Positions 1-64,000 of a DNA stretch of 64,000 nucleotides are shown here, piece after piece. Each line of letters begins with the position of its first letter. Position 1 is the stretch's first letter. The notes under the pieces are model-generated. The model saw nothing but the letters and a program-made list of their open reading frames with translations, was not told where the DNA came from and made no database searches. A program made the translations under genes and the position numbers. This DNA comes from Amycolatopsis mongoliensis (lineage in GTDB: Bacteria > Actinomycetota > Actinomycetes > Mycobacteriales > Pseudonocardiaceae): assembly GCF_030285665.1 (NCBI RefSeq), contig NZ_CP127295.1:1860001-1924000 (forward strand), read 5' to 3'.

Positions 1-936
1 GGTGGTCGGGGTGCCGGCTTCGCGCATCCGGCGCTGGATGGTGGCCAGGTCCACGACCCGGACGTCGGCCAGCTCGCCGACCGCCGGGTCGACGTCGCGG
101 GGCAGGCCGAGGTCGCAGACGGCGAGGGCCCGGCCGCTGCGCGGCAGGACCTGCGCCGGCGCGAACACAGCGTCCTGCGCTCCGGTGCAGCAGATCACGA
201 TGTCGGCGTCGCGCACGGCTTCGGCGACCCCGGACAGCGGGATCGCGCGGGCCGGCACGCCCTGGTCGGTGACGTTCGCGGCGAGGCGGCGGGCGCGGGC
301 GTCGGTGCGGTTGGCGACGGTGATCTCACCGATCCCGGCCTTGCGCAGCTGCGACGCGCTCAGCGCGCCCATCGACCCGGCGCCGACGATGACGGCGTGC
401 TTGCCGGTGACGTCGCCCGCCGCGGCGAGCGCCTCGGACACGACCGACGCGCCGAGGGTGTCGAGCCCGGTCTCGGTGTGGACGCGCTTGCCGACGCGCA
501 GCGTGGTCTGGATCAGCTCGTGCAACGTGCGGCCGACGGTGCCGGCCTCGCGCGCGGTGGCGTAGGCGGACCGGATCTGGCCGAGGATCTGCGTCTCGCC
601 GACGACCATCGAGTCGAGGCCCGAGGTGACCGAGAACAGGTGCTCGACGGCAGCGCCGGCGTAGTGCACGTACAGGCTGTCGTAGAGGTCGGCCGGTTCC
701 ATCCCGGACTGGCGGGACAGCACGCCGGTGACGTCGTCGAGGCCGCCGTGGAACGTCTCGACGACCGCGTAGACCTCGATCCGGTTGCACGTCGAGACGA
801 GCATGACCTCGCTGACGTGCTCGGCCTGCTGCAGCTCGTCGAGCACCTTGCCGATCTCGGGCGTCGGCACCGCGACGCGCTCGAGCGTGCTCAGCTCCGC
901 ACTCCTATGCGAGAGACCGACCGCCAACACGCTCAT
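1..936 (-). CDS. hemA: Glutamyl-tRNA reductase, 3' end outside window
   Basis: Catalyses the first step of C5 tetrapyrrole synthesis, the NADPH-dependent reduction of glutamyl-tRNA to glutamate-1-semialdehyde, in the cytoplasm. The protein begins [15 protein letters not shown]. Cys50 in STCNRIEVY is the expected catalytic nucleophile, and VGAGSMG (about residues 184-190) is the NADPH-binding loop. The frame is still open at base 1 after 312 codons, so roughly the last quarter or more of the usual protein is missing. It lies 73 nt downstream of rex on the same strand. That is the order known for Streptomyces rex-hemA-hemC-hemD, so co-transcription and Rex control are likely. Confidence 0.96.
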
Positions 937-1009
937 GCCGTCACCTCGCTGACGCTCGGTGAGCGCCTGAGCGGCTGCGCTGTGCCGAATGATTCACTCG
1001 CAAGCTCGC

Positions 1010-1924
1010 TCATGAGCGCACCACCATTTCCCGTCCGCCGTCCGGACCCGAACCGTTCCGGCCGCCCTTCCCATTGTCGGACGGCAGGCCCGTGCCGGGT
1101 AATCCGGAATTGCCCTGACTGCCGGCGGCGTCATCCGCGCGGCGGGCCACATGGAACGAGAGTATCTGCAGCTCCACGGCCAAATCCACCTTGCGGACCT
1201 CGATGTGAGCAGGAACCTGCAGCACGACCGGGGCGAAGTTGAGGATGCACTGGACACCGCCCGCGACCAGGCGGTCACACACCGACTGCGCGGCGGTCGG
1301 CGGGGTGGCGATCACGCCGATGGAGATACCGCGCTCGGCGCAGACCCGCGGGATGTCGTCCATGTGCGACACCGGGAGGCCGCCGACCGGCACGCCGATC
1401 AGGTCCGCGTCCAGGTCGAACAGCGCTTCGACCGGGAAACCGCGCCCCGGGAAGCCGCCGTAGTTGGCCAGCGCGTGGCCGAGGTTGCCGATCCCGACCA
1501 CGGCCACCTTGTGCTGCCGGGTCAGGCCGAGGATGCGTTCGATCTGGCTGACCAGGACGCTGACTTCGTAGCCGACGCCGCGAGTGCCGTAGGAACCCAG
1601 GTACGAGAGGTCTTTGCGCAATTTCGCAGAATTGACCCCCGCCGCCTGGGAGAGTTCCTCACTCGAAACGGTCGTCGCGCCCTGCTCGGACATTCCGGAC
1701 AATACGCGGAGGTAGACGGCGAGGCGGGCGACCGCCGCTTCGGGAATCGACTTCGCCCGGACGGCCTCGGGGGCATCCCCGTTGCGGCCGGTGCCCTCGG
1801 CGGGTACGGCCGGGATTTCGGCGGTCGGCGCGTTGTCGGCGTCCGGGGTGGCCGGACGGCGGGGCCGTCGGGGCGGCCGGCCGGCGGAGTCCGCTCCGTC
1901 GCGCCTCCCCCGCTGTGTCACCAC
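1010..1924 (-). CDS. rex: Redox-sensing transcriptional repressor Rex
   Basis: A repressor that senses the NADH/NAD+ ratio. The first ~55 residues are a polar Pro/Arg/Ala-rich extension. The winged helix (about residues 60-115) contains SSEELSQAAGVNSAKLRKD and YLGSYGTRGVGY, both classic Rex sequences. A Rossmann fold follows with VVGIGNLGHALANY. A Gly/Ser-rich tail ends at TGA 1010. Two consecutive GTG codons (1924, 1921) precede TQRGRRDG; either could be the start, and no strong ribosome site separates them. hemA follows 73 nt downstream. A Rex operator sits upstream at 2055-2070, consistent with autoregulation and control of haem synthesis. Confidence 0.95.
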   Translation of the reverse strand: MVTQRGRRDGADSAGRPPRRPRRPATPDADNAPTAEIPAVPAEGTGRNGDAPEAVRAKSIPEAAVARLAVYLRVLSGMSEQGATTVSSEELSQAAGVNSAKLRKDLSYLGSYGTRGVGYEVSVLVSQIERILGLTRQHKVAVVGIGNLGHALANYGGFPGRGFPVEALFDLDADLIGVPVGGLPVSHMDDIPRVCAERGISIGVIATPPTAAQSVCDRLVAGGVQCILNFAPVVLQVPAHIEVRKVDLAVELQILSFHVARRADDAAGSQGNSGLPGTGLPSDNGKGGRNGSGPDGGREMVVRS

Positions 1925-2253
1925 GCCGTCGTCTCCTGCTCGCTGTGCACCCGGCGGCCATCGCCACGGCCGAGCCGAACTGTGTCTTGACCCAGGGCGC
2001 GGGGTCCGGTTCGATGCGGACCGCCCGGGGGCGATGGTCCTACGGTAGACCACTTGTGAACGCGCGCACAAAGTCACTGGTCGGAGGCGTTTCCCGGGGA
2101 CCGGGAAGGGCCGCCGATCATGACGCGGCGTCAGAATCCTTGCCCGCCAGGCACTTCCGGGCTCAGCGCGGGTCGGGGGCGTTCGGGGACCGATCTTCAC
2201 GACGCGGTGAGCGGGCCGCCGGGCACGGTGAACGGCTCCGGTGCGCCGGTCAC
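1925..2253. other. Intergenic region carrying the rex-hemA promoter
   Basis: About 330 nt between the 3' end of the molybdopterin oxidoreductase gene and the start of rex, both on the minus strand. It holds a Rex operator (2055-2070) and overlapping promoter hexamers. On the minus strand these are -35 TTGTGC (2071 to 2066), an 18-nt spacer and -10 TACCGT (2047 to 2042). This would give a leader of about 110 nt before rex. I see no convincing coding sequence; open frames crossing it are antisense or out of phase with the flanking genes. Confidence 0.7.
2055..2070 (-). promoter_or_regulatory. Rex operator (ROP) upstream of rex-hemA
   Basis: The 16-mer TGTGAACGCGCGCACA differs at two positions from the Streptomyces Rex operator TGTGAACGCGTTCACA as I remember it. 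It covers the -35 hexamer and part of the spacer of the minus-strand rex promoter, so bound Rex would block RNA polymerase. Release at high NADH would raise rex and hemA expression. Confidence 0.85.
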
Positions 2254-3810
2254 TCAGCGGGCGTCGAGGGTGACCGAGTGCCAGCCCGTCGCGCCGTCCG
2301 GCACCGGGTCCGCGCGGTTCTCCGTCTGGGTGTAGCCGTCCTGGTCGGTCGCGCGGACGAACGCCTGGTGCGTCCCCTTCGGCACGTCCAGCTCGATCCA
2401 CCACATGCGCCAGGTGTCCTTGCTCACCTCGGCCGACAGGGTCGCCTCGCGCCACGAACCCTGGTCCAGCCGGACCTCGACCTTCGCGATGCCGGTGTGC
2501 TGCGCCCACGCCGTGCCGGCCAGCCGGACCTTGCCCGCCGGCACGTGGCCGGAGGCGGCCGGGGTGTCGATCCGGGACTCCGTCTTGATCGGCGCCTGCT
2601 CGGCCCAGCCGCGGTTGAGCCAGTACGCCTGCCGGTCGTCCCACTTGGCGAACTCGAGGGACTCGACCCACTTCGTCGCCGACACGTAGCCGTACAGGCC
2701 GGGGATGACGATCCGGGCCGGGAAGCCGTGCTCGACCGGCAGCGGCTCGCCGTTCATGCCGATCGCCAGCATCGCGCCGCGCCGCGGGTCGAGCGCGACG
2801 TTCGCCGGGGTGCCGCACGTCCAGCCGTCGACGCTGGTGGCGTACATCTGCTCGGCGCCGGGGTGCACGCCGGCTTCGCCGAGCAGGTCGACGAGGTCGA
2901 CGCCGAGCCAGGTCGCGTTCGAGATCAGCGGGCCGCCGACCTCGTTGGAGACGCAGGTCAGCGTGACGCGGCGCTCGACCAGCGGCCGGTTGCGGATGTC
3001 GGCGTAGGAGAAGGTCACCTCGCGGTCGACCATGCCGTGGATCTTGAGGCTCCAGTCCTCGGTGCGGATCTGCGGGACGACCAGCGCGGTGTCGATGCGG
3101 TAGAAGTCGCCGTTCGGCGTGAGGAACGGCGGCGAGCCGAGCTTCGCGAAGTCGGCGTCGGCGGGCAGCGGCGGCGCGGTGCGGGCGGGGACGAGCGGCC
3201 CGACGGCGGCCCGGGAGTCCTCGGCGTTCGAGCTGGTCCCGGCCACCTGGCCGACGACGGCGGCGATCCCCGAACCGGCGGCGACGCCGATCCCGGCGCG
3301 CAGGAACTTCCGCCGGTCGAAGCCGCGGTCGTGCCCGAGGTCCACGGGCAGCGCGAGCCGGTGCAGCATCGTGAACACGACGAGCCCGGCGACCAGGGCG
3401 GCGACCGGCGCGAGCAGCGAGACCTGCCCGAGGTCGCTGCGCGCGTAGACGGCGGCGACCCCGGCGGCGCCGAGCAGGAAGACGAGGACCTGCCCGGCCC
3501 GCGGTGTCCGGCGCGAGAGCTGGCCGGCGAGCACCGCGAACAGCACGAGCACGACGCCGAGCCCGATCTTGAGGACCGGCTTGTCCCAGGTGCCCAGCGT
3601 CCGCTCGGCCCACTTCACGATCCCGGTCGGGCTGTGGTCGATGACGTAGTTGGCGACCGCGATGAACGGTGAAGCGGTGTAGCCGACGAAGCCCGCGACG
3701 AGGTGCCCGACCCCGAGGGCGGCGGCCAGCGCGAGGAGGCCGATGAGGGTGGCGACGGGCAGCGAAAGCCGCCTCGGCGCTTCGGGCGGCGCGTCCTGCA
3801 GAGTGCTCAC
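2254..3810 (-). CDS. Membrane-anchored molybdopterin-dependent oxidoreductase, sulfite-oxidase fold
   Basis: A 518-residue protein. The first ~160 residues carry about four hydrophobic membrane segments. A basic stretch follows (DRGFDRRKFLRAGIG) that resembles a twin-arginine or stop-transfer segment before an external domain. The catalytic part (about residues 210-515) has an oxidoreductase-molybdopterin domain: FLTPNGDFYRIDTAL, the cofactor-binding cysteine in LTCVSNEVGGPLIS, and a C-terminal Mo-cofactor dimerisation Ig-like domain (ESRIDTPAASG... WIELDVPKGTHQAF). The physiological substrate cannot be read from the sequence; sulfite oxidation is only one option. It is a single gene, followed 329 nt later by rex on the same strand. 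Confidence 0.9.
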   Translation of the reverse strand: MSTLQDAPPEAPRRLSLPVATLIGLLALAAALGVGHLVAGFVGYTASPFIAVANYVIDHSPTGIVKWAERTLGTWDKPVLKIGLGVVLVLFAVLAGQLSRRTPRAGQVLVFLLGAAGVAAVYARSDLGQVSLLAPVAALVAGLVVFTMLHRLALPVDLGHDRGFDRRKFLRAGIGVAAGSGIAAVVGQVAGTSSNAEDSRAAVGPLVPARTAPPLPADADFAKLGSPPFLTPNGDFYRIDTALVVPQIRTEDWSLKIHGMVDREVTFSYADIRNRPLVERRVTLTCVSNEVGGPLISNATWLGVDLVDLLGEAGVHPGAEQMYATSVDGWTCGTPANVALDPRRGAMLAIGMNGEPLPVEHGFPARIVIPGLYGYVSATKWVESLEFAKWDDRQAYWLNRGWAEQAPIKTESRIDTPAASGHVPAGKVRLAGTAWAQHTGIAKVEVRLDQGSWREATLSAEVSKDTWRMWWIELDVPKGTHQAFVRATDQDGYTQTENRADPVPDGATGWHSVTLDAR

Positions 3811-3890
3811 GCCTCCATCTTCGGAGCACCGGCCCCGGAAGGCTGCCCGGAACGGCTTACGGACGTGTTACGGCTGGGGCCCGGCGCAAG

Positions 3891-3940
3891 TTGTCGTGAG
3901 TGGTAATCAGGGTTCTAACCCGAATTACCACTCACGACAA
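3891..3940. repeat. Palindromic element family A, copy 1
   Basis: A 50-nt palindrome with 24-nt arms (TTGTCGTGAGTGGTAAT... and its complement) around a CT centre, with two mismatches near the middle. It lies just past the 3' end of the minus-strand glutaredoxin gene and upstream of the oxidoreductase start. A perfect copy recurs at 34204-34249. It would form a very stable hairpin, so termination is likely, but conservation between the two loci suggests a dispersed repeat rather than two unrelated terminators. Confidence 0.85.
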
Positions 3941-3957
3941 GCCGCGGCAGACTGCGG

Positions 3958-4194
3958 TCAGGCGAGGGCCTTCCGGAGCCGGTCCTCTTCCACCCGCCAG
4001 TACCCGTGCTCGGCCCCGTCGACCAGGATCACCGGGACGCGGTCGCCGTACTCCGCGCGCCACTCCGGGTCCGTGTCGACGTCTTCCGTCTTCCACGGCA
4101 CCGCGAGCTCGCCGCAGATCCGGGCGACGTCCGCCTCCGCGACCTCGCAGAGGTGGCAGCCCACCCGGCTCATGACCGTCACTTCGTGCGCCAT
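3958..4194 (-). CDS. Glutaredoxin-like thiol-disulfide protein
   Basis: A 78-residue protein with a thioredoxin-fold start MAHEVTVMSRVGCHLCEVAE. The CHLC motif at residues 13-16 is the redox-active pair, and VPVILVDG is the expected cis-Pro segment. The length matches small actinobacterial glutaredoxins/DUF836 proteins. It begins 10 nt after the acyl-CoA ligase stop and is probably co-transcribed with it. A similar small redoxin lies near rex, hemA and bldN in Streptomyces and near hemA in mycobacteria, as I recall. Palindrome A follows its stop and probably ends the transcript. Its electron partner is unknown; mycothiol/mycoredoxin is plausible. Confidence 0.88.
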   Translation of the reverse strand: MAHEVTVMSRVGCHLCEVAEADVARICGELAVPWKTEDVDTDPEWRAEYGDRVPVILVDGAEHGYWRVEEDRLRKALA

Positions 4195-4204
4195 GGCGTC
4201 CTTA

Positions 4205-5716
4205 CTACCGCAGTCGCGTGCGGCGCAGCTTGCCGGTGGCCGAGTGCGGCAGCGACTCGGCGAACTCCACGGCGTGCGGCACCTTGTACCCGGCCAGGTT
4301 GGCCGCGCAGTGGTCGACGACCTGCTGCTCGGACAGCGACGCCCCGGTCGCGGGCACCACGAACGCCTTCACCGCTTCGCCGCTTCGCTCGTCCACGACG
4401 CCGACGACCGCCGCCTCGGCCACCTCGGGCAGCTGCCCGATGACCTCCTCGACCTCGCGCGGGAAGACGTTGAAGCCGTTGACGATGATCAGGTCGTTGG
4501 CCCGGTCGACCAGGTGCAGGTCGCCGTCGGTGTCGAGGTAGCCGACGTCGCCGGTGCGGAACCAGCCCTCCTCGTCCGGGCCGTGGCCGCCGTCGGGCCA
4601 GTAGCCGGAGAACAGGTTCGCGCCGCGGATCGACACCAGCCCGGTCTCGCCTTCGGCCTCGAAAACGTCGTCGACGTCGTGCGGGTCGAGCGGCACGGCC
4701 TGGTCGGTGCCGTCGCTGTCCACCAGCCGCAGCTCGACCCCGGGCAGCGGCCGCCCGACCGAGCCGGGCTTCGGGTAGCCGGTGACCAGCGTCGAAGTCA
4801 CCACCGGCGCGCACTCGGTGAGCCCGTAGCCCTCGAAGACGTCGAGGCCGGTGGCCTCGCGGAGCGCGCCCAGCACCTTCGGGTGCAGCGGCGCGGCGCC
4901 CGACGTCATCCGCCGGACGGTGGCCAGCCCCCGGCTCAGCTCCTCGGTGCCGAGCGCGGCGAACTCGGCGTACATCGTCGGGACGCCGGTGATCGTCGTG
5001 ACGCCGTGTTCGGCGCAGTCGGCCAGCGTGCGGTGCGCCTCGAAGCGCTCCGACAGCACCGCGGTCGCGCCGACGGACGTCGCCTGCAGCAGACCGGGCC
5101 CGAGGCCGTAGACGTGGAAGAGCGGGATGGCGATCAGCACGCGGTCGTCGTGCGTGAGGACACCCTCGACGCCGCTCAGCTGCTCCAGGTTCGCCAGCAG
5201 CGCGCGGTGCGACAGCATCACGCCGCGCGGCGGGCCGGTGGTGCCCGAGGTGTACGAGACGACGGCGATGTCCTCGCCGGCCCGGCCGGCGTCGGCGACC
5301 TCGGCTACTCCATCCGGGTCGGATTCCGGAGTGAGCCCGCTCACGCCCTCCGGCAACGCCTCTTCCGCGTCGCGCGTGATGACAACCTTGGCACCGCTGT
5401 GCTCGAGCAGCTTCTCGAGCTCCGGTCCCGGCGACTGCGGCGACATCGGCACGACGACCGCCCCGGCGCGCAGGGCGCCGAAGAACGCGACCACGAAGTC
5501 CACCGACGTCGGCAGCCGCAGCGCGACCCGGTCGCCGGGCTCGACACCCGCCTCCGCCAGCCGCTCGGCCAGCGCGTGCACGGCCGCCTCGACCTGGCGA
5601 TACGTCAGGACCCGCCCGGTGCCGGTCTCGCGGACGGCCGGGTGGTCCGGCCACGTCGCCGCGGCCCTCGTGAGCAGCCCGCCGACCCCCGACTGCGTCC
5701 CCTCTGGAGCACTCAC
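4205..5716 (-). CDS. AMP-forming acyl-CoA synthetase (fatty-acid ligase family)
   Basis: Activates a carboxylic acid with ATP and transfers it to CoA. The ANL core motifs are in order: YTSGTTGPPRGVM (A3), GYGLTECAP (A5), GWFRTGDVGYLD (A7) and SATGKLRRTRLR (A10 with the catalytic Lys). The chosen start is GTG 5716 (VSAPEGTQSG), because GGAGAGG lies about 10 nt upstream. An in-frame ATG at 5746 would place that ribosome site inside the gene. The product is about 503 residues, normal for the family. Chain-length specificity is not visible. It overlaps no neighbour and leads into the glutaredoxin gene. Confidence 0.9.
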   Translation of the reverse strand: MSAPEGTQSGVGGLLTRAAATWPDHPAVRETGTGRVLTYRQVEAAVHALAERLAEAGVEPGDRVALRLPTSVDFVVAFFGALRAGAVVVPMSPQSPGPELEKLLEHSGAKVVITRDAEEALPEGVSGLTPESDPDGVAEVADAGRAGEDIAVVSYTSGTTGPPRGVMLSHRALLANLEQLSGVEGVLTHDDRVLIAIPLFHVYGLGPGLLQATSVGATAVLSERFEAHRTLADCAEHGVTTITGVPTMYAEFAALGTEELSRGLATVRRMTSGAAPLHPKVLGALREATGLDVFEGYGLTECAPVVTSTLVTGYPKPGSVGRPLPGVELRLVDSDGTDQAVPLDPHDVDDVFEAEGETGLVSIRGANLFSGYWPDGGHGPDEEGWFRTGDVGYLDTDGDLHLVDRANDLIIVNGFNVFPREVEEVIGQLPEVAEAAVVGVVDERSGEAVKAFVVPATGASLSEQQVVDHCAANLAGYKVPHAVEFAESLPHSATGKLRRTRLR

Positions 5717-6029
5717 CCGTGGTCCACCTCTCCTCGCCCGGCCCAAACCGTTGCAAGTCTGTCATTCGGAGCGACGTCATGGGTGCTGACCGCGAGCGTC
5801 GAGTCTGTGCAACCCCGGAGCCACTACCTACTTCGCGGTAACTACACGTATGCTGCACTGCGTCGCGGGGTGGTGTTGATCACCGCCGCGACCGGAGAGA
5901 GGGAGTCGCCGTGACGAACTTGCCTGCCCACGAGGTCGTGGGGCATGCGAGCCGGCAGGCCCCTGCTCGTCCGGGTTCCGGGGGTACCGTGGCCCACTGG
6001 GCCGAAGCCGCCGCCGGAGGTGCCGCCCG
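5717..6029. other. Divergent promoter region, ligase/bldN
   Basis: About 310 nt between the divergently read ligase and bldN genes. It must carry promoters in both directions; I could not identify a confident -35/-10 pair for either. The last 120 nt contain a short open frame with a good ribosome site that ends by ATGA overlap with bldN (entry at 5911). Confidence 0.5.
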
Positions 6030-6033
6030 ATGA
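5911..6033 (+). CDS. Possible 40-codon upstream ORF coupled to bldN
   Basis: GTG 5911 lies 6 nt after GAGAGGGAG, a strong ribosome site. The frame runs 40 codons (MTNLPAHEVVGHASRQAPAR...) and its TGA (6031-6033) overlaps the bldN ATG at 6030 as ATGA. That geometry is typical of translational coupling. Third-position GC is only about 70%, lower than in the neighbouring genes, so it may be a regulatory uORF rather than a functional protein, or bldN may really begin in another way. No homology is recognised. Confidence 0.4.
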   Translation: MTNLPAHEVVGHASRQAPARPGSGGTVAHWAEAAAGGAAR

Positions 6034-6725
6034 CCGTGCCGACCGCCGCCGTGAGCCGTGGGCCCGTCTTCATGTTCGCCGAGCGCGTGTTCGGGCGATC
6101 GCCGTCCGTGCCGTTGAGCAGGAAGGCGGTCGACGAGGAGCGCGCCGAAGCGGCGAAGGCCGAGGCCTGGGACCTGGTGCGCGCCGCGCAGGACGGCGAC
6201 TCGTCCGCGTTCGGCCGGCTCTACGACCGCTACGTCGACGTCGTCTACCGGTACGTGCTGTTCCGCCTCGGCGACCGCGACCTCGCCGAGGACGTCACCA
6301 GCGAGACGTTCCTGCGCGCGCTGCGCCGGATCACGTCGGTGAGCTACCAGGGACGTGACGTCGGCGCCTGGTTCGTCACCATCGCCCGCAACCTCGTGCT
6401 CGACCACGTGAAGTCGAGCCGGTTCCGCCTCGAGGTCGTCACCGACGAGGTGACCGAGCCGGGTTCGGCCCCCTTCAGCGTCGGCGCGAGCGTCCAGGCG
6501 GGCCCGGAGCAGGAGGCGATCAGCCGCGCCACCCGCACCGAGCTGCTGCGCTGCGTCGCCGAACTGGGCGACGACCAGCGGGAATGCATCATCCTGCGGT
6601 TCCTGCAGGGCCTGTCGGTGGCGGAGACGGCCGAGATCATGAACCGCAACGAGGGTGCGATCAAGGCGCTCCAGCACCGCGCGGTACGCCGTTTGGCACA
6701 ACTTCTGCCCACCGGATTGCGCTGA
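6030..6725 (+). CDS. bldN: ECF-type RNA polymerase sigma factor, BldN-like
   Basis: A 231-residue sigma factor. Residues 1-50 are a variable N-terminal extension; Streptomyces BldN also has an N-terminal extension, which is removed by processing. Sigma region 2 (about 52-115) reads AFGRLYDRYVDVVYRYVLFR... AEDVTSETFLRALRRI. Region 4 (about 165-225) reads DDQRECIILRFLQGLSVAETAEI, then NEGAIKALQHRAVRRL. These segments and the gene order (rex and a redoxin upstream, a membrane anti-sigma downstream) match Streptomyces bldN, which drives aerial hyphae and spore-coat genes. ATG 6030 overlaps the preceding short ORF. In Streptomyces it is held inactive by the next gene product. Confidence 0.88.
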   Translation: MTVPTAAVSRGPVFMFAERVFGRSPSVPLSRKAVDEERAEAAKAEAWDLVRAAQDGDSSAFGRLYDRYVDVVYRYVLFRLGDRDLAEDVTSETFLRALRRITSVSYQGRDVGAWFVTIARNLVLDHVKSSRFRLEVVTDEVTEPGSAPFSVGASVQAGPEQEAISRATRTELLRCVAELGDDQRECIILRFLQGLSVAETAEIMNRNEGAIKALQHRAVRRLAQLLPTGLR

Positions 6726-6758
6726 TCCCGCGAACTTTTCGGCCCGTCGACCGAAACC

Positions 6759-6787
6759 GGTAACCCTGACGCCTTCTTAATCGTTAC
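6759..6787 (+). promoter_or_regulatory. Candidate BldN-dependent promoter of rsbN
   Basis: GGTAAC (6759-6764), a 17-nt spacer and CGTTAC (6782-6787) resemble the Streptomyces BldN promoter consensus CGTAAC-N16-CGTTGA as I recall it. They lie between bldN and the anti-sigma gene. The predicted transcript start near 6794 gives a leader of about 45 nt ending in GGAG, 7 nt before GTG 6839. This would close a negative feedback loop. Confidence 0.55.
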
Positions 6788-6838
6788 TCCAGCCAGACCG
6801 GTGTCAGGACCGGCCACGGCCCGAGATGGAGCTGCGCA

Positions 6839-7912
6839 GTGAGGTTTGCGCGTGAGCGAGCCGAGATCGACCGGTTCGCGCGTGCCCTGGAGCCGTCCCC
6901 GGTACGCCGGGACGGCGAGTTCGCCGACGAACTGGCCCTCGTCGGCGCACTGCGCGAGCTCGGTACGGCCGGGGCCCCGGACCTGGAGACGCGGCAGCGG
7001 ATCCGCGCGGAGATCGCGGGCCGCCTGGAGACGGCGGCGGCCACCCCGCGTCGGAGGTGGCGGCCGCGGACCGCCGACCTGGTGGCCGCCGCGCTCTTCC
7101 TGGTCCTCGTCCTCTCCGGCCTGACCCTGGTGCTCTCGCGGAACGCCTTGCCGGGTGACCCGCTGTACGGCATCAAGCGGGCCGGCGAGTCGACGGCACT
7201 GGGCCTGACCTTCGGCGACCAGGCGAAGGCGCGCAAGCACCTGGAGTTCGCCACCAACCGCGTCACCGAGCTCGGCGAGCTGGCCGCCCAGGGCGCGAGC
7301 GAGGCCGACTACCGGACGGCGTACGACGACTTCGCGGCAGACCTGCGCGCCGGGGTCGCCCAGATGGCCGCGGTGGCGACCAGCGACGGCAGCGGCGCGC
7401 AGGCGCTGTCCGACGTCCGGCTGTGGGCGCGGAACCAGGCGGCCCGGATCACGGCGCAGCAGCCCACGCTCCCGGCGGGCGCGGCGACGGTGTTCGGCAA
7501 CGTGCGCGACCTGCTCGGCAAGGTCCAGGAGCGCACGAGCGGGCTGGCCGCGCGGATGAACTGCTACCAGATCACCACCGGCACCTTCGACGACCTCGGC
7601 CCGCTCCCGGCTACCGGCGAGTGCACGCAGCGGCCGGTTCCCTCGTCCGGCGGCGAGCCGACGTCGGCGCCGACCGGCCCGTCGTCGGCCGAAAGCGCCG
7701 CGCCGACGCCGACGGGCACGCAGCTGCCGCCGTCGGACGCGACGGCGACGCCGGGCTCGCCCCTGCCGACGGGCGGGGTGACGCCGCCGCCGGTGTACGG
7801 CCAGGTTCCGACGACCACGCAGCGTCCCCCGGTGACGTCGACCACGCAGCCGCCGCCACTGGTTTCGATCCCGCCGCTGCTCCCCGGCCTGCCGCCGATC
7901 GTCATCGGCTGA
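6839..7912 (+). CDS. rsbN: Membrane anti-sigma factor, RsbN-like, with DUF5667 domain
   Basis: A 357-residue protein. The cytosolic N-terminus (about 1-80: [10 protein letters not shown]... [12 protein letters not shown]... [15 protein letters not shown]) is where a sigma factor would bind. One membrane span follows (about 82-104, [20 protein letters not shown]). An extracellular DUF5667 segment begins [16 protein letters not shown] and continues as a helical domain to about residue 245. The last ~110 residues are a Pro/Thr/Ser-rich low-complexity tail suited to the cell wall. GTG 6839 has GGAG 7 nt upstream. Position directly after bldN and this layout match Streptomyces RsbN, which sequesters BldN. 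Confidence 0.82.
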
Positions 7913-8022
7913 GGTCCGGGCCACACCTGCGACGGCCCGGTGGGCGGCTCGCTACGCTGTGCGAAGGACCCGGACGTTCGCAGGGACGTGGCCAGACGTG
8001 GGCAGACGTGGAGGCGGTGTGC

Positions 8023-8916
8023 GTGTCAGCTTGGCGTGGCAGGGATAAGAGTCAGGAGCTGGAACGGCTCGCCACGCTCGCGGGCGAGGCGTCGGCCGAG
8101 GCCGCCCACGCCCAGGTGGTTTCCGAACCGCCCGCTCCGCCCGCCCCGCCGGATCTCACCGCAGCCGCGTTCTTCGACGTCGACAACACGATGATGATGG
8201 GCGCGTCGATCTTCTACTTCGCCCGCGGGCTCGCGGCGCGGAAGTTCTTCACGTCGTCGGACCTGGCCGGGTTCGTCTGGGGCCAGATCAAGTTCCGGCT
8301 CGGCGGCCGCGAGAACAAAGAGGACATCAAGACCCACCGCGAGCGCGCATTGTCCTTTGTGGCCGGTCGCACGGTGGCGGAGCTGACGTCGATCAGCGAA
8401 GAGATCTACGACGAGCTGATGGCGGACAAGATCTGGTCCGGCACGCGCGCACTGGCCCAGATGCACCTGGATGCGGGCCAGCGGGTCTGGCTGGTGACGG
8501 CGACCCCGATCGAGCTGGCGGCGATCATTTCGCGCCGGCTGGGGCTGACGGGAGCGCTGGGCACGGTGGCCGAGACCCGCGACGGCGTGTACACGGGGCG
8601 TCTGGTGGGCGACCTCCTGCACGGCCGCGCGAAGGCGCACGCGGTGCGGGCGCTGGCGTCCCGCGAGGGCCTGAACCTCAAGCGCTGCACGGCTTATTCG
8701 GACTCGGCGAACGACATCCCGATGCTGTCGGCGGTGGGCACCGCGGTGGCGGTGAACCCGGACGGCGGGTTGCGCGACGTGGCGCGGGCACGCGGCTGGG
8801 AGATCCGCGACTTCCGCACCGGCCGCAAGGCGGCGAAGATCGGCGTCCCGTCGGTACTGGGCGCGGGCGCACTGGCCGGCGCGGTCGCGGCCGGAATGGC
8901 CTACCGCCGCCGCTGA
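8023..8916 (+). CDS. HAD-IB family phosphatase (SerB-like)
   Basis: A 297-residue hydrolase of the HAD superfamily, subclass IB. Motif I is [11 protein letters not shown] (Asp nucleophile plus acid/base Asp), motif II is LVTATP, and motif III/IV is [11 protein letters not shown]. The C-terminus has a hydrophobic segment ([17 protein letters not shown]) followed by basic residues, which could anchor it to the membrane. GTG 8023 was chosen because GGAGG ends 8 nt upstream; GTG 8017 is too close to it. The family hydrolyses phosphoserine-like or lipid phosphates. The neighbouring acyltransferase gene suggests phospholipid metabolism, but the substrate is unknown. An M. tuberculosis homologue (serB1) occupies the equivalent position. 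Confidence 0.88.
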
Positions 8917-8919
8917 CGT

Positions 8920-9059
8920 GTCGACCCTTCAATCACGCGAGTCGACCCTTCAATCACGCGAGTCGGCTCTCTGATCACCGGCGCCGGCTGCGACTCGCGT
9001 GCCGGAAACGACGACACGCGTGATCAGGAAGCCGACACGCGTGATTGAGGCGACGACAC
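8920..9059. repeat. Compound inverted and tandem repeat (family E) between convergent genes
   Basis: GTCGACCCTTCAATCACGCG occurs twice in tandem (from 8920 and from 8941). Inverted counterparts follow. The segment at 8951-8968 pairs with 9030-9047 (18-nt arms, one mismatch), and CTGATCAC (8970-8977) pairs with GTGATCAG (9020-9027). The repeat fills the gap between the HAD gene (+) and the acyltransferase (-), so a bidirectional terminator role is plausible. I saw no second copy in the window. Confidence 0.75.
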
Positions 9060-9071
9060 GACGCCCGGGCC

Positions 9072-10166
9072 TCAGCCGCGGAAGATCGACTTCCGTTGCG
9101 AAAGGCGCTGGTACAAGGTCTGCTGGATCGACTCCCGCACCTGGTCCGTCAGCTGGAACACCAGCATCGGGTCCTCCACGGCCTCGGGGCCGTACGAATC
9201 CGTCGCGATCGGCTCGCCGAACTCGATGCTCCACTTCGTCGGGAGCGGGATCGCGCCCAGTGCACCCAGCAGCGGGAAGAACGGCGTCACCGGGAAGTAC
9301 GGCAGCCCGAGCATCCGGGCCAGGATCTTGATGTCGCCCAGCTTCGGGTAGATCTCCTCCGCGCCGATCACCGACACCGGGATGATCGGCACGCCCGCGC
9401 GCAGCGCCGCCGACACGAAACCGCCGCGGCCGAAGCGCTGCAGCTTGTAGCGGGACGAAAACGGCTTTCCGACGCCCTTGAACCCCTCGGGCCACACGCC
9501 GACCAGCTCGCCGCCGCGCAGGAGGCGTTCCGCGTCCGCGTTGCAGGCCAGCGTCTGGCCGGACTTGCGGGCGAACGAGCCCACCAGCGGCACCTGGAAC
9601 ACCAGGTCCGCGCCGAGGCCGCGCAGGTGCCGGCCGCCGGTTTCGTCGTGGACCGCCACCGCCGTCATCAGCGAGTCGAGCGGCAACGTGCCCGAGTGGT
9701 TCGACACCAGCAGCGCGCCGCCTTCGAGCGGCAGGTTCTCGACGCCGAACGTGTCGACGCGGAACCACTTCTTGTACAGCGCGCGCAACGGCGGCAGGAA
9801 CACCGCGTCGGTCAGCTCGGCGTCGAAACCGAACTCGTCGACCGTGTAGTCGCCGGTCAGCCGGTCGCGGATGAAGCCGAGCGCCGAACGCGCGGCTTCC
9901 GAAAGCGGCTCCGGGGCCGGCTGGTCCGCACCCGGGAAGGCGACGACCGGCGCGTCCACCCGGGCGGCTTCCTCCTCACGGAGGTCGCGGTCCGCTGCCG
10001 GCTTCTCCCGGCCAGGTCCGTGCAGGGGGATGACCTGCGCCTCGGCACCGCCCACTGTCTCCGCCTCGCTTCCGAAGTCGTCCAAGTCGTGCGGTCTGCG
10101 GTAAAAATCGGAGCTTCGCTCCGGGCCTGGGGCTCCGTCACCCGGACCCCCGGAAGGCCTGGTCAC
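9072..10166 (-). CDS. Lysophospholipid/glycerol-phosphate acyltransferase family protein
   Basis: A 364-residue protein with a ~110-residue low-complexity N-terminal region followed by a PlsC-type domain. The catalytic HX4D motif is NHSGTLPLD (about residue 158), and VGVWPEGFKGVGK is the acceptor-binding motif. GAIPLPTKWSIEFGEPI is typical of the mycobacterial-type branch. It transfers acyl groups to lysophospholipids or related lipids at the inner membrane. Its ATG overlaps the SDR stop by 4 nt (10163-10166), so the two genes form a translationally coupled operon. This SDR-acyltransferase pair is conserved in mycobacteria. Confidence 0.9.
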   Translation of the reverse strand: MTRPSGGPGDGAPGPERSSDFYRRPHDLDDFGSEAETVGGAEAQVIPLHGPGREKPAADRDLREEEAARVDAPVVAFPGADQPAPEPLSEAARSALGFIRDRLTGDYTVDEFGFDAELTDAVFLPPLRALYKKWFRVDTFGVENLPLEGGALLVSNHSGTLPLDSLMTAVAVHDETGGRHLRGLGADLVFQVPLVGSFARKSGQTLACNADAERLLRGGELVGVWPEGFKGVGKPFSSRYKLQRFGRGGFVSAALRAGVPIIPVSVIGAEEIYPKLGDIKILARMLGLPYFPVTPFFPLLGALGAIPLPTKWSIEFGEPIATDSYGPEAVEDPMLVFQLTDQVRESIQQTLYQRLSQRKSIFRG

Positions 10167-11209
10167 CGGCTCGACTGCCCGGTCGCCGCGGCGACGAGCA
10201 CCTTGCCGGCCAGACCCGCCAGCTTGCCGCCGTCGAGCACCGGCCGGAGCCCGCGTCCGACGATGTAGTCGTCGAACGCCTCACGCGTGGTCCACCGCGG
10301 GGTGTAGCCGAACTCGCTCTTCAGCTTCGTGATGTCGACGACCCGGCCGAAGTTCAGCAACCGGACCTGGTCGGCGGAGAAGTCCACCACCCGGGCACCG
10401 CGCAGAACCTTGCCGACCGACGGCACCACGCTCCGCGGCATCGGCAGCTCGACCCGGCCCGCTCGCCGGATCGCCTGTGACAGGGTGAGTACCCCCTCCG
10501 AGCCGACGTTAAAGACGCCGGGCTTGTCGTTCAGGGTCGCGCGCTCCAGCACGGCCAGCGCGTCCGAAGAGTGCAGCAGCTGGATGCGGGCGTCGTAACC
10601 GAAGACGGTCGGCACGACCGGCAGCGCGAAGTAGCGCGAAAGAACGGTGTCGGTCGACGGCCCGATGATGTTGGCGAAGCGGAACAGCGTCGTGGTGATG
10701 TCGGGACGGCGCCGCACCAGGCCGCGCACGTAACCCTCCATCTCGACGGCGTCCTTCGCGTACCCGCTGGAGGACGTCGGGATGAGCTCGGAATCCTCGG
10801 TGAACACCGCCTGCGAGCGGGCGCTGGCCCCGTACACCGCCGCCGTCGACTTGACCACCAGCTTGCGGACCAGCGGCGAGCGCTGGCACGCGGCCAGCAG
10901 CCGCATGGTGCCGATGACGTTGACTTCCTTGATCGCGGTGCGCCGCCCGGGCCCGGCCGGGTGCGCGGTGCAGGACGCGTGCACCACGGTGTCGACCTTC
11001 GCCGTGCTGATCACCTTGGCGATCAGCGGGTTCCGGATGTCCGCGCGGACGAATTCCGCGTGGCCCATGCGCTGCAGCACCGCCTTGTCCGGGGCGACCG
11101 TGTCGACACCGATGACCCGCTCGAAGTCGGGGTTGTTGCCCAGCCGGGCGAGGAGTTTCCCGCCCAGTTCGCCGGCGACTCCGGTGACGAGCACGATGTT
11201 CGACGGCAT
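10163..11209 (-). CDS. NAD-dependent epimerase/dehydratase (extended SDR)
   Basis: A 348-residue extended short-chain dehydrogenase. The NAD-binding motif is LVTGVAGELGGKLL near the N-terminus. STAAVYGAS supplies the catalytic Ser, and the expected YxxxK is SSGYAKDAVEMEGY, containing YAKD rather than a textbook YxxxK, so activity is uncertain. FRFANIIGP is a typical family segment. The M. tuberculosis counterpart is annotated as a galE-like gene, but the substrate is unknown. It is coupled by 4 nt to the acyltransferase. ATG 11209 is supported by length. Confidence 0.88.
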   Translation of the reverse strand: MPSNIVLVTGVAGELGGKLLARLGNNPDFERVIGVDTVAPDKAVLQRMGHAEFVRADIRNPLIAKVISTAKVDTVVHASCTAHPAGPGRRTAIKEVNVIGTMRLLAACQRSPLVRKLVVKSTAAVYGASARSQAVFTEDSELIPTSSSGYAKDAVEMEGYVRGLVRRRPDITTTLFRFANIIGPSTDTVLSRYFALPVVPTVFGYDARIQLLHSSDALAVLERATLNDKPGVFNVGSEGVLTLSQAIRRAGRVELPMPRSVVPSVGKVLRGARVVDFSADQVRLLNFGRVVDITKLKSEFGYTPRWTTREAFDDYIVGRGLRPVLDGGKLAGLAGKVLVAAATGQSSR

Positions 11210-11418
11210 GCGACTCCCTGCGGCGTAGGGCGTGGTGGGGGTGGACGATCACCCGAAGTGCGCGAGCCTGCACTCACTGGAAGCATCGCGCGGACACCCT
11301 TGAGATGTTACCGCTCTTCAGTGGTAGCTCCGGGTTGTCTTACGTGCTATTAACCGCTATTCCCCCGGAAAGCGATGAAGGCCTCACTCGAACGGGGGGA
11401 ACCGGCCCACCACATGGA

Positions 11419-11449
11419 CGTGGCCCGTCCAGGGACTGGACGGGCCACG
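11419..11449 (-). terminator. Hairpin after the bS22 gene
   Basis: A perfect 14-bp stem (11419-11432 with 11436-11449) around a 3-nt loop, about 18 nt past the bS22 stop on the minus strand. There is no U-tract, as is usual for GC-rich actinobacteria. Confidence 0.7.
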
Positions 11450-11466
11450 GCTACGCACGGCAGGTT

Positions 11467-11568
11467 CTACTTGCCGGCCTTACGACGCTGCACTCGCGTG
11501 CGGCGCAGCAACTTGCGGTGCTTCTTCTTCGACATGCGCTTGCGGCGCTTCTTGATCACAGAGCCCAT
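11467..11568 (-). CDS. Small ribosomal subunit protein bS22 (AURKAIP1/COX24 domain)
   Basis: A 33-residue, extremely basic protein, [20 protein letters not shown] followed by [13 protein letters not shown]. This is the conserved actinobacterial COX24/AURKAIP1 peptide found on the small ribosomal subunit in mycobacteria. ATG 11568 is preceded by AAGGAG at about 7 nt. It is too short for most gene callers but the sequence is unmistakable. The HTH gene lies upstream on the same strand, the order also seen in mycobacteria (Rv0500A-Rv0500B). Confidence 0.93.
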
Positions 11569-11734
11569 GGGCGCTCCTTAGGTCGTCGTCGGTCACGCTG
11601 CCCGGCGCAGCGTCCAACGGGTGGAGCGCACAGGCACGAGCGGTCTTCCAGGTTACCCGTCACCCTGCGCGGGCCGGTCGGCGGGCACGTTGTAGCGCTG
11701 CGCGCCGCTGGCCACGGCGTGCCCGACCGCCGGT

Positions 11735-11950
11735 TCAGCCCACGTCGTAATACGCACCCTGGAGGTACTCGTGCACTGCTTTCTCCGGCACCCGGAACGA
11801 CTTGCCCACCCTGACGGCAGGCAACTCACCCGAGTGCACGAGACGGTAGACGGTCATCTTGGAGACCCGCATCAGCGTGGCCACCTCGGCGACCGTCAGG
11901 AACTGGACCTGCCCGACTGCCGGCAGATCCTCCTTCTTGTTCGGCGACAT
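11735..11950 (-). CDS. Small excisionase-type helix-turn-helix DNA-binding protein
   Basis: A 71-residue protein dominated by one MerR/excisionase-type winged HTH: FLTVAEVATLMRVSKMTVYRL, then HSGELPAVRVGKSFRV and EKAVHEYL. It is close to M. tuberculosis Rv0500A and to the small Streptomyces protein encoded near bldN (SCO3328/BdtA, from memory). Start ATG 11950 (MSPNKKEDLPAVGQ) has GAAGGA about 10 nt upstream. It is probably co-transcribed with bS22. Its target is unknown; a nucleoid or developmental role is an inference from context. Confidence 0.88.
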   Translation of the reverse strand: MSPNKKEDLPAVGQVQFLTVAEVATLMRVSKMTVYRLVHSGELPAVRVGKSFRVPEKAVHEYLQGAYYDVG

Positions 11951-12132
11951 GTTTACCGCGTCCTTCGACACGCGTCGCGCCACGAGGCTTCCCCACCTGT
12001 GGTACCGACACGCACGTGCTCTATCGAGAGTAGCGGGACTGGTGGGACTAATGCGACGCCTGTCACCGAGATGGGCTCCTACCAGCGCTAACGCATGAGC
12101 ACCCGCGCGTGCAAGACCGCAGGAATCGCCCA

Positions 12133-12693
12133 TTACGGCGAATCCGGACGCTCGGTGCCCGGCTCGAGCGGCAGCCGCAGCGCGCGGACCGTGAACGAAA
12201 CGGCGTGGTACCACCCGCAGACGAGCAGCAGGTCGAGCGCGCCGTCCTCCCCCACCGCGGCCACCAGGCCCGCCCACGCCTCGTCCGACAGGTCCGACGT
12301 CGCGTGCAGCTCGTCGACGGCCGCGAGCACCGCGCGGTCTTCCGGCGACCAGCAGCCATCAGCCGGACCGCCGGCCGCGAGCGAGCGGAGCTGGACGTCG
12401 TCGAAGCCCGCCTTCTCCGCGTACACGGCGACGTGCACGCCCCACTCGTAGTCGGCGCCGCACAGCGCCGTCGTCCGGTCGATGACCAGCTCACGCTGCC
12501 GGACGCTCAACGCCGAGCGCCGGGAGAAGTAGTAGCGGCCCCAGCTCGCGACCCCGCGGGCCAGGCCGGGACGCCGCGCCCAGACGCGGAACAACTGGAG
12601 GGGTGGCCCGAGTTCGCCGAGCACCGCGCCGGTCTCGGCGTCGAACGGCGGCTCGAGGGGCGCGATCCGCGGCTGCTTCGATTTCAGAGGCAT
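12133..12693 (-). CDS. Carboxymuconolactone decarboxylase (CMD)/AhpD-like family protein
   Basis: A 186-residue protein, MPLKSKQPRIAPLEPPFDAE... The segment SVRQRELVIDRTTALCGADYEWGVHVAVYAEKAG matches the CMD family core helix region; only a single Cys is present where peroxidase members have CxxC, so a peroxidase role is less likely. The C-terminal half contains a second related helical segment. It is divergent from the HxlR regulator with a gap of only ~40 nt and is probably its target. Substrate unknown. Confidence 0.8.
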   Translation of the reverse strand: MPLKSKQPRIAPLEPPFDAETGAVLGELGPPLQLFRVWARRPGLARGVASWGRYYFSRRSALSVRQRELVIDRTTALCGADYEWGVHVAVYAEKAGFDDVQLRSLAAGGPADGCWSPEDRAVLAAVDELHATSDLSDEAWAGLVAAVGEDGALDLLLVCGWYHAVSFTVRALRLPLEPGTERPDSP

Positions 12694-12733
12694 GACGGGC
12701 ACGCTAGCATCGGGCGCTTCGGAAAGGAAAGCA

Positions 12734-13066
12734 ATGACGACTCCCCTGCCCGGTCGCCCCGTCCGGGGTTCGACGACGGGCCGCCCGATCATGGCGCTGC
12801 TCGACCTGCTGGGCCGGCGCTGGACCCTGCGGATCCTGTGGGAGCTGCGCGACGGCGCGAAACCGACGTTCCGCGAGCTGCAGCAGCGGTGCGACGGCGT
12901 CTCGTCGAGCGTGCTGGCCACGCGGCTGCGCGAACTGGGCGAAGCGGACCTGGCCGACCACGCCGGCGACGGCTACGCACTCACCGAGCAGGGGAAGTCC
13001 CTGTTCACGACGCTCGTGCGGCTCGACGCCTGGGCCGCGGACTGGCGGCCCCGTCAGTCTTCGTGA
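12734..13066 (+). CDS. HxlR-family transcriptional regulator
   Basis: A 110-residue winged-helix protein. The HxlR core is visible: LLGRRWTLRILWELRDGAKPTFRELQQR, then GVSSSVLATRLRELGEADL and the wing GYALTEQGKSL. The start ATG 12734 follows GGAAAGGAAA. HxlR proteins usually respond to small electrophiles or redox signals and control an adjacent divergent gene, here the CMD-family gene. Its 3' end overlaps the convergent proC stop by 13 nt, so the two transcripts must overlap. Confidence 0.88.
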   Translation: MTTPLPGRPVRGSTTGRPIMALLDLLGRRWTLRILWELRDGAKPTFRELQQRCDGVSSSVLATRLRELGEADLADHAGDGYALTEQGKSLFTTLVRLDAWAADWRPRQSS

Positions 13067-13863
13067 GCCTTGCCGAGCGCCTCGGACCGGTCCTTCGCCG
13101 CCTCGATCGCGTCGAGCAACGCGGCCCGGACGCCGTGCTTTTCCAGTTCGCGGATCGCGTTGATGGTCGTGCCCGCCGGCGACGTCACGGCCTCGCGCAG
13201 CAGCACCGGGTGCTCGTCGGACTCGGCCAGCATCTTCGCCGCGCCGACGGCCGACTGGATGATCAGCTGCCCGGCCAGCGCCCGCGGCAGCCCCAGCAGG
13301 ATGCCGGCGTCGATCATGGCCTCGACCAGGTAGAAGAAGTACGCCGGGCCGGACCCGGACAACGCCGTGACCGCGTCCTGCTGGCCCTCGGGCACCTCGA
13401 CGACCTGGCCGACGTGCGAGAGCAGGTCGCGCACGACCGCGAGGTGGTCCGCCGTGGCCCAGCGACCCGCCGAAATCGCGCTCATGGCCTCGTTGACCAG
13501 CATCGGCGTGTTCGGCATGACCCGCACCACCGGGACGCCCTCGGCCAGCCGGCGCTCGTACAGCGACGTCGGCAGGCCCGCGCACAGCGACACGACCAGC
13601 GACGACGGGCTCAGCAGCGGCGCGAGCTCGTCGAGCACCGGGTCGATGTCCTGCGGCTTCACGGCCACGACCAGGACGTCGGCCTGCTTCGCGGCTTCCT
13701 CGACCTCGACGCCGCGGATGCCGTAGCGCGCGGTCAGCTCCTCGACGCGCGCCGGGTACCGCTCGGTGAAGAGGAGGTCGCCCGGCTCGTGGCCGCCGTG
13801 CAGCAGCCCCGAGAGCAACGCCTCGCCGATCTTGCCCGCACCCAGCACCGCGATGACCGTCAT
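13054..13863 (-). CDS. proC: Pyrroline-5-carboxylate reductase
   Basis: The last step of proline synthesis, reduction of 1-pyrroline-5-carboxylate with NAD(P)H. The Rossmann motif is VLGAGKIGEALLSGL at the N-terminus, followed by VVAVKPQDI. The substrate-site signature is ALSGSGPAYFFYLVEAMIDAG, then REAVTSPAGTTINAIRELE near the C-terminus. The 269-residue length is normal. It sits between the HTH/bS22 genes and the TIM-barrel gene, as in mycobacteria. The 13-nt convergent overlap with hxlR is unusual. Confidence 0.96.
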   Translation of the reverse strand: MTVIAVLGAGKIGEALLSGLLHGGHEPGDLLFTERYPARVEELTARYGIRGVEVEEAAKQADVLVVAVKPQDIDPVLDELAPLLSPSSLVVSLCAGLPTSLYERRLAEGVPVVRVMPNTPMLVNEAMSAISAGRWATADHLAVVRDLLSHVGQVVEVPEGQQDAVTALSGSGPAYFFYLVEAMIDAGILLGLPRALAGQLIIQSAVGAAKMLAESDEHPVLLREAVTSPAGTTINAIRELEKHGVRAALLDAIEAAKDRSEALGKAHED

Positions 13864-13887
13864 GGCGTAGAGCGTGCCAAACGCGGC

Positions 13888-14715
13888 TCAGCCGCCCGGG
13901 GCCGGGGCGAGCCCGAGCTGCCGGGCCTGGCACACCAGCCGGCCCTGCGAGTCGACGACCGTGGCGTCGGAGTCGAACCACGACTCGTGCACCGACCGGG
14001 ACTCGACGACCACCCGCAGCCAGCCCGGGGCCGGGCGGGTGCGCAGCAGGGCCGTCAGCTGCACCGTCGGGGCCCAGCCGATCCGGCCGAGGTTCATCAC
14101 CACCGGCGGGTTGACGTCGGAGGCGAGCAGCGAGAAGTACGGGTCGACGAGGCCGTGGCGCGGCCGGACCCACAGCCGCATCCGCGGCGGCTCGCCGGTG
14201 CGCCCGGCCAGGTAGCCCGCGGTCGCCGGGTCGAGCCGCACCTCGCAGCCCTTGGCCAGGTTGAACGGGCCCTCGGTGCTCTCGGCCATGGCGAGCGCGC
14301 CGGGCGGGGGCTCGGCGGGCATCGACGGCACGTCCGTCCACTCCGGGCGCCGCATCGGCAGCCGCCCGGTGGTCACCCTGGCCTCGACGCAGCTGCGGCC
14401 GCGCTGCTCCAGCCGGACCTCGACGACCGTCGCGCGGCGGCCGACCTTCCGGACGTCCGTGCGCAGCAGCACCGGGCCGAGCGCGGGCGCGTGCAGGAAC
14501 TCCGCGCTGACGACCAGCGGCTCCGCGTGCGGCTCACCCCGTTCGTGCAGCGCGGCGACCGCCGCCTTGGCCAGCAGGGCCAGCAGGAAACCCCCGTGCG
14601 GGTGCGAGCCGATGGCCCATTCCGCACGCAGCACCGCGGTGAAGGTGCCGTCCCCCAGCGACCGCGCCACACTCGCCGTGTCGAAGGACACGGCGGTGCC
14701 GTCCGTTCCGCTCAC
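13888..14715 (-). CDS. Acyl-CoA thioesterase-like double hot-dog protein
   Basis: A 275-residue protein resembling the TesB/4HBT_3 family. The first hot-dog begins AEWAIGSHPHGGFLLALLAKAA, with VVSAEFLHAP and VRKVGRRATVVEVRLEQ; the second contains NLGRIGWAPTVQLTALLRTRP and VVESRSVHESWFDSDATVVDSQGRLVCQARQ. It would hydrolyse acyl-CoA thioesters in the cytosol. It lies 24 nt upstream of proC on the same strand and is likely co-transcribed, though no metabolic link is obvious. Start ATG 14715. Confidence 0.85.
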   Translation of the reverse strand: MSGTDGTAVSFDTASVARSLGDGTFTAVLRAEWAIGSHPHGGFLLALLAKAAVAALHERGEPHAEPLVVSAEFLHAPALGPVLLRTDVRKVGRRATVVEVRLEQRGRSCVEARVTTGRLPMRRPEWTDVPSMPAEPPPGALAMAESTEGPFNLAKGCEVRLDPATAGYLAGRTGEPPRMRLWVRPRHGLVDPYFSLLASDVNPPVVMNLGRIGWAPTVQLTALLRTRPAPGWLRVVVESRSVHESWFDSDATVVDSQGRLVCQARQLGLAPAPGG

Positions 14716-14848
14716 GAACGCGCCGTGCCAACGGGGGAATCCGGAGAGGTGACGATCAACGAGCGCGACGGGTTCACAGCCGGAACTTTACGTGTTCCGC
14801 CGGGATTAATGGACCCGGGAGTAGTCGTGTCCAAGCGAAAGCGCGCAA

Positions 14849-15661
14849 TTACTGCCCGAGGTGGAATCGCGCGAACAGCAATGCCTCCGCCAGATCCCGG
14901 ACCCGCTGGGCGCCGGTGACGGCGTGCCGGGTGTTGATCTCCAGCACGATCTGCCCGGCGAAACCGCTGCTGACCAGCTTCTCCAGGAGCTGGGCGCAGG
15001 GCTGGCCACCACGACCGGGCACCAGGTGTTCGTCCTTCGGCAGGCCGGTGCCGTCGGCCAGATGGAGGTGTGAGAGTCCTTCGCCCATCCGCTCGGCCAG
15101 TGCGAGGGCGTCCATCCGGGCTGCCGCTGTGTGGGACAGGTCGAGCGTGTAGTGCCGGAAACCGACGTCCGTCGGGTCGATCGACGGCCGGAACGCGGAG
15201 ACGCGGGAATTCTTCGAACCGCCCGGCGGGCGCACCTTGAACATGTTCTCGACGGCGATTTCGATCCCGCTGGACTCCTCCAGCTCGTCGACGAGATCAC
15301 CGAAGGCGTCACCGTAGCGGCGCTGCCACCGGAACGGCGGGTGCACGACGACGGTGCGCGCGCCGAGCTCGAGAGCGGCGTCGACGGACATCCGCAGCCG
15401 CACCTCGGGGTCGGGCGACCAGATCCGCTGGGTGATCAGCAGCGACGGCGAGTGGATGGACAGCACGGGCACCCCGGTGCGCCGAGACCACCGGCGAAGG
15501 GCGCTGACGTCCTGGCTGACCGGGTCGGCCCAGACCATCACCTCGACGCCGTCGTACCCGAGTTCGGCGGCGATCTCGAAGGCGGTCCCGGCCTTGAGGG
15601 GCCACACGGACGCCGTGCTGAGCCCGACGGGGACCGGCTTCTCGTCTGTCACGCGCGCCAT
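14849..15661 (-). CDS. Sugar phosphate isomerase/epimerase-like TIM-barrel protein
   Basis: A 270-residue AP-endonuclease-2/xylose-isomerase-like TIM barrel: VGLSTASVWPLKAGTAFEIA, GYDGVEVMVW, VLSIHSPS, TVVVHPPFRWQ, IEIAVENMF and IVLEINTRH follow the order of the barrel strands, with His and Glu residues positioned as metal ligands. The M. tuberculosis counterpart (Rv0498) has the same neighbours and no known substrate. Start ATG 15661. Confidence 0.85.
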   Translation of the reverse strand: MARVTDEKPVPVGLSTASVWPLKAGTAFEIAAELGYDGVEVMVWADPVSQDVSALRRWSRRTGVPVLSIHSPSLLITQRIWSPDPEVRLRMSVDAALELGARTVVVHPPFRWQRRYGDAFGDLVDELEESSGIEIAVENMFKVRPPGGSKNSRVSAFRPSIDPTDVGFRHYTLDLSHTAAARMDALALAERMGEGLSHLHLADGTGLPKDEHLVPGRGGQPCAQLLEKLVSSGFAGQIVLEINTRHAVTGAQRVRDLAEALLFARFHLGQ

Positions 15662-15751
15662 CCTGCCTCGTCACCGAGGGTGCGGAGCAGGGGCGTGCGC
15701 CGAGGGGGACTTGGGTCACGACGCCGGGCTGGGCGAGGCGGCGGCCCGAAC

Positions 15752-15804
15752 GTCGTGAATGACTCATTCACGTCGTCGGACGAGGTGAATGAGTCATTCA
15801 CGAC
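15752..15804. repeat. Palindromic element family B, copy 1
   Basis: Two 20-nt arms (15752-15771, GTCGTGAATGACTCATTCAC, and its exact complement at 15785-15804) around a 13-nt spacer. Each arm also contains a smaller palindrome, GTGAATGA-S-TCATTCAC. It lies just past the 3' end of the Pro-rich membrane protein gene. Related copies are at 24558-24612 and 59590-59640. Confidence 0.88.
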
Positions 15805-15850
15805 ACGCGACCGCGCCGCCGACCCGTTCGCGCCATCAGGCGGGGGGACG

Positions 15851-17518
15851 TCAGCGGCCGACGAGCAGCAAGGCCGCCGGCGACACCGTCACCACCAAGC
15901 CGACCAGCACCGCCAGCACCGTCGTCTGCAGGTCCTCGGCCCGGCGGATCTTCCGCACGATCCAGACCAGCGCGACCACCACCAGCAGCGCCGCCACCAG
16001 GGCGGCCGCGGGGATGTTCACCCACAGCCAGTTGAAGCCCAGCCACACGGCCGCGCCGCCGACGACGCCCATCGCCAGCTGGCCGGCCAGCGCCAGCCAC
16101 GCCTTGCCCGGCGACGTCGCGGGCTCCGGCTCCGCGATCGGCTCGGCGGCGTCGTCGTACTCGTCGTCCTCGTAGCCTTCGCCCTGCTCGTAGCCGTAGT
16201 CGTCGTGCTCGAAGTCCGGGCCGTCGGCCGGGTAGCCGTCGGCGAACTCGCGCTCGTAGGGCTCGAGGTCGTCCGGGATCGGCGCCCGCGAGGCGCGGTC
16301 GCCGGGCGCGAACGGCATCGGCGGCGGGTACGTGCCGGTCGGCGGGCCGGCGTCGTAGGCGGCCTGGTAGCCGCTGCTCTCCGGCGCGAAGCCCTCGGGC
16401 TCGAAGTCGTCGTCGGGGTAGCCGTCGTCCGGGGTGTCGGTGGGCACCACCGGCATGACGCCGATCTCGGTGTCCTCCAGCTGCTCCTTCTGCCGGCGCT
16501 TGCGCCAGTTGGCGAGCCCGCCCGGCGGCGCCGGCTCGGGCGCGTCGGGCTTGCTCTTCCCCGGCGCCGGCACGGGTGGCGGCTGCTCGCCGGCCACCGC
16601 GTCGAACTGCTCGGTGTACGCCTCCTGCTGCGGCTGCGGACGGCGCGCCGGGCCGCGGCGCGGGCGGCCGGGTGCGGCCGGCGGTGTCGCGAACGTGCCG
16701 CTGGCCATCGGGGGCGGCGGGACGTCGACGTCGGCGTCCGGCGTGCCGTTGAGGCCGTCGAGCCGGGCCGACAGCGGTCCGCCGGACGGCGGCGGCGTCG
16801 GCAGCTGCTGCGACGGCTGCGGCGGCGGGGTCGGCAGCTGCTGGGAAGGCTGCGGGGGCGGCCGGCGCCGGACCGGCGGGACGGCCCCGCGGGTCTCCTC
16901 GGCCGCGGGCGGCGGCGGGGCCGGCAGCTGCTGCGACGGCTGCGGAGGCGGCGGCTGACGCCGGGGCGCGCGCGGCGGTACGGGCAGCTGCGCCGACTCC
17001 TGGGGGCCCGCGAACTGGCCGGACTCCTGCGGCGGCCGCGCCGGCGGGCCGGCGAACTGCCCGGACTCCTGGGGCGGCCGGGCGTACTGGCCCGACTGCT
17101 GCGGCGGCGCCGGGGGGCGCTGGTACTGGCCGGACTCGGCGCCGCCGGGGGCGGGCCGGGCCGGAGGCGGCGGGACCGGCCGCGGCAGCGGCTGGGAATC
17201 CTGCGGGACCGCGCGGGGTGCGGGCGGCGGCGGAGACGGCGGTTCGGCGCGGCGCCGGCCGGCGGGCCGGTTCGGCGGCGGGGGCGTGCCCTCGCCGGCG
17301 ACCCGGTCGATGATCGCCTGCGGGCCGGTGTCGGTCACCCCCGGGCGCCGGTGGGAGCCGGTCGCGCCGGGCGGGGTCTCCGGGGTGCCGGGCTCGTCGT
17401 CGTCCTCGGCCGCGCGCCGCCGGCGACGGCGGCTGCCGCCGTCGACCTGGGCACCGTGCTGGGCGAGCAGCTCAGCCACGGTCTTCTGCGGCTGGTCGCC
17501 TCCGGTCTGGTCCGTCAT
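15851..17518 (-). CDS. Proline-rich membrane protein, Rv0497-like
   Basis: A 555-residue protein. It starts MTDQTGGDQPQKTVAELLAQ with a basic RRRRRR patch, followed by about 300 residues of Pro/Gln-rich repeats (variants of PPQESGQFAGP and PQPSQQLPTPPP). An acidic linker follows (about 385-455). The C-terminal ~95 residues have three hydrophobic membrane segments (AWLALAGQLAMGVVGGAAVW, IPAAALVAALLVVVALVWIV, TVLAVLVGLVVTVSPAALLL). M. tuberculosis Rv0497 has the same membrane end and neighbours. The cytoplasmic part looks like an interaction scaffold; the function is unknown. Upstream in-frame codons exist, but ATG 17518 begins the conserved N-terminus. Confidence 0.8.
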   Translation of the reverse strand: MTDQTGGDQPQKTVAELLAQHGAQVDGGSRRRRRRAAEDDDEPGTPETPPGATGSHRRPGVTDTGPQAIIDRVAGEGTPPPPNRPAGRRRAEPPSPPPPAPRAVPQDSQPLPRPVPPPPARPAPGGAESGQYQRPPAPPQQSGQYARPPQESGQFAGPPARPPQESGQFAGPQESAQLPVPPRAPRRQPPPPQPSQQLPAPPPPAAEETRGAVPPVRRRPPPQPSQQLPTPPPQPSQQLPTPPPSGGPLSARLDGLNGTPDADVDVPPPPMASGTFATPPAAPGRPRRGPARRPQPQQEAYTEQFDAVAGEQPPPVPAPGKSKPDAPEPAPPGGLANWRKRRQKEQLEDTEIGVMPVVPTDTPDDGYPDDDFEPEGFAPESSGYQAAYDAGPPTGTYPPPMPFAPGDRASRAPIPDDLEPYEREFADGYPADGPDFEHDDYGYEQGEGYEDDEYDDAAEPIAEPEPATSPGKAWLALAGQLAMGVVGGAAVWLGFNWLWVNIPAAALVAALLVVVALVWIVRKIRRAEDLQTTVLAVLVGLVVTVSPAALLLVGR

Positions 17519-17675
17519 ACCTGGTAGTCCCCTGCGCGCTCCGGGTTCTCGGCTCTCGGCGAAGCGGTGTCCGACGGCACGCCGGCGGCGCCGCGCGCGC
17601 TGTACGCCGACCTCTGCATGTCCGTCACCTCTCCACCGTGCCCGTTTACCTTCCGGGAAGTCCAACCGCGTGCTT

Positions 17676-18659
17676 TCACCGGTCCTCCTGTGCGCCGAAA
17701 CGCGCCACGAGGGCGGCTCCAGTTTCATCCGCGCCGTTGGAATGGTCCAGCCGCCGCAGGATGACACCTTCTCGCAGAGCCCACGGGCAGATCTCGAGTT
17801 CCGGCAAACCGAGCGCCCGCATCGTGGCCTGCGCGACGAGCGCGCCCGCCACCAGCTGGTGCGACCGGCTCGAGCTGACGCCCTCGAGCTGCGCGAGATC
17901 GGCCGACGGCATCCGCGAGATGAAGGCCAGGAGCTGGCGCAATGCGGTGTCCGTGAGCGTACGTCGCACGCGCGGGCCCGCCGCCGAGGGGGCGGCGCCG
18001 GTCAGCCGGGCGAGGGACCGGAACGTCTTCGACGTGGCGACGACCCGGTCGGGTTCACCCCATTTGGTGACCTTCCGGGCGAGCTCGGTGAGCTGGTCGT
18101 CGAGCCACGCCGACGTCGCGACGAGTTCCGAGCGCGTCGGCGGGTCGTGCTTGAAGCGGGTGCGCGTGGTGCGGCCGGCGCCCAGCGGCAGCGACTCGGC
18201 GAGGACGGGCTCTTCGTCACGGCCCATCGCGATCTCCAGCGAGCCGCCGCCGATGTCGAGCACGAGCAGCTGGCCGGCCGACCAGCCGTACCACCGGCGG
18301 ACGGCGAGGAAGGTCAGCCGGGCTTCGTCGACGCCGGACAGGACCTGCAGCTCGACGCCGGTCCGGTCGGCCACGCGGGCCAGCACCTTGGCGGAGTTCT
18401 TCGCTTCGCGGACCGCGGACGTGGCGAACGCCATGACCTCTTCGCAGCCGAGGCGGGCGGCGGCTTCCTTCGCGGACTCGACCGCGGTCACCAGGTCGTC
18501 GGCGCCGGCCTTGGCGAGCTCGCCGCCGGGGGTGATCTGCTCGGCCAGCCGGAGCACGGACTTTTCGGAATGCATCGGCGTCGGGTGGGCGCCACGGTGG
18601 GCGTCGACCACGAGCAGGTGGACGGTGTTGGAACCGACGTCGAGTACCCCTAGGCGCAC
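17676..18659 (-). CDS. ppx: Ppx/GppA exopolyphosphatase family protein
   Basis: A 327-residue ASKHA phosphatase, predicted to hydrolyse polyphosphate or pppGpp. The phosphate 1 loop is LGVLDVGSNTVHLLVVD, followed by FATSAVREAKNS, and the phosphate 2 loop is LVLDIGGGSLEIAMG. The short length matches actinobacterial Ppx1 (M. tuberculosis Rv0496) rather than the longer GppA proteins. It lies just downstream of regX3-senX3 on the same strand, consistent with a phosphate-related neighbourhood. Start ATG 18659. Confidence 0.93.
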   Translation of the reverse strand: MRLGVLDVGSNTVHLLVVDAHRGAHPTPMHSEKSVLRLAEQITPGGELAKAGADDLVTAVESAKEAAARLGCEEVMAFATSAVREAKNSAKVLARVADRTGVELQVLSGVDEARLTFLAVRRWYGWSAGQLLVLDIGGGSLEIAMGRDEEPVLAESLPLGAGRTTRTRFKHDPPTRSELVATSAWLDDQLTELARKVTKWGEPDRVVATSKTFRSLARLTGAAPSAAGPRVRRTLTDTALRQLLAFISRMPSADLAQLEGVSSSRSHQLVAGALVAQATMRALGLPELEICPWALREGVILRRLDHSNGADETGAALVARFGAQEDR

Positions 18660-18772
18660 GGGGGTCCAGGGTACCGGGCCCAGCGCCAGGTCTCGAACAT
18701 GTAACCAACAACACTCGGTGCGGTACCGCCCCGGCGCGCCTCCACCGGAAGCGGTACCACCACGAAAAGGAC

Positions 18773-19462
18773 TTACGTCTCGAACTTGTACCCGAGGCCC
18801 CGAACGGTCACGAGGTGCCGCGGCGAGCCCGGGTCCGGCTCGATCTTCGACCGCAGCCGCTTCACGTGGACGTCCAGCGTCTTCGTGTCACCGACGTAGT
18901 CCGCGCCCCACACCCGGTCGATCAGCTGGCCGCGCGTCAGCACCCGGCCGACGTTGCGGAGCAGGTACTCCAGCAGGTCGAACTCCTTGAGCGGCAGCGA
19001 CACCTCGGCGCCGTCCACCGTCACCACGTGGCGCTCGACGTCCATCCGGACCGGGCCCGCCGACAGCACCAGCGGGGCCAGCTCGCCGTCCGAGCCCGGC
19101 TCGCCGCCGCGGCGCAGCACCGCGCGGACCCGCGCGATCAGCTCGCGCGCCGAGTACGGCTTCGTCACGTAGTCGTCCGCACCCAGTTCCAGGCCGACGA
19201 CCTTGTCGATCTCGCTGTCGCGCGCCGTCACCATGATCACCGGCACGGCCGAACGCTGGCGCAGCTGCTTGCAGACGTCCGTGCCGCTCATGCCCGGCAG
19301 CATCAGGTCGAGCAGCACGATGTCGGCGCCGTTGCGGTCGAACTCCTCCAGCGCGGCCTGGCCGGTGCCGGCCACGGCCGCGGTGAACCCTTCCTTGCGC
19401 AGCAGGAAGGCGAGGGGGTCGGCGAACGACTCCTCGTCCTCGACGATGAGAACCCTGGTCAC
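18773..19462 (-). CDS. regX3: Two-component response regulator RegX3/PhoP (OmpR family)
   Basis: A 229-residue regulator. The receiver domain has the acidic pocket VEDEE, the phospho-accepting Asp in VLLDLMLPGMSG, and Lys in VTKPYSARELI. The C-terminal winged helix contains LPLKEFDLLEYLLRN, QLIDRVWG and TLDVHVKRLRSKIE. GTG 19462 overlaps the senX3 stop by 4 nt, so synthesis is coupled. In actinobacteria this pair responds to phosphate limitation and controls the pho regulon. It is followed by ppx and lies near gpm, as in M. tuberculosis. Confidence 0.95.
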   Translation of the reverse strand: MTRVLIVEDEESFADPLAFLLRKEGFTAAVAGTGQAALEEFDRNGADIVLLDLMLPGMSGTDVCKQLRQRSAVPVIMVTARDSEIDKVVGLELGADDYVTKPYSARELIARVRAVLRRGGEPGSDGELAPLVLSAGPVRMDVERHVVTVDGAEVSLPLKEFDLLEYLLRNVGRVLTRGQLIDRVWGADYVGDTKTLDVHVKRLRSKIEPDPGSPRHLVTVRGLGYKFET

Positions 19463-20706
19463 AGGTTTCCTCCATGATCTGGGCTGTCCTGCCCGGTAAC
19501 CACGAGCCTCGGGGTGCGCTCGGGGGTCTTCTCCTGCCGTGGTGCCGGCGAGGTCTTGGCGACGGCCGTCCGGCCGGCGTCGGGGGCCGGGTCCGGACGG
19601 ACGTGCGCGGGGATGCGCAGCGTGAACGTCGAGCCGGTGCCGGGGCGGCTCCACAGCCCGACCGACCCGCCGTGGTTGGCCGCGACGTGCTTGACGATCG
19701 CCAGGCCCAGCCCGGTGCCGCCGGTGGCGCGCGAGCGGGCCTTGTCGGCGCGGTAGAAGCGCTCGAACACGCGCTGCTGCTCGTCCTCGGCGATGCCGAT
19801 GCCGCGGTCGGTGACGGCGATTTCGACCATCCCGTCCGCGAGCCGGCGCGAGATCGACACGGGGCTGCCGGCCGGCGAGTACGCGACGGCGTTCTCCAGC
19901 AGGTTCGACAGCGCGGTGACCAGCAGCGTCCGGTCGCCCTCGATGAGCAGGCCGCTGGGCGTGTCGGTGGTGATCCGGATGTCGGCCGACTCGGCCGAGA
20001 GCGTCGTCCGGCCGAGCGATTCGCGGACGACCGCGTCGACCTCGACGACGTTCAGGTCCGGCAGCCGCTCGGCGCCCTGCAGCCGCGAAAGCGCGATCAG
20101 CTCGGTGACGAGCTGGCCGAGCCGGGTGGACTCGCGGAGGATCTTGCCGCCGAAGCGGCGTACCTCCTCGACGTCCTCGGCGGCGTCGAGCACGGCCTCG
20201 GTGAGCAGCGCGATCGCGCCGACCGGGGTCTTGAGCTCGTGGCTGACGTTGGCGACGAAGTCGCGGCGCACAGCCTCCAGCCGGATGGCCTCGGAGTGGT
20301 CGACGGCCTCGACGACGGTGAAGCCGTCGCCGAGCGGCCGGACCTGGCCGAGCACCGCCTCCGGCTGGCGGCCGCGCGCTTCGAGCGGCGAAAGGTCGAT
20401 CTCCATCGGCTCGTCGGTCTCGACTACCTGCTCGGCCGCCTTGCGGGCCCGCGGGTCTGCCTGGTTGACCTTCACCAGGCCCAGCTCGTAGGCGCGCGGG
20501 TTGTGCAGCACCATGTCGCCGAACTTGTTGAGCACGACGACACCGTTGTGGGACGACCGGACCAGCCGTTCGAGGAGCTCCGCGACGGTCGGGCCCGGCG
20601 GCCGGGCCTCTTCGTGCCGGGTCCGCGCCCGCGCGACGAGGTAGCCGACCACCGCACCGGCCACCAGAGCTCCGATGGCCAGTGCGAGTGAAACAGGCGT
20701 GGTCAC
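19459..20706 (-). CDS. senX3: Two-component sensor histidine kinase SenX3
   Basis: A 415-residue kinase with one N-terminal membrane segment (VSLALAIGALVAGAVVGYLVA), a PAS-like domain (LVRSSHNGVVVLNKFGDMVLHNP), the HisKA motif FVANVSHELKTPVGA with the phosphorylated His, and an HATPase domain: N box LENAVAYSPAG, G1 DRGIGIAED, F box RFYR and G2 GTGLGLAIVKHV. A ~50-residue Pro-rich tail follows. In relatives it is controlled by the Pst/PhoU phosphate system. The 4-nt overlap with regX3 shows an operon. ATG 20706 is the start. Confidence 0.95.
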   Translation of the reverse strand: MTTPVSLALAIGALVAGAVVGYLVARARTRHEEARPPGPTVAELLERLVRSSHNGVVVLNKFGDMVLHNPRAYELGLVKVNQADPRARKAAEQVVETDEPMEIDLSPLEARGRQPEAVLGQVRPLGDGFTVVEAVDHSEAIRLEAVRRDFVANVSHELKTPVGAIALLTEAVLDAAEDVEEVRRFGGKILRESTRLGQLVTELIALSRLQGAERLPDLNVVEVDAVVRESLGRTTLSAESADIRITTDTPSGLLIEGDRTLLVTALSNLLENAVAYSPAGSPVSISRRLADGMVEIAVTDRGIGIAEDEQQRVFERFYRADKARSRATGGTGLGLAIVKHVAANHGGSVGLWSRPGTGSTFTLRIPAHVRPDPAPDAGRTAVAKTSPAPRQEKTPERTPRLVVTGQDSPDHGGNL

Positions 20707-20851
20707 AGGCCGATCGTAAGCTGTGATGTGGCCCTTCGGCCTAGCGTTGTCCGCCTTGTCGTGAGCACCGCGACACCTGGGGAGGACATGTTCGCCCGGG
20801 CGTCAGCCCACGTTCACCCGATCGATTCCCCGGCGAGACATTCCGGGTGAA

Positions 20852-21721
20852 TCACCCCTCGCCGTCGAGGGTCTTCAGATCGTCGGCCGTGAGCTCCAGG
20901 GCCGCCGCGGCGACGTTCTGCTCGAGGTGCGCGACGTCGCCGGTGCCCGGGATGGCGAGCACGTGCGGTCCTTGGTGGAGGGTCCAGGCGAGCCGCACCT
21001 GGGCCGGGGTGGCGTCGTGCCGGCGCGCGACCTCGGCGACGCGCGCGTCCTCGCCCGTCCCGCTCGCGACGGCGAAGAACGGCACGAAGGCGATCCCCCG
21101 CTCGGCGCACATCCGGACGATCTCGTCGTCCTCACGGCGCGCGGTGAGGCCGTACTGGTTCTGGACGCAGACGACCGGCGCGATCTCGAGGGCTTCGGAG
21201 AGGTGCTCCGGGGCGACGTTGGAGATGCCGAGCTCGCGGATCATGCCCTTCTCGCGCAGGTCGGCGAGCACGCCGAAGCCTTCGGCGAGGGAGCCGGTGC
21301 CACGGTCGAGGCTCTGGCCGATCCGGTAGTTGGCGACGTCGAGGTGGTCGAGGCCCAGCTCGCGAAGGTTCTCTTCGACCTGGTTTCGCAGCTGGTCCGG
21401 CCGGGCGGTGTAGAAAGCGCCGGTGAAGTCGCGGCCCGGCCCGACCTTGGTGGTGATCGTGAGGTCGTCGTACGGCGCCAGGGCCCGGTTGATCAGCTCG
21501 TTCGCCGAGCGCGGGCCGGCGAAGTAGAACGCGGCGGTGTCGATGTGGTTCACGCCGAGCTCGACGGCGCGGCGGAGCACGGCGATCGACGTCTCGCGGG
21601 CCCGGATGCCGCCGTCCGAAGTGGACATCAGGCGCATGGCGCCGTACCCGAGCCGGTTGACTTCGAAGGAGCCGAGTTTCCAGGTGCCCGCCGCGGCGGC
21701 GGGAGAGGTGTTCGTGGTCAT
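20852..21721 (-). CDS. Aldo/keto reductase
   Basis: A 289-residue NADPH-dependent AKR. LGYGAMRLM and NHIDTAAFY contain the substrate-barrel start and the catalytic Asp/Tyr region; TTKVGPGRD supplies Lys; IRELGISN and VQNQYGLTARREDDEI follow the family order, and AIPGTGDVAHLEQNVAAA binds the cofactor. ATG 21721 gives MTTNTSPAAAAG; a longer open frame upstream is not needed. It is divergent from a regulator gene starting 66 nt away, which probably controls it. Substrate unknown. Confidence 0.9.
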   Translation of the reverse strand: MTTNTSPAAAAGTWKLGSFEVNRLGYGAMRLMSTSDGGIRARETSIAVLRRAVELGVNHIDTAAFYFAGPRSANELINRALAPYDDLTITTKVGPGRDFTGAFYTARPDQLRNQVEENLRELGLDHLDVANYRIGQSLDRGTGSLAEGFGVLADLREKGMIRELGISNVAPEHLSEALEIAPVVCVQNQYGLTARREDDEIVRMCAERGIAFVPFFAVASGTGEDARVAEVARRHDATPAQVRLAWTLHQGPHVLAIPGTGDVAHLEQNVAAAALELTADDLKTLDGEG

Positions 21722-21787
21722 GGCTCCAGCCTCGCGACGTGGCCCGATCGCCGCCGGGAATGGCATTTAGCTGCCAGACTGGAATAC

Positions 21788-22426
21788 GTGGAGAGAGTCA
21801 GTGACGTCGTCGTGGTGCGGGGCGAGGCCGAGCTGTTCGAGCGGACGGCCCACCTGTTCGCGGCCGCGACGGAGGTTTCGTGCGCGGCCCGCGACCTGCA
21901 CACGTGGTCGGTGGCGCACCCGACGGCGCCCGAGCGGGAGCAGGCCGTGCGCGACACGAACGTGCGCAAGATGTACCTGCCGGGCGTCCTGTTCGACCCG
22001 GCGCTGGCGGACCACCTGCGGTTCATGGCCACGCACGGCGCGCGGATCCGGATCACCGAGCGCGAGATCAACGAGACGATCCTGCTGGACCGGCGGATCG
22101 CGATCGTGGCGGGCGACAACGTCGGCGGCGTCCGCAGCTACACCGTGATCAGCAGCCCGGAGCTGGTCCAGGGCATCCAGTCGCTGTTCGAAGCGGCTTG
22201 GCACGGCGCCACCGACCTGGAGTCCTACCAGGCCCGGTTCACCGAGCTGGGCGCCCGCGAGATCCTCGAGCAGCTCGCGTCGGGGTGCAAGGACGAGACG
22301 GCGGCGCGCACCCTCGGCGTCGGCCTGCGGACCTACCGGCGGCGGGTGGCGGAGCTGATGGAGCTCCTCGGCGCGTCGTCCCGCTTCCAGGCGGGGGCGA
22401 GGGCCCGCGAGGCCGGGTTGCTGTGA
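21788..22426 (+). CDS. LuxR-type HTH regulator with TrmB-like sensor part
   Basis: A 212-residue protein. The N-terminal ~140 residues resemble the PLD-like effector fold of TrmB/helix-turn-helix regulators (ELFERTAHLFAAATEVSCAARDL... DRRIAIVAGDNVGGVRSYTVISSPELVQGIQSLFEAAW). The C-terminal ~60 residues are a LuxR/GerE-type HTH: REILEQLASGCKDETAARTL, then GVGLRTYRRRVAELMELLGA. GTG 21788 was chosen (VERVSDVVVVRG). A short inverted repeat TGGCA-N6-TGCCA (21761-21776) lies between it and the divergent aldo/keto reductase and may be its operator. The TGA overlaps the next GTG by 4 nt. Confidence 0.78.
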   Translation: MERVSDVVVVRGEAELFERTAHLFAAATEVSCAARDLHTWSVAHPTAPEREQAVRDTNVRKMYLPGVLFDPALADHLRFMATHGARIRITEREINETILLDRRIAIVAGDNVGGVRSYTVISSPELVQGIQSLFEAAWHGATDLESYQARFTELGAREILEQLASGCKDETAARTLGVGLRTYRRRVAELMELLGASSRFQAGARAREAGLL

Positions 22427-23301
22427 AGCGAGCGCTGCTGGCGCTGGTCCTGGTGACGTCGGCGTGTTCCTCGTCGGTGCCGGGCACGGCCAAGCCGCTC
22501 ACCGGCAACCTCGCGGTGATCAACGCCCCCGGCACGGCCGCCGCGCTCGACGGCGTGAAGACGGCGGCCGAGGCGGTCTTCAGCTACGACTCCGCGAACC
22601 CGGCGGCGTTCGACCAGGCCGTCGCGGCGAACGTCACCGGGGCCGCGAAACAGCAGCTCACGACGTTGTTCGACGCGGTCAGGAAGAGCCCGCAGCCGGT
22701 CCACCTGACCACGCGCGTGATCCGGAGCGCGGCGCTCGAGCTGACCGGCGACCGGGTCCGGGAGCTGGCCGTGCTGGAGCAGGTCAACGGGACCTCGAAG
22801 GGCTTGGCGACGGCCGCGCTCACCGCGCAGAAGGCGGGCGGGCGCTGGCTGCTCTCCGACCTCGCGGTGAACCCGGCACAGCCGCCGCCGGCGCCGCACC
22901 CGGACGACGGCAGCCTCGCGGGCCTGCGCGATTCGGCACTGGCCGGGGCGCGGGCGGTCGCGGGTGCGCTGTTCACGACCGACAGCGGAGACCCGGAAGG
23001 CTCGTACGCGCGGGCCGAAGCGGTCGTCGCCGACCCGCTGCTGAGCGACTACCGGACGAAGAAGTCCACCTACGTCGAGGCGATCCGCAGGAGCGGCACG
23101 AAGGTCGCCCTCGGGCCGGACCCGATGGCCGGGGTGACCGCGCTCGACGGCGGGAAGGCGGCCGTCGTGTTCTTCACGACGCTGAAGGTGACCGACCCGG
23201 CGGGCGCCGTGACCGATCGGCCCTTCACGACGGAATTCGACCTGATCCGCGAAGGCACCACCTGGAAGGCGACCGCGGTCCGCACGGTCACCGGGTCCTG
23301 A
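22423..23301 (+). CDS. Secreted protein with lipobox-like signal
   Basis: A 292-residue protein starting VKRALLALVLVTSACSSSVPG. This is a short signal peptide ending in TSAC, a slightly atypical lipobox. The body has two similar halves of Ala-rich alpha/beta sequence (EAVFSYDSANPAAFDQAV..., GALFTTDSGDPEGSYARAEAV...), suggesting a duplicated domain of the Mce-associated/NTF2-like kind. Its GTG overlaps the regulator stop (GTGA), so it is translated as an operon with it. No enzymatic motif is visible. Function unknown; a cell-surface role is inferred. Confidence 0.72.
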   Translation: MKRALLALVLVTSACSSSVPGTAKPLTGNLAVINAPGTAAALDGVKTAAEAVFSYDSANPAAFDQAVAANVTGAAKQQLTTLFDAVRKSPQPVHLTTRVIRSAALELTGDRVRELAVLEQVNGTSKGLATAALTAQKAGGRWLLSDLAVNPAQPPPAPHPDDGSLAGLRDSALAGARAVAGALFTTDSGDPEGSYARAEAVVADPLLSDYRTKKSTYVEAIRRSGTKVALGPDPMAGVTALDGGKAAVVFFTTLKVTDPAGAVTDRPFTTEFDLIREGTTWKATAVRTVTGS

Positions 23302-23304
23302 AAG

Positions 23305-23355
23305 CCGTGAATGGCACATCGAGGGACTTGAAGTCCCTCGATGTGCCATTCACGG
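23305..23355. terminator. Perfect 25-bp-arm palindrome between convergent genes (family F)
   Basis: Bases 23305-23329 are the exact reverse complement of 23331-23355, with one base between them. It begins 3 nt after the lipoprotein stop and ends 7 nt before the gpm stop, so it can serve both converging transcripts. There is no U-tract. The GTGAATG...CATTCAC ends resemble family B. Confidence 0.82.
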
Positions 23356-23362
23356 ACTTGCG

Positions 23363-24112
23363 TCAGCGGCCCTGGTTCGCCACCGCGGCGGCGGCTTCCT
23401 TGGCGGCCTCGGGGTCGAGGTACTCGCCGCCCGCCTTGACCGGCTTCAGGTCGGCCGTGAGGTCGTAGCGCAGCGGGATGCCGGTCGGGATGTTCAGGCC
23501 GGCGATGTCCGCGTCGGAGATCCCGTCGAGGTGCTTCACCAGCGCACGCAGCGAGTTGCCGTGCGCGGCGACCAGCACGGTCTTGCCCGCGCGCAGGTCG
23601 GGCACGATCTCGGACTCCCAGTACGGCAGCAGCCGCTCGACGACGTCCTTGAGGCACTCGGTCAGCGGCGCGTCGTCGCCGAGGTTCGCGTAGCGGGGGT
23701 CGCCCGCCTGGCTCCACTCGTCCTTCGGGTCGATCGCCGGCGGCGGGGTGTCGTAGGAGCGGCGCCAGAGCATGAACTGCTCCTCGCCGAACTCGTCGAG
23801 GGTCTGCTTCTTGTTCTTGCCCTGCAGCGCGCCGTAGTGGCGCTCGTTGAGGCGCCAGTCGCGCTTCACCGGGATCCAGTGCCGGTCGGCGGCGTCCAGC
23901 GCGATGTTCGCGGTGGAGATCGCGCGCCGCAGCAGCGAGGTGTGCACCACGTCCGGCAGCAGGCCGGCGTCGGCCAGCAGCTGCCCGCCCTGCCGCGCTT
24001 CGCCCTCGCCCTGCTCCGACAGCGGTACGTCCACCCAGCCGGTGAACAGGTTTTCCGCGTTCCACGTGCTCTGCCCGTGCCGCAGCAGCACCAACGTCCC
24101 AATCTCGGCCAT
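23363..24112 (-). CDS. gpmA: 2,3-bisphosphoglycerate-dependent phosphoglycerate mutase
   Basis: Interconverts 3- and 2-phosphoglycerate in glycolysis. [10 protein letters not shown] contains the phosphorylated His with the RHG motif. [32 protein letters not shown] sequence (here [17 protein letters not shown]) and [17 protein letters not shown] are signature dPGM segments. The 249-residue length is normal. ATG 24112 ([10 protein letters not shown]) is the start; upstream in-frame codons lack support. Its place near senX3-regX3 and mshA matches mycobacteria. Confidence 0.97.
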
Positions 24113-24172
24113 GGTGGACAGCCTGCCAGAGCGGACCAGTCCGCCCACCGGTGACCTCGGCCTACACAGAGT

Positions 24173-24192
24173 GTGTTACCTCCGAGTAACAC
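24173..24192. promoter_or_regulatory. Operator-like inverted repeat upstream of gpmA
   Basis: GTGTTAC, 6 nt, GTAACAC: perfect 7-bp arms, 61 nt upstream of the gpmA start. The GTTAC/GTAAC half-sites are reminiscent of MtrA-type response-regulator sites, but the regulator is a guess. Confidence 0.5.
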
Positions 24193-24307
24193 CTTCACTC
24201 TTGCACAAGTCCAAGTGCCAACAACGCGCAAAATCCTGGCAACGGACTGCGCACCGTTATCGCCACCGACTAAATTCACTCGAACGGACTAGTCAGTAGT
24301 CTTGTGA

Positions 24308-24439
24308 TTACAGGTCGAGATCTGACAGGTTGACGTACGTCCCGAGCGGCCGGATTCCACGCACTCCCCGGCCGGTTTCGGGCTTCGACCGCGGCTCGTC
24401 TCCCCCTGCCGAGCCGCGGCCCGCCGGCCCCGTTGGCAT
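24308..24439 (-). CDS. Possible 43-residue small protein
   Basis: ATG 24439 preceded by GAGGGGG opens a 43-codon frame that ends RPLGTYVNLSDLDL and then TAA. Third-position GC is high, but so is the surrounding DNA. The last 15 residues look more protein-like than the rest. No family is recognised. It could be a leader or modified peptide, or chance. It lies upstream of the gpmA promoter on the same strand. Confidence 0.25.
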   Translation of the reverse strand: MPTGPAGRGSAGGDEPRSKPETGRGVRGIRPLGTYVNLSDLDL

Positions 24440-24557
24440 CCCCCTCGTCACCGGGTCCTGATCGGCGGGAACTTCAGCGGGGCGGCTCGAGATCGCGACT
24501 CCCCCCTCCCTCGAGCCGTCCCGCCTGTTCCGCTCACACCCCGCAGCACCGCCCAAA

Positions 24558-24612
24558 TGACGTGAATGACTCATTCACGTCATCGGACGAGGTGAATGAG
24601 TCATTCACGTCA
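24558..24612. repeat. Palindromic element family B, copy 2
   Basis: Perfect 21-nt arms (24558-24578 and 24592-24612) around a 13-nt spacer. The arm core GTGAATGACTCATTCAC is identical to copy 1, and the spacers differ by one base. It lies 24 nt past the 3' end of the DUF4349 gene. Confidence 0.88.
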
Positions 24613-24635
24613 CCCGCAGCCGCACTGGCGCCCGC

Positions 24636-25517
24636 TCAGCTTTCGGTGTGCACCGGCTCCGGCTTCACCGGACGGCGACGGCGGTTCAGCCGCCAGCCCA
24701 CCCACGCCAGCGGGACCACGAGCAGCAGGAACGGCGCCACCGCGCCCAGCACGGTCAGCAGGCCACCGCCGAAGGTCAGGAACGCGTCCCAGCCGCCCGC
24801 CAGCCCGCCGAGGAAACCGCTGTGGTCCTCCTGCGCGGGCGGCGGCGCGGCCACGCTCCGGACGGTCATCGCCACGGTCGCCATCGCGACGCTGCCGGCG
24901 AGGGAGTTCCGCTGCTGTTCGAGCGATTCGAGCGCCGACTCGCGGCTCGTCAGCTCGCTTTCGATCGATGTGATGTCCGACACGGAGCTCGCCTGCGAGA
25001 GCAGCGCACGGATCCGCTCGACCGACTTCCGCTGCGTCGCCAGCCGCGCTTCGACGTCGACGACCTGCTCGGTGACGTCCTGGGTGTTCAGCTCCCGCTT
25101 CACCATGCTCGAGCCGAGGTGCGAGAGCTGGTCGAGCACGGGGTCGAGCTTGTCCGCGGGCACCGCCAGCGACAGCGTCGCCGAGTCCTCCCCGGTCGCC
25201 TCCTGCCCGGTGTAACCGCCGGCGCCCAGCGCGATCCCGCGGGCCTGCGCGACGACGTCGACGACCTTGGTGGCGGTCAGCTCCAGCCGGGCGCTGCGCG
25301 AGAGCTTGCGATCGGTGGCGCCGGCCTGCGGCGGCGTCACTTTCGAACCCTGTTCGGTCTTCCCGGTGTTCCCGGTGCCTTGCTGCGGCGCGGCGGGCAC
25401 GCGCGCCGAACCCGCACTGTCCGCCGTGGACGACGCTCCGTTGTCCGCCGCCGAGCACCCGGCCAGTGCCAGCGTCGCCGCCGTGATCGCGAGCGCCGCT
25501 CTCCATCGAGTCCGCAT
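24636..25517 (-). CDS. DUF4349 domain lipoprotein
   Basis: A 293-residue protein with signal peptide MRTRWRAALAITAATLALAGC; LAGC is a clear lipobox. A DUF4349 domain follows (about 70-225): SRSARLELTATKVVDVVAQ, GGYTGQEATGEDSATLSLAVPADKLDPVLDQL, and a coiled-coil segment DVEARLATQRKSVERIRALL... ELTSRESALESLEQQRN. A single C-terminal membrane helix (LLTVLGAVAPFLLLVVPLAWVGW) ends in basic residues, so both ends may be membrane-attached. The function of the family is unknown. Start ATG 25517. Confidence 0.88.
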   Translation of the reverse strand: MRTRWRAALAITAATLALAGCSAADNGASSTADSAGSARVPAAPQQGTGNTGKTEQGSKVTPPQAGATDRKLSRSARLELTATKVVDVVAQARGIALGAGGYTGQEATGEDSATLSLAVPADKLDPVLDQLSHLGSSMVKRELNTQDVTEQVVDVEARLATQRKSVERIRALLSQASSVSDITSIESELTSRESALESLEQQRNSLAGSVAMATVAMTVRSVAAPPPAQEDHSGFLGGLAGGWDAFLTFGGGLLTVLGAVAPFLLLVVPLAWVGWRLNRRRRPVKPEPVHTES

Positions 25518-25586
25518 CCTGATCTCCCTCCAGTTTCGACTGGCGGTGAGACGGATGTCCGGTTCAGGGCCGTTGCACGGCCCGGG

Positions 25587-26099
25587 TCACGACTCGGTCA
25601 AGCCCGGTTCGTGCGGCTGGGCGGGCGCGACGAGGTGCTTGAACGCCTGCAGGTTGGCCAGCGACTCGCCGCGGGAGACGCGCCAGTCCCACTCCCGCTT
25701 GATCGACGTCGCGAAGCCGAGCTCCAGCAGCGTGTTGAAGTCGCCGTCGGCGGCTTCCAGGACCTGGCCGAGCACCTTGTCGAGCTCGTCGGCGGTCATC
25801 GTGTCCTTGCCGAACCGGCCGACCAGGTAGATGTCGCCAAGACTGTCCACTGTGTAGTGCACACCGTAGAGTTTCGCGTTGCGCTGCAACAGGAACCGGT
25901 AAACGTCCTCATGGGACTCGTCGGGACGCCGGCAGACGAAGGCCTCCACCGAAAACGCGTGGTCGCCGTCGACGAGCCACGCGTTCGTCTGCAGCTTCTT
26001 CGTTCCCGGCAGCGTGACGAAGTACTTGCCGGGACCGCGCTTGTCGTACTTCAGCTCCGCAGAGTCCAAAGTAGACTGGATCAGCTCGTCCAGGCTCAC
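25587..26099 (-). CDS. YbjN domain protein
   Basis: A 170-residue YbjN-family protein with a type III secretion chaperone-like fold: [60 protein letters not shown] and [11 protein letters not shown] 26099 overlaps the mshA stop by 4 nt, so it is translated after mshA. The same mshA-ybjN order occurs in mycobacteria (Rv0486-Rv0487). The biochemical role is unknown; coupling to mycothiol synthesis is suggested by the conserved operon only. Confidence 0.88.
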
Positions 26100-27400
26100 A
26101 CCGCCACCTCCGCGCGCAGGTCCAGCGCGTGCCGGAAAGCGCTGGTGGCCTGAGCATAGATGTCGAGGAGCGCGTCCGTCGTACGACGCCAGGAGAACCG
26201 CCGCGCGTGCACGACGGCGTTCGCGCCGAGCTCGGCGCGCCGGTCCGGGCGCAGGGCGACGGCGGCGAGCGCGTCCGCCCACTCCTCCGCGCCGTGCCCG
26301 GGGACCAGCAGGCCGGACACGCCGTGCGGCACCGCCACCGGCAGCCCGCCGACCTCGGCCGCGACCACCGGCGTCCCGCAGGCCTGCGCCTCCAGGGCGA
26401 CCAGCCCGAACGACTCGTTGTAGCTGGGCACCGCGACGACGTCGGCTGCGCGGAAAACCCGGGCGAGCGCCTCGCCCGGCTGCGGCGGCAGGAACCGGAC
26501 CTGCCGCTCGATGCCGAGGGAAACGGCGAGCTCGCGCAGGGCCTGCGGCTGCTCCAGCCCGGTGCCGGACGGTCCGCCGACGACCAGCACGACCAGCTTC
26601 GGTGCCAGCTCGGGGCGGCGGCGCAGCAGGGCCGCCGCGGCGTGCAGCAGCACGTCCGGCGCCTTCAGCGGCTGGATCCGGCCGGCGAAGGCCAGCACGA
26701 CGTCGTCGGCGGCCAGGCCCAGCTCGGCGCGGGCGTCCCGCTGGGGGCCCGGCGTGAAGCGATCGAGGTCGACGCCCGGCGGCACGGCGTGCACCGCGTG
26801 CGGCTCGGCGTCGTAGAGGTCGATGAGCTGCCGGGCCTCGACCGCGGTGTTGGCGACCAGCCGGTCGGCCTCGGCGACCACCTGCTCCTCGCCGATCACG
26901 CGGGTGCGCGGCTCGGGCTTGTCCCCCTCGGCCAGCGCGGCGTTCTTGACCTTCGCCAGGGTGTGCGCGGTGTGCACCAGCGGTACGGACCACCGGTCGC
27001 GGGCGAGCCAGCCGACCTGGCCCGACAGCCAGTAGTGCGAGTGGATGAGGTCGTAGTAGCCGGGCTCGTGGAAGGCCTCGGTGCGCAGCACGCCGGAGGT
27101 GAACGCGCACAGCTGCGCGGGCAGCTCGTCGCGGCTCAGCGGCTCGAACGGGCCCGCCTGCACGTGCCGGACGGTCACGCCCGGCGCGAGCTCGGCCACC
27201 GGCGGCTGGTCCGACGCCGTCGCGCGGGTGAACACCTCGACCTCGACCCCGCGGCGGGCCATCTCGGTCGCCGTCTGGCTGACGTAGACGTTCATCCCGC
27301 CCGCGTCGCCCGTTCCTGGCTGCTCGAGCGGCGAGGTGTGCACGGAGAGCACCGCGACCCGGCGCGGCGCGGCACGGAACCCCCGGATGGAGCTGGTCAC
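26096..27400 (-). CDS. mshA: D-inositol-3-phosphate glycosyltransferase (mycothiol synthesis)
   Basis: A GT4 glycosyltransferase that links UDP-GlcNAc to inositol-1-phosphate, the first step of mycothiol synthesis. [21 protein letters not shown] and [25 protein letters not shown] form the MshA N-terminal signature; [42 protein letters not shown] and [22 protein letters not shown] (ExFGxxxxEA) follow in order. GTG 27400 was chosen: GGGAGA lies 8 nt upstream and the protein (434 residues) has the normal length. Its presence places the organism among the mycothiol-producing actinobacteria. Confidence 0.95.
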
Positions 27401-27422
27401 CTTGGTCGTCTCCCGCGTTACG

Positions 27423-28238
27423 TCAGCATTCCTCGGCGAACTGCCGGAGTACCGCGTCGAACTCGTCGGCGGACTCGGCGAAGGGCGCATGCCCCCCGTC
27501 AAGGAACCAACGCCCGGTGGCACCCGGAATCTTCCCGATCGTGTGCTCGGCCGCCGCGGGGTCGATCACGCGGTCGTGCGAACCGTGCACGACCAGGGTC
27601 GGCTTGTCGATCGCGGCCAGGACTTCTTCGCTGCCGATGTCCCGGCGGAACAGGGCCGCGCGGACCGAAGGGGGCACGCTCAGAGAAGCCCCGAGCAGGG
27701 CCTGGACCTGCGCGCCGGGCACCGGGCCGCCGGCCATTTCGCGGCTGAACGCCGTGAGCGCCGGGACCGCGATGTCCGGATCATCCGAAAGCATCGCCCG
27801 CATGTGCTCGCGCATCAGCGGGCCGACGCGCCCGCCCGCCCGGTCGCGGCCGATCTCGGTGATCGCGCCGACGAGCACGATCCCGCGCAGCCGTGCGGTG
27901 CCGTGCACCCGGATGTGGTCCACCAGCACCAGGCCGCCGTAGGACCAGGCGACGACGATCGCGTCCGGCCCGGCGAAGTCGAGCACCGCGGCGAGGTCGT
28001 CGGCCCAGACCACCGGGTCGTCGTAGCCCGCGGCCGGGACGTCGGACGCGCCGTGCCCGCGCAGGTCCATCGCGACCAGGCGGAACCGCTCGGTCAGCGC
28101 CGGGTCGGCGAGCTGCGCCGCCCAGCAGCCGGACGACTGCGCCCAGCCGTGCACGAACACGATCGGCCTGCTGTTCCCGGCCCCTTCGACCCGCAGGCCG
28201 AGGCGTGTCCCGCCGTGCCCGACGACTTCGGTGCGCAC
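27423..28238 (-). CDS. Alpha/beta hydrolase
   Basis: A 271-residue alpha/beta-hydrolase fold protein. The oxyanion motif is [13 protein letters not shown], followed by [10 protein letters not shown]. The nucleophile elbow is VAWSYGGLV, i.e. A-x-S-x-G-G rather than the common G-x-S-x-G. The acid is likely Asp in [11 protein letters not shown], and the His is in [11 protein letters not shown] 28238 starts 3 nt after the L,D-transpeptidase stop, so the two are an operon. Substrate unknown. Confidence 0.87.
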
Positions 28239-28241
28239 GGG

Positions 28242-29417
28242 CTACTTCGCACCCAGCCCTTGCCAGGCCGACCAGCTGTAGTTCCAGTCCTTGACGTCCG
28301 AGGCCATCGGCGCGCCCAGCTTCGAGCCGGTGATCTCGACCGGGTCGCCGATCAGCGCGGAGTCGTAGAAGTCCTTGGCGTCGGCCTCGAGGAGGTTGAC
28401 GCAGCCGTGGGAGTTGTTGGTCTTCCCGATGTTGGCCGCGTTGTCCTGGTTCTCGTGGATGTACTCGCCGTGGTTGGAGAACCGGCAGGCCCACTTCTTG
28501 TTGACGTTCGTGTAGCCGTAGCGGGCGTTGTCGAACACCGCCGTCGGCTCCCGGGTCATGATGATGTAGGTGCCGTTGGGGGTGTTGCGGTCGACCTCGG
28601 CGTCCAGGCCGTTCGCGCACGGGTAGCTCTTGACCTGGGAACCGTTGCGGTAGACGAGCATCTGGTGGTCCGGGGTGTTGACCTTGACCACCTGGTTGCG
28701 GCCGATCTTGAACTTCGTGGTGACGTCCGCCTTGCCGTACGCGCCACCGCCCAGCTCGACGCCGTACAGCTTCGCCTCGACGCTGACGGTGATGTTCTGC
28801 GGCCAGTACTCCTTCGGCCGGTAGTCGACCTGGCTGTCGGAGAGCCAGCCCCAGGCGCCTTCGACGTTCTTGTCCGTCTTGACGGACAGGGCCTTCTCGA
28901 CCGCCGCGCGGTCCTTGACCGGCGAAGCGAACTTGACGCTGATCGGCATGGCCACGCCGACCTGCTGGTTGTCGGCCGGGTTGAGCGTGGCGCGGACCTG
29001 CTTGGCCGGGGTGACCGTGCTGAAGGTGCCGGTGAGCTCGACGGGCTTGCCGTCGGTGCCGGTGGCCTTGGCCGCGTAGGTGTAGGTCTTGCCGTAGCCG
29101 AGCGGCTCGGAGCTGGTCCAGGTGAGCCCGTCCGGCGCGGTGTCGCCCTTGACGGCCTTGCCCCCGTCGGCGGTCACCTTGCACTCGGTGAGCTTGCCGT
29201 CGGCGACCTTGATCACGACGGGCTTGAGGACGGAAGCGTCCTTGGCGTTGACGGCGGGCTCGGCCGTGATCTTCGCCACGGGCTGCGCGCCCTCACCGTC
29301 GGCACCCGCGGCGCCGGTGGGCAGCGCGGTGCCGTCGTTCGTGCTCGAACACGCCGCGGCGACCAGGGCGGCCCCCGCCGCCAGAGCGGCCTTGAAGACC
29401 GTACGCCGTTCGATCAC
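28242..29417 (-). CDS. L,D-transpeptidase lipoprotein (YkuD domain)
   Basis: A 391-residue peptidoglycan cross-linking enzyme that makes 3-3 links. The signal peptide ends LVAAACSS, a lipobox-like cleavage site. Ig-like domains (about 55-250) precede the YkuD domain, whose catalytic motif HGEYIHENQD... SHGCVNL has the His and nucleophilic Cys; the triad-region spacing is the mycobacterial LDT type. GTG 29417 has GGGAGG 5 nt upstream. The adjacent murB fits cell-wall synthesis, and the mycobacterial LprQ-murB pair (Rv0483-Rv0482) has the same order. Confidence 0.93.
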   Translation of the reverse strand: MIERRTVFKAALAAGAALVAAACSSTNDGTALPTGAAGADGEGAQPVAKITAEPAVNAKDASVLKPVVIKVADGKLTECKVTADGGKAVKGDTAPDGLTWTSSEPLGYGKTYTYAAKATGTDGKPVELTGTFSTVTPAKQVRATLNPADNQQVGVAMPISVKFASPVKDRAAVEKALSVKTDKNVEGAWGWLSDSQVDYRPKEYWPQNITVSVEAKLYGVELGGGAYGKADVTTKFKIGRNQVVKVNTPDHQMLVYRNGSQVKSYPCANGLDAEVDRNTPNGTYIIMTREPTAVFDNARYGYTNVNKKWACRFSNHGEYIHENQDNAANIGKTNNSHGCVNLLEADAKDFYDSALIGDPVEITGSKLGAPMASDVKDWNYSWSAWQGLGAK

Positions 29418-29576
29418 CGAAACCTCCCGAGTTCCCCCGCCGGCCAGCGGGGCACACGCCCTTAGCGCTGGTAGCCCAGCCGACGTTACCCGCCGAAAGG
29501 TAAAGACCATCCGATCAGGTGGCGCCGCCTATGTCGACAAAGACGTCCTGTACACGTCCAGGTTGCCCGTTTCGGC

Positions 29577-30635
29577 TCAAATCACGCAGTTGATCAGCAA
29601 CGGTTCCGGGTGGAGCCGGACGCCGAAGCGCTCGTAGACGCCGTCGCGGACCTCGCGGGCCAGCGCCAGCAGGTCCTCGGTCGTCGCGTCGCCGCGGTTG
29701 GTCAGCGCCAGCGTGTGCTTGGTCGACAGCGAGACGCGGTTCCCCGGCCCGGGGTACCCCTTCGCGAAACCGGCGCGCTCGATCAGCCAGGCCGCCGACA
29801 GCTTGACGCCGCCCTCGGCCGGGTACTGCGGAGCCTCGGAGCCCACGCTGTCCGTGATGCGTGCCAGGACCCCGTCCGCCTCGGCCGACGGGACGATCGG
29901 ATTGGTGAAGAAGGAGCCCGCGCTCCACGTGTCGTGGTCGTCCGGGTCGAGCACCATGCCCTTGCCGCGACGCAGCTCGAGCACGGCTTCGCGCGCTTCG
30001 GCCGCCGGGACGCGGGCCCCGATCTCGACGCCGAGCGTGCGCGCCAGCTCGGCGTAGCGGATGGGCGCGGAGAGGCCGTCCTCGCGGATCTCGAAGCGGA
30101 CCGAGAGGACGACGCCGGTGTCGGTGCCCTTGAGGACGCTGGTGCGGTAGGCGAAGCCGAGCTCGTCCGCCTTGAGCGTGCGCACTTCGCGCGTCCGCCG
30201 GTCGTACAGCTCCAGCGAGACGATGGACTCGGCGACTTCGCAGCCGTACGCGCCGACGTTCTGGATCGGCGTCGCGCCGACGCTGCCCGGGATGCCGGAG
30301 AGGCATTCGAGCCCGCCCAGGCCCGCTCCGACCAGCCCGGCGACGAACGCGTCCCAGTTCTGGCCGGCCTCGACCTCCACGACGTCACCGTCGTCGCGCC
30401 GCCAGCCGGTGTTCGCGACCTCGATCAGCGTGCCGTCGAACCCCGCGTCCGCGACGACCAGGTTGGAGCCGCCGCCGAGCAGCAGCACCGGTTCGCCCGC
30501 CGCGTCGGCCTCGCGGACCGCCGCGACGAGGTCTTCGCTGGTCACGGCGCTGACGAAGTGGCGGGCCGGGCCGCCGAGGCGCAGCGTGGTGTACGCGGAG
30601 AGCTTCGGGAGTGCGGGAGTTCGGGCGGTGTTCAC
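29577..30635 (-). CDS. murB: UDP-N-acetylenolpyruvoylglucosamine reductase
   Basis: Reduces UDP-GlcNAc-enolpyruvate to UDP-MurNAc with NADPH and FAD. The FAD-binding part reads YTTLRLGGPARHFVSA and LLLGGGSNLVV, then GIPGSVGATPIQNVGAYG. The catalytic Ser is in WSAGSFFTNPIV, and the C-terminal substrate domain contains SAAWLIERAGFAKGY and KHTLALTNRGDA. The 352-residue length is normal. GTG 30635 is the start (VNTARTPALPKLS); it lies back to back with the DUF2505 gene, only 24 nt apart, so both promoters overlap. Confidence 0.96.
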   Translation of the reverse strand: MNTARTPALPKLSAYTTLRLGGPARHFVSAVTSEDLVAAVREADAAGEPVLLLGGGSNLVVADAGFDGTLIEVANTGWRRDDGDVVEVEAGQNWDAFVAGLVGAGLGGLECLSGIPGSVGATPIQNVGAYGCEVAESIVSLELYDRRTREVRTLKADELGFAYRTSVLKGTDTGVVLSVRFEIREDGLSAPIRYAELARTLGVEIGARVPAAEAREAVLELRRGKGMVLDPDDHDTWSAGSFFTNPIVPSAEADGVLARITDSVGSEAPQYPAEGGVKLSAAWLIERAGFAKGYPGPGNRVSLSTKHTLALTNRGDATTEDLLALAREVRDGVYERFGVRLHPEPLLINCVI

Positions 30636-30659
30636 GCGTCTGACGGTACTGTCCGGCTC

Positions 30660-31166
30660 ATGGGATCCCGGATCGAGCACCGTGCTGAGTTCTCCGCCGA
30701 CGTCGCCGCGACGTACGCCGCGGTCGCCGGCGAAGGCGCGCTGCGGGCGCGGCTCGAGCAGCTCGGCGGGCACGGCGCCGCGCTGCTGTCGTACGAGGTC
30801 TCCGGGACGGACCTGCGGTACGAGCTGCGGCAGGGGATCAGCGCCGAGAAGCTGCCCCAGGCGGTGCGGACGCTGCACAAGGGCGACCTGCTGGTGACCC
30901 GCACGCAGACCTGGCGCGTGAGCAACGACGGCACCGGCCGGCAGGGTCAGGCGACGGTCGAGGTCGGCGGCGTCCCGGGTGAGATCGCCGCGCGGACGGC
31001 GTTGCTGGCCAACGGCGGCAAGACGGTGCTGCGGATCAGCGGCGAGGTCACGGTCCGGATCCCGCTGTTCGGCGGGAAGCTGGAAAGCGTCATCTCCGAG
31101 CAGGTCACGAAGCTGCTGGAGCGCGAAGCCGAATTCACGGCGAAGTGGCTCACCGAAGCAAACTGA
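30660..31166 (+). CDS. DUF2505 family protein
   Basis: A 168-residue SRPBCC-like protein: SRIEHRAEFSADVAATYAAV at the start, then TQTWRVSNDGTGRQGQATVEVGG and GEVTVRIPLFGGKLESVISEQVTKLL. The divergent murB-DUF2505 arrangement is shared with mycobacteria (Rv0482-Rv0481c). A -10-like TACTGT (30647-30652) ends 7 nt before ATG 30660 and no ribosome site is visible, so the mRNA is probably leaderless. The 3' end overlaps the next gene by 22 nt. Lipid or hydrophobic-ligand binding is typical of the fold; the function is unknown. Confidence 0.87.
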   Translation: MGSRIEHRAEFSADVAATYAAVAGEGALRARLEQLGGHGAALLSYEVSGTDLRYELRQGISAEKLPQAVRTLHKGDLLVTRTQTWRVSNDGTGRQGQATVEVGGVPGEIAARTALLANGGKTVLRISGEVTVRIPLFGGKLESVISEQVTKLLEREAEFTAKWLTEAN

Positions 31167-31939
31167 GCCCGGTCGGCGCGCCGACCCGCGGCACGACCAA
31201 CCCGAACCGCCTCCGCCGGGTCGACCGGTGGATCACGTACGCGCCCGCGACGACCCGGCTGCTGCGCGCGGCGGGCTCGCCGCTGGTCGTCGACCTCGGT
31301 TACGGCGCTTCGCCGGTGACGACCGTCGAGCTGGCGCGGTGGCTACGGCGCGTCCGGCCGGACGTCCGGGTGCTGGGCCTGGAGCTGGATCCTTCTCGCG
31401 TGGCCTTCGCGCAATCCGCGGCGTCGCCGCCGCTGCTGGACTTCCGCCGCGGCGGGTTCGAGCTGGCCGGGACGCGGCCGGTGCTGGTGCGCGCGTTCAA
31501 CGTCCTGCGGCAGTACGCGGAGGACGAGGTCGCGGGCGCGTGGGGGCTGGTGCTGGACTCGATGGCCCCGGGCGGCCTGCTGGTCGAGGGCACGTGCGAC
31601 GAGATCGGCCGGCTGTCGACGTGGGTGCTGGTTTCGGCGGCCGGGCCGGTGTCCCTGACGTTGTCGATGCGGCTGGCGGGGCTCGAGAAGCCGTCGACGA
31701 TCGCCGAGCGGCTGCCGAAGGCGCTGATCCACCGGAACGTCCCGGGCGAGCGGGTGCACGCGTTGCTCTCGTCTCTCGACGCGTGCTGGGCGACGGCCGC
31801 GCCGCACCAGGCGTTCGGGGTGAAGTCGCGCTGGCTGGAGACGATCCGGCTGCTGGTCGCCCGGGGCTGGCCGGTGGCGGACCCGCGGATCCGCCTGGGT
31901 GAGCTGACGGTCCCCTGGTCCGCGGTCGCCCCCGCCTGA
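31145..31939 (+). CDS. Class I SAM-dependent methyltransferase-like protein
   Basis: A 264-residue protein with the SAM-binding segment LVVDLGYGASPVTTVELARWL, then VRVLGLELDPSRV and VRAFNVLRQYAED. The motif I loop is DLGYGASP, a variant of the usual GxGxG. GTG 31145 starts 22 nt inside the DUF2505 gene, so it is probably translated from the same mRNA. Actinobacterial genomes often pair these two. Substrate unknown. It is followed by palindrome C copy 1. Confidence 0.82.
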   Translation: MAHRSKLSPVGAPTRGTTNPNRLRRVDRWITYAPATTRLLRAAGSPLVVDLGYGASPVTTVELARWLRRVRPDVRVLGLELDPSRVAFAQSAASPPLLDFRRGGFELAGTRPVLVRAFNVLRQYAEDEVAGAWGLVLDSMAPGGLLVEGTCDEIGRLSTWVLVSAAGPVSLTLSMRLAGLEKPSTIAERLPKALIHRNVPGERVHALLSSLDACWATAAPHQAFGVKSRWLETIRLLVARGWPVADPRIRLGELTVPWSAVAPA

Positions 31940-31943
31940 CCAC

Positions 31944-32030
31944 AGCGCCCCAATGTGGCGTTCGGTGCGTCAGACGCACCGAACGCCACATTGGGTGCGT
32001 CTGACGCAACCAACGCCACATTGGGGCGCT
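31944..32030. repeat. 87-bp modular palindrome, family C, copy 1
   Basis: Outer arms of 19 nt, AGCGCCCCAATGTGGCGTT (31944-31962) and its exact complement (32012-32030), flank further inverted modules built on GGTGCGTC and GACGCACC and on CCAATGTGGCGTT and its complement. It starts 5 nt after the methyltransferase stop, upstream of the co-directional DedA gene. Copies 2 and 3 are at 40247-40333 and 63038-63124. Confidence 0.9.
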
Positions 32031-32092
32031 TGTTCACCGGGGCACCCCCGCTGCGTCACCCCGAAGTGACCTGCGGTGATCACCATTGAGCC

Positions 32093-32794
32093 GTGGAACT
32101 GCTGGCGCACGTCACCGAGCTGCTGCGCGACGCCCTGGGCTCGCCGTGGCTGTGGGTGCTCGTCTTCGCCGTGTCCGGGTTGGACGCGCTGCTGCCGTTC
32201 ATGCCCAGCGAGACGACCGTCGTGACCGTCGCCGTGCTGCTCGGGCCCGACCCGGCGGACCTCACCCTGCTCGCCGCCGTCGCGGCGGGCGGGGCGTGGG
32301 CGGGCGACTGCCTCGGGTACGCCGTCGGCCGGGCCGCCGGGCCGCACGCGATCGCGCGGCTGCAGCGGGGCGCGGACGGGCAGCGGCGCTACGCATGGGC
32401 GCGCGAGCAGGTGCGGCGCAACGGCGGGTTGCTGATCATCGCCGCGCGCTACCTGCCCGGCGGACGCGTCGCCAGCGCGCTCGCCACCGGCAGCCTCGGC
32501 TATCCCCTGCACCGGTTCGCACCGCTGGACCTCGCCGGCGCGGCGATCTGGGCGGTCTACAGCGTGCTGATCGGCCTCGCCGGCGGAGCCGCCTTCGCCG
32601 ACGAACCGGTCAAGGGCCTCCTGCTGTCCTTCAGCCTCGGACTCGGTCTGGTGGTCGCGATCGAGGCCGGCCGGCGGCTACGGTCGGCCCATGCTGGAAG
32701 CGATCGACATCCACGCCGACGCGCTGAAGCGGGCGGCGCTGACGGCCGGTCCGGCGGCCCGGGTGCCGAACTGTCCGAAGTGGACTGTTCATGA
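32093..32794 (+). CDS. DedA/SNARE-associated family membrane protein
   Basis: A 233-residue integral membrane protein with about five hydrophobic segments. The family sequence LDALLPFMPSETTVVTVAVLLG and RYLPGGRVASALATGSLGYPLHRFAPLDLAGAAIW match the DedA pattern, with the Arg/Gly-rich re-entrant region. DedA proteins act in lipid-carrier recycling and membrane homeostasis. The last ~35 residues run over the next gene (104-nt overlap), and this hydrophilic tail is unlikely to be conserved. GTG 32093 is the start. Confidence 0.87.
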   Translation: MELLAHVTELLRDALGSPWLWVLVFAVSGLDALLPFMPSETTVVTVAVLLGPDPADLTLLAAVAAGGAWAGDCLGYAVGRAAGPHAIARLQRGADGQRRYAWAREQVRRNGGLLIIAARYLPGGRVASALATGSLGYPLHRFAPLDLAGAAIWAVYSVLIGLAGGAAFADEPVKGLLLSFSLGLGLVVAIEAGRRLRSAHAGSDRHPRRRAEAGGADGRSGGPGAELSEVDCS

Positions 32795-33308
32795 CCTGGT
32801 TGCGCACATCGCCTTCGTGCACGGCTTCGCCGTCGGCCTGGCGGTGAACCGCCCGGTGAGGCCGGAGCCGCCCGCGGACTGGGCCGACGTCCTGGGGTGG
32901 TGGGACGGCCAGCGCCTGGCCCTGCGCGAAGCCCTCGCGAGAGACCCGGAATCCCCGGCGTTCTCGCCGTACCCGGGCTTCGCCGTGACGGTCGGCGACT
33001 GGACTCGCCGGATGGCCCACGAGACGGCGATCCACCGCCTCGACGCGGAATCGGCCCTCGACGACGTCCCGCCGACGCGGTTCGACCCCGGCTTCGCCAA
33101 CGACGGCATCGACGAGTTCCTGACCTACCTCACCCCGCGCTTGGGCAAGAAAGCCGACGTCCGTGTCACGACGCCGGAGCGCACCTGGACGTTCGGCGAG
33201 CCGGTCGCCGAGGTCGCCGGCGCCGCCGACGACGTCTACCGCGCGCTGTGGGGCCGTCCGCACGGCGCGTCCGTCACGGGCGACCTCGCACCGCTCGCGG
33301 CGCCCTGA
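32691..33308 (+). CDS. Maleylpyruvate isomerase-family mycothiol-dependent enzyme (DinB-like)
   Basis: A 205-residue protein with the MDMPI N-terminal helix bundle: LEAIDIHADALKRAALTAGP, VPNCPKWTVHDLVAHIAFVHGF (with a metal-ligand His) and RRMAHETAIHRLDAE. The C-terminal domain contains TPERTWTFGEP. Members use mycothiol or bind metal; no substrate is evident. ATG 32691 lies 104 nt inside the dedA reading frame. TACGGT (32679-32684) ends 6 nt before it, which suggests an internal promoter and leaderless mRNA. Confidence 0.85.
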   Translation: MLEAIDIHADALKRAALTAGPAARVPNCPKWTVHDLVAHIAFVHGFAVGLAVNRPVRPEPPADWADVLGWWDGQRLALREALARDPESPAFSPYPGFAVTVGDWTRRMAHETAIHRLDAESALDDVPPTRFDPGFANDGIDEFLTYLTPRLGKKADVRVTTPERTWTFGEPVAEVAGAADDVYRALWGRPHGASVTGDLAPLAAP

Positions 33309-33323
33309 CCAGCGCGAGGGACA

Positions 33324-34199
33324 ATGCTCGGCGTGACCGCTCCCGAACGCCGCTACGTCATCACCTTCGGCTGCCCCGACCGCACCGGCATCATCGCCCG
33401 GATCTCCGGGTTCCTCGCCGAGCACGGCGGCTGGATCGTCGAAGCGGCCTACCACACCGACCCGGACACGGGCTGGTTCTTCACCCGCCAGGTCGTCCGG
33501 GCCGACTCACTGCCGTTCGACGCCGCCGGGCTGCGGGCCCGGTTCGCCGAGGTGGCCGCGGACCTGTCGGCGGACTCGAGCTGGCAGGTCAGCGACACCG
33601 GTGAGCGGCGCCGCGCGGTCGTGCTGGTGTCGAAGGCCGGGCACTGCCTGTACGACCTGCTCGGCCGCGTCGCGTCCGGGGAGCTCGACGTCGACATCGC
33701 CGCGGTGATCGGCAACCACGAGTCGCTGGCCGACATCACCCGCGCGCACGGCATCCCGTTCCACCACGTGCCGTTCCCGGCCGAGGGCAAGGCCGCCGCG
33801 TTCGAAGAGGTCCGCAAGCTGGTCGACGAGCACGACCCGCACGCGGTGGTGCTCGCCCGGTTCATGCAGATCCTGCCCGCGGACCTGTGCCGCGAGTGGG
33901 CCGGCCGGGCGATCAACATCCACCACAGCTTCCTGCCGTCGTTCATCGGCGCGAAGCCGTACCACCAGGCGCACACGCGCGGCGTGAAGCTGGTCGGCGC
34001 GACGTGCCACTACGTGACGGCGGACCTGGACGCGGGCCCGATCATCGACCAGGACGTCATCCGCGTCGACCACGGCGACTCGGTCGAGGACATGGTCCGC
34101 AAGGGCCGGGACATCGAGAAGGTGACACTGGCGCGCGGCCTGCGCTGGCACCTGGAGAACCGGGTCCTGGTGCACGGCAACCGGACCGTGGTGTTCTGA
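33324..34199 (+). CDS. purU: Formyltetrahydrofolate deformylase
   Basis: Hydrolyses 10-formyl-THF to formate and THF, supplying formate for purine synthesis and balancing one-carbon pools. The N-terminal ACT domain is YVITFGCPDRTGIIARISGFLAEH. The formyltransferase-type domain contains AVIGNHESL, VVLARFMQIL, INIHHSFLPSFIGAKPYHQA (catalytic Asn/His region) and GATCHYVTADLDAGPII. The 291-residue length is normal. ATG 33324 follows GAGGG; GTG 33333 is an alternative. Palindrome A copy 2 follows the stop. Confidence 0.95.
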   Translation: MLGVTAPERRYVITFGCPDRTGIIARISGFLAEHGGWIVEAAYHTDPDTGWFFTRQVVRADSLPFDAAGLRARFAEVAADLSADSSWQVSDTGERRRAVVLVSKAGHCLYDLLGRVASGELDVDIAAVIGNHESLADITRAHGIPFHHVPFPAEGKAAAFEEVRKLVDEHDPHAVVLARFMQILPADLCREWAGRAINIHHSFLPSFIGAKPYHQAHTRGVKLVGATCHYVTADLDAGPIIDQDVIRVDHGDSVEDMVRKGRDIEKVTLARGLRWHLENRVLVHGNRTVVF

Positions 34200-34203
34200 C
34201 GCG

Positions 34204-34249
34204 GTCGTGAGTGGTAATTCGGGTTCTAACCCGAATTACCACTCACGAC
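34204..34249. repeat. Palindromic element family A, copy 2
   Basis: A perfect 22-bp-arm palindrome (GTCGTGAGTGGTAATTCGGG..., CT centre, exact complement) filling the gap between the convergent purU and alcohol dehydrogenase genes. It begins 4 nt after one stop and ends 3 nt before the other. It is nearly identical to copy 1 at 3891-3940, 30 kb away. Confidence 0.9.
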
Positions 34250-34252
34250 GGG

Positions 34253-35302
34253 TCACGCGCCGATGGTCGAGGCGTCGATGACGAAGCGGTAGCGCACGTC
34301 GGAGTTCTCGACGCGCTCGTAGGCCTCGTTGACCTCGTCGGCCGAGATGGTCTCGATCTCCGCGCCGATGCCGTGCTCGGCGCAGAAGTCCAGCATCTCC
34401 TGGGTCTCGGCGATGCCGCCGATCATCGACCCGGCCAGCACCTTGTTGCCGCCCAGCAGCGAGAAAGCGTTGTACGACAGCGGTTCGCCGGGCGCGCCGA
34501 CGTTCACCATCGCGCCGCCGACCTTCAGCAGGCCGAGGTAGGCGTCCACCGGCAGCTTGGCCGACACGGTGTTGAGGATGACGTCGAACTTGCCCTTGAG
34601 GACGTCGAACGTCGACTCGTCGCTGGTCGCGTAGTAGTCCGTCGCGCCGAGCTTGAGGCCGTCTTCCTGCTTCTTGAGGCTCTGGCTCAGCACCGTCACC
34701 TCGGCGCCCATGGCAGCGGCGATCTTGACGCCCATGTGCCCGAGCCCGCCGAGGCCGATCACGGCGACCTTCTTGCCCGGCCCGGCGCCCCAGTGGTGCA
34801 GCGGCGAGTAGGTGGTGATGCCCGCGCACAGCAGCGGCGCCGCGATGTCGAGGCTGATGCCCTCGGGGATGCGGCAGACGAAGGCGTCCTTCACGACGAT
34901 CTGGTTGCTGTAGCCGCCGTAGGTGTTCTCGCCGTCGAAGCCGACGCCGTTGTACGTCTGGACGTTGCCCTTGACGCAGAACTGCTCGGTGCCGGCGAGG
35001 CAGTACTCGCACTCACCGCAGGAGTCGACCATGCAGCCGACGCCGACGCGGTCGCCGACCTGGTACTTCGTGACGTCCGAGCCGACCGCCGCCACGACGC
35101 CGGCGATCTCGTGCCCGGGGACCATCGGGAAGATGGCCTGGCCCCAGTCCTCCTTCGCCTGGTGGATGTCGCTGTGGCAGATTCCGGCGTAGGCGATGTC
35201 GATGAGGACGTCGTCCGGACGCAGGTCGCGGCGCTCGATCGTGGTCGGTGCGAGCGGCGCACCCGGCGCCGGGGCGGCGATGGCGTGCGTAGTGGTGCTC
35301 AT
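34253..35302 (-). CDS. Zinc-dependent NAD(P)-dependent alcohol dehydrogenase
   Basis: A 349-residue medium-chain dehydrogenase of the cinnamyl-alcohol-dehydrogenase/YahK type. The catalytic zinc site includes Cys in [10 protein letters not shown] and His/Glu in PGHEIAGVV. The structural zinc cysteines are in [18 protein letters not shown]. The cofactor motif is [21 protein letters not shown]. It reduces aldehydes or oxidises alcohols in the cytosol. ATG 35302 faces the divergent TetR gene across about 100 nt containing two TetR operators, so it is very likely repressed by that regulator and induced by an aldehyde or similar ligand. Confidence 0.94.
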
Positions 35303-35334
35303 GGAACCCTCCAAGTTCAAGTACCGTGGTGTTC

Positions 35335-35374
35335 GTAAGAGGTCTCTTACATCTCTACGTAAGAGGGGTCTTAC
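35335..35374. promoter_or_regulatory. Twin TetR-type operators between adh and tetR
   Basis: GTAAGAG-N2-CTCTTAC (35335-35350) is followed by GTAAGAG-N2-GTCTTAC (35359-35374). These are two near-identical 16-bp inverted repeats with centres 24 nt apart, between the divergently read genes. Spacing and form are typical of TetR-family control of both genes. Confidence 0.85.
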
Positions 35375-35404
35375 ATATTTCGAACGGGAGATGTGATCCA
35401 GGTC

Positions 35405-36004
35405 ATGGGCGGGAAGTACCACCACGGCGACCTCCGGGCGGAGCTCGTGCGCGTCTCCCTCGACCTGATCGCCGAGCAGGGCCTGGAAGGCTTCTCGGTC
35501 GCGAAGGTCGCGAAGCTGGCGAACGTCAGTCCCGGCGCGCCGTACCGGCACTTCGCGACCCGGGAAAGCCTGCTGGCCGAGGTCGCCTGCCACATCGCGT
35601 GCCAGCTGGCCGACCGCGTCGCCGAGGCGGCAGCCGAGCACGCGGACCCCGCGGACGCCCTGGCCGCCGGTGCGGGCGCGTACACGCGGTACCTGATCGA
35701 ACGACGGGCCGGGATGAACGTCATCTACGCCGACGGCCTCCACGGCCCGGAGCACGTCGAGCTGATGGAGCAGACCCGCCGCCTGACGGACGAGTTCCTG
35801 ATGCGCTGCCTGGCGGTCGCCCCCGACCCGGCGACGGCGCTGGAACTGATGGAGCAGCTGTTCACCCAGGCCCACGGCTACGGCACGTTCCAGCTCGACG
35901 GCGTCTTCGTGAAGCACGGCTATTCGGTGGATCTCGTGGTCCGGAAGTCGACCGAGGCCGCGCGGATCGCGATCGCGGGCCGGATTGTCGGTGGTCCGCG
36001 CTAG
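35405..36004 (+). CDS. TetR/AcrR-family transcriptional regulator
   Basis: A 199-residue repressor. The HTH is [20 protein letters not shown], then [21 protein letters not shown]. The ligand domain is helical ([21 protein letters not shown]...). ATG 35405 was chosen; GTG 35393 in the same frame is an alternative and lies closer to GGGAG. Twin operators directly upstream support autoregulation and control of the divergent alcohol dehydrogenase. The following gene starts 9 nt after its stop but may have its own leaderless start. Confidence 0.9.
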
Positions 36005-36013
36005 CTTGTCGGC

Positions 36014-36640
36014 ATGGGGATCAGCGAGACGCACATCGACACGCACGAGGCCCTGCGCGAGCTGCTGGGCGAACCGAAGCCGAGGACCCGGCAGAAGGTG
36101 CTCGCCCACATCGACGAGCACGCGCGGACCCTGATCGCGCACTCGCCGTTCGTGCTGCTGGCGACGTCGTCGCCGGACGGCAGCTGCGACGTCTCACCCC
36201 GCGGCGACCCGGCGGGGTCGGTCCTCGTGCTCGACGACCGGACGCTGGTGCTGGCCGACCGCCCGGGCAACAAGCTGATCGACAGCTTCCGCAACATCGT
36301 CGACAACCCGCACGCGGGGCTGTTGTTCCTGGTACCGGGGATGAACGAGACGCTGCGGGTGAACGGCCGCGCCCGGCTGGTGTCGGACGCGCCGTTCTTC
36401 GATTCGCTGGTGGTGCGGGGCAAGCGGCCGAAGCTCGCGGTGGTCATCGAGGTCGAAGAGCTGTACATGCACTGCGCGAAGGCGTTCCTGCGGTCGTCGC
36501 TGTGGGACCCGTCGACGTGGCCGGAGCGCTCGACGCTGCCGACCCTGGGCACGATCCTGCGCGACCAGCTGTCCCTGTCCACGTCGGCGGAAGAACTCGA
36601 CGAGGACCTCAACGAACGGTCGCTGACCCAGCAATACTGA
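36014..36640 (+). CDS. Pyridoxamine 5'-phosphate oxidase-family flavoprotein
   Basis: A 208-residue FMN/F420-binding split-barrel protein: [65 protein letters not shown] and [19 protein letters not shown] are hallmarks of the MSMEG_1061-type PPOX family. It may reduce a small-molecule substrate or bind cofactor. TAGCTT (36002-36007) ends 6 nt before ATG 36014, so it may be leaderless; the TetR gene ends just upstream. Confidence 0.88.
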
Positions 36641-36644
36641 ACTC

Positions 36645-37277
36645 ATGCTCTGCGTCTTCGACGTCAACGAAACCCTGCTCGACCTCGCCGCCATGGACGA
36701 CCTCGTCGGCGGCCCCGAGCTGCGGCGCGAGTGGTTCGGGCTGGCCATCCACACCGTGCTGACCGTGACGGCGACCGGCGGTTACCGCGACTTCGCGGGC
36801 ATCGCGGGTGAAGCCGCGGCCGAGATCGCCGCCCGGCACGGCCGGGACGTGGACCTCGCGAAGATCGGCGAAGGGCTCCGCTCGCTCCCGGCCCACCCCG
36901 ACGCCGAAGCGGGCCTCACCAAGCTGCGCGAAGCCGGCCACGACGTCGTCGCGCTGACGAATTCGCCGCTCACGACGGCCGAGGCTCAGCTGCAGAACTC
37001 CGGTCTCGCCCAGCGCTTCGACCGGATCTTCTCGGCCGAGCAGGCCGGCCGGCTCAAGCCCGCGCCCGAGCCGTACCGGCAGGTCCTCAACGCCTACGGC
37101 GTCGAGCCCCGGCACGCGGTGATGGTCGCCGCGCACGACTGGGACATCGCGGGCGCGCAGGCGGCCGGGCTGCGGACGGCGTTGCTCGCCCGCCCCGGCG
37201 TCCGCCCGCTGCCCGGCTCACCCGAGCCGACGTACACGATTTCGGCGTTGACCGAACTGGCCGGACTGCTGGGTTAG
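36645..37277 (+). CDS. Haloacid dehalogenase type II-like HAD hydrolase
   Basis: A 210-residue HAD protein: motif I CVFDVNETLLDL, motif II VVALTNSPLTTAEAQL, motif III Lys in AGRLKPAPEPYRQV, motif IV VMVAAHDWDIAGAQAAGL. This order matches L-2-haloacid dehalogenases and phosphatase relatives; the first Asp and the Asn-Glu pair in motif I favour dehalogenase-like enzymes. It starts 4 nt after the PPOX stop and is probably co-transcribed. Its 3' end overlaps the convergent oxidoreductase by 4 nt. Confidence 0.88.
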   Translation: MLCVFDVNETLLDLAAMDDLVGGPELRREWFGLAIHTVLTVTATGGYRDFAGIAGEAAAEIAARHGRDVDLAKIGEGLRSLPAHPDAEAGLTKLREAGHDVVALTNSPLTTAEAQLQNSGLAQRFDRIFSAEQAGRLKPAPEPYRQVLNAYGVEPRHAVMVAAHDWDIAGAQAAGLRTALLARPGVRPLPGSPEPTYTISALTELAGLLG

Positions 37278-38284
37278 TCCGCGATCCGGACCAGCATCTT
37301 GCCGGTGTTGGCCCCGGAGAGCAGGCCGAGGAAGGCGTCCGGCGCGTTGCGGATGCCGTCGACGAACGTCTCGGAGTACTTGATCTTCCCCGACTTCACC
37401 AGCGGGGCGACCTCGCTGACGAACTGCTGCTGCAGACCCCAGTGGTCGAGCACGAGCAGGCCGCGGATGGTGATCCGCTTGGCGATGATCTGCGCGAGGT
37501 TGCGCGGCGCCGGCGTGGGCTCGGTGGCGTTGTACTGGGAAATCATGCCGCAGACGGCGATCCGGCCGTGGACGGTGATCGCGTCGATCGCGGCTTCGAG
37601 GTGTTCGCCGCCGACGTTGTCGAAGTAGACGTCGATGCCTTCCGGCGCCGCCTTGTGCAGCTGCTCGGCGACCGGACCGTCCTTGTAGTTGAAGGCGGCG
37701 TCGAAGCCGAGGTCGTCGATCAGGTACCGGACCTTCTCCGCCGACCCGGCCGAGCCGATGACGCGCTTGGCGCCCTTCAGCTTCGCGAGCTGCCCGACGA
37801 GCGAGCCGACGGCACCGGCCGCGCCCGAGACGAACACCGTGTCGCCCGGCTTGAACTCGGCCGACACCAGCAGGCCCGCGTACGCGGTGAGGCCCGGCAT
37901 GCCGAGCACGCCGAGGTAGGTCGAGAGCGGCGCGGCTTCGGCGTCGACCTTGACGAACCGCTTGGCGTCGAGCACGGCGTGGGTGCGCCAGCCGGCCTGG
38001 TGCAGCACGTGGTCACCGGGCTTCACACCGTCCACATGGGACTCGACGACCTCGCCGACCGCCCCGCCGGACATGACCTCGCCGACCTCGAAGGGCGGCG
38101 CGTACGACTTCACGTCGCGCATGCGCCCGCGCATGGCCGGGTCGACGCTCATGACCAGGTTGCGCACCAGGATCTGCCCCTCGCCGGGAGCGGGGATCTC
38201 GGTGTCGACGACCTCGAAGTTGTCGTGCGTCGGAACACCTTCCGGGCGCGAAGCCAACCGGATTTCCGTCGCCTGTGCGTTCAC
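37274..38284 (-). CDS. NADP-dependent medium-chain oxidoreductase (leukotriene B4 12-HD-like)
   Basis: A 336-residue zinc-free MDR enzyme of the prostaglandin/alkenal reductase group: MSVDPAMRGRM, GDHVLHQAGWRTHAV, GMPGLTAYAGLL, VFVSGAAGAVGSLVGQLAKLKGAKRVIGSAGS and YFDNVGGEHLEAAI are signature segments. It reduces alpha,beta-unsaturated carbonyls with NADPH. GTG 38284 was chosen because GAGGAG lies 7 nt upstream. It is convergent with the HAD gene, 4-nt overlap. Confidence 0.93.
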   Translation of the reverse strand: MNAQATEIRLASRPEGVPTHDNFEVVDTEIPAPGEGQILVRNLVMSVDPAMRGRMRDVKSYAPPFEVGEVMSGGAVGEVVESHVDGVKPGDHVLHQAGWRTHAVLDAKRFVKVDAEAAPLSTYLGVLGMPGLTAYAGLLVSAEFKPGDTVFVSGAAGAVGSLVGQLAKLKGAKRVIGSAGSAEKVRYLIDDLGFDAAFNYKDGPVAEQLHKAAPEGIDVYFDNVGGEHLEAAIDAITVHGRIAVCGMISQYNATEPTPAPRNLAQIIAKRITIRGLLVLDHWGLQQQFVSEVAPLVKSGKIKYSETFVDGIRNAPDAFLGLLSGANTGKMLVRIAD

Positions 38285-38435
38285 CGTCGAACTCCTCAAG
38301 TCTCTCGAAGCGGGGCAAGCGCCCCGGATTCCACCGGGTAGAACCGGCTAACCGGGGCGCGCATTCCGATTGTGACGCGCTACACCCAACCTTCTTCCCC
38401 ACCGCCACCCTCAACGGAGGCGCTTCGCGCCACTG

Positions 38436-38870
38436 TCACACTATTTCGGCGAGCTTCCCGAGCACGCCGTCGTAGATCTTCTTGAGCCCACCGGGCGCGA
38501 ACGTCTTCTCGAAGAAGCCGCCGATGCCGCCGGCGCCGTCCCACGACGTCTCGATCCGGACCAGGCTCTTCTCACCGGCTTCGGAGACCGTCCAGGTGGT
38601 GACCATGCTGGAGTTCGCGTCGGTCTCGACCAGGGTGCCGGGCTTCGGCTCGCTGACCGTGGCCTTGACGTCGCGCACGCGCTTGGACGTCGCCTGCAGC
38701 TTCCAGCCGGCCTTGGTCCCGGCGCCGACGCCGCCCTCGGTGACCTCGTAGTCGCGGTAGTGCTCGGTGAGCAGCTTCGGGCGCGTTTCGGCGTAGTCGG
38801 CGACGAGCGCGCGGACCTTGTCGGCCGGGGCGTCGATGGTGCGCTCCGCGGTGGCCGTGACCTTTCCCAT
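38436..38870 (-). CDS. SRPBCC (START-like) family protein
   Basis: A 144-residue polyketide-cyclase/START-like protein: MGKVTATAERTIDAPADKVR, VADYAETRPKLLTEHYRDYE, and a C-terminal helix FEKTFAPGGLKKIYDGVLGKL. It would bind a hydrophobic ligand. ATG 38870 follows AAGGAGCGAA. It is divergent from the MarR gene starting 85 nt away, so MarR may control it. No catalytic motif is visible. Confidence 0.85.
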   Translation of the reverse strand: MGKVTATAERTIDAPADKVRALVADYAETRPKLLTEHYRDYEVTEGGVGAGTKAGWKLQATSKRVRDVKATVSEPKPGTLVETDANSSMVTTWTVSEAGEKSLVRIETSWDGAGGIGGFFEKTFAPGGLKKIYDGVLGKLAEIV

Positions 38871-38955
38871 TTCGCTCCTTCTCCTTCGGACGTCGATTGT
38901 GGTCCACGATTCCACCACCGGCCGGGAGGCTGCTCACCGCGTTAGGCTGACGCGC

Positions 38956-39438
38956 ATGAGTTCCACGACGGACGCCGTCGGCCGCCGGCGCGCGACCGTG
39001 GCGCTCAAGGAGGCGCTGCGAGACCTGCGCAACCAGCTCTCGCTGCTGAACCACCAGGTCAGCGCGCACCTGGCGCTCAAAGACGTCGACCTGGACTGCC
39101 TGGAGTTGATCGGCCGGCACGGGCCGTTGAGCCCGAGCGCGCTGGCCCGCCGCGCCGGTCTGCACCCGGCGACGATGACGGGCATCCTCGACCGGCTGCA
39201 GAAGGGCGGCTGGATCGTCCGCGAGCGCGACCCCGAGGCGGCCGACCGCCGCGCGGTCGCGGTGCGCGCGGTCCGCGGCCGCAACGCCGAGCTGTTCCGG
39301 CTGTATGCGGGGATGAACACGGCGATGGACGAGCTCTGCGCCGGCTACAGCGAGGAGGAGCTGGCGCTGATCGCCGGCTTCCTGCGGCGTGCGACGTCGG
39401 CGGGCAACACCGCGACCGGTGATCTGGCTAACGGCTGA
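38956..39438 (+). CDS. MarR-family transcriptional regulator
   Basis: A 160-residue winged-helix dimer: LEALRDLRNQ-type N-terminal helices, then LDCLELIGRHGPLSPSALAR, RAGLHPATMTGILDRLQKGGWI and the wing RERDPEAADRRAVAV. TAGGCT (38943-38948) ends 7 nt before ATG 38956, suggesting leaderless mRNA. It is divergent from the SRPBCC gene. Ligand unknown. Confidence 0.9.
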   Translation: MSSTTDAVGRRRATVALKEALRDLRNQLSLLNHQVSAHLALKDVDLDCLELIGRHGPLSPSALARRAGLHPATMTGILDRLQKGGWIVRERDPEAADRRAVAVRAVRGRNAELFRLYAGMNTAMDELCAGYSEEELALIAGFLRRATSAGNTATGDLANG

Positions 39439-39466
39439 CCAGCGGTTTTTGTGCTGTACTCCACGT

Positions 39467-40246
39467 ATGTGGCAGTCGGGCGAAGCTTACGAGGCCTACA
39501 TCGGACGGTGGAGCCGCCGGATCGCGGAGACGTTCGTCCGGCAGCTCGACGCCCCAGCCAGCCGGCGCTGGCTCGACGTGGGCTGCGGCACGGGCGCGCT
39601 GACGTCGGCGGTCCTGACGGCGGCGGACCCGGCGGAAGTCGTCGGAGTCGACCCGTCCGGGGGATTCCTGAAGACGGCGCGCGCCGGCGTGACCGATCCG
39701 CGGGCGTCGTTCACGCTCGCCGATGCCCGTGAGCTCCCCTTCCCGGACGACCACTTCGACGTCACCGTGTCCGGGCTGGTCCTGAACTTCGTGCCCGACC
39801 CGGCGAAGGCCGCGGCGGAGATCGCGCGGGTGACGGCCGCCGGCGGCCTGGCGGCGGCGTACCTCTGGGACCTCGCGGAGGGCATGGAGCTGATCCGGCG
39901 GTTCTGGGACGCGGCGGCCGAGCTGGACCCGGTGCGGGTCGCGGACCTAGACGAAGGCCGCCGGTTCTCGCTGTGCCGCCCGGAGCCGTTCGGCCGGCTG
40001 TGGACGGAGGCGGGCCTGACCGGCGTGTCGGTCGGCGAGATCAAGATCCCGACCGTGTTCTCGGGTTTCGACGACTACTGGCAGCCGTTCCTCGGCGCCC
40101 AGGGCCCGGCCCCGGCGTACCTGGCGACGCTGCCCGAGGCCCGCCGCGACCAGATCCGCGAACTCCTGCGCAGCCGCCTGCCGACGAACCCGGACGGCTC
40201 GATCCCGCTGTCGGCCCGCGCCTGGGTGGTCCGGGGCACGGCGTAA
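39467..40246 (+). CDS. Class I SAM-dependent methyltransferase (UbiE-like)
   Basis: A 259-residue methyltransferase_11/25-type enzyme: YIGRWSRRIAETFV, SAM motif I WLDVGCGTGALTSAVL, VVGVDPSGGFL, ADARELPFPDDHFDVTVSGLVLNFVPDP and ARVTAAGGLAAAYLWD. The N-terminal part resembles ubiquinone/menaquinone-type methyltransferases, but the substrate is unknown. ATG 39467. Palindrome C copy 2 begins immediately at its stop, before a convergent gene. Confidence 0.9.
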   Translation: MWQSGEAYEAYIGRWSRRIAETFVRQLDAPASRRWLDVGCGTGALTSAVLTAADPAEVVGVDPSGGFLKTARAGVTDPRASFTLADARELPFPDDHFDVTVSGLVLNFVPDPAKAAAEIARVTAAGGLAAAYLWDLAEGMELIRRFWDAAAELDPVRVADLDEGRRFSLCRPEPFGRLWTEAGLTGVSVGEIKIPTVFSGFDDYWQPFLGAQGPAPAYLATLPEARRDQIRELLRSRLPTNPDGSIPLSARAWVVRGTA

Positions 40247-40333
40247 AGCGCCCCAATGTGGCGTTGGTTGCGTCAGACGCACCCAATGTGGCGTTCGGTG
40301 CGTCTGACGCACCGAACGCCGCCTTGGGGCGCT
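40247..40333. repeat. 87-bp modular palindrome, family C, copy 2
   Basis: This copy is the reverse complement of copy 1 (31944-32030) with two mismatches in the right outer arm. It sits between the convergent methyltransferase and ABC substrate-binding genes; its first base falls directly after the TAA at 40246, and its last is 4 nt before the other stop. Confidence 0.9.
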
Positions 40334-40337
40334 GGGG

Positions 40338-41261
40338 TCAGAGACCGGCCTGGGACAGCCAGTCCTTCGCGACGTCGGCGGCCTTCTCGCCGTCCGAGTC
40401 GACGCGCTTGTTCAGGTCGCGCATGACGTCCGTCGTCAGCTTCGCGCTCACCGCGTTCACCGCGTTCGCGAAGTCGGCGCCGCGCTCGTCGAGCACCTTC
40501 TTGTTCACCGCCGGCACGACGTTCTCGGTCGGGACGATGTTCAGGTCGTCCTTGAGCACCGTGTAGTTCGAGTCGCCGGTCAGCGGGCTGACCGAGTCGA
40601 CCGGGATCACCGTGACGGCGCCCGACTTCAGCTGCTCGACCCGCGGCCCGGCTTCCTGGATGGTCTGGAACGTCGCGTTCGTCAGCTTGTAGACGTCCTT
40701 GAAGCCCTGGAAGCACGGCAGGCGCTTTTCGCATTCCGGCGGCCCCGCCATGACGACCTTGTCCAGCTTCTTCAGGTCGCTGATCGACGCGATGCCCTTT
40801 TCCTTGGCCAGGTCGGACTTGATGATGTAGGTGTTCTTGTCCTCCGCCGCGGCGAAGTTCAGCAGGCCGACGCCGCTGGGCTCGAACAGCTTGGCCAGCT
40901 GCTCGTGCTCCTCCTGCGCGGTCTTGCCGGCCTCCTTGCCGAAGCCGGTGGTGATCGCCGCGCCCTGGTACTCCGGGATGAACTGCAGCTCACCGGACTT
41001 CAGCGAGGGGTAGATCAGCTCCCGCGAGCCCAGGTTCAGCTTCCGCGTCACCGGGTAGCCCTTGGCCTCCAGCGCCTGCGCGTAGATCTCGGCGAGGATC
41101 TGGCTGTCGGTGAAGTTGAAGGACGCGACGACGATCGGCGCCCCACCCTTGCTCTGCGCGGCGGGCTTGTCACCGCTGTCGCTGCCACCCCCACAGGCGG
41201 CCAAACCGAGCGTCGCCGCGACGGCCACCGCCACCACGGACGCGTTCCGGAACCAGCGCAC
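40338..41261 (-). CDS. Glycine betaine/choline-type ABC transporter substrate-binding lipoprotein
   Basis: A 307-residue OpuAC/ProX-type binding protein. The signal peptide VRWFRNASVVAVAVAATLGLA ends in the lipobox LAAC. The mature part has VVASFNFTDSQILAEIYAQALEAKG and YPSLKSGELQFIPEYQGAAITTG, the OsmF/OpuCC-like ligand fold, and TVIPVDSVSPLTGDSNYTVLKDD. It would capture betaine, choline or a related quaternary amine outside the membrane. GTG 41261. It is divergent from two permease genes of the same system. No ATPase gene lies nearby. Confidence 0.9.
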   Translation of the reverse strand: MRWFRNASVVAVAVAATLGLAACGGGSDSGDKPAAQSKGGAPIVVASFNFTDSQILAEIYAQALEAKGYPVTRKLNLGSRELIYPSLKSGELQFIPEYQGAAITTGFGKEAGKTAQEEHEQLAKLFEPSGVGLLNFAAAEDKNTYIIKSDLAKEKGIASISDLKKLDKVVMAGPPECEKRLPCFQGFKDVYKLTNATFQTIQEAGPRVEQLKSGAVTVIPVDSVSPLTGDSNYTVLKDDLNIVPTENVVPAVNKKVLDERGADFANAVNAVSAKLTTDVMRDLNKRVDSDGEKAADVAKDWLSQAGL

Positions 41262-41400
41262 GAATCCCCACTCCCTCGTCACTCGAACAGACGAAAGGAC
41301 CCTAGCCCTGACCTCCGACAAGTATCCACATGTTGGGAGAAAGCCCCTCAAATTCCCAGACTTCGGAATGATTCCCCACCAAACGGGGTAGGGTCGACCG

Positions 41401-42099
41401 GTGCACGTGACCGCGGTGACCCCGCTGGCCGCCGACAGCGGACCCCCGATCTTCCAGTGGAAGTGGGTGGACCGCAACGCGGACGACATCGTCCAGCGCC
41501 TCGGCGAACACATCTCGCTCACCGCCGCCGCACTCGGCGTCGGGCTCGTCGTCTCGATCGCGCTCGCGGTGCTGGCGCTGCGGTACCGCTGGTCGTACCC
41601 GGTCATCCTGGGCACGGCCGGTGCGCTCTACGTGATCCCGAGCCTCGGCGCGTTCGCCGTGCTGGTGCCGTTCTTCGGGCTGACGTTCCTCACCGCGATG
41701 ATCCCGCTCGCGACCTACACGCTGCTGATCCTGGTCCGCAACATCGTCACGGGCGTCGACCAGGTGCCGAACGAGGTCCGCGAGGCCGCGGTCGGCATGG
41801 GCTACACGCGCGGCAGGCTGCTCTGGCAGATCGAGCTGCCGCTCGCGCTGCCGGTGGTGATCGCCGGGCTGCGCGTCGCCGCGGTGACGACGATCGGCCT
41901 GGTCACGGTGACGTCGATGCTCGGCCTCGGCGGCCTGGGCTACTTCATCCGCGCGGGCATCCAGACGGCGACGCCCAACCCGACGGAGATCATCGTCGGC
42001 GTGGTGCTGTCGGTGGTCCTGGCGGTGGTCGTCGACCTGGTTCTCTGGCTCAGCGAGCGCCTGCTGGCGCCGTGGTCGCGGAAGGTGGGGGCGCGATGA
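41401..42099 (+). CDS. Betaine/osmoprotectant ABC transporter permease 1
   Basis: A 232-residue BPD_transp_1 protein with about five to six membrane spans and the EAA loop EVREAAVGMGYTRGRLLWQIELPLALPVVIAGLR that contacts an ATPase. It resembles OpuCB/OpuCD-type subunits. GTG 41401 starts 139 nt from the divergent binding-protein gene. Its stop overlaps the second permease by 4 nt. Confidence 0.92.
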   Translation: MHVTAVTPLAADSGPPIFQWKWVDRNADDIVQRLGEHISLTAAALGVGLVVSIALAVLALRYRWSYPVILGTAGALYVIPSLGAFAVLVPFFGLTFLTAMIPLATYTLLILVRNIVTGVDQVPNEVREAAVGMGYTRGRLLWQIELPLALPVVIAGLRVAAVTTIGLVTVTSMLGLGGLGYFIRAGIQTATPNPTEIIVGVVLSVVLAVVVDLVLWLSERLLAPWSRKVGAR

Positions 42100-42809
42100 G
42101 CTTCCTCGACCAGCTGAACGCGTGGCTCGCGGATCCCCACCGCTGGAGCTGGACGGACAAGGCCGGGATCCCGTACCGGACGCTGGAGCACCTGAGGTTT
42201 TCGTTGCTGGCGCTGGTGATCGCGGCGGTCCTGACGATCCCGGCGGCGCTGTGGCTGGCCCACTACCGCCGGGGCGCGTTCCTGGCGAGCAGCGCGGTGA
42301 ACATCGGCCGCGCGATCCCCAGCTTCGGCCTGATCATCCTGTTCTGGTTCCTGGCCAGCCGCTGGGAGCTGGACACGACGTTCTGGCCGTTGCTGCTCGC
42401 GCTCGTCGCGCTGGCGATGCCCCCGCTGTTCACGAACACATACGCGGGGGTGGTGTCGCTGGAACAGGAGACGGTCGACGCCGCCCGCGGCACGGGCTAC
42501 CGCGAGTGGCAGATCATGGTCCGGCTCGAACTGCCCCTGGCGTCCCCGGTGCTCCTGGCGGGCGCGCGGGTGGCGTTCCTCCAGCTGATCGCGACGGTGG
42601 CAATCGGCGCGATCGTCAACGACGGAGGCGGCCTCGGCCGCTACATCGTCGACGGCTTCGCGCTGGGAGCGTCGGGCTACGGCGAGATCTTCGCGGGCGG
42701 CCTGGCGGCGGTGATCCTGGCGCTGGTGTGCGACGGGCTGTTCGCGCTGATCACCCGCGTCGCGACGCCCCGGGGCCTCGCCCTGCAGAACGCCCGGCGC
42801 GAGTCGTAA
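42096..42809 (+). CDS. Betaine/osmoprotectant ABC transporter permease 2
   Basis: A 237-residue permease with the EAA loop TVDAARGTGYREWQIMVRLELPLASPVLLAGAR. ATG 42096 overlaps the first permease stop (ATGA), so the two are translationally coupled and probably form a heterodimeric channel. The expected ATP-binding subunit is missing on both sides: the next gene is the AbiE antitoxin. Confidence 0.92.
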   Translation: MSFLDQLNAWLADPHRWSWTDKAGIPYRTLEHLRFSLLALVIAAVLTIPAALWLAHYRRGAFLASSAVNIGRAIPSFGLIILFWFLASRWELDTTFWPLLLALVALAMPPLFTNTYAGVVSLEQETVDAARGTGYREWQIMVRLELPLASPVLLAGARVAFLQLIATVAIGAIVNDGGGLGRYIVDGFALGASGYGEIFAGGLAAVILALVCDGLFALITRVATPRGLALQNARRES

Positions 42810-42845
42810 GCCCTGGCGTCCACGCCTGCCTCCGGTCCACCACAT

Positions 42846-42880
42846 CAGCGTTTGTCGCACTCTGGACGCAACAAACGCTG
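42846..42880. promoter_or_regulatory. Inverted repeat operator upstream of abiEi
   Basis: CAGCGTTTGT (42846-42855) and its exact complement ACAAACGCTG (42871-42880) flank 15 nt. The right arm falls where the -35 of the abiEi promoter would be: the -10-like TACTAT is at 42892-42897. AbiEi antitoxins are known to bind inverted repeats and repress their operon. Confidence 0.75.
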
Positions 42881-42903
42881 CATAAGTGCCGTACTATTGC
42901 TGC

Positions 42904-43653
42904 GTGGAGATGCGACAAGCGTTGGAGTTGATCAGCGGGTTCACCGCTGACCAGTGGGGCATGGTCACCTCTCGCCAGGCCTCCGGCGCCGGCGTCGACC
43001 GCTCCACCCTCCACCGGCTGGAGGCGGCCGGCTATCTCGACCGGGTCCGCCACGGCGTCTACGCCTCCACCACCGCCGTGGTCACCGCCGCCCGCGACGA
43101 GCAGGCCGCCTGGCTCTCCCTGGATCCGGCGACCGCGGCCTGGGACCGGCCGCCGCTGGACCCCGACGGCGGCGTGCTGTCCCACCGGTCCGCGGCCCGC
43201 CTGCACGGCCTCGGTGAGCTGGTCGACGACCGGATCACGTTCACCACCCCCCGCCGTCGCACCAGCCGCGATCCGGACCTGTGGTTCAAGAGGGCCGAGC
43301 TCGCGGAGGACGACGTGACCACGGTCGACGGCCTCCCGGTCACGACGGCATTGAGGACGATCCTCGATCTGCTCGACCAGCACGTCGACGGCAGTCACCT
43401 CGCCACGATCATCCGCGAGGCAGTCCTGGCGAACCTCGTCCGGCTGGACGAGCTCGCCGACCGGATCGGCCCCTACTCCGTGCGCTACGGCGTCCGCCGC
43501 CCCGGCGACGGCGAAGCGCTGCTTGATCATCTGCTCGCCGGAATAGGCACCAGCACGGTCGAGCTGGCCCTCCGCCCCGCACCGCCCCGCGCGGCCGGCG
43601 CCGCGAGGCTGCTCGCGGCGAGCACCGGCCCTCGAGGTGAGGCACGTGGCTGA
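42904..43653 (+). CDS. Type IV antitoxin/transcriptional regulator AbiEi-like
   Basis: A 249-residue protein. The N-terminal winged HTH (about 1-60: ALELISGFTADQWGMVTSRQASGAGVDRSTLHRLEAAGYLDRVRHGVYA) is of the AbiEi_4 type. The central part (RSAARLHGLGEL, ITFTTPRRR, TVDGLPVTTALRTILDLLDQ) is typical of AbiEi-family C-terminal domains. TACTAT (42892-42897) ends 6 nt before GTG 42904, predicting leaderless mRNA; ATG 42910 is an in-frame alternative. It is adjacent to the AbiEii toxin and its own operator. Confidence 0.85.
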   Translation: MEMRQALELISGFTADQWGMVTSRQASGAGVDRSTLHRLEAAGYLDRVRHGVYASTTAVVTAARDEQAAWLSLDPATAAWDRPPLDPDGGVLSHRSAARLHGLGELVDDRITFTTPRRRTSRDPDLWFKRAELAEDDVTTVDGLPVTTALRTILDLLDQHVDGSHLATIIREAVLANLVRLDELADRIGPYSVRYGVRRPGDGEALLDHLLAGIGTSTVELALRPAPPRAAGAARLLAASTGPRGEARG

Positions 43654-44578
43654 ACCGAAGCGGCCGGCGAGCCCCCGCGCCTACATCAGCTCGCAGAAGA
43701 GCCGGGCCGAGAACGCGGCGAGGATCACCGGCGGCCGGGCGAACGAACTGCTGGACCTGCATTTCCACCGCAGGCTGATCGCCCGGGTCTTCGACGGTGA
43801 CGACGCCGTCAACTGGGTGCTCAAAGGCGGCCAGGCCATGCTCGTGCGCTGGCCGACCGCCCGGTACTCCACCGACGTCGACCTCCTGAGCATCGAGGAC
43901 AGCACCGACACCGCGGTCGAGGCGTTGAAGGCCGCCGCCGCCCGGCGGCTGGGCGACGACATCTGGTTCCGCCACCTCGGCACTTCCGAGCAGACGCACG
44001 TCGACCGCCCCACCCGCAAGGTCAAGTTCATGACCATGTTCGGCACCGCGCCGCTCAACCGCCAGGTCAGCGTCGACGTCGTGGTGTCCGGGCACCTCCC
44101 GCAGGGCGAGATCACGACCGAACCGCTGCAACCGCCGTTCGACACCGACTGCACCCCCTGGCCGGAGGCGCGCGTCTTCCCCTTCGAGGACCACGTCGCC
44201 GAGAAGATCTGCGCGATGTACGAGCGCCACCGGGCAGGCGGCAACCCGTCGACGCGGTACAAGGACCTCGTGGACCTCATTCTCTTCGCCTTGAAGGCAC
44301 CGCTGCCCGGCGCCGGAACCCACCGCATCCTGCGCGACGAAATCGCCAGGCGCCGCGGGCGGGGCATGGTCCTCGAACTGCCTGATCGCTTCCGGCTGCC
44401 GGACGAGAAGACCTGGCCCGGTGGCTACGCGAAGATCGCCGGGCAGGTCGCCGACCTGCCCGGGAACCTGCGGCACATGAAGGACGCCCGGCTGCTCGCC
44501 GATGCCTTCCTCACGCCCCTCCTCCAGGCGGAGCCGCCGGCCGGCCGCTGGCAACCGGACCAGCGCACCTGGGGATGA
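43646..44578 (+). CDS. AbiEii-type nucleotidyltransferase toxin
   Basis: A 310-residue protein with the AbiEii/AbiGii nucleotidyltransferase core: VLKGGQAMLVRWPTARYSTDVDLL (GG-x..., DVDL metal-binding motif) near residues 60-85, then VKFMTMFGTAPLNRQVSVDVVV, and FPFEDHVAEKICAMYER... RYKDLVDLILFAL, the helical region with a conserved Lys/Asp. GTG 43646 (VAEPKRPASPR) has GGTGAGG just upstream and overlaps the antitoxin stop by 8 nt; GTG 43637 is an alternative. AbiEii transfers nucleotides to an RNA target during phage infection, causing abortive infection. Confidence 0.86.
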   Translation: MAEPKRPASPRAYISSQKSRAENAARITGGRANELLDLHFHRRLIARVFDGDDAVNWVLKGGQAMLVRWPTARYSTDVDLLSIEDSTDTAVEALKAAAARRLGDDIWFRHLGTSEQTHVDRPTRKVKFMTMFGTAPLNRQVSVDVVVSGHLPQGEITTEPLQPPFDTDCTPWPEARVFPFEDHVAEKICAMYERHRAGGNPSTRYKDLVDLILFALKAPLPGAGTHRILRDEIARRRGRGMVLELPDRFRLPDEKTWPGGYAKIAGQVADLPGNLRHMKDARLLADAFLTPLLQAEPPAGRWQPDQRTWG

Positions 44579-44585
44579 CGCGAGC

Positions 44586-46031
44586 TCAGGTCGACGCGGG
44601 CGCGCCGGTGAGGCCACCCTCCCGGCAAGCGGCGATCAGCCGCTCGACCTCGGGCCCCAGCGGCCGGTCCTCCTCGACCGGCGGCACCACCGACCGCACC
44701 CATTCATAAGCGGCGGCCAGGCTCGCGACCCCGTCCGAAGCCAGGTAGCGCGCCTGCGATCCCGTGATCAGCTCGCACGCCGTGATCGCGAACAAGTGCG
44801 CCGCGGCGGCCCGAAGCTGCTCCCCCGCCGCCCACGCAAACGCTTGCACGTCTTCCTGACCGGCCGAGGTGTCGATCGAACCGAGCGTCGCCGGGGAAGC
44901 GAGCCGGCGCAGTGCGTGCAGCTCGCCGACGGCCCGCTTGTGCAGCGGCACCAACCCCGCCCGCGGCCCGGGATCCGACGTGAGCTGCGCCGGGAGCCCG
45001 CTGAAGCGCTCGTCGAGCAGGCGGTGCATGCGCTGCACGGAGAGCTCGCCGAGGTGGACCAGCGCCGCCGTCACCGCGTCCATGCGCAGCCCGAGGTCCA
45101 CCGCGTGGTACGCCGTCCCCGGGATGAGCTCCCCCTCGACGAACGACGGCGAGTCCCCCGGCATCGTCTGCCACCGCGCGACCGTCTCGTGCAGGTCGGT
45201 GTTGACGCGGGAAGCGTGGGCCAGCGCCCGCGGCGCGACCCGCACCGACAGCGGCGCCTGCACGACCCCGGGGCGCACCGGCCCCGCACCCACCATCCCG
45301 GTCAGGGCCTGCAGCAGCCGCCGCAGGTGGTCGTCGCCGCCCGCCGTGACCGGGGAGAACACCTCGCGCGGCGCACCGAGGACGTCGATCGCCATCGCCT
45401 CGGTGAGCGTCTGCAGCTGGATGAGCTGCCGCGCTTCGGCCCAGCCGCGCTGCGCGTGCATCACGGCCAGCGGAGAACCCTGAAGCAGCGAAGCACCTTC
45501 CTTGGGCCCCAGCACATACGGCTCGGCGCCTCGGCGAGCGAGCGCCTCCACGGCGGGGGTCTCGACGCCGTCTTCGAGGACCGTGCCGATGCCGAGGAAC
45601 GTCTGGAAAGCGTGTGACAGCGGGATGATCTCGCCCGAGCTGCCGAGGCCGCCGCGCGGGACAGCGGGCGTGAAGCCGTCGTTCAGGCGGTCCACGAGGA
45701 ACTGCACCAGCTCCGCGCTCACCCCCGACCACGGCTGCAGGAAGTCCCGCAGCCGCGCGACGAGCAGCGCGCGGACGTCCTCGGGCGGCAGCCACGGTGG
45801 CCCGCCGACGGCCCGGCCGATCAGCAGGGTGCGCTGGTGCTCCGCCTGTTGCCGCGCGTCGAGCGCGACGCCCGCCAGCCGGCCCATCCCGGTGGTGACG
45901 CCGTACACGGGCTTTTCGCGGCTTTCGAGCGCCGTCAAGAGCGCTTTCCGGCGCTGCCGCAGGGTCTCCACCAGCGGTTCGGCCAATTCCCACCGTTCAC
46001 CGTCGGTGAAATCGCTTCCGGTGACGATCAT
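44586..46031 (-). CDS. MIO-type ammonia-lyase-like protein, atypical active site
   Basis: A 481-residue member of the histidine/aromatic amino acid ammonia-lyase family. YGVTTGMG (Tyr43) corresponds to the YGINTGFG loop. The MIO-forming tripeptide, normally Ala-Ser-Gly in GSVGASGDLAPLAH, is here Ser-Ser-Gly (131-133, GLGSSGEIIPLSH). The usual QDxYSxRxxPQ segment is QAPLSVRVAPRAL, so the key Tyr is lost. The QED near the C-terminus (SAGQEDVQAF) is kept. It overlaps the ornithine cyclodeaminase-like gene by 4 nt. Function cannot be assigned; it may use an unusual substrate or be an aminomutase or structural relative. Confidence 0.78.
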   Translation of the reverse strand: MIVTGSDFTDGERWELAEPLVETLRQRRKALLTALESREKPVYGVTTGMGRLAGVALDARQQAEHQRTLLIGRAVGGPPWLPPEDVRALLVARLRDFLQPWSGVSAELVQFLVDRLNDGFTPAVPRGGLGSSGEIIPLSHAFQTFLGIGTVLEDGVETPAVEALARRGAEPYVLGPKEGASLLQGSPLAVMHAQRGWAEARQLIQLQTLTEAMAIDVLGAPREVFSPVTAGGDDHLRRLLQALTGMVGAGPVRPGVVQAPLSVRVAPRALAHASRVNTDLHETVARWQTMPGDSPSFVEGELIPGTAYHAVDLGLRMDAVTAALVHLGELSVQRMHRLLDERFSGLPAQLTSDPGPRAGLVPLHKRAVGELHALRRLASPATLGSIDTSAGQEDVQAFAWAAGEQLRAAAAHLFAITACELITGSQARYLASDGVASLAAAYEWVRSVVPPVEEDRPLGPEVERLIAACREGGLTGAPAST

Positions 46032-47035
46032 CGGTACGGCAGCATCGTGCCGACGCCGGAAGCCTCGGCACGGGCCAGGATCATGTCCGCCACCGCGACG
46101 TCCGTTGTGGACAGTCCGCGGTGCCAGAACAGGATCCGCTCGGCGTCGTGCTCGCGGCCCGGCTTCTTCCCGGCCACGATGTCGCCGATCTCGGCGTGGA
46201 CCCGGTCCGCGGTGAGGAGGCCGGCGTTGAGCTGCGGGCGCAGGGCGCCGAACCGCGGGTTGCCGGACCGCGATTCGCGCCAGTCGTCGACGACGACCTT
46301 GTCGACGTCGTCGAGCAGCGTGAGCTCGAGCGCGCTGATCGTGCCGTAGGGCACCAGGAAGGTGCCCGGCCGGAGAAACTCGCGCCGCACCAGCGGCTCG
46401 GGTTCGACCAGCCGGGAGGCCTCGACCTGGATGTCCGCGCCGTCCAGGGTCTCCTCGGCCGTGGCGCAGACGCGGACGTCCTTGCCGAGCCGCTCGGACA
46501 GCCGGCGGCCGAAGTCCTCACGGGACTCCGGGCGCTTGCTGGTCACGCGGATCTCGGCGAAGTCGAACAGCGAGTCCAGCAGCACGACGTTCCACCAGGC
46601 GGTCCCGCGGGCGCCGATGTGCCCGAGCACCCGCGAGTCCGGGCGGGCCAGGTACTTCGCGCCGACGGCGGTCATCGCGCCGGTGCGGGCCTCGGTGATC
46701 ATCGTGCCGTCGACGATCGCCCGCGGCATGCCGGTGTCCGGGTCGAGCAGCAGGATCAATGCCATTTCCGAAGGGAGGCCCCGTTCGAAGTTCCCCACGA
46801 AGTCGCCGACGACCTTCACGCCACTGACCTGCTTCGCGGACAGATGACCGCGAAGGATGTTGAAGTGGCCCTTGCCGCCGTTGTCCGGCACGAGGTGCGT
46901 ACGCGGCTCGAAGACGACCTGACCGCGGCCGTGGTCGGCGAGCACGTCCTCGACCGCGCCGACGATGTCCGCGTCCGTGACGCCGAGCGAGTCGACGTCG
47001 GCACCGGTCAGGTACCGGAGCCAGACGGACGTCAC
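46028..47035 (-). CDS. Ornithine cyclodeaminase/mu-crystallin family protein
   Basis: A 335-residue protein of the OCD/mu-crystallin/alanine dehydrogenase fold: VWLRYLTGADVDSLGVTDADIVGAVEDVLADH, KVVGDFVGNFERGLPSEMALILLLDPDTGMPRAIVDGTMITEARTGAMTAVGAKYLAR (the substrate/catalytic region with the conserved RTGA), the NAD-binding segment VLGHIGARGTAWWNVVLL, and PYGTISALELTLLDDVDKVVVDD. GTG 47035 overlaps the YbaK-family stop, and its own stop overlaps the lyase ATG. It could form proline from ornithine, reduce a ketimine or build an unusual amino acid. Confidence 0.85.
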   Translation of the reverse strand: MTSVWLRYLTGADVDSLGVTDADIVGAVEDVLADHGRGQVVFEPRTHLVPDNGGKGHFNILRGHLSAKQVSGVKVVGDFVGNFERGLPSEMALILLLDPDTGMPRAIVDGTMITEARTGAMTAVGAKYLARPDSRVLGHIGARGTAWWNVVLLDSLFDFAEIRVTSKRPESREDFGRRLSERLGKDVRVCATAEETLDGADIQVEASRLVEPEPLVRREFLRPGTFLVPYGTISALELTLLDDVDKVVVDDWRESRSGNPRFGALRPQLNAGLLTADRVHAEIGDIVAGKKPGREHDAERILFWHRGLSTTDVAVADMILARAEASGVGTMLPYR

Positions 47036-47574
47036 CTGGCGAGGTCCTCGATGACCTCGGCCCCGGGCAGCGAGGCCAGCGCGGTGCCGGAGATCAGCAG
47101 CTTGCTGCCGCGGATCCCGCTGCCGATGACGAGCTGGGGAGCGTCGGCGACCCGCTGGTCGATCAGGACGGGCCAATCGGCGGGCAGGCCGACCGGCGTG
47201 ATGCCGCCGTACTCCATCCCGGTCAGGGAGACGGCTTCGTCCATCGGCGCGAACGACGCCTTGCGGACGTCGAGCCGGCGCTTGATCACGCCGTTGACGT
47301 CGGCGCGGGTGGTCGCGAGCACGAGCGCGGCCGCGAAACGGACTTCGCCCGCGCGCTTGCCGGCGACGACGACGCAGTTCGCGGAAGCTTCGAGCGGCGA
47401 GCCGTACGTCTCGCAGAAGGCGGCGGTGTCGGCCAGCGCCGGGTCGATCTCGGCGACGCCGACGGCGTCCGGGTCGGCGAGCGCGGCCAGCGCTTTGGCG
47501 ACGGGCTCGGCGAGCAGGTCAGTACGCGAGGGGGCGGGAACGACGGTGAGGCTCCCGGCGATGGTCCAGGTCAC
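47032..47574 (-). CDS. YbaK/ProX-type aminoacyl-tRNA deacylase-like protein
   Basis: A 180-residue YbaK/EbsC-family protein: SANCVVVAGKRAGEVRFAAALVLATTRADVNGVIKRRLDVRKASFAPMDEAVSLTGMEYGGITPVGLPADWPVLIDQRV contains the conserved Lys (VIKRRL) and the GGITP loop of trans-editing enzymes that remove wrong amino acids from tRNAPro or tRNACys. GTG 47574. It overlaps the OCD-like gene by 4 nt and heads a three-gene operon. An editing or substrate-sorting role beside amino-acid enzymes is plausible but unproven. Confidence 0.87.
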   Translation of the reverse strand: MTWTIAGSLTVVPAPSRTDLLAEPVAKALAALADPDAVGVAEIDPALADTAAFCETYGSPLEASANCVVVAGKRAGEVRFAAALVLATTRADVNGVIKRRLDVRKASFAPMDEAVSLTGMEYGGITPVGLPADWPVLIDQRVADAPQLVIGSGIRGSKLLISGTALASLPGAEVIEDLAR

Positions 47575-47587
47575 CTCGCCAGCCTAA

Positions 47588-47881
47588 CTACCAGTTGGAG
47601 CCGCCGCGCTGGACCTCGATCAGCTTGGGGCGGACGTCCACGATGTAGACCAAGGCCGCGGCCATGGCCGGCACCCAGAAGATCATCCCCGGGCCCATCA
47701 CGCTGAACAACGCCATCGCGAGCGTCGCGCCGCCGGTGATGAGCATCCAGACGGGCTTGGTCTTGCGATCGGCCGCGGAATAGGCGTCGGCGCGCTGAAG
47801 GAGCGCGTGCACGAACGCGAAGAGCCCGACCAGCGCGCTGCCCCAGTGGATGACTTCGAGGATCCAGATGGCAACCAGCAC
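47588..47881 (-). CDS. DUF2516 membrane protein
   Basis: A 97-residue protein with three hydrophobic segments: IWILEVIHWGSALVGLFAFVHALLQ, PVWMLITGGATLAMALFSVMGP and IFWVPAMAAALVYIVDVRPKL, the DUF2516 pattern. The M. tuberculosis homologue (Rv0476) also lies next to hbhA. GTG 47881. It starts 32 nt after terminator H and may be separately transcribed. Function unknown. Confidence 0.88.
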   Translation of the reverse strand: MLVAIWILEVIHWGSALVGLFAFVHALLQRADAYSAADRKTKPVWMLITGGATLAMALFSVMGPGMIFWVPAMAAALVYIVDVRPKLIEVQRGGSNW

Positions 47882-47912
47882 AGCGACAGCTTACGGCAAA
47901 CCGCCCGAACGA

Positions 47913-47951
47913 CCCCGGCCCCGCCACCGGGGTGCGGTGGCGGGGCCGGGG
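47913..47951 (-). terminator. GC-rich hairpin after hbhA
   Basis: A perfect 16-bp stem (47913-47928 with 47936-47951, CCCCGGCCCCGCCACC) with a 7-nt loop, 14 nt past the HBHA-like stop on the minus strand. It has no U-tract. Confidence 0.8.
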
Positions 47952-47965
47952 TGTTCACGGCGTTT

Positions 47966-48646
47966 TTACTTGTCGGCCTTCGGCGCGGCCGGCTTCTTCG
48001 CGGCGGCGCTGGTGGTCGTCCGGCGGGCCGGAACAGCCGTCTTCGGGGCCGTCTTGTTCGCGACCTTGCGGCTCGCGGAGCGGGTCTCGTGGGCGACGTC
48101 GTCACCCAGCTCCTCGATGGCCTCGGCAGCTTCGCCGGCGACCTCGGTCACCTTGCGGGCGGTCTTCTCGCCGACCGAGCGGGTGCGCTTGGTGAACGTG
48201 CCCAGCACGCCGTCGACGCGCTCGCGGACCTCGCTGGTGACGCCTTCGACCTGGCCCTGCGCGGTGGTCAGGGCCTCCTCGAGCTGCTCGATGGCCTTCT
48301 TGACCTGCGGCTGCGTGGCGAACTTGTCCCACGCCTGCTCGCCCGACTCGGCCAGCTTGTTGTACAGCTTGAGCGCGGCCTCGGTGTACTCGTCGATGAC
48401 CTTGCGCAGCTCGGCCGGGTCCAGCTTCTCGCGGAGGCTCTCGACGTCGGTCGGCAGCTCCTGCAGGTTCTTGCGGGCGGTCTCGCTGCCCTTGGTCACG
48501 TTCTCCTTGGCCTTCGCCACGGCGTCCGTGACGGCCTGGCCGGCCAGGTTGCCGGCACCGAGCGCGGCGAGCAGCGGGGTGCGGACCTGGTCGAGGGCGT
48601 TGGTGACGGCCTTCTTGACGTCTTCGGTGGTCTTCGGGGTAGTCAT
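47966..48646 (-). CDS. hbhA: Heparin-binding hemagglutinin-like protein (HBHA)
   Basis: A 226-residue largely helical protein: VKKAVTNALDQVRTPLLAALGAGN, then a long coiled coil rich in Lys/Glu (DVESLREKLDPAELRKVIDEYTEAALKLYNKL), and a basic Ala/Pro/Lys tail (KTAVPARRTTTSAAAKKPAAPKADK, the heparin-binding type). M. tuberculosis HBHA binds host surface glycans, but in a soil actinomycete it may bind lipid bodies or the cell surface. ATG 48646 overlaps the XRE stop by 4 nt; the XRE-hbhA-DUF2516 order matches Rv0474-Rv0476. Confidence 0.88.
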   Translation of the reverse strand: MTTPKTTEDVKKAVTNALDQVRTPLLAALGAGNLAGQAVTDAVAKAKENVTKGSETARKNLQELPTDVESLREKLDPAELRKVIDEYTEAALKLYNKLAESGEQAWDKFATQPQVKKAIEQLEEALTTAQGQVEGVTSEVRERVDGVLGTFTKRTRSVGEKTARKVTEVAGEAAEAIEELGDDVAHETRSASRKVANKTAPKTAVPARRTTTSAAAKKPAAPKADK

Positions 48647-49101
48647 GATGACTCCTTGAGGGTTGCGGCTGGAGTGGTGTCTGGGGTGGGAGACGACTCT
48701 GCGGCCGGCCGTGCCGCGGCGTTCTCCCGGCGGAAGGACTCGTAGACGTCGAGCAGGACCTGTTTCTGCCGTTCGGTCAGCTCGGCGTCGGCGCGAATCG
48801 CGTCGCCCACCGGCCCGCCCGTGGGCAGATCGAGGATCCCGGCCTGCACGTACAGCGCTTCCGCCGAAATGCGCAGGCCCTTGGCGATCTGCTGCAGGAT
48901 CTCCGCGCTGGGCTTGCGGACCCCGCGCTCGATCTGGCTCAGGTACGGGTTGGACACGCCGGCGAGCTTCGACAGCTGGCGCAACGAGATCTTCGCGGTG
49001 TTGCGCTGCTGGCGGATGTACTCGCCGATGTCGGAGGCGATGTCCGCGACCTTTTCCATGGGGCTGCCGGATCCTGGCTGCGTCCCACCGGTTTCTGCCA
49101 T
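48643..49101 (-). CDS. XRE-family helix-turn-helix regulator
   Basis: A 152-residue protein with an XRE HTH (about 26-80): IGEYIRQQRNTAKISLRQLSKLAGVSNPYLSQIERGVRKPSAEILQQIAKGLRI. ATG 49101 has GAGGAGG 7 nt upstream. It shares 4 nt with hbhA, so both are coupled. An inverted repeat (49151-49171) contains the -35 of its promoter, which suggests autoregulation of the whole operon. The mycobacterial counterpart is Rv0474. Confidence 0.88.
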   Translation of the reverse strand: MAETGGTQPGSGSPMEKVADIASDIGEYIRQQRNTAKISLRQLSKLAGVSNPYLSQIERGVRKPSAEILQQIAKGLRISAEALYVQAGILDLPTGGPVGDAIRADAELTERQKQVLLDVYESFRRENAAARPAAESSPTPDTTPAATLKESS

Positions 49102-49127
49102 TCGGTCACCTCCTCGCGACACCTACA

Positions 49128-49171
49128 ACACTACGCCGATGTGCTAGCTATTGCAAGCACTCTGCTTGCAA
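49128..49171 (-). promoter_or_regulatory. Promoter and operator of the XRE-hbhA operon
   Basis: TTGCAAGCA-CTC-TGCTTGCAA (49151-49171) is a perfect 9-bp-arm inverted repeat. On the minus strand its left arm supplies a -35 TTGCAA (49156-49151), with a 17-nt spacer and TAGTGT as -10 (49133-49128). Start would be near 49121, about 20 nt before ATG 49101. A repressor bound here would cover the -35. Confidence 0.78.
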
Positions 49172-49209
49172 CTATCGGGTGTGGTGGTGGTCACCGCTAA
49201 CGTGGTCGC

Positions 49210-50382
49210 ATGACGCGCTCGGCCCGGCTGCGGCGGCGCCTCGTCGAGCACCTGCTCGACGAGGACGTCCTGCACGCCCCGGAATGGATCGCCGCCTTCC
49301 GCGCGGTTCCGCGCCACGTCTTCCTGCCGCGGTTCTTCATGCCGGCGGGCGGGCTGTGGGCGGCGGTCGACCGGGACGACCCGGGCTGGCTGGAGACCGT
49401 CTACTCGCGCGACGTGCTGGTCACGCAGCTGGACGACGACCCGGACCGCTGGGAGCTCGCCCGGCGCACCGGGCCGGTGGCGGGGACGCCGACGAGCTCG
49501 TCGAGCATGCCGTCGATCATGGCGATCATGCTCGAGGAGCTGCGGGTGCGGGACGAGCAGCGCGTGCTCGAGATCGGCACCGGCACCGGCTACAACGCCG
49601 CGCTGCTGAGCCACCGCTGCGGCGCCGGCCTGGTGTCCACAGTGGACATCGACCCGGTGATCGTCGGCGAGGCCCGCGAACGGCTGGCCGAGGCGGGCTA
49701 CCGGCCGGCGTGCGCGGTGGGCGACGGCGAGCTCGGCTTCCCGGCCGGGACGATGTTCGACCGCGTGCTGTGCACCGCTTCGGTTTCCTCGATCCCGGTC
49801 GCGTGGCTGGCGCAGACCGTGCCGGGCGGGCTGGTCGTGACGACGCTGAACCGGCCGATCGGCGCCGGGCTGGTCCGGCTCGTCGCCGGCGAAGACGGCA
49901 CCGGGCAGGGCCACGTCCTCGCGCGCGACGGCCGCTTCATGCCGCTTCGCGCGCACCGGCTGGCGCAGGCCGACCCGCTGCCGATGCCGTCACGCGACGA
50001 CTGGGAGCAGACGCGGCTGCCGCTGTCCACGCTGCTCCAGCCGCGCAAGCAGTTCGAGTTCTTCGCCGGGCTGGCGATGCCGGGCGTGCGGCCGGTGCGC
50101 GACCACGACGGCACGGACCCGCACACGGCGGGCGGGCCGGGCGAGAGCGGGGTCGCGCTCGTCCACCCGGACGGCTCGTGGGTCCGCCACCGCAAGCGCG
50201 CCGGCGCGGACGAGGTGGCCCAGGGCGGCCCGCGAGCGCTGTGGGAGCTCGCCGAGGCGGCCTACGTCGACTGGTGCGAGCTGGGCAAGCCGGAACGCGA
50301 CCGTTTCGGCGTGACGGTGACCGGCGACCGCCAGGAGTTCTGGCTGGACACCCCCGACGGCCGGACCTGGCCCCTCACCTGA
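49210..50382 (+). CDS. PCMT-like SAM-dependent methyltransferase
   Basis: A 390-residue methyltransferase of the protein-L-isoaspartate O-methyltransferase type: AFRAVPRHVFLPRFF, SMPSIMAIMLEELRV, SAM motif VLEIGTGTGYNAALLSHRCG, VSTVDIDPVIVGEARERLAEAG, and FDRVLCTASVSSIPVAWLAQTVPGGLVVTTL. The C-terminal ~150 residues are an unassigned extension with a WRVRHRKRAG-type basic stretch. Similar proteins are maturases in some ribosomal-peptide systems, but no precursor gene is visible here. ATG 49210. Confidence 0.86.
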   Translation: MTRSARLRRRLVEHLLDEDVLHAPEWIAAFRAVPRHVFLPRFFMPAGGLWAAVDRDDPGWLETVYSRDVLVTQLDDDPDRWELARRTGPVAGTPTSSSSMPSIMAIMLEELRVRDEQRVLEIGTGTGYNAALLSHRCGAGLVSTVDIDPVIVGEARERLAEAGYRPACAVGDGELGFPAGTMFDRVLCTASVSSIPVAWLAQTVPGGLVVTTLNRPIGAGLVRLVAGEDGTGQGHVLARDGRFMPLRAHRLAQADPLPMPSRDDWEQTRLPLSTLLQPRKQFEFFAGLAMPGVRPVRDHDGTDPHTAGGPGESGVALVHPDGSWVRHRKRAGADEVAQGGPRALWELAEAAYVDWCELGKPERDRFGVTVTGDRQEFWLDTPDGRTWPLT

Positions 50383-50408
50383 CGCATCTTTCCTAGGGAA
50401 AGTGACGC

Positions 50409-51023
50409 TCACGTCGGCAGGCGGGTGCGGATCCACTTCTCGACGTGGTCGGCCGTCGCCTCCGCGGAGGCCTCCGTCGTGTCGACGAGGTCCACGCCCA
50501 GCTCCTCCGCCGACTTCCGGAGCCAGTCGTTGAACTCCAGCATCTCCGCGATCCGCGGCTCGTCCCACTCGCGCCACGCCGGGCGCGCCCGCAACCGCCG
50601 GGTGAGCGACTCCGGCGTGCCGACCAGCGCCAGGTAGTGGATCTCGCTGAAGAACGCGCGCTCCGGCAGCGGTTCGAACTCCGGGGGCGCCACCGTTCCG
50701 CACAGCACGACCGGGCGGCCGTTCTGGTGCAGCATCGCCGCCATCCGGAGCCACACCGCGCGGAACGCCGCGACGTCGTCGCGCAGGGCGCCCGTCCAGA
50801 GGACGTCCTGCTCCAGGACCACGACCTCGCCGGCGAACCGGTCTGCCAGCAGGGGGCCGAGCGTCGACTTGCCGGCGCCGCTCGGGCCGGTCAGCGCGAA
50901 CAGCGGCAGCCGCCGGAACGGCCATCGATGTCCGCACCGGCGACACGAAAGCGACGCCCCGCTGACGACCGGGCGGTCCGCCCGGTCGCCGCACGCCGGG
51001 CAGATCCGCAGGTCGAGACCCAC
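50409..51023 (-). CDS. P-loop kinase-like protein with N-terminal zinc ribbon
   Basis: A 204-residue protein. CPACGD and CRRCGH at residues ~7-30 form a zinc ribbon, followed by a P-loop GPSGAGKSTLGPLLAD and an Asp in VLEQDVLW; LRARPAWREWDEPRIAEMLEFNDWL and DTTEASAEATADHVEKW resemble nucleoside/shikimate-kinase-like lids. GTG 51023 (VGLDLRICPAC) is favoured because the zinc ribbon starts there; a longer open frame upstream is antisense-like Arg/Thr sequence. The stop of the zf-TFIIB gene is 1 nt away, so the pair is an operon. Substrate unknown. Confidence 0.75.
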   Translation of the reverse strand: MGLDLRICPACGDRADRPVVSGASLSCRRCGHRWPFRRLPLFALTGPSGAGKSTLGPLLADRFAGEVVVLEQDVLWTGALRDDVAAFRAVWLRMAAMLHQNGRPVVLCGTVAPPEFEPLPERAFFSEIHYLALVGTPESLTRRLRARPAWREWDEPRIAEMLEFNDWLRKSAEELGVDLVDTTEASAEATADHVEKWIRTRLPT

Positions 51024-51024
51024 C

Positions 51025-51369
51025 TCAGTCGAAGAGGTTCTCGAGGAAGCCGCGCTTGCGGTGGCCGTGCCCGTACGGCCTCGGCGAATCCGAGTACCCG
51101 CGGTGCGGCCGCGGCGAGTCCGCGTACCCGCCGCGGTAGGCCTTGGGCGAATCCGGATAGCCGCCGCGGTAGGGGCGCGGCGAGTCGGGACGGCCGTGAC
51201 CGCCCTGGTAGGGCGGTGGCTGGTGGCCGTAGAACGAACTCTCCGCACCGGCGATCGCTTCGAGCTCACCGCGGTCCAGGAAGATCCCGCGGCAGCCTTC
51301 GCACTGCTCGATGTGGACGCCGTTCTTGTCCACGGTCCGCATCTGGTTCTGACACTTCGGACAAATCAC
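51025..51369 (-). CDS. zf-TFIIB domain protein with Tyr/Gly/Pro-rich repeats
   Basis: A 114-residue protein. The N-terminal zf-TFIIB zinc finger (ICPKCQNQMRTVDKNGVHIEQCEGCRGIFLDRGEL) has four cysteines as two CxxC pairs. It is followed by tandem repeats of the kind PRPYRGGYPDSP and AYRGGYADSP, then RKRGFLENLFD. GTG 51369 is the start; TAGTCT (51382-51377 on the minus strand) ends 7 nt before it, predicting leaderless mRNA. It may interact with RNA polymerase or RNA; the function is unknown. It is operonic with the P-loop gene. Confidence 0.82.
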   Translation of the reverse strand: MICPKCQNQMRTVDKNGVHIEQCEGCRGIFLDRGELEAIAGAESSFYGHQPPPYQGGHGRPDSPRPYRGGYPDSPKAYRGGYADSPRPHRGYSDSPRPYGHGHRKRGFLENLFD

Positions 51370-51394
51370 ACATGCGAGACTACGCAAAAATCGG

Positions 51395-51763
51395 TCAGCA
51401 GGCGCAGAGGCAGAACGGGTGGCCCACCGGATCGGCGTAGACGCGGAACGTCTCCGGCGCGTCGTCCAGCAGTTTCGCGCCCAGGCCGAGCACGCGCTCG
51501 TGCGCCGCTTCCAGGTCCGTGACGTTCAGGTCCAGGTGCAGCTGCTGCGGGTTCTCCGCGGACGGCCAGGCCGGCGGCCGGTAGTCGGGCACCCGCTGGA
51601 ACGCGATCCCGGCACCGCCCGCGGGGTTGGCCAGGGTGACCCAGTGGCCGTCTTCGGCGACTTCGGGCGCGTCCCACTCCAGCACCGCCCGGTAGAACCC
51701 GGCCAGCGCCACCGGGTCGGGGCAGTCGAGCGCCACCACACCCAGCGTCGGCACCGCACTCAT
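51395..51763 (-). CDS. VOC-family (glyoxalase-like) metalloprotein
   Basis: A 122-residue vicinal-oxygen-chelate fold protein: LGVVALDCPDPVALAGFYRAVLEW, HLDLNVTDLEAAHERVLGLGAKLL and YADPVGHPFCLC. The His in HLDLNV and the C-terminal Cys/His region are the usual metal positions. Roles include glyoxalase, antibiotic resistance or dioxygenase activity; none can be assigned. ATG 51763. Confidence 0.88.
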   Translation of the reverse strand: MSAVPTLGVVALDCPDPVALAGFYRAVLEWDAPEVAEDGHWVTLANPAGGAGIAFQRVPDYRPPAWPSAENPQQLHLDLNVTDLEAAHERVLGLGAKLLDDAPETFRVYADPVGHPFCLCAC

Positions 51764-51853
51764 CGTCGCTCCCTTCGATCACGAGTAACCGTCTAAAGCA
51801 TTATGTGGGTTAGCGCACGCGGGGGCAACCACCGGCCGCCGTACACTGGCCCG

Positions 51854-52324
51854 GTGCACACCGACGCCTCCCTCGTCGTGGAGTTCCTCAACACGGTCAA
51901 CGTCGAAGAGGGCACTGACCTGCTCGAAGATCCCGGGCAGTGGCGGGAGTGGGCGGCCGGGCGCGCGTTGACGGCCAATCCGGCCGCCGAGGCCCGCGCG
52001 GCGCGGGACGCCCTGCGCGCCGCGATCGGCGACCCGCGGCTGCCCGGCGGGAGCCTCGACGTCGGCACCCGGATCTCCCTCACCGACGACGGCCCGGCGC
52101 TCGTCGCGGACGACGTCGTGGGCGCGGTCTTCGCGGCCTGCGCGCGGCTCGTCGTGCGCGGCGACTGGATCCGGCTGAAGATCTGCCCGGCCGACACGTG
52201 CCTGTGGGCGTTCTACGACGAGTCCCGGAACCGGTCGCGCACCTGGTGCTCGATGCGGGTGTGCGGAAACCGCGAGAAGGCGCGGGGCTGGAGGGCGCGC
52301 GCCGCCGAGACCGCGGCGGGCTGA
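51854..52324 (+). CDS. ABATE/CGNR zinc-finger stress-responsive protein
   Basis: A 156-residue protein with an ABATE N-terminal domain (VVEFLNTVNVEEGTDLLEDPGQWREWAA) and a C-terminal CGNR zinc finger: CPADTCLWAFYDESRNRSRTWCSMRVCGNREKA (four cysteines, CGNR signature). It is a putative DNA-binding regulator in actinobacteria. TACACT (51842-51847) ends 6 nt before GTG 51854, which predicts leaderless mRNA. It is divergent from the VOC gene. Confidence 0.88.
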   Translation: MHTDASLVVEFLNTVNVEEGTDLLEDPGQWREWAAGRALTANPAAEARAARDALRAAIGDPRLPGGSLDVGTRISLTDDGPALVADDVVGAVFAACARLVVRGDWIRLKICPADTCLWAFYDESRNRSRTWCSMRVCGNREKARGWRARAAETAAG

Positions 52325-52364
52325 CGGCATCCGCTCTCATCCGAGCGGCGGACCCTCGAAAGGC

Positions 52365-52501
52365 TGTGGACAGCTCGCGCACCGAGCACCACATATCCAC
52401 GGCCCCGGCCGGGTCACCCCCACACGTTGTGGACAGGGATTAGGCCATCACCGTGAAAAGCTGTGGATAACCCCGGGGATAACTCAGGTTCCTGTGGACA
52501 A
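52365..52501. other. Cluster of DnaA-box-like sequences
   Basis: Four 9-mers in the same orientation read, on the minus strand, CTGTCCACA (52365-52373 and 52428-52436), TTATCCACA (52462-52470, exact E. coli consensus) and TTGTCCACA (52493-52501, exact actinobacterial consensus). Weaker matches lie at 52393-52401 and about 52474-52482. The last three strong boxes are spaced 31-34 nt apart, about three helical turns. The region lies between the convergent CGNR and DUF445 genes, not next to dnaA/dnaN. Confidence 0.75.
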
Positions 52502-52542
52502 CTCGTTTGAAGCTCCCCCAGGTGTGGTATAGGACTCGGCCG

Positions 52543-53841
52543 TCAGAACAGCAGCTCCGCCACCACGTAGATGACGAGCCCGGCGAGCGCACCCACGACG
52601 GTGCCGTTGATGCGGATGAACTGCAGGTCGCGGCCCACCTGGAGCTCGATCTTGCGCGACGTCTCCTCGGCGTCCCAGCGCTCGACCGTGTCCGTGATGA
52701 TCGTCGTGATCTCGCCCGAGTAGTTCTTCACCAGGTACGCCGCGGCACCTTCGACCCAGCCATCGGCCTTGGCGCGCAGCTGGTCGTCGTGCACCAGGCG
52801 TGAGCCCAGCGACACGAGGCCCAGGCGGACGCGCCGGCGCAGCTCGCTCGACGGGTCCTCCGCCGCGGTCAGCAGCATCTCCTTCGCCGTGCTCCACGCC
52901 GAGCCGATCAGCCGCTGGACCTCCTCGTGGTGCACGATCTGGCCCTTCACCTGCTCGGCGCGGGCCATCACGTCGGGGTCGGTCTGCAGGTCCTGCGCGA
53001 ACTCGCCGAGGAACTTGTCCAGCGCCAGCCGCATCGGGTGGTTGACGTCGGTCTTCACCGCCCACGCGAACGACAGCACCTCGCCGTAGACCTTGTCCGC
53101 GAGCATCTCGTCGACGAACTTCGGCGACCAGCTCGGCGCCCGGTCGGACACCACGCGCAGCATCGTCGTGTGGTTGTCGCGGACCCACTCGTACGCGCGG
53201 TCGCACATCAGGTCGACCAGCTTGTGGTGCGCGCCGTCGGCGAACACGCCCTGCAGGATCTTGCCCAGCGGCGGGCCCCACGGCTTGTCGATGATCCGCC
53301 GCGCGACGGCCTGCTCCATGATCGCCTGGACGTCCTCGTCGCGGAGCACCTTCACCGCGGCGCGGACGACGGTGGCCAGCTCGGACGTGACGCGCTCGGC
53401 GTTGTCCTCCTGGGCCAGCCACGCACCCAGGCGGCGAGCGATCTCGACGCGCTTCAGCTTGTCGCGCACGACCTCCTCGGAGAGGAAGTTCGACCCGACG
53501 AAGTCGCCGAGGCTGTTGCCCAGCGCGTCCTTCTTGTTCGGGATGATCGCCGTGTGCGGGATCTTCAGCCCGAGCGGGTGGCGGAACAGCGCCGTGACGG
53601 CGAACCAGTCGGCCAGCGCACCCACCATGCCGGCCTCGGCCGCGGCGCGCACGTAGCCGACCCACCCGGGCCAGCCGCTCGACTGCGCCCAGCTGGTCAG
53701 CAGGAACACGACGGTGGCACCGATCAGGAACGACAGCGCGACCAGCTTCATCTTGCGCAACGCGCGCCGCTTTTCCTCTTCACCGGCTGCGCCGCCCGGC
53801 GGGTCGGCGGGCGTCACCTTGGCGGGGGTCAGTTGCTCCAC
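52543..53841 (-). CDS. DUF445 membrane protein
   Basis: A 432-residue protein with an N-terminal membrane segment (LVALSFLIGATVVFLLTSW), the YheB/DUF445 core: AAEAGMVGALADWFAVTALFRHPLGLKIPHTAIIPNKKD, GNFLSEEVV-type sequence, long helical repeats, and a C-terminal span (INGTVVGALAGLVIYVVAELLF). The function is unknown; related proteins lie in the membrane of many actinobacteria. ATG 53841 is back to back with the DapC-like gene. Confidence 0.9.
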   Translation of the reverse strand: MEQLTPAKVTPADPPGGAAGEEEKRRALRKMKLVALSFLIGATVVFLLTSWAQSSGWPGWVGYVRAAAEAGMVGALADWFAVTALFRHPLGLKIPHTAIIPNKKDALGNSLGDFVGSNFLSEEVVRDKLKRVEIARRLGAWLAQEDNAERVTSELATVVRAAVKVLRDEDVQAIMEQAVARRIIDKPWGPPLGKILQGVFADGAHHKLVDLMCDRAYEWVRDNHTTMLRVVSDRAPSWSPKFVDEMLADKVYGEVLSFAWAVKTDVNHPMRLALDKFLGEFAQDLQTDPDVMARAEQVKGQIVHHEEVQRLIGSAWSTAKEMLLTAAEDPSSELRRRVRLGLVSLGSRLVHDDQLRAKADGWVEGAAAYLVKNYSGEITTIITDTVERWDAEETSRKIELQVGRDLQFIRINGTVVGALAGLVIYVVAELLF

Positions 53842-53870
53842 ATCACCATTGTCCGTGAGGATGGCTGATC

Positions 53871-55037
53871 GTGCGCGAACCTGCTCTCGTCCCCCGCCTC
53901 CGGCCGTTCACCTCGACCATCTTCGCCGAGATGACCGCGCTGGCCGTCCGGCACGACGCCGTCAACCTCGGCCAGGGCTTCCCGGACACCGACGGCCCGG
54001 CCGGCATGCTCGACGCGGCCAAGAACGCCCTGTTCGGCGGCGCGAACCAGTACCCGCCGGGGCCCGGGCGCCCCGAGCTGCGCGCGGCGATCGCGCGGCA
54101 CCGGCTGCGCTACGGCACCGAGTACGACCCGGACACGGAGATCCTGGTCACCGCGGGCGCGACCGAGGCCATCACGGCGACGCTCATCGCGCTGACCGAG
54201 GCCGGCGACGAGGTCATCGTCATCGAGCCGTACTACGACTCCTACGCCGCCGCGGTCGCGATGGCGGGCGCGCAGCGGCGGGTCGTCGGGCTGGTCGAAG
54301 GCCCGGACGGGCGGTTCGGCCTCGACGTCGAGGGGCTGCGAGCCGCCGTCACGCCGCGGACGCGGGCCGTCCTGGTGAACTCGCCGCACAACCCGACCGG
54401 CACGGTCTTCACCCGTGCCGAGCTGGAGGCGCTCGCCGCGCTGTGCGTCGAGCACGACCTCATCGCGATCTGCGACGAGGTCTACGAGCACCTGGTGTTC
54501 GACGACGCGGAGCACATTCCGCTGGTCACGCTGCCCGGGATGCGCCCGCGGACGGTGAGCATCTCGAGCGCCGGGAAGACGTTCAACTGCACCGGCTGGA
54601 AGATCGGCTGGGTCTGCTCGACGCCGGAGCTGGTCGCGGCGGTGAAGGCGGCGAAGCAGTTCATCACCTTCGTCTCCGGCGGGCCGCTGCAACCGGCCGT
54701 CGCGTACGCGCTCGACCACGAGCTGACCTGGGTCGAAGGCCTGCGGGAAAGCCTGCAGGAGAAGCGTGACCGGCTTTCGGCGGGCCTCGCCGACGCCGGG
54801 TTCGCGGTGCGGCCGACGGCGGGCACGTACTTCGTCTGCGTCGACGTGCGGCCGCTGGGCTTCACCGACGCCGCCGACCTCGCGTGGGAGCTGCCCGGAC
54901 GGGTCGGTGTCGCCGCGGTCCCCGTGAAGGTGTTCACCGATCACCCGGACGAGTGGAAACACCTCCTGCGTTTCGCGTTCTGCAAGCGCAATGACGTCAT
55001 CGACGAGGGCGTCACCCGATTGCGCAAACTGGTCTGA
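53871..55037 (+). CDS. dapC: N-succinyldiaminopimelate aminotransferase-like PLP enzyme
   Basis: A 388-residue fold-type I aminotransferase: NLGQGFPDTDGP, GANQYPPGPGRPELRAAIARH, VTAGATEAITATLIALTEAGDEVI, NSPHNPTGTVF, CDEVYEHLVF and the PLP Lys in SSAGKTFNCTGWKIGW. The closest known role is N-succinyl-L,L-diaminopimelate aminotransferase of lysine synthesis (M. tuberculosis Rv0858c), though kynurenine/methionine aminotransferases share these motifs. GTG 53871 is the start. Confidence 0.9.
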   Translation: MREPALVPRLRPFTSTIFAEMTALAVRHDAVNLGQGFPDTDGPAGMLDAAKNALFGGANQYPPGPGRPELRAAIARHRLRYGTEYDPDTEILVTAGATEAITATLIALTEAGDEVIVIEPYYDSYAAAVAMAGAQRRVVGLVEGPDGRFGLDVEGLRAAVTPRTRAVLVNSPHNPTGTVFTRAELEALAALCVEHDLIAICDEVYEHLVFDDAEHIPLVTLPGMRPRTVSISSAGKTFNCTGWKIGWVCSTPELVAAVKAAKQFITFVSGGPLQPAVAYALDHELTWVEGLRESLQEKRDRLSAGLADAGFAVRPTAGTYFVCVDVRPLGFTDAADLAWELPGRVGVAAVPVKVFTDHPDEWKHLLRFAFCKRNDVIDEGVTRLRKLV

Positions 55038-55755
55038 CGACCGCGGCCGGCGGGCGGAAATTCTCCGGCGGCCGAATCGGCGGCAAAAGCCGACGGACCG
55101 CGCGGCGCGCGGCCGGCGGCGCTGCGGCACCGGCTGGGAGGAGGTCGACCGGTTGCCGTAGCGGGCGGTCACGCTCCGCGAGGACATCGGAGGGGTCCCC
55201 GCAGCGGGTCCGGCGGCCGCGGAAGGCCTCGCGGCGCGCGCGTCCGCCTGGCGAGAATCCGCGGTGCGCGGTGGGGCCGGGCCCGCGCCGCGCTCACGGA
55301 CCGCAGCCGGGTTACGGGCCGTTCGAGCCGCACCGGACCAAGATCAGCGGGCTCGTCAGAGCCGGTTCGGCCCGGTCGCCGTCCCCCATCCCGGACTTCT
55401 TTCGATCGACTGGCCGAAACCGGGACGAATTCACTGGCTGCCACCGTTCGGGCACGGATCGCGGTCGGGCTGCCGGAAACATCAGGTCAACGCGCGAATG
55501 TGCAAGTTGCAGTACTCGTCCGAATGGCCGCACCGGAACCCCCGAACGGCACTGAGAGTGATCAACTTGTCGGCCGCAGATACCTTGCCCGGTAGGGCCG
55601 TTCCGCCTTACGGGCTGGATCGAACGCGGGAGAGATGAAAGACTCCCGAGCGGTGCTAGAAAGAGTGCAGCCCCGGGGGAACTGCGACCTGGCCGGAGAA
55701 AGACCCAGCAAGAACGAATCTCGAGCGTGCATCGCTAGAGATTCAGGCGCGGACG
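55038..55755. other. Long intergenic region with structured leader
   Basis: About 718 nt between the DapC-like gene and the secreted-protein gene, both plus strand. The first ~500 nt contain only low-quality open frames with no recognisable protein and nothing else I can name. The last ~130 nt fold into four hairpins (entry at 55628). A promoter probably lies near 55560-55600 (TTGTCG at 55567), but the -10 is uncertain. Confidence 0.5.
55628..55745 (+). ncRNA. Candidate structured 5' leader (cis-regulatory RNA)
   Basis: Four successive hairpins precede the gene start: GGGAG...CTCCC (55628-55648), GCAG...CTGC with an inner CCCC/GGGG (55667-55685), CTGG...CCAG (55689-55708) and GAATCTC...GAGATTC (about 55716-55745). 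The motif GAAAGA recurs in or near three loops. No known riboswitch class was recognised. A role as riboswitch, protein-binding leader or RNase-sensitive leader is possible. Confidence 0.45.
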
Positions 55756-56940
55756 GTGGTGGTGGCGGTGAGCAGCACGGCGAACGCGCGCCGCAGCGCT
55801 CCCGCTCAACCTGCGCTCACAGCGGGTGAATCCCCTGCGCGCGCGGGCACTCCGCGGCCATGGGCGGCCGCGCTGCAGCGGCCCGCCGCCAAGATCCTCG
55901 TCGCCGGAGGCCTGACCGTCGCCGGGTGGCTGCTCACCGCCGCCCTGTCCGGCAACACCGCGTCGGCCGCCGAAACGGCGAGCTGCCCGGACGCCCCCGC
56001 CGTCTCCACTGTGGACCATTCGGCGAAGCTCTTCGCGCACGGCAAGCACCACAAGAGCCACCGCGAAGCCGTCGCCCCCTGCGCGCAGCCGGGCGAAGGC
56101 AGCACAGCCGACGAGTCCCCGGCCGGCGACACCGAGACACCGGACACCGAGACCCAGACTGAGACCAAGACCGTCGCGAAGCAGAGCGCGACGGAGTCCA
56201 CGAAGGACACTCAGACCGCCGAAGAGCCGGCAGCGGAACCGGCGGCCACGACGAAGGCAACGTCGTCCGGCGGCCTGCTCGGCGGGCTCGTCGGCGGCGT
56301 CCTCAACGTGGTCGGCGGCACGCTGAACACGGTCACGACCACCGTCAACGGAACGCTGAGCACCGTCGGCGCCGTCACGGACACGCTGTCCCACACGATC
56401 CTCGCGCCGCTCACCCAGCCGCCCGCGGGCCACCCCGAGGCGCCCGCCCTGCTCCCCCTCGACGACATCCTGAGCCCGATCCTCAACGGCGGCTCGAACT
56501 CGGGCGGCGTCACGGTCACCGTGCCCGGCCTCGTGGTCGGCTCCGTCACGCAGCCGACGACCCCCGCCGTCGCCGAAACCGCGCCCGCCGCGGCTCCCGC
56601 GGCGACCGTCCCGCAGACCTCCCGGGTCGCGGTCGGGCACCTCATCGAGCAGCAGAACACCCTGGCCGCCAAGCAGGAGCAGCCGCGGGACTCCGGCGTC
56701 CACGCCACGGGCGGCGGCGGCGACAGCACCCCGGGCCTGCCCGGTGGCACGAGCGCCCCGAGCGCGCCGGCCCCGACCGCGGCCCCCGGCCACGACGGCC
56801 CCGGCGGCGCCCGCAACCAGTTCGCCGTCCACACCGACGACGTCACCACCACCCAGCTGAAGCTCATCGGCGCCAGCCGCGACCACGACGTCGACGGCGC
56901 GGGCAGGGAAGCCGCCCTGCCCACCACTTCCCCCGACTGA
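55756..56940 (+). CDS. Secreted low-complexity protein with central Gly/Thr domain
   Basis: A 394-residue exported protein. An N-terminal segment is followed by a hydrophobic stretch (ILVAGGLTVAGWLLTAALSG) that fits a signal peptide or membrane anchor with AXA-like site before AETASCPDA. Then comes an acidic Thr/Glu-rich region (TETPDTETQTETKTVAKQ), a central GGLLGGLVGGVLNVVGGTLNTVTTTVNGTLSTVGAVTDTLSHTIL domain, and Pro/Ala-rich tails. The start is uncertain: GTG 55756 is the longest, GTG 55768 an alternative, and neither has a clear ribosome site. It is probably a cell-surface protein of the Pseudonocardiales; no family function is recognised. Confidence 0.72.
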   Translation: MVVAVSSTANARRSAPAQPALTAGESPARAGTPRPWAAALQRPAAKILVAGGLTVAGWLLTAALSGNTASAAETASCPDAPAVSTVDHSAKLFAHGKHHKSHREAVAPCAQPGEGSTADESPAGDTETPDTETQTETKTVAKQSATESTKDTQTAEEPAAEPAATTKATSSGGLLGGLVGGVLNVVGGTLNTVTTTVNGTLSTVGAVTDTLSHTILAPLTQPPAGHPEAPALLPLDDILSPILNGGSNSGGVTVTVPGLVVGSVTQPTTPAVAETAPAAAPAATVPQTSRVAVGHLIEQQNTLAAKQEQPRDSGVHATGGGGDSTPGLPGGTSAPSAPAPTAAPGHDGPGGARNQFAVHTDDVTTTQLKLIGASRDHDVDGAGREAALPTTSPD

Positions 56941-56986
56941 CCCCGAACCGGGCAGCCGGGGAGAACTGCGTCCAAAACAAGATCAA

Positions 56987-57073
56987 CTAGACGCACTCGC
57001 ACGCCGTGCAGGCGTGGCACTTCCCCTGCTCCAGTACGCGATCCGTGACTCTTTCACGTCTCCTGACGCTCAC
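56987..57073 (-). CDS. Possible 28-residue Cys-rich peptide
   Basis: GTG 57073 opens a 28-codon frame ending EQGKCHACTACECV before TAG. The C-X2-C-X2-C-X-C pattern is unusual and could bind metal or be modified. No good ribosome site is seen and the start is uncertain. It lies in the convergent gap, where chance ORFs are also expected. Confidence 0.25.
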   Translation of the reverse strand: MSVRRRERVTDRVLEQGKCHACTACECV

Positions 57074-57269
57074 CCGCGTCCGACGTACTCCAGGGGCTGA
57101 AAGCCATGCGAAACCACAGTCTTTCCGACCGGCCGACCGCGCCCGGCCGGGTCGGATCCCGGTCCCGGCGCCGCGCTGCCCCCGCGGCGCCGGGACCCAC
57201 ACCGGGCGCGCTCCGGGAGTTTTCGCTCACCGCGCCGAGCGGAAACCCGCAGTACCGAGAGCGCGCCTG

Positions 57270-57320
57270 AACCGCGGGCTTCCCGGCACGTCGAGGGGCT
57301 GTGCCGGGAAGCCAGCGGTT
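57270..57320. repeat. Long hairpin in the convergent gap
   Basis: 20-nt arms (57270-57289 and 57301-57320) pair with one mismatch around an 11-nt loop. They share the sequence GGCTTCCCGGCAC. It could terminate either converging transcript; no second copy was seen in the window. Confidence 0.7.
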
Positions 57321-57363
57321 ACCCGCGAGCGGGGTCACGTCCGCGAACGGGGGTGTGGAACAC

Positions 57364-57442
57364 CGAACCGGTGCGCTGGATGCACATGAACGCCGCCCAT
57401 CCCTGGGAGCAGGCTCGCATCCAGCGCACCGGTTCGTTTTTT
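57364..57442 (+). terminator. Hairpin with T-run on the plus strand
   Basis: 20-nt perfect arms (57364-57383, CGAACCGGTGCGCTGGATGC, with 57417-57436) around a 33-nt loop, followed by TTTTTT (57437-57442), the only clear intrinsic-terminator signature with a U-tract in the window. It reads in the plus direction, so it should end the secreted-protein transcript; the MocR stop codon starts inside the T-run. Confidence 0.75.
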
Positions 57443-58890
57443 CAGGCGATCGGGGCGTCCAGGGAAGCCGGGGTGCCGCTGACCGACGCCGCCGCGGCGC
57501 TCAGCCGCCGGACCGCTTCCTCGATCTTGTCCGGCGGCAGGGAGAACGGCAGCCGGATCCACCGCTCGAGTCCGCCGTGGACGCCGAAGCGGGAGCCGGG
57601 CGCCACCTGGACGCCGTGGCTCGCCGCCGCCACCGCCAGCCGCGAGCTCACCGGCTCCGGCATGCGGCACCACAGCGACAGCCCGCCCTTCGGCAGCGTG
57701 AACGTCCAGTCCGGCAGGTACCGGTGCACCGCGCCGGCCAGCGCGTCGCGGTAGCCGCGCAGCTCCTCGCGACGGCGGGCCAGCGCGGCTTCGTCGGCCA
57801 GCAGCTCGGTCAGCACGATCTGCTCGAACACCGGTGAGCCCAGGTCGACCGCGTACCGCGCCGAAACGAGCCGGCCGAGCAGGTCCTCCGACGCGCGGAT
57901 CCAGCCGAGCCGCAGGCCGCCCCAGTGCGTCTTCGACGCCGATCCCACGCAGATCGCCAGGTCGCCGGCGAACGCGGCCAGCGGCGGCGGCCCGTCGAGC
58001 GGGTCGCCTTCCAGATCCAGCTCGACGAGCGTCTCGTCGACGACGGCCGGTGTCCGGGAGCGGGCCAGCACGGCGCCGAGCCGGGTGCGGCCTTCGGCGT
58101 CCAGGCGGAGGCCGGTCGGGTTCTGGAAGTCGACGACGAGGTAGGCGAACCGCGGGTTCGCCTGGCGCAGCGCCGCGTCGACGCCCGCGATGTCCCAGCC
58201 GCGCGGCCCGGTCGGGTCGAGCGCCACCGGCACCGGGATCGCGTGCGCGGCGCGGATCGCCTCCAGTGCGTTCGGGTACGTCGGCTGCTCCACGAGGACG
58301 CGGTCGCCGGGACCCGCGAGCATGCGCAGGACCAGCACGAACGCGTGGTGCGCGCCGTTGGTGACCATCACCTGCGCGGGCGTCGTCGGCAGCCCGCGTT
58401 CGGTGTAGCGCCGCGCGATCTTCTCCCGCAGGCCGAGCAGGCCGCGTTCCTGGTAGCCGTGGTCCCCCAGGTGGTCGGCGAGCCGGCCGCGAGCCGCGTC
58501 GACCGCGGCGGCCGTGCCCGGGATGGCCGGCGAGGACGCGTGGGTGAAGTCGATCGAGCCGTCCCCCGCCGGGGCGAGCGGCCCGCGACGACGACGTCCG
58601 GGTGCGGCGATCCACGACCCCGCGCCGCGGCGGCTCGCGACGAACCCGCTTTCCCGCAGCCGGTCCAGGGCCCCGCCGATCAGCGTCCGGCTGGCGCCGA
58701 GCGCGTCGGCCAGCTCGCGCTCGGCGGGCAGCCGGGTGCCGAGCGGGAGCTGGCCGTCCAGCACCTGCAGTTCGATGGCCGCGGCCAGGTCGGCCGCCCC
58801 CTGCCGAGACCCGCCTTGCCGCCACGAGCCCAGCATGACGGCCAATCGGGGACCGGAGATGCGTCCACCTACCGGGATGACGGATTCCAT
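57442..58890 (-). CDS. MocR-type GntR/aminotransferase regulator (YczR-like)
   Basis: A 482-residue chimeric regulator. The GntR winged HTH (about 30-100) reads ELQVLDGQLPLGTRLPAERELADALGASRTLIGGALDRLRESGFVASRRGAGS. The aminotransferase-like part contains TNGAHHAFVLVLRMLAGPGDRVLVEQPTYP, NPTGLRLD, VDETLVELDL and the PLP Lys in GSASKTHWGGLRLGW. MocR proteins sense PLP and often control an adjacent divergent transporter; here the neighbour is a YczE-like membrane protein, the classic YczR-YczE pair. ATG 58890. Confidence 0.9.
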   Translation of the reverse strand: MESVIPVGGRISGPRLAVMLGSWRQGGSRQGAADLAAAIELQVLDGQLPLGTRLPAERELADALGASRTLIGGALDRLRESGFVASRRGAGSWIAAPGRRRRGPLAPAGDGSIDFTHASSPAIPGTAAAVDAARGRLADHLGDHGYQERGLLGLREKIARRYTERGLPTTPAQVMVTNGAHHAFVLVLRMLAGPGDRVLVEQPTYPNALEAIRAAHAIPVPVALDPTGPRGWDIAGVDAALRQANPRFAYLVVDFQNPTGLRLDAEGRTRLGAVLARSRTPAVVDETLVELDLEGDPLDGPPPLAAFAGDLAICVGSASKTHWGGLRLGWIRASEDLLGRLVSARYAVDLGSPVFEQIVLTELLADEAALARRREELRGYRDALAGAVHRYLPDWTFTLPKGGLSLWCRMPEPVSSRLAVAAASHGVQVAPGSRFGVHGGLERWIRLPFSLPPDKIEEAVRRLSAAAASVSGTPASLDAPIA

Positions 58891-58906
58891 CAGGCCAATA
58901 TCCCGA

Positions 58907-58951
58907 AAGTGGCTATGGTTTACAAGACCACTTGCCCTTGATAGTGGGGGC
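58907..58951 (+). promoter_or_regulatory. Candidate MocR operator and yczE promoter
   Basis: AAGTGG (58907-58912) and CCACTT (58928-58933) form an inverted repeat with a 15-nt gap between the divergent genes. TTTACA (58919-58924) and GATAGT (58940-58945) could be -35 and -10 for the plus strand (15-nt spacing); the -10 ends 6 nt before GTG 58952. Confidence 0.5.
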
Positions 58952-59593
58952 GTGGCTCAAATCGATCTCCGGCCCGTCCGGATCTCCCGTGACCCCGTCC
59001 GCCGCAGCGTCCAGCTCGTGGCCGGCCTCGCCCTCTACGGCACCAGCGTCGCCTTCGTGACCCGGGCCGGCCTCGGCCTGGAGCCGTGGAGCGTGCTGGC
59101 CGAGGGCGTCATGAAGCACACCGGCCTGACCTTCGGCACGGTGACTGGGCTGATCTCGGTGGCCGTGCTGCTCCTGTGGATCCCGCTGCGCCAGCGGCCC
59201 GGGATCGGCACCATCGCGAACGTCGTCGTCATCTCGGTGGTGGTCGACCTCGTCCGCGCGGTGCTGCCCGACCAGCACGAGCTCGGCTGGCAGATCGCGT
59301 TGCTGGCCGGCGGGGTGGCGCTCAACGGCGTCGCGACCGCCACCTACGTCGGCGCCCGGCTCGGCCCGGGCCCCCGCGACGGCCTGATGACCGGGCTCGC
59401 GGGGCGCACCGGCTGGTCGGTCCGGCTGGTGCGCACCGGCATCGAGGTCACCGTGGTCGGCATCGGCTTCCTGCTCGGCGGGACCGTCGGGATCGGCACC
59501 GTGCTCTACGCCCTGGCCATCGGCCCGCTCACCCAGGCACTGCTGCCGCTGACCACCTGGCGCGACCGTGCCGCCGAGGCCGCGATGCCGTGA
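58952..59593 (+). CDS. YczE/YyaS/YitT-family membrane protein
   Basis: A 213-residue membrane protein with about five hydrophobic segments: LVAGLALYGTSVAFVTRAGLGLEPWSVLAEGV, GTVTGLISVAVLLLWIPLRQRPGIGTIANVVVISVVVDLVRAVLP, WQIALLAGGVALNGVATATYVGARLGPGPRDGLMTGLAGRTG and VRTGIEVTVVGIGFLLGGTVGIGTVLYALAIGPLTQALLPL. The family is thought to act in export or membrane physiology; no substrate is known. GTG 58952 is likely leaderless. The stop codon lies inside palindrome B copy 3. Confidence 0.88.
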   Translation: MAQIDLRPVRISRDPVRRSVQLVAGLALYGTSVAFVTRAGLGLEPWSVLAEGVMKHTGLTFGTVTGLISVAVLLLWIPLRQRPGIGTIANVVVISVVVDLVRAVLPDQHELGWQIALLAGGVALNGVATATYVGARLGPGPRDGLMTGLAGRTGWSVRLVRTGIEVTVVGIGFLLGGTVGIGTVLYALAIGPLTQALLPLTTWRDRAAEAAMP

Positions 59594-59640
59594 ATGACTC
59601 ATTCACCTCGTCCGGCGACATGAATGACTCATTCCTGTCA
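59590..59640. repeat. Palindromic element family B, copy 3
   Basis: GTGAATGACTCATTCAC (59590-59606) and a partly degraded second unit TGAATGACTCATTC (59621-59634) lie between the convergent YczE-like and Clp-N genes. The second unit is in direct rather than strict inverted order and ends differently, so this is a divergent copy. It contains the YczE stop codon. Confidence 0.75.
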
Positions 59641-59680
59641 TCGGACCAGCCGCCACGACCCGAACCTCGGACGCGCGGCG

Positions 59681-60208
59681 CTAGCCGGCTTTGCGCTGCT
59701 GCACGGCCCGGCGCAGCGTCGGGTAGTCGGCGCCGCGCCGGGCGAGCACGTCGTCGGTGTCCCGCTGCTGGGCCAGTGCCAGCAGGATGTGCTCCTGCCC
59801 GAGGTGCTTGTCCCCCAGCCGGACGGCTTCCTTGAGGCTCAGCTCCAGGGTCTTCTTCGACTGGGCGGTGAACGGGATGTGCCCGCGCTTGGCCGGCCCG
59901 AGCCGGCCGGCGAGCGCGCCCTCGCCGTGGGTCTGCTCGACGCGTTCGACGATCTGCTCGACGTCGATGCCGAACTCGGTGAGTGCCTCGGCGTCGGCGT
60001 CGCTGACCCCGCCGCGGCGCCGGGTGCGCGCCAGTTCGGCGGCGATCTCGTCGGTGGAGACGCCCAGGTCGGTGAGCAGGGGAACGCCGGTCTTGACCAG
60101 CCCGGCCAGCAGGTGCGCCGGCCCGATCTCCACCGAACCGGACTCCCGCGCCACGATCTGCGCTTCGACGACCGCCATCCGCGCTTCCGCCGTGAACCGT
60201 TCGAACAT
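59681..60208 (-). CDS. Clp N-terminal (R) domain protein
   Basis: A 175-residue protein resembling the paired Clp repeat domains of ClpA/ClpC without an ATPase: MFERFTAEARMAVVEAQIVARESGSVEIGPAHLLAGLVK, then a second repeat ...FTAQSKKTLELSLKEAVRLGDKHLGQEHILLALAQQ. Such proteins may deliver substrates to the Clp protease or act as regulators. ATG 60208 overlaps the HTH stop by 1 nt (ATGA), so they are coupled. Confidence 0.85.
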   Translation of the reverse strand: MFERFTAEARMAVVEAQIVARESGSVEIGPAHLLAGLVKTGVPLLTDLGVSTDEIAAELARTRRRGGVSDADAEALTEFGIDVEQIVERVEQTHGEGALAGRLGPAKRGHIPFTAQSKKTLELSLKEAVRLGDKHLGQEHILLALAQQRDTDDVLARRGADYPTLRRAVQQRKAG

Positions 60209-60417
60209 CAGTGCCTCCCGTACTTCTTGTGCACGGCCTGCCGGCTGACCCCCAGCTCGGCGGCGATCTCCTGCCATGACCAGCCGTCGATCCGCGCACT
60301 GCGGACCTGCACGGCCTCCAGTTGTTCCACCAGCCGCCGGAGCGCGGCGACCGCTCGCAGTCCCACCCGGGGATCGCGGTCGCCGGCCCGGGCGGCCAGG
60401 TCCGTCGCTTCCGTCAT
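60208..60417 (-). CDS. Small helix-turn-helix protein
   Basis: A 69-residue protein: MTEATDLAARAGDRDPRVGL..., then RRLVEQLEAVQVRSARIDGW and SWQEIAAELGVSRQAVHKKYGRH, a single HTH of the sigma-region-4/LuxR type. ATG 60417. Minus-strand TTGACA (60453-60448), a 17-nt spacer and TAGGTT (60430-60425) end 7 nt before ATG, predicting leaderless mRNA. Twin operators lie on this promoter. It is coupled with the Clp-N gene. Confidence 0.82.
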   Translation of the reverse strand: MTEATDLAARAGDRDPRVGLRAVAALRRLVEQLEAVQVRSARIDGWSWQEIAAELGVSRQAVHKKYGRH

Positions 60418-60420
60418 GTC

Positions 60421-60465
60421 TGTCAACCTACGTTGACAAGACCGGCTTGTCAACCTGGGTTGACA
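60421..60465. promoter_or_regulatory. Twin operators with overlapping divergent promoters
   Basis: TGTCAAC-N4-GTTGACA occurs twice (60421-60438 and 60448-60465), centres 27 nt apart. Their arms also supply consensus -35 hexamers in both directions: TTGACA (60453-60448, minus) with TAGGTT at 60430-60425, and TTGACA (60433-60438, plus) with a 17-nt spacer to TGGGTT (60456-60461). Binding of the HTH protein could silence both the HTH-ClpN operon and the facing phosphatase-like gene. Confidence 0.78.
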
Positions 60466-60509
60466 GGATTCGGCGCGAAGGTCCCCGACCGGCGACGTAC
60501 AGTCGGGTG

Positions 60510-61295
60510 ATGCCCGAGATCGTCATCGCCGAGCGGGCCGGGGTGGGCGCCGACGGCCACCCACGTCCGACCGAGGACCACGTCGTCGTGCTGGACAACG
60601 CCGTGTTCGTCCTCGACGGCGCCACGTCGTCGGACCCCTCGCAACCGCCGGGCGGCTGGTACGCCGAACGGCTGGCCCGGCACCTCGCCGACGACCTCCG
60701 CGCGGCGCCCGCCGCCGCCCTGACGGACGTCCTGACCGGCGCGATCGCCGCCGTGACGACCGAGAACGAGCTGCGGCCGCAGCAGTCGCCGTCGAGCACG
60801 GTCGCCGCCGTGCGCTGGCTCGAGGACCGCGTCGACGCGCTGGTGCTGGCCGACAGCCCGGTGGTCGGGTTCGGCGGCTTCGGCGTCGACGTCGTCTCCG
60901 ACGACCGCCTAGCCCGGCTGCGGCGGCGGGGGATGCTCCAGACCGGCGCGGACGTCCGGCGCCGGCGCAACGCCCACGACGGCTTCTGGGTCGCCGAAGC
61001 CGACCCGGGCGCGGCCGCGCACGCCGTCCGCCGCAGCTGGCCGCGGGCCGACGTCGACGCCGTCCTGCTCGCCAGCGACGGCGTCTCCATCGGTGTCGAC
61101 CAGTACGAGCTGTTCGACTGGCTCGAGGTCCTGGCGATCACCCGCACCGACGGTCCGGACGCCGTGCTGGACGCCGTCCGGACCGCGGAGAAGCAGGACC
61201 CGGACGGCGAGCGCTGGCCGCGTCCGAAACGCCACGACGACCAGGCGCTCGTGCTGATCGACTTCGCATCCGGGGGAATTCAGGGTCTTCCCTGA
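60510..61295 (+). CDS. PP2C-like phosphatase domain protein
   Basis: A 261-residue protein resembling bacterial PP2C/PPM: PRPTEDHVVVLDNAVFVLDGATSSDPSQPPGGWYAERLA, SPSSTVAAVRW, RVDALVLADSPVV and ADVDAVLLASDGVSIGVDQY... KRHDDQALVLIDF. The Asp residues match the metal-binding DGATS and SDG motifs, so dephosphorylation of proteins is likely. TACAGT (60498-60503) ends 6 nt before ATG 60510, which suggests a leaderless start. It faces the HTH-ClpN operon. Confidence 0.8.
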   Translation: MPEIVIAERAGVGADGHPRPTEDHVVVLDNAVFVLDGATSSDPSQPPGGWYAERLARHLADDLRAAPAAALTDVLTGAIAAVTTENELRPQQSPSSTVAAVRWLEDRVDALVLADSPVVGFGGFGVDVVSDDRLARLRRRGMLQTGADVRRRRNAHDGFWVAEADPGAAAHAVRRSWPRADVDAVLLASDGVSIGVDQYELFDWLEVLAITRTDGPDAVLDAVRTAEKQDPDGERWPRPKRHDDQALVLIDFASGGIQGLP

Positions 61296-61329
61296 TCACG
61301 GCCGTCCCGTTCTCCGAGAACCTGGAGGC

Positions 61330-62160
61330 ATGGGGACGGAACAGGGGAAGCGCACGAGACCGTGGCGGCTCGTGGCGCTGGGCGCGATCGGCTGGGGGCT
61401 GTTCACGGCCGTGGTGCTGCACATCATCAGTTCGCACAACCCGGTGTACGACACGCTGTCGAGCTACACCGTGACCGACCGGGGCGAAGGCATGCTCGCC
61501 GCGAGCGTGTTGTCGCTGGCCATCGGCTCGCTGGCCGTGCTCGGCGCGCTGCACGCCGCCGGCGTGCCGCTGTCGCGGACGACCCGGCTGCTGCTCGCAC
61601 TCTGGTCGCTCGGGCTGGCCGCGGCGGCGGTATTCCCGGCGAGCTACCCGGCGGCGCCGGACCCGGTCAGCGGCGAGATCCACCTCTACGCGTGCCTGGT
61701 CGCGTTCCTGAGTCTGCCCGGCGCGGCGATCTCGCTGCTGGAACCGTTGCGGGGACGGCCCGAACGGGCCGCCGTCGTGCGGGCGATCCGGCTGAGCGCG
61801 GGCGCGTTCGGGCTGTTCGCGGTCAGCTTCGTGCTGGTGCGGTTGAGCGAGGCGGAAATCGGGCCGTTCCCGGAGCTCTCGGACGCGTTCCCGATCGGCG
61901 TCATGCAGCGGCTGCTGCTGCTCGCCGACGTCGTCCTGCTCGGCACGCTGCTGCGGGTCGCGACCCGGCTGGAGTCAGCCTTCGACGGCCGCCGCGAATT
62001 CGGGCGCGTAGCCGTACAGGCCGGGCATCCCGCCGGTGTGCAGGAACACCACGTGGTCGTCGGGGGCGAAGTGACCGGCCCATTCGACCAGCGCGGCGGC
62101 CACCTTGCCGGTGTAAACCGGATCGAGCACAACTCCCTCGGTGCGGCCGAAAAGCCGTAG
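61330..62160 (+). CDS. DUF998 membrane protein with run-on C-terminus
   Basis: A 276-residue frame. Residues 1-215 are a DUF998-type membrane protein with six hydrophobic segments (VALGAIGWGLFTAVVLHIISS, SYTVTDRG, MLAASVLSLAIGSLAVLGAL, ...). The ORF then runs 186 nt further, antisense to the 3' end of the desulfhydrase gene, with a hydrophilic Gly/His-rich tail. A stop may have been lost, or the tail may be spurious. ATG 61330 follows GGAGGC. The upper gene body is well supported; the tail is not. Confidence 0.75.
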   Translation: MGTEQGKRTRPWRLVALGAIGWGLFTAVVLHIISSHNPVYDTLSSYTVTDRGEGMLAASVLSLAIGSLAVLGALHAAGVPLSRTTRLLLALWSLGLAAAAVFPASYPAAPDPVSGEIHLYACLVAFLSLPGAAISLLEPLRGRPERAAVVRAIRLSAGAFGLFAVSFVLVRLSEAEIGPFPELSDAFPIGVMQRLLLLADVVLLGTLLRVATRLESAFDGRREFGRVAVQAGHPAGVQEHHVVVGGEVTGPFDQRGGHLAGVNRIEHNSLGAAEKP

Positions 62161-63003
62161 CGCGTGCCAGACCGCGTCGGTCGGGATGCCGTAGCCGGGA
62201 CCGAGGGTCGAGTCGCTCATCTTCGTGTGCGCGAGCGACGGCGGCTCGACGCCGAGCAGCTTCGCCGCGCCGTCGACGAGGTCGCGGAGGTTCTCGGTGG
62301 CCTCGTCGAGCGGGTGGCTGACGCAGGCGATGCCGACGCCGAGGTTCCCGAGGAGCGCGGTGCCCAGCACCACGCCGGCCGCGGTGCCACCGCTGGCGTG
62401 CGGGACGACGAGGTGGGCGCGTTCGACGCCGCGTTCTTCGAGCTGCTTCGCGAGTTCGCAGGTGGCACGGACGTAACCGAGGGCGCCCAGGTCGTTGGAG
62501 CCGCCGACCGGGATCGTGGCGACCTTCCGGCCCTCGGCGGTGGCTTCGGCGACGAGCCGGTCGTAGGTGCGGCCGGTCTCCTCGCCGTCGGCGCAGACGT
62601 GGACGGTCGCGCCGAAGAGCTTGTCGAGCGGGATGTTGCCGCCGCGTTCGTACGCTTCGCCGTCGCGCGGGACCTTCGCGGTGAGGACGAGTTCGCAGCG
62701 CAGCCCGAGCTTCGCGCAGGCGGCGGCGGTCTGGCGGCCGTGGTTGGTCTGGAGCGCGCCGAACGTGATCACGGTGTCCGCGCCGGCTTCCTTCGCGGCG
62801 CCGAGGTGGTATTCGAGCTTGCGGAGCTTGTTGCCGCCGGCGCCGAGCGGGTGGACGTCGTCGCGCTTCAGCCAGAGGTTCCGCAGACCGAGGGCTTCGC
62901 CGAGCCGGGGCGCTTCCTGCAGCGGCGTGGGCCAGCCGCCCAGGTCGACGCGGGGGATCGCGGCGAGTGCGGCGTCGGGGAATCCGGCGAAGTCGAACGT
63001 CAT
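61975..63003 (-). CDS. D-cysteine desulfhydrase/1-aminocyclopropane-1-carboxylate deaminase-like PLP enzyme
   Basis: A 342-residue fold-type II PLP enzyme: WPTPLQEAPRLGEALG, LWLKRDDVHPLGAGGNKLRKLEYHLGAA (PLP Lys in GGNK), ALQTNHGRQTAAACAKLG, VPHASGGTAAGVVLGTALLG and FLHTGGMPGLYGYAPEF. These are signatures of the D-cysteine desulfhydrase/ACC deaminase group; the exact substrate (D-Cys, ACC, D-Ser) is not decided by the sequence. ATG 63003. Its 3' end overlaps the DUF998 frame by 186 nt. Confidence 0.9.
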   Translation of the reverse strand: MTFDFAGFPDAALAAIPRVDLGGWPTPLQEAPRLGEALGLRNLWLKRDDVHPLGAGGNKLRKLEYHLGAAKEAGADTVITFGALQTNHGRQTAAACAKLGLRCELVLTAKVPRDGEAYERGGNIPLDKLFGATVHVCADGEETGRTYDRLVAEATAEGRKVATIPVGGSNDLGALGYVRATCELAKQLEERGVERAHLVVPHASGGTAAGVVLGTALLGNLGVGIACVSHPLDEATENLRDLVDGAAKLLGVEPPSLAHTKMSDSTLGPGYGIPTDAVWHALRLFGRTEGVVLDPVYTGKVAAALVEWAGHFAPDDHVVFLHTGGMPGLYGYAPEFAAAVEG

Positions 63004-63037
63004 CGGCCCTCCAGGCTCGGTCGTCCGCCCACTGTAG

Positions 63038-63124
63038 AGCGCCCCAATGTGGCGTTCGGTGCGTCTGACGCACCCAATGTGGCGTTCGGTGCGTCAGACG
63101 CAACCAACGCCACATTGGGGCGTT
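63038..63124. repeat. 87-bp modular palindrome, family C, copy 3
   Basis: The outer arms (AGCGCCCCAATGTGGCGTT and complement) match copy 1, but the central module is inverted relative to it: copy 1 has CAGACGCACCGAACG... in the middle, copy 3 has CTGACGCACCCAATG.... Unlike copies 1 and 2, it lies between divergent genes, the desulfhydrase and amidase starts. Confidence 0.88.
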
Positions 63125-63157
63125 CGGGAGTAGCCGGAAACCATCGGTATCCGGTAA

Positions 63158-63175
63158 CGTTCGTTCGAACGAACG
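63158..63175. promoter_or_regulatory. Perfect 18-bp palindromic operator upstream of amidase
   Basis: CGTTCGTTCGAACGAACG is a perfect palindrome 20 nt before the amidase ATG. It is of the size of a TetR- or LacI-type operator. The matching regulator is not in the window. Confidence 0.7.
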
Positions 63176-63194
63176 AGAACCTTCGGGGGCCGCC

Positions 63195-64000
63195 ATGACA
63201 GCCATGAGCCTGGACTTCACCGGTCTCACCGCGCAGGCCGCGCAGCTCGCCGCCGGCGAGGTCACCTCCGCCGAGCTCACCGCGACGGCGCTCGGGCGCG
63301 CGCTCGCGAGTCAGCCCACGCTCAACGCCTTCCGGCACCTGCGCGACGACGCGGCTCTCGCCGAAGCAGCCGAAGCGGACCAGCGGCTCGAGGCCGGGGA
63401 CCGCAAACCCCTGCTCGGCGTCCCCGTCGCCATCAAGGACGACGTCGACCTCACCGGCCTTCCCACGTCCTTCGGCTGCGCCGGTGAGTTCCCGGTGGCC
63501 ACCACCGACGCGCCCGCCGTCGCGCTGCTGCGCGAGGCCGGTGCTGTCATCATCGGCAAGACCAACACCCCCGAGCTGGGCCAATGGCCGTTCACCGAGG
63601 GCCCGGCCTTCGGCGTGACACGCAATCCGTGGCACGCCGGTCACACCCCCGGGGGTTCTTCGGGCGGGAGCGCGGCCGCGGTGGCGTCGGGGGTCATCGC
63701 GGCCGCGCTCGGTTCCGACGGCGCCGGCTCGGTGCGCATCCCGGCCGCGTGGACCGGGCTGGTCGGCATCAAGACCCAGCGCGGCCGGATCCCGACCGAC
63801 GGCGAGCTCTTCCACGGCCTGACCGTGCTCGGGCCGCTCGCCCGGACCGTCGAGGACGCCGCGCTGCTGCTGGACGTCACCGCCGCCACCGGCACCGCGT
63901 TCCGGACCGCCGCGACGCGCGAACCCGGCCGGCTGCGGATCGGGCTGTCGACCAAGATCCCGTTCACCGCGACCAAGACCCGGCTCGACCCGGTCGTCGA
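63195..64000 (+). CDS. Amidase signature family protein, 3' end outside window
   Basis: An amidase of the Ser-cisSer-Lys type, probably glutamyl-tRNA amidotransferase A-like or a free-amide hydrolase. The Lys is in PVAIKDDVDLTGLPTSFGC, the cis-Ser in HTPGGSSGGSAAAVASG, and the Ser nucleophile in GSDGAGSVRIPAAWTGLVGIK. About 268 residues are inside the window; the gene continues beyond base 64000. ATG 63195 is used; ATG 63204 (MSLDFTG) is an alternative. Without a GatB partner nearby, a stand-alone amidase is more likely than GatA. Confidence 0.87.
   Translation, partial: MTAMSLDFTGLTAQAAQLAAGEVTSAELTATALGRALASQPTLNAFRHLRDDAALAEAAEADQRLEAGDRKPLLGVPVAIKDDVDLTGLPTSFGCAGEFPVATTDAPAVALLREAGAVIIGKTNTPELGQWPFTEGPAFGVTRNPWHAGHTPGGSSGGSAAAVASGVIAAALGSDGAGSVRIPAAWTGLVGIKTQRGRIPTDGELFHGLTVLGPLARTVEDAALLLDVTAATGTAFRTAATREPGRLRIGLSTKIPFTATKTRLDPVV

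Follow-up and report, generated by a model that had tools for sequence, protein, structure and literature searches.

REP sequences have reportedly been discussed as evolving through gene conversion, in the title of a 1988 paper by Higgins. REP, BIME and REPIN sequences are short, many-copy intergenic palindromes that form mosaics in both orientations, fold into hairpins and are species-specific, according to two sources (PMC2817692, PMC3116915), and a third adds that REP and REPIN carry a GTAG- or CGTC-type tag at one palindrome end (PMC3733652). Rickettsia palindromic elements (RPE), about 150 bp long, also occur in frame within proteins, and nearly half of them lie in genes (PMC10969869). 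Template switching between inverted arms inverts spacers of 2-8 bases at single sites in related genomes (PMC8604942 and PMC8794818), and PMC8794818 includes loop inversions in bacterial rRNA, one of them actinobacterial. For Amycolatopsis, PMC6749651 gives a satellite count for A. mediterranei, and the words Amycolatopsis and Streptomyces are absent from the main text of PMC12306157 and PMC3733652. In this study, we describe a palindromic repeat of Amycolatopsis, family C, whose central module occurs in both orientations and for which no published description was found in the open-licence literature.

An 87-bp element built from one arm

The window is the whole stretch analysed, 64,000 bp long (positions 1860001-1924000 of a 10,811,244-bp Amycolatopsis genome), and contains three copies of the element (Table 1). 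Its design is one arm used three times: the outer two are convergent, the middle arm takes either orientation, and they are joined by two 13-bp palindromes. In copy 1, the central module holds the same 13-base arm as both outer arms. An earlier note on this DNA had placed copy 1 at 31944-32030 (87 bp) and had described copy 2 as copy 1 reversed and copy 3 as keeping the outer arms around an inverted centre. The coordinates proved exact, and the reverse complement of copy 1 differs from copy 2 at 2/87 positions. Copies 1 and 3 differ at 10/87 positions, of which 3 are left once the 17-bp centre (31979-31995) is inverted, so the description of copy 3 is right with three substitutions added: one at the centre of each 3-bp spacer (A to T in one, T to A in the other) and a third close to the end.

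Table 1. Parts of family C copies and adjacent genes, numbered from the first base of the window.
Feature	Position	Strand	Remarks
Copy 1, whole 87-bp element (arms > < <)	31944..32030	+	starts 4 bases past the upstream stop codon
Copy 1, left outer arm AGCGCCCCAATGTGGCGTT	31944..31962	+	from alignment
Copy 1, left junction CGG ('c' side)	31963..31965	+	from alignment
Copy 1, small palindrome TGCGT-nnn-ACGCA, variable spacer CAG	31966..31978	+	from alignment
Copy 1, central 17-bp module CCGAACGCCACATTGGG	31979..31995	-	reverse orientation; the part inverted between isomers
Copy 1, small palindrome TGCGT-nnn-ACGCA, variable spacer CTG	31996..32008	+	from alignment
Copy 1, right junction ACC ('g' side)	32009..32011	+	GGT on the opposite strand
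Copy 1, right outer arm AACGCCACATTGGGGCGCT	32012..32030	-	left outer arm, inverted
Copy 2	40247..40333	-	reverse of copy 1 with 2 mismatches; flanked by convergent genes
Copy 3	63038..63124	+	outer arms of copy 1, inverted centre; between divergent genes
Gene without Pfam match, upstream of copy 1	31145..31939	+	4 bases separate its stop codon from the element
VTT-domain protein gene, downstream of copy 1	32093..32794	+	ORF and Pfam; missed by the custom gene caller
Methyltransferase-domain gene	39467..40246	+	stop codon abuts copy 2; start from the custom caller
OpuAC substrate-binding protein gene	40338..41615	-	ends 4 bases from copy 2
PALP (pyridoxal-phosphate) enzyme gene	61975..63003	-	start 34 bp left of copy 3
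Amidase gene	63195..63998	+	start 70 bp right of copy 3; continues to the window edge

Alignment of 78 three-arm runs showed 90-100% identity in the columns of the 13-base arm and 79-99% in the AGCGC/GCGCT ends, the element ends reading AGCGCC. The two nnn spacers and the junction triplets are the variable parts. In 183 of the 200 copies that could be classified, from the window genome and its relatives, one side carries the outer junction GGT or GGG ('g') and the opposite side CGG ('c'); symmetric outer junctions occur in 17/200, against about half expected by chance.

Copy number, folding and distribution

A 28-base half-module pattern with at most three mismatches matched the window genome 284 times (132 + 152) versus 0 for the reversed control. 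The 89 stretches fetched were placed from the matches listed, and genome counts of elements are accordingly lower bounds. These stretches contain at least 97 arm clusters, with fragments and one spurious cluster counted. Three arms are present in 61/97 clusters at three or fewer mismatches per arm, the rest holding one to ten arms, and the three-arm spacing is exact in 78 runs. Three loci (L079, L084 and L114) are arrays in which arm pairs and their flanking sequence repeat with a period of 82-84 bp, with 8 to 9 arms in total. At two unrelated loci, family C elements appear by eye to carry the same foreign insert between the arms (GGCGCGAAGCGCC... in L210, on the opposite strand in L256).

The predicted RNA fold of copy 1 has an energy of -77.1 kcal/mol (z = -11.9, 200 shuffles), and copies 1-3 fold at -72 to -77 kcal/mol with the centre in either orientation; for the two-arm fragment L080, the fold is no better than that of its shuffles. 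If transcribed, a standard copy would form a hairpin of about 87 nt with the third arm at its tip. The idea that matched pairing lengthens this hairpin into the flanks was rejected, the flank bases pairing no more often than those of re-dealt flanks. The stretch searched against Rfam (31000-41000) matched no family.

Exact half-modules were found in 27 of 80 genomes of the genus, with 1 to 391 matches each, and 52/80 match copy 1 with an E value of 0.001 or lower. The window genome has 207 exact half-module matches; G039, which among the compared relatives is closest as judged from one 1.3-kb gene pair (92.2%), has 0 exact matches and two weaker ones. A family-wide sample yielded matches in 6/297 genomes and 2/46 genera. 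Among genomes of named species, 80 of the 120 exact half-module matches were listed, and these fall in Amycolatopsis (79) and Qaidamihabitans (1).

Placement next to stop codons

Genomic context was assigned with a custom codon-score gene caller, a non-standard tool that overlooked the VTT gene next to copy 1, and with it 91/97 loci were called intergenic: 50 lie between convergent, 33 between tandem and 8 between divergent genes, and 6 lie in a predicted gene, including e70, a spurious match of two arms with three mismatches each. The stretches contain 484 pairs of neighbouring genes, of which 280 are tandem, 103 divergent and 101 convergent, and the contexts differ with a chi-square p of 5e-18 after subtraction of the element loci, an approximate value as two gaps hold two clusters each. 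The element faces a stop codon at 83 of the 91 intergenic loci, at a median distance of 7 nt and within 20 nt at 60/91. Family C is mostly placed at the 3' ends of genes. The earlier note had argued from the divergent genes around copy 3 that the element is not simply a terminator, which is correct for copy 3 (PALP on the minus and amidase on the plus strand) but copy 3 belongs to a minority of the family, divergent loci being 8/97 versus 50/97 convergent. A simple scan of the copy-1 site (31700-32300) gave 0 terminator-like sites with a T-run.

The five remaining in-gene copies (87 bp, one of 57 bp) are found within synthase genes of polyketide or fatty-acid type, following KS domains or preceding ACP domains, and all share the frame RPNVA...TLGR. 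At L131, L143, L144 and L145, the in-frame synthase copies contribute a repeated peptide, for example RPNVALGASDAPNATLGASDAPNATLGR.

Occupants of the same slots in relatives

For each of the three sites, 30 loci were fetched out of the 80 genomes and classed by eye from the sequence. The occupants differ between relatives. At the copy-1 site, the 30 loci comprise five full family C elements, two stubs, three TGAATGACTCATTCA-type or related palindromes, 15 empty sites and five others. The empty site typically reads stop codon TGA followed by ACGTTCA, which forms the perfect palindrome TGAACGTTCA. The copy-2 site was scored at 26 loci, as four of the 30 gave no row; 18 have no hairpin, their stop codons overlapping, abutting or standing a few bases apart, six have an ordinary GC hairpin, G019 has a GTCGTGAGTG-type palindrome, and the window genome has family C. 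The copy-3 site is filled at four of 30 loci, reads AGCG at the same place at eight, holds several hundred bases of other sequence at 11 and is otherwise composed at seven. Three of the AGCG sites (G039, G041 and G047) resemble internal deletions, and the other five represent either a deletion or the original site.

Other palindrome families are also present. Paired TGAATGAsTCATTCA units 30 bp apart make up a second family in the window (15744-15809, 24551-24616 and 59579-59644; six unit matches versus 0 expected), and in G038, G008 and G075 the copy-1 slot is taken up by this family or by related forms. The third family, GTCGTGAGTGGTAA...TTACCACTCACGAC, has two window copies that are 96% alike (3893-3938 and 34204-34249), and a similar form occupies the copy-2 slot in G019. 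At L389 of G069, the orthologue of element e45 at L104, GGCACTTTC/GAAAGTGCC hairpins stand where the window genome has family C.

Isomers at orthologous loci

Both central orientations are common. Measured against the outer junctions, 35 of the 66 copies of the window genome found with a strict pattern carry the centre in one direction and 25 in the opposite one, six being unscorable; the corresponding counts are 27 and 38 in G069 and 21 and 22 in named relatives. The set of other loci contains 15 of one isomer and 0 of the other, and is biased because many were found with copy 1 as the query. The earlier note had named two outcomes as contrary to its reading, one fixed arrangement of all copies and an absence of copies elsewhere. 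Neither was observed.

Comparison of flanks among 203 distinct elements gave 65 orthologous pairs at 34 loci. Pairs with flank identity of 99% or more were removed as the same element fetched twice, and the synthase-gene loci and their matches (L143-L145, L380-L383, L243, L155 and L276) were excluded from the orthologue and spacer tests, the synthase modules being paralogous. The pairs, which are not independent where they share one locus, divide into 18 with the same isomer, 12 with a centre-only flip, 13 with whole inversion, 11 with an outer-arm swap and 11 with unclassable arms. The comparison of strains for inversion isomers that the earlier note suggested was run here between species, and at the 30 informative loci the isomer differs at 21 and agrees at nine, with a centre-only flip at nine loci. 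Isomer agreement was 5/6 pairs at flank identities of at least 92.4% and 4/12 at 90.5-92.4%; at lower identities all four relations are mixed.

The clearest pair is L320 of G069 and L279 of G030, where an 83-base core is identical except for the inverted 17-bp centre and the flanks are 89.9% alike. At the copy-3 site, the centre is forward in the window genome and G069 and reversed between the same outer arms in G078 / A. vastitatis (L191), while G030 has a different subfamily with swapped junctions. The flipping of an inner inverted repeat by recombination or repair, proposed in the earlier note, is supported in part, in that isomers are general among the copies of the window genome and at orthologous loci. 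Its implication of a flip in place fares less well, as the spacers at orthologous loci are no likelier to be alike than those of random copies.

Spacers and exchange between copies

In the spacer-match test, which counts CCC and CCA as equal, orthologous spacers showed no greater similarity than did spacers of random same-isomer copies. Spacers agreed in 11/36 same-isomer pairs (9.9 expected), in 5/24 centre-flip pairs (4.9 expected) and, after swapping, in 9/26 whole-inversion pairs (6.8 expected), none of which is significant. Outer-swap pairs came nearest to an excess (9/22 versus 5.4 expected, p 0.06). This makes overwriting between copies a serious alternative to a flip in place.

Spacer spectra vary from species to species. 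The spacer CCC/GGG accounts for 53/132 spacers in the window genome, 0/138 in G069, 0/104 at named loci and 1/32 at other loci, and at 21 orthologous pairs for 16/42 in the window genome versus 0/42 in G069. That it is private to the window genome was ruled out by its occurrence in G016, G048 and, once, an element of another relative. Among the matches listed, G016 and G048 also show CCC/GGG and G010 mostly TCA/TGA. The commonest haplotype in G069 is CCA/CTG. An association links spacer and central orientation (permutation p 0.012 in the window genome, 0/2000 permutations in G069 and 0.001 in named relatives), which would follow if spacers travel with some of the flips, and also if a few haplotypes are copied. 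A test of whether spacer haplotypes travel with the flip gave no consistent signal (p 0.04 in G069, with both flip types mixed, 0.78 in the window genome, 0.56 in named relatives and 0.12 overall).

Discussion

We propose that family C is a dispersed non-coding palindromic repeat that serves as a gene-end hairpin and is shuffled by recombination between inverted arms; taken as a whole, this best explanation has in our judgement an even chance of being correct. In gene-end slots the element would most likely act as a 3'-end hairpin that ends transcription or stabilizes mRNA and is interchangeable with ordinary hairpins. A pure 3'-end role leaves the eight divergent and five in-gene copies unexplained. 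The same arm faces both ways inside each copy and from copy to copy, so that template switching during replication, or ectopic repair, may mispair arms and return the inside inverted. The central flip is probably neutral, or cheap, because both orientations fold about equally well into the same long hairpin. Copies are proposed to be overwritten, lost and regained, the slot content being scrambled at about 88-92% flank identity. Other observations also run against this explanation. Orthologous spacers resemble those of random copies even in same-isomer pairs, copy 1 has no T-run in the simple scan, and L080 folds like its shuffles. Template switching should moreover homogenise the outer arms, yet 183/200 scorable copies keep unlike junctions. 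The persistence of these junctions would point to conservative inversion, to exchange of whole insides or to selection against perfect symmetry.

A few ancient inversion forms could instead have been dealt among slots by ectopic gene conversion or by loss and re-insertion, with no flip in place. We consider this possible but doubtful. Orthologous spacers like those of random copies, spacer spectra that differ between species even at shared sites and the mixing of orthologous relations below 92.4% flank identity are all consistent with such exchange, as are spacers tied to central orientation, which a few copied haplotypes would yield. However, the closest pairs mostly retain their isomer (5/6), and L320 and L279 differ by the 17-bp centre alone over the 83-base core, for which a single flip in place is the simpler account. 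Chance overwriting of this pair by a matching copy is conceivable because CCA/CTG is the commonest haplotype in G069.

The patchy copy number, with 207 exact half-modules in the window genome versus 0 in G039, would also suit a non-autonomous mobile element whose putative transposase targets gene ends or hairpins, the isomers being independent insertions in either direction; the empty copy-1 site, a perfect palindrome (TGAACGTTCA), and the five in-frame copies in synthase genes agree with this. Such an element nevertheless seems unlikely to us. A search for the RAYT-type Y1 transposase PF01797, covering the Y1/RAYT type only, gave 0/80 genus genomes, the window genome included (positive control 5/14). 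Direct repeats of at least 3 bases, sought for one choice of ends (AGCG/CGCT), reveal no clear target duplications (6/64 in the window genome versus 2.3 expected; 0/62 in G069 versus 2.0), and remnants at the copy-1 and copy-3 sites suggest loss besides gain. Another account is a site-specific switch, in which a putative recombinase acting at TGCGTnnnACGCA flips the centre and alters expression of the neighbouring genes. The inverted centre does lie exactly between two TGCGTnnnACGCA palindromes and both forms are about equally common, but the spacers, where a crossover would probably fall, are variable both inside single elements and from one element to another, the fold is hardly altered by the flip, and a 17-bp segment would be too small to move a promoter or gene. 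We regard this switch as very improbable.

Beyond the explanation by inverted-arm recombination, a broader idea can be put forward, albeit tentatively. Several unrelated palindrome families may be interchangeable gene-end cassettes that compete for stop-codon slots, and in family C host recombination without a dedicated transposase might both invert modules and copy cassettes, so that occupant and isomer are re-dealt by about 10% divergence of the neighbouring genes. The exchange of slot contents at one stop codon (nothing, an ordinary hairpin or a member of any of several palindrome families) lets the spread of gene-end hairpins as mobile sequence be tested. The isomer state is a ready marker of small inverted-repeat recombination at dozens of loci per genome, where the literature found covers single sites. 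Family C also bears on how palindromic repeats multiply without a RAYT transposase.

Comparison with known systems

Intrinsic terminators resemble family C in being hairpins a few bases past stop codons, often between convergent genes, and relatives have GC hairpins in the copy-2 slot; the position after stop codons is seen at 60/91 loci within 20 nt. In contrast, copy 1, the copy scanned, has no T-run, and family C is longer and consists of near-identical repeats throughout the genome. Family C has inverted ends, as a MITE of a DDE transposon would, but membership in that class was not supported, the one choice of element ends examined showing no clear target-site duplications. RPE are similar in behaviour, as palindromic repeats that also lie in frame within proteins, but in family C such insertions are limited to 5/97 loci, all in one shared frame. 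Template-switch inversions described at single sites involve shorter spacers, whereas family C inverts a 17-bp module and is dispersed over many loci.

Like REP, BIME and REPIN sequences, family C is a many-copy intergenic palindrome, species-specific, that forms hairpins and combines units of both orientations. It consists of high-copy extragenic palindromes (284 half-modules, 91/97 loci intergenic), and copies 1-3 fold into hairpins. Membership in the RAYT-associated REP/REPIN class was rejected, no PF01797 having been found in the 80 genomes to provide a cognate RAYT. Family C further differs from these systems in its fixed three-arm 87-bp design, in the odd central arm that flips and in its placement near stop codons. 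Undescribed in the literature searched, it is best read as a REP/BIME-like family, and thus of a known kind, with an unusual and well-supported isomerism.
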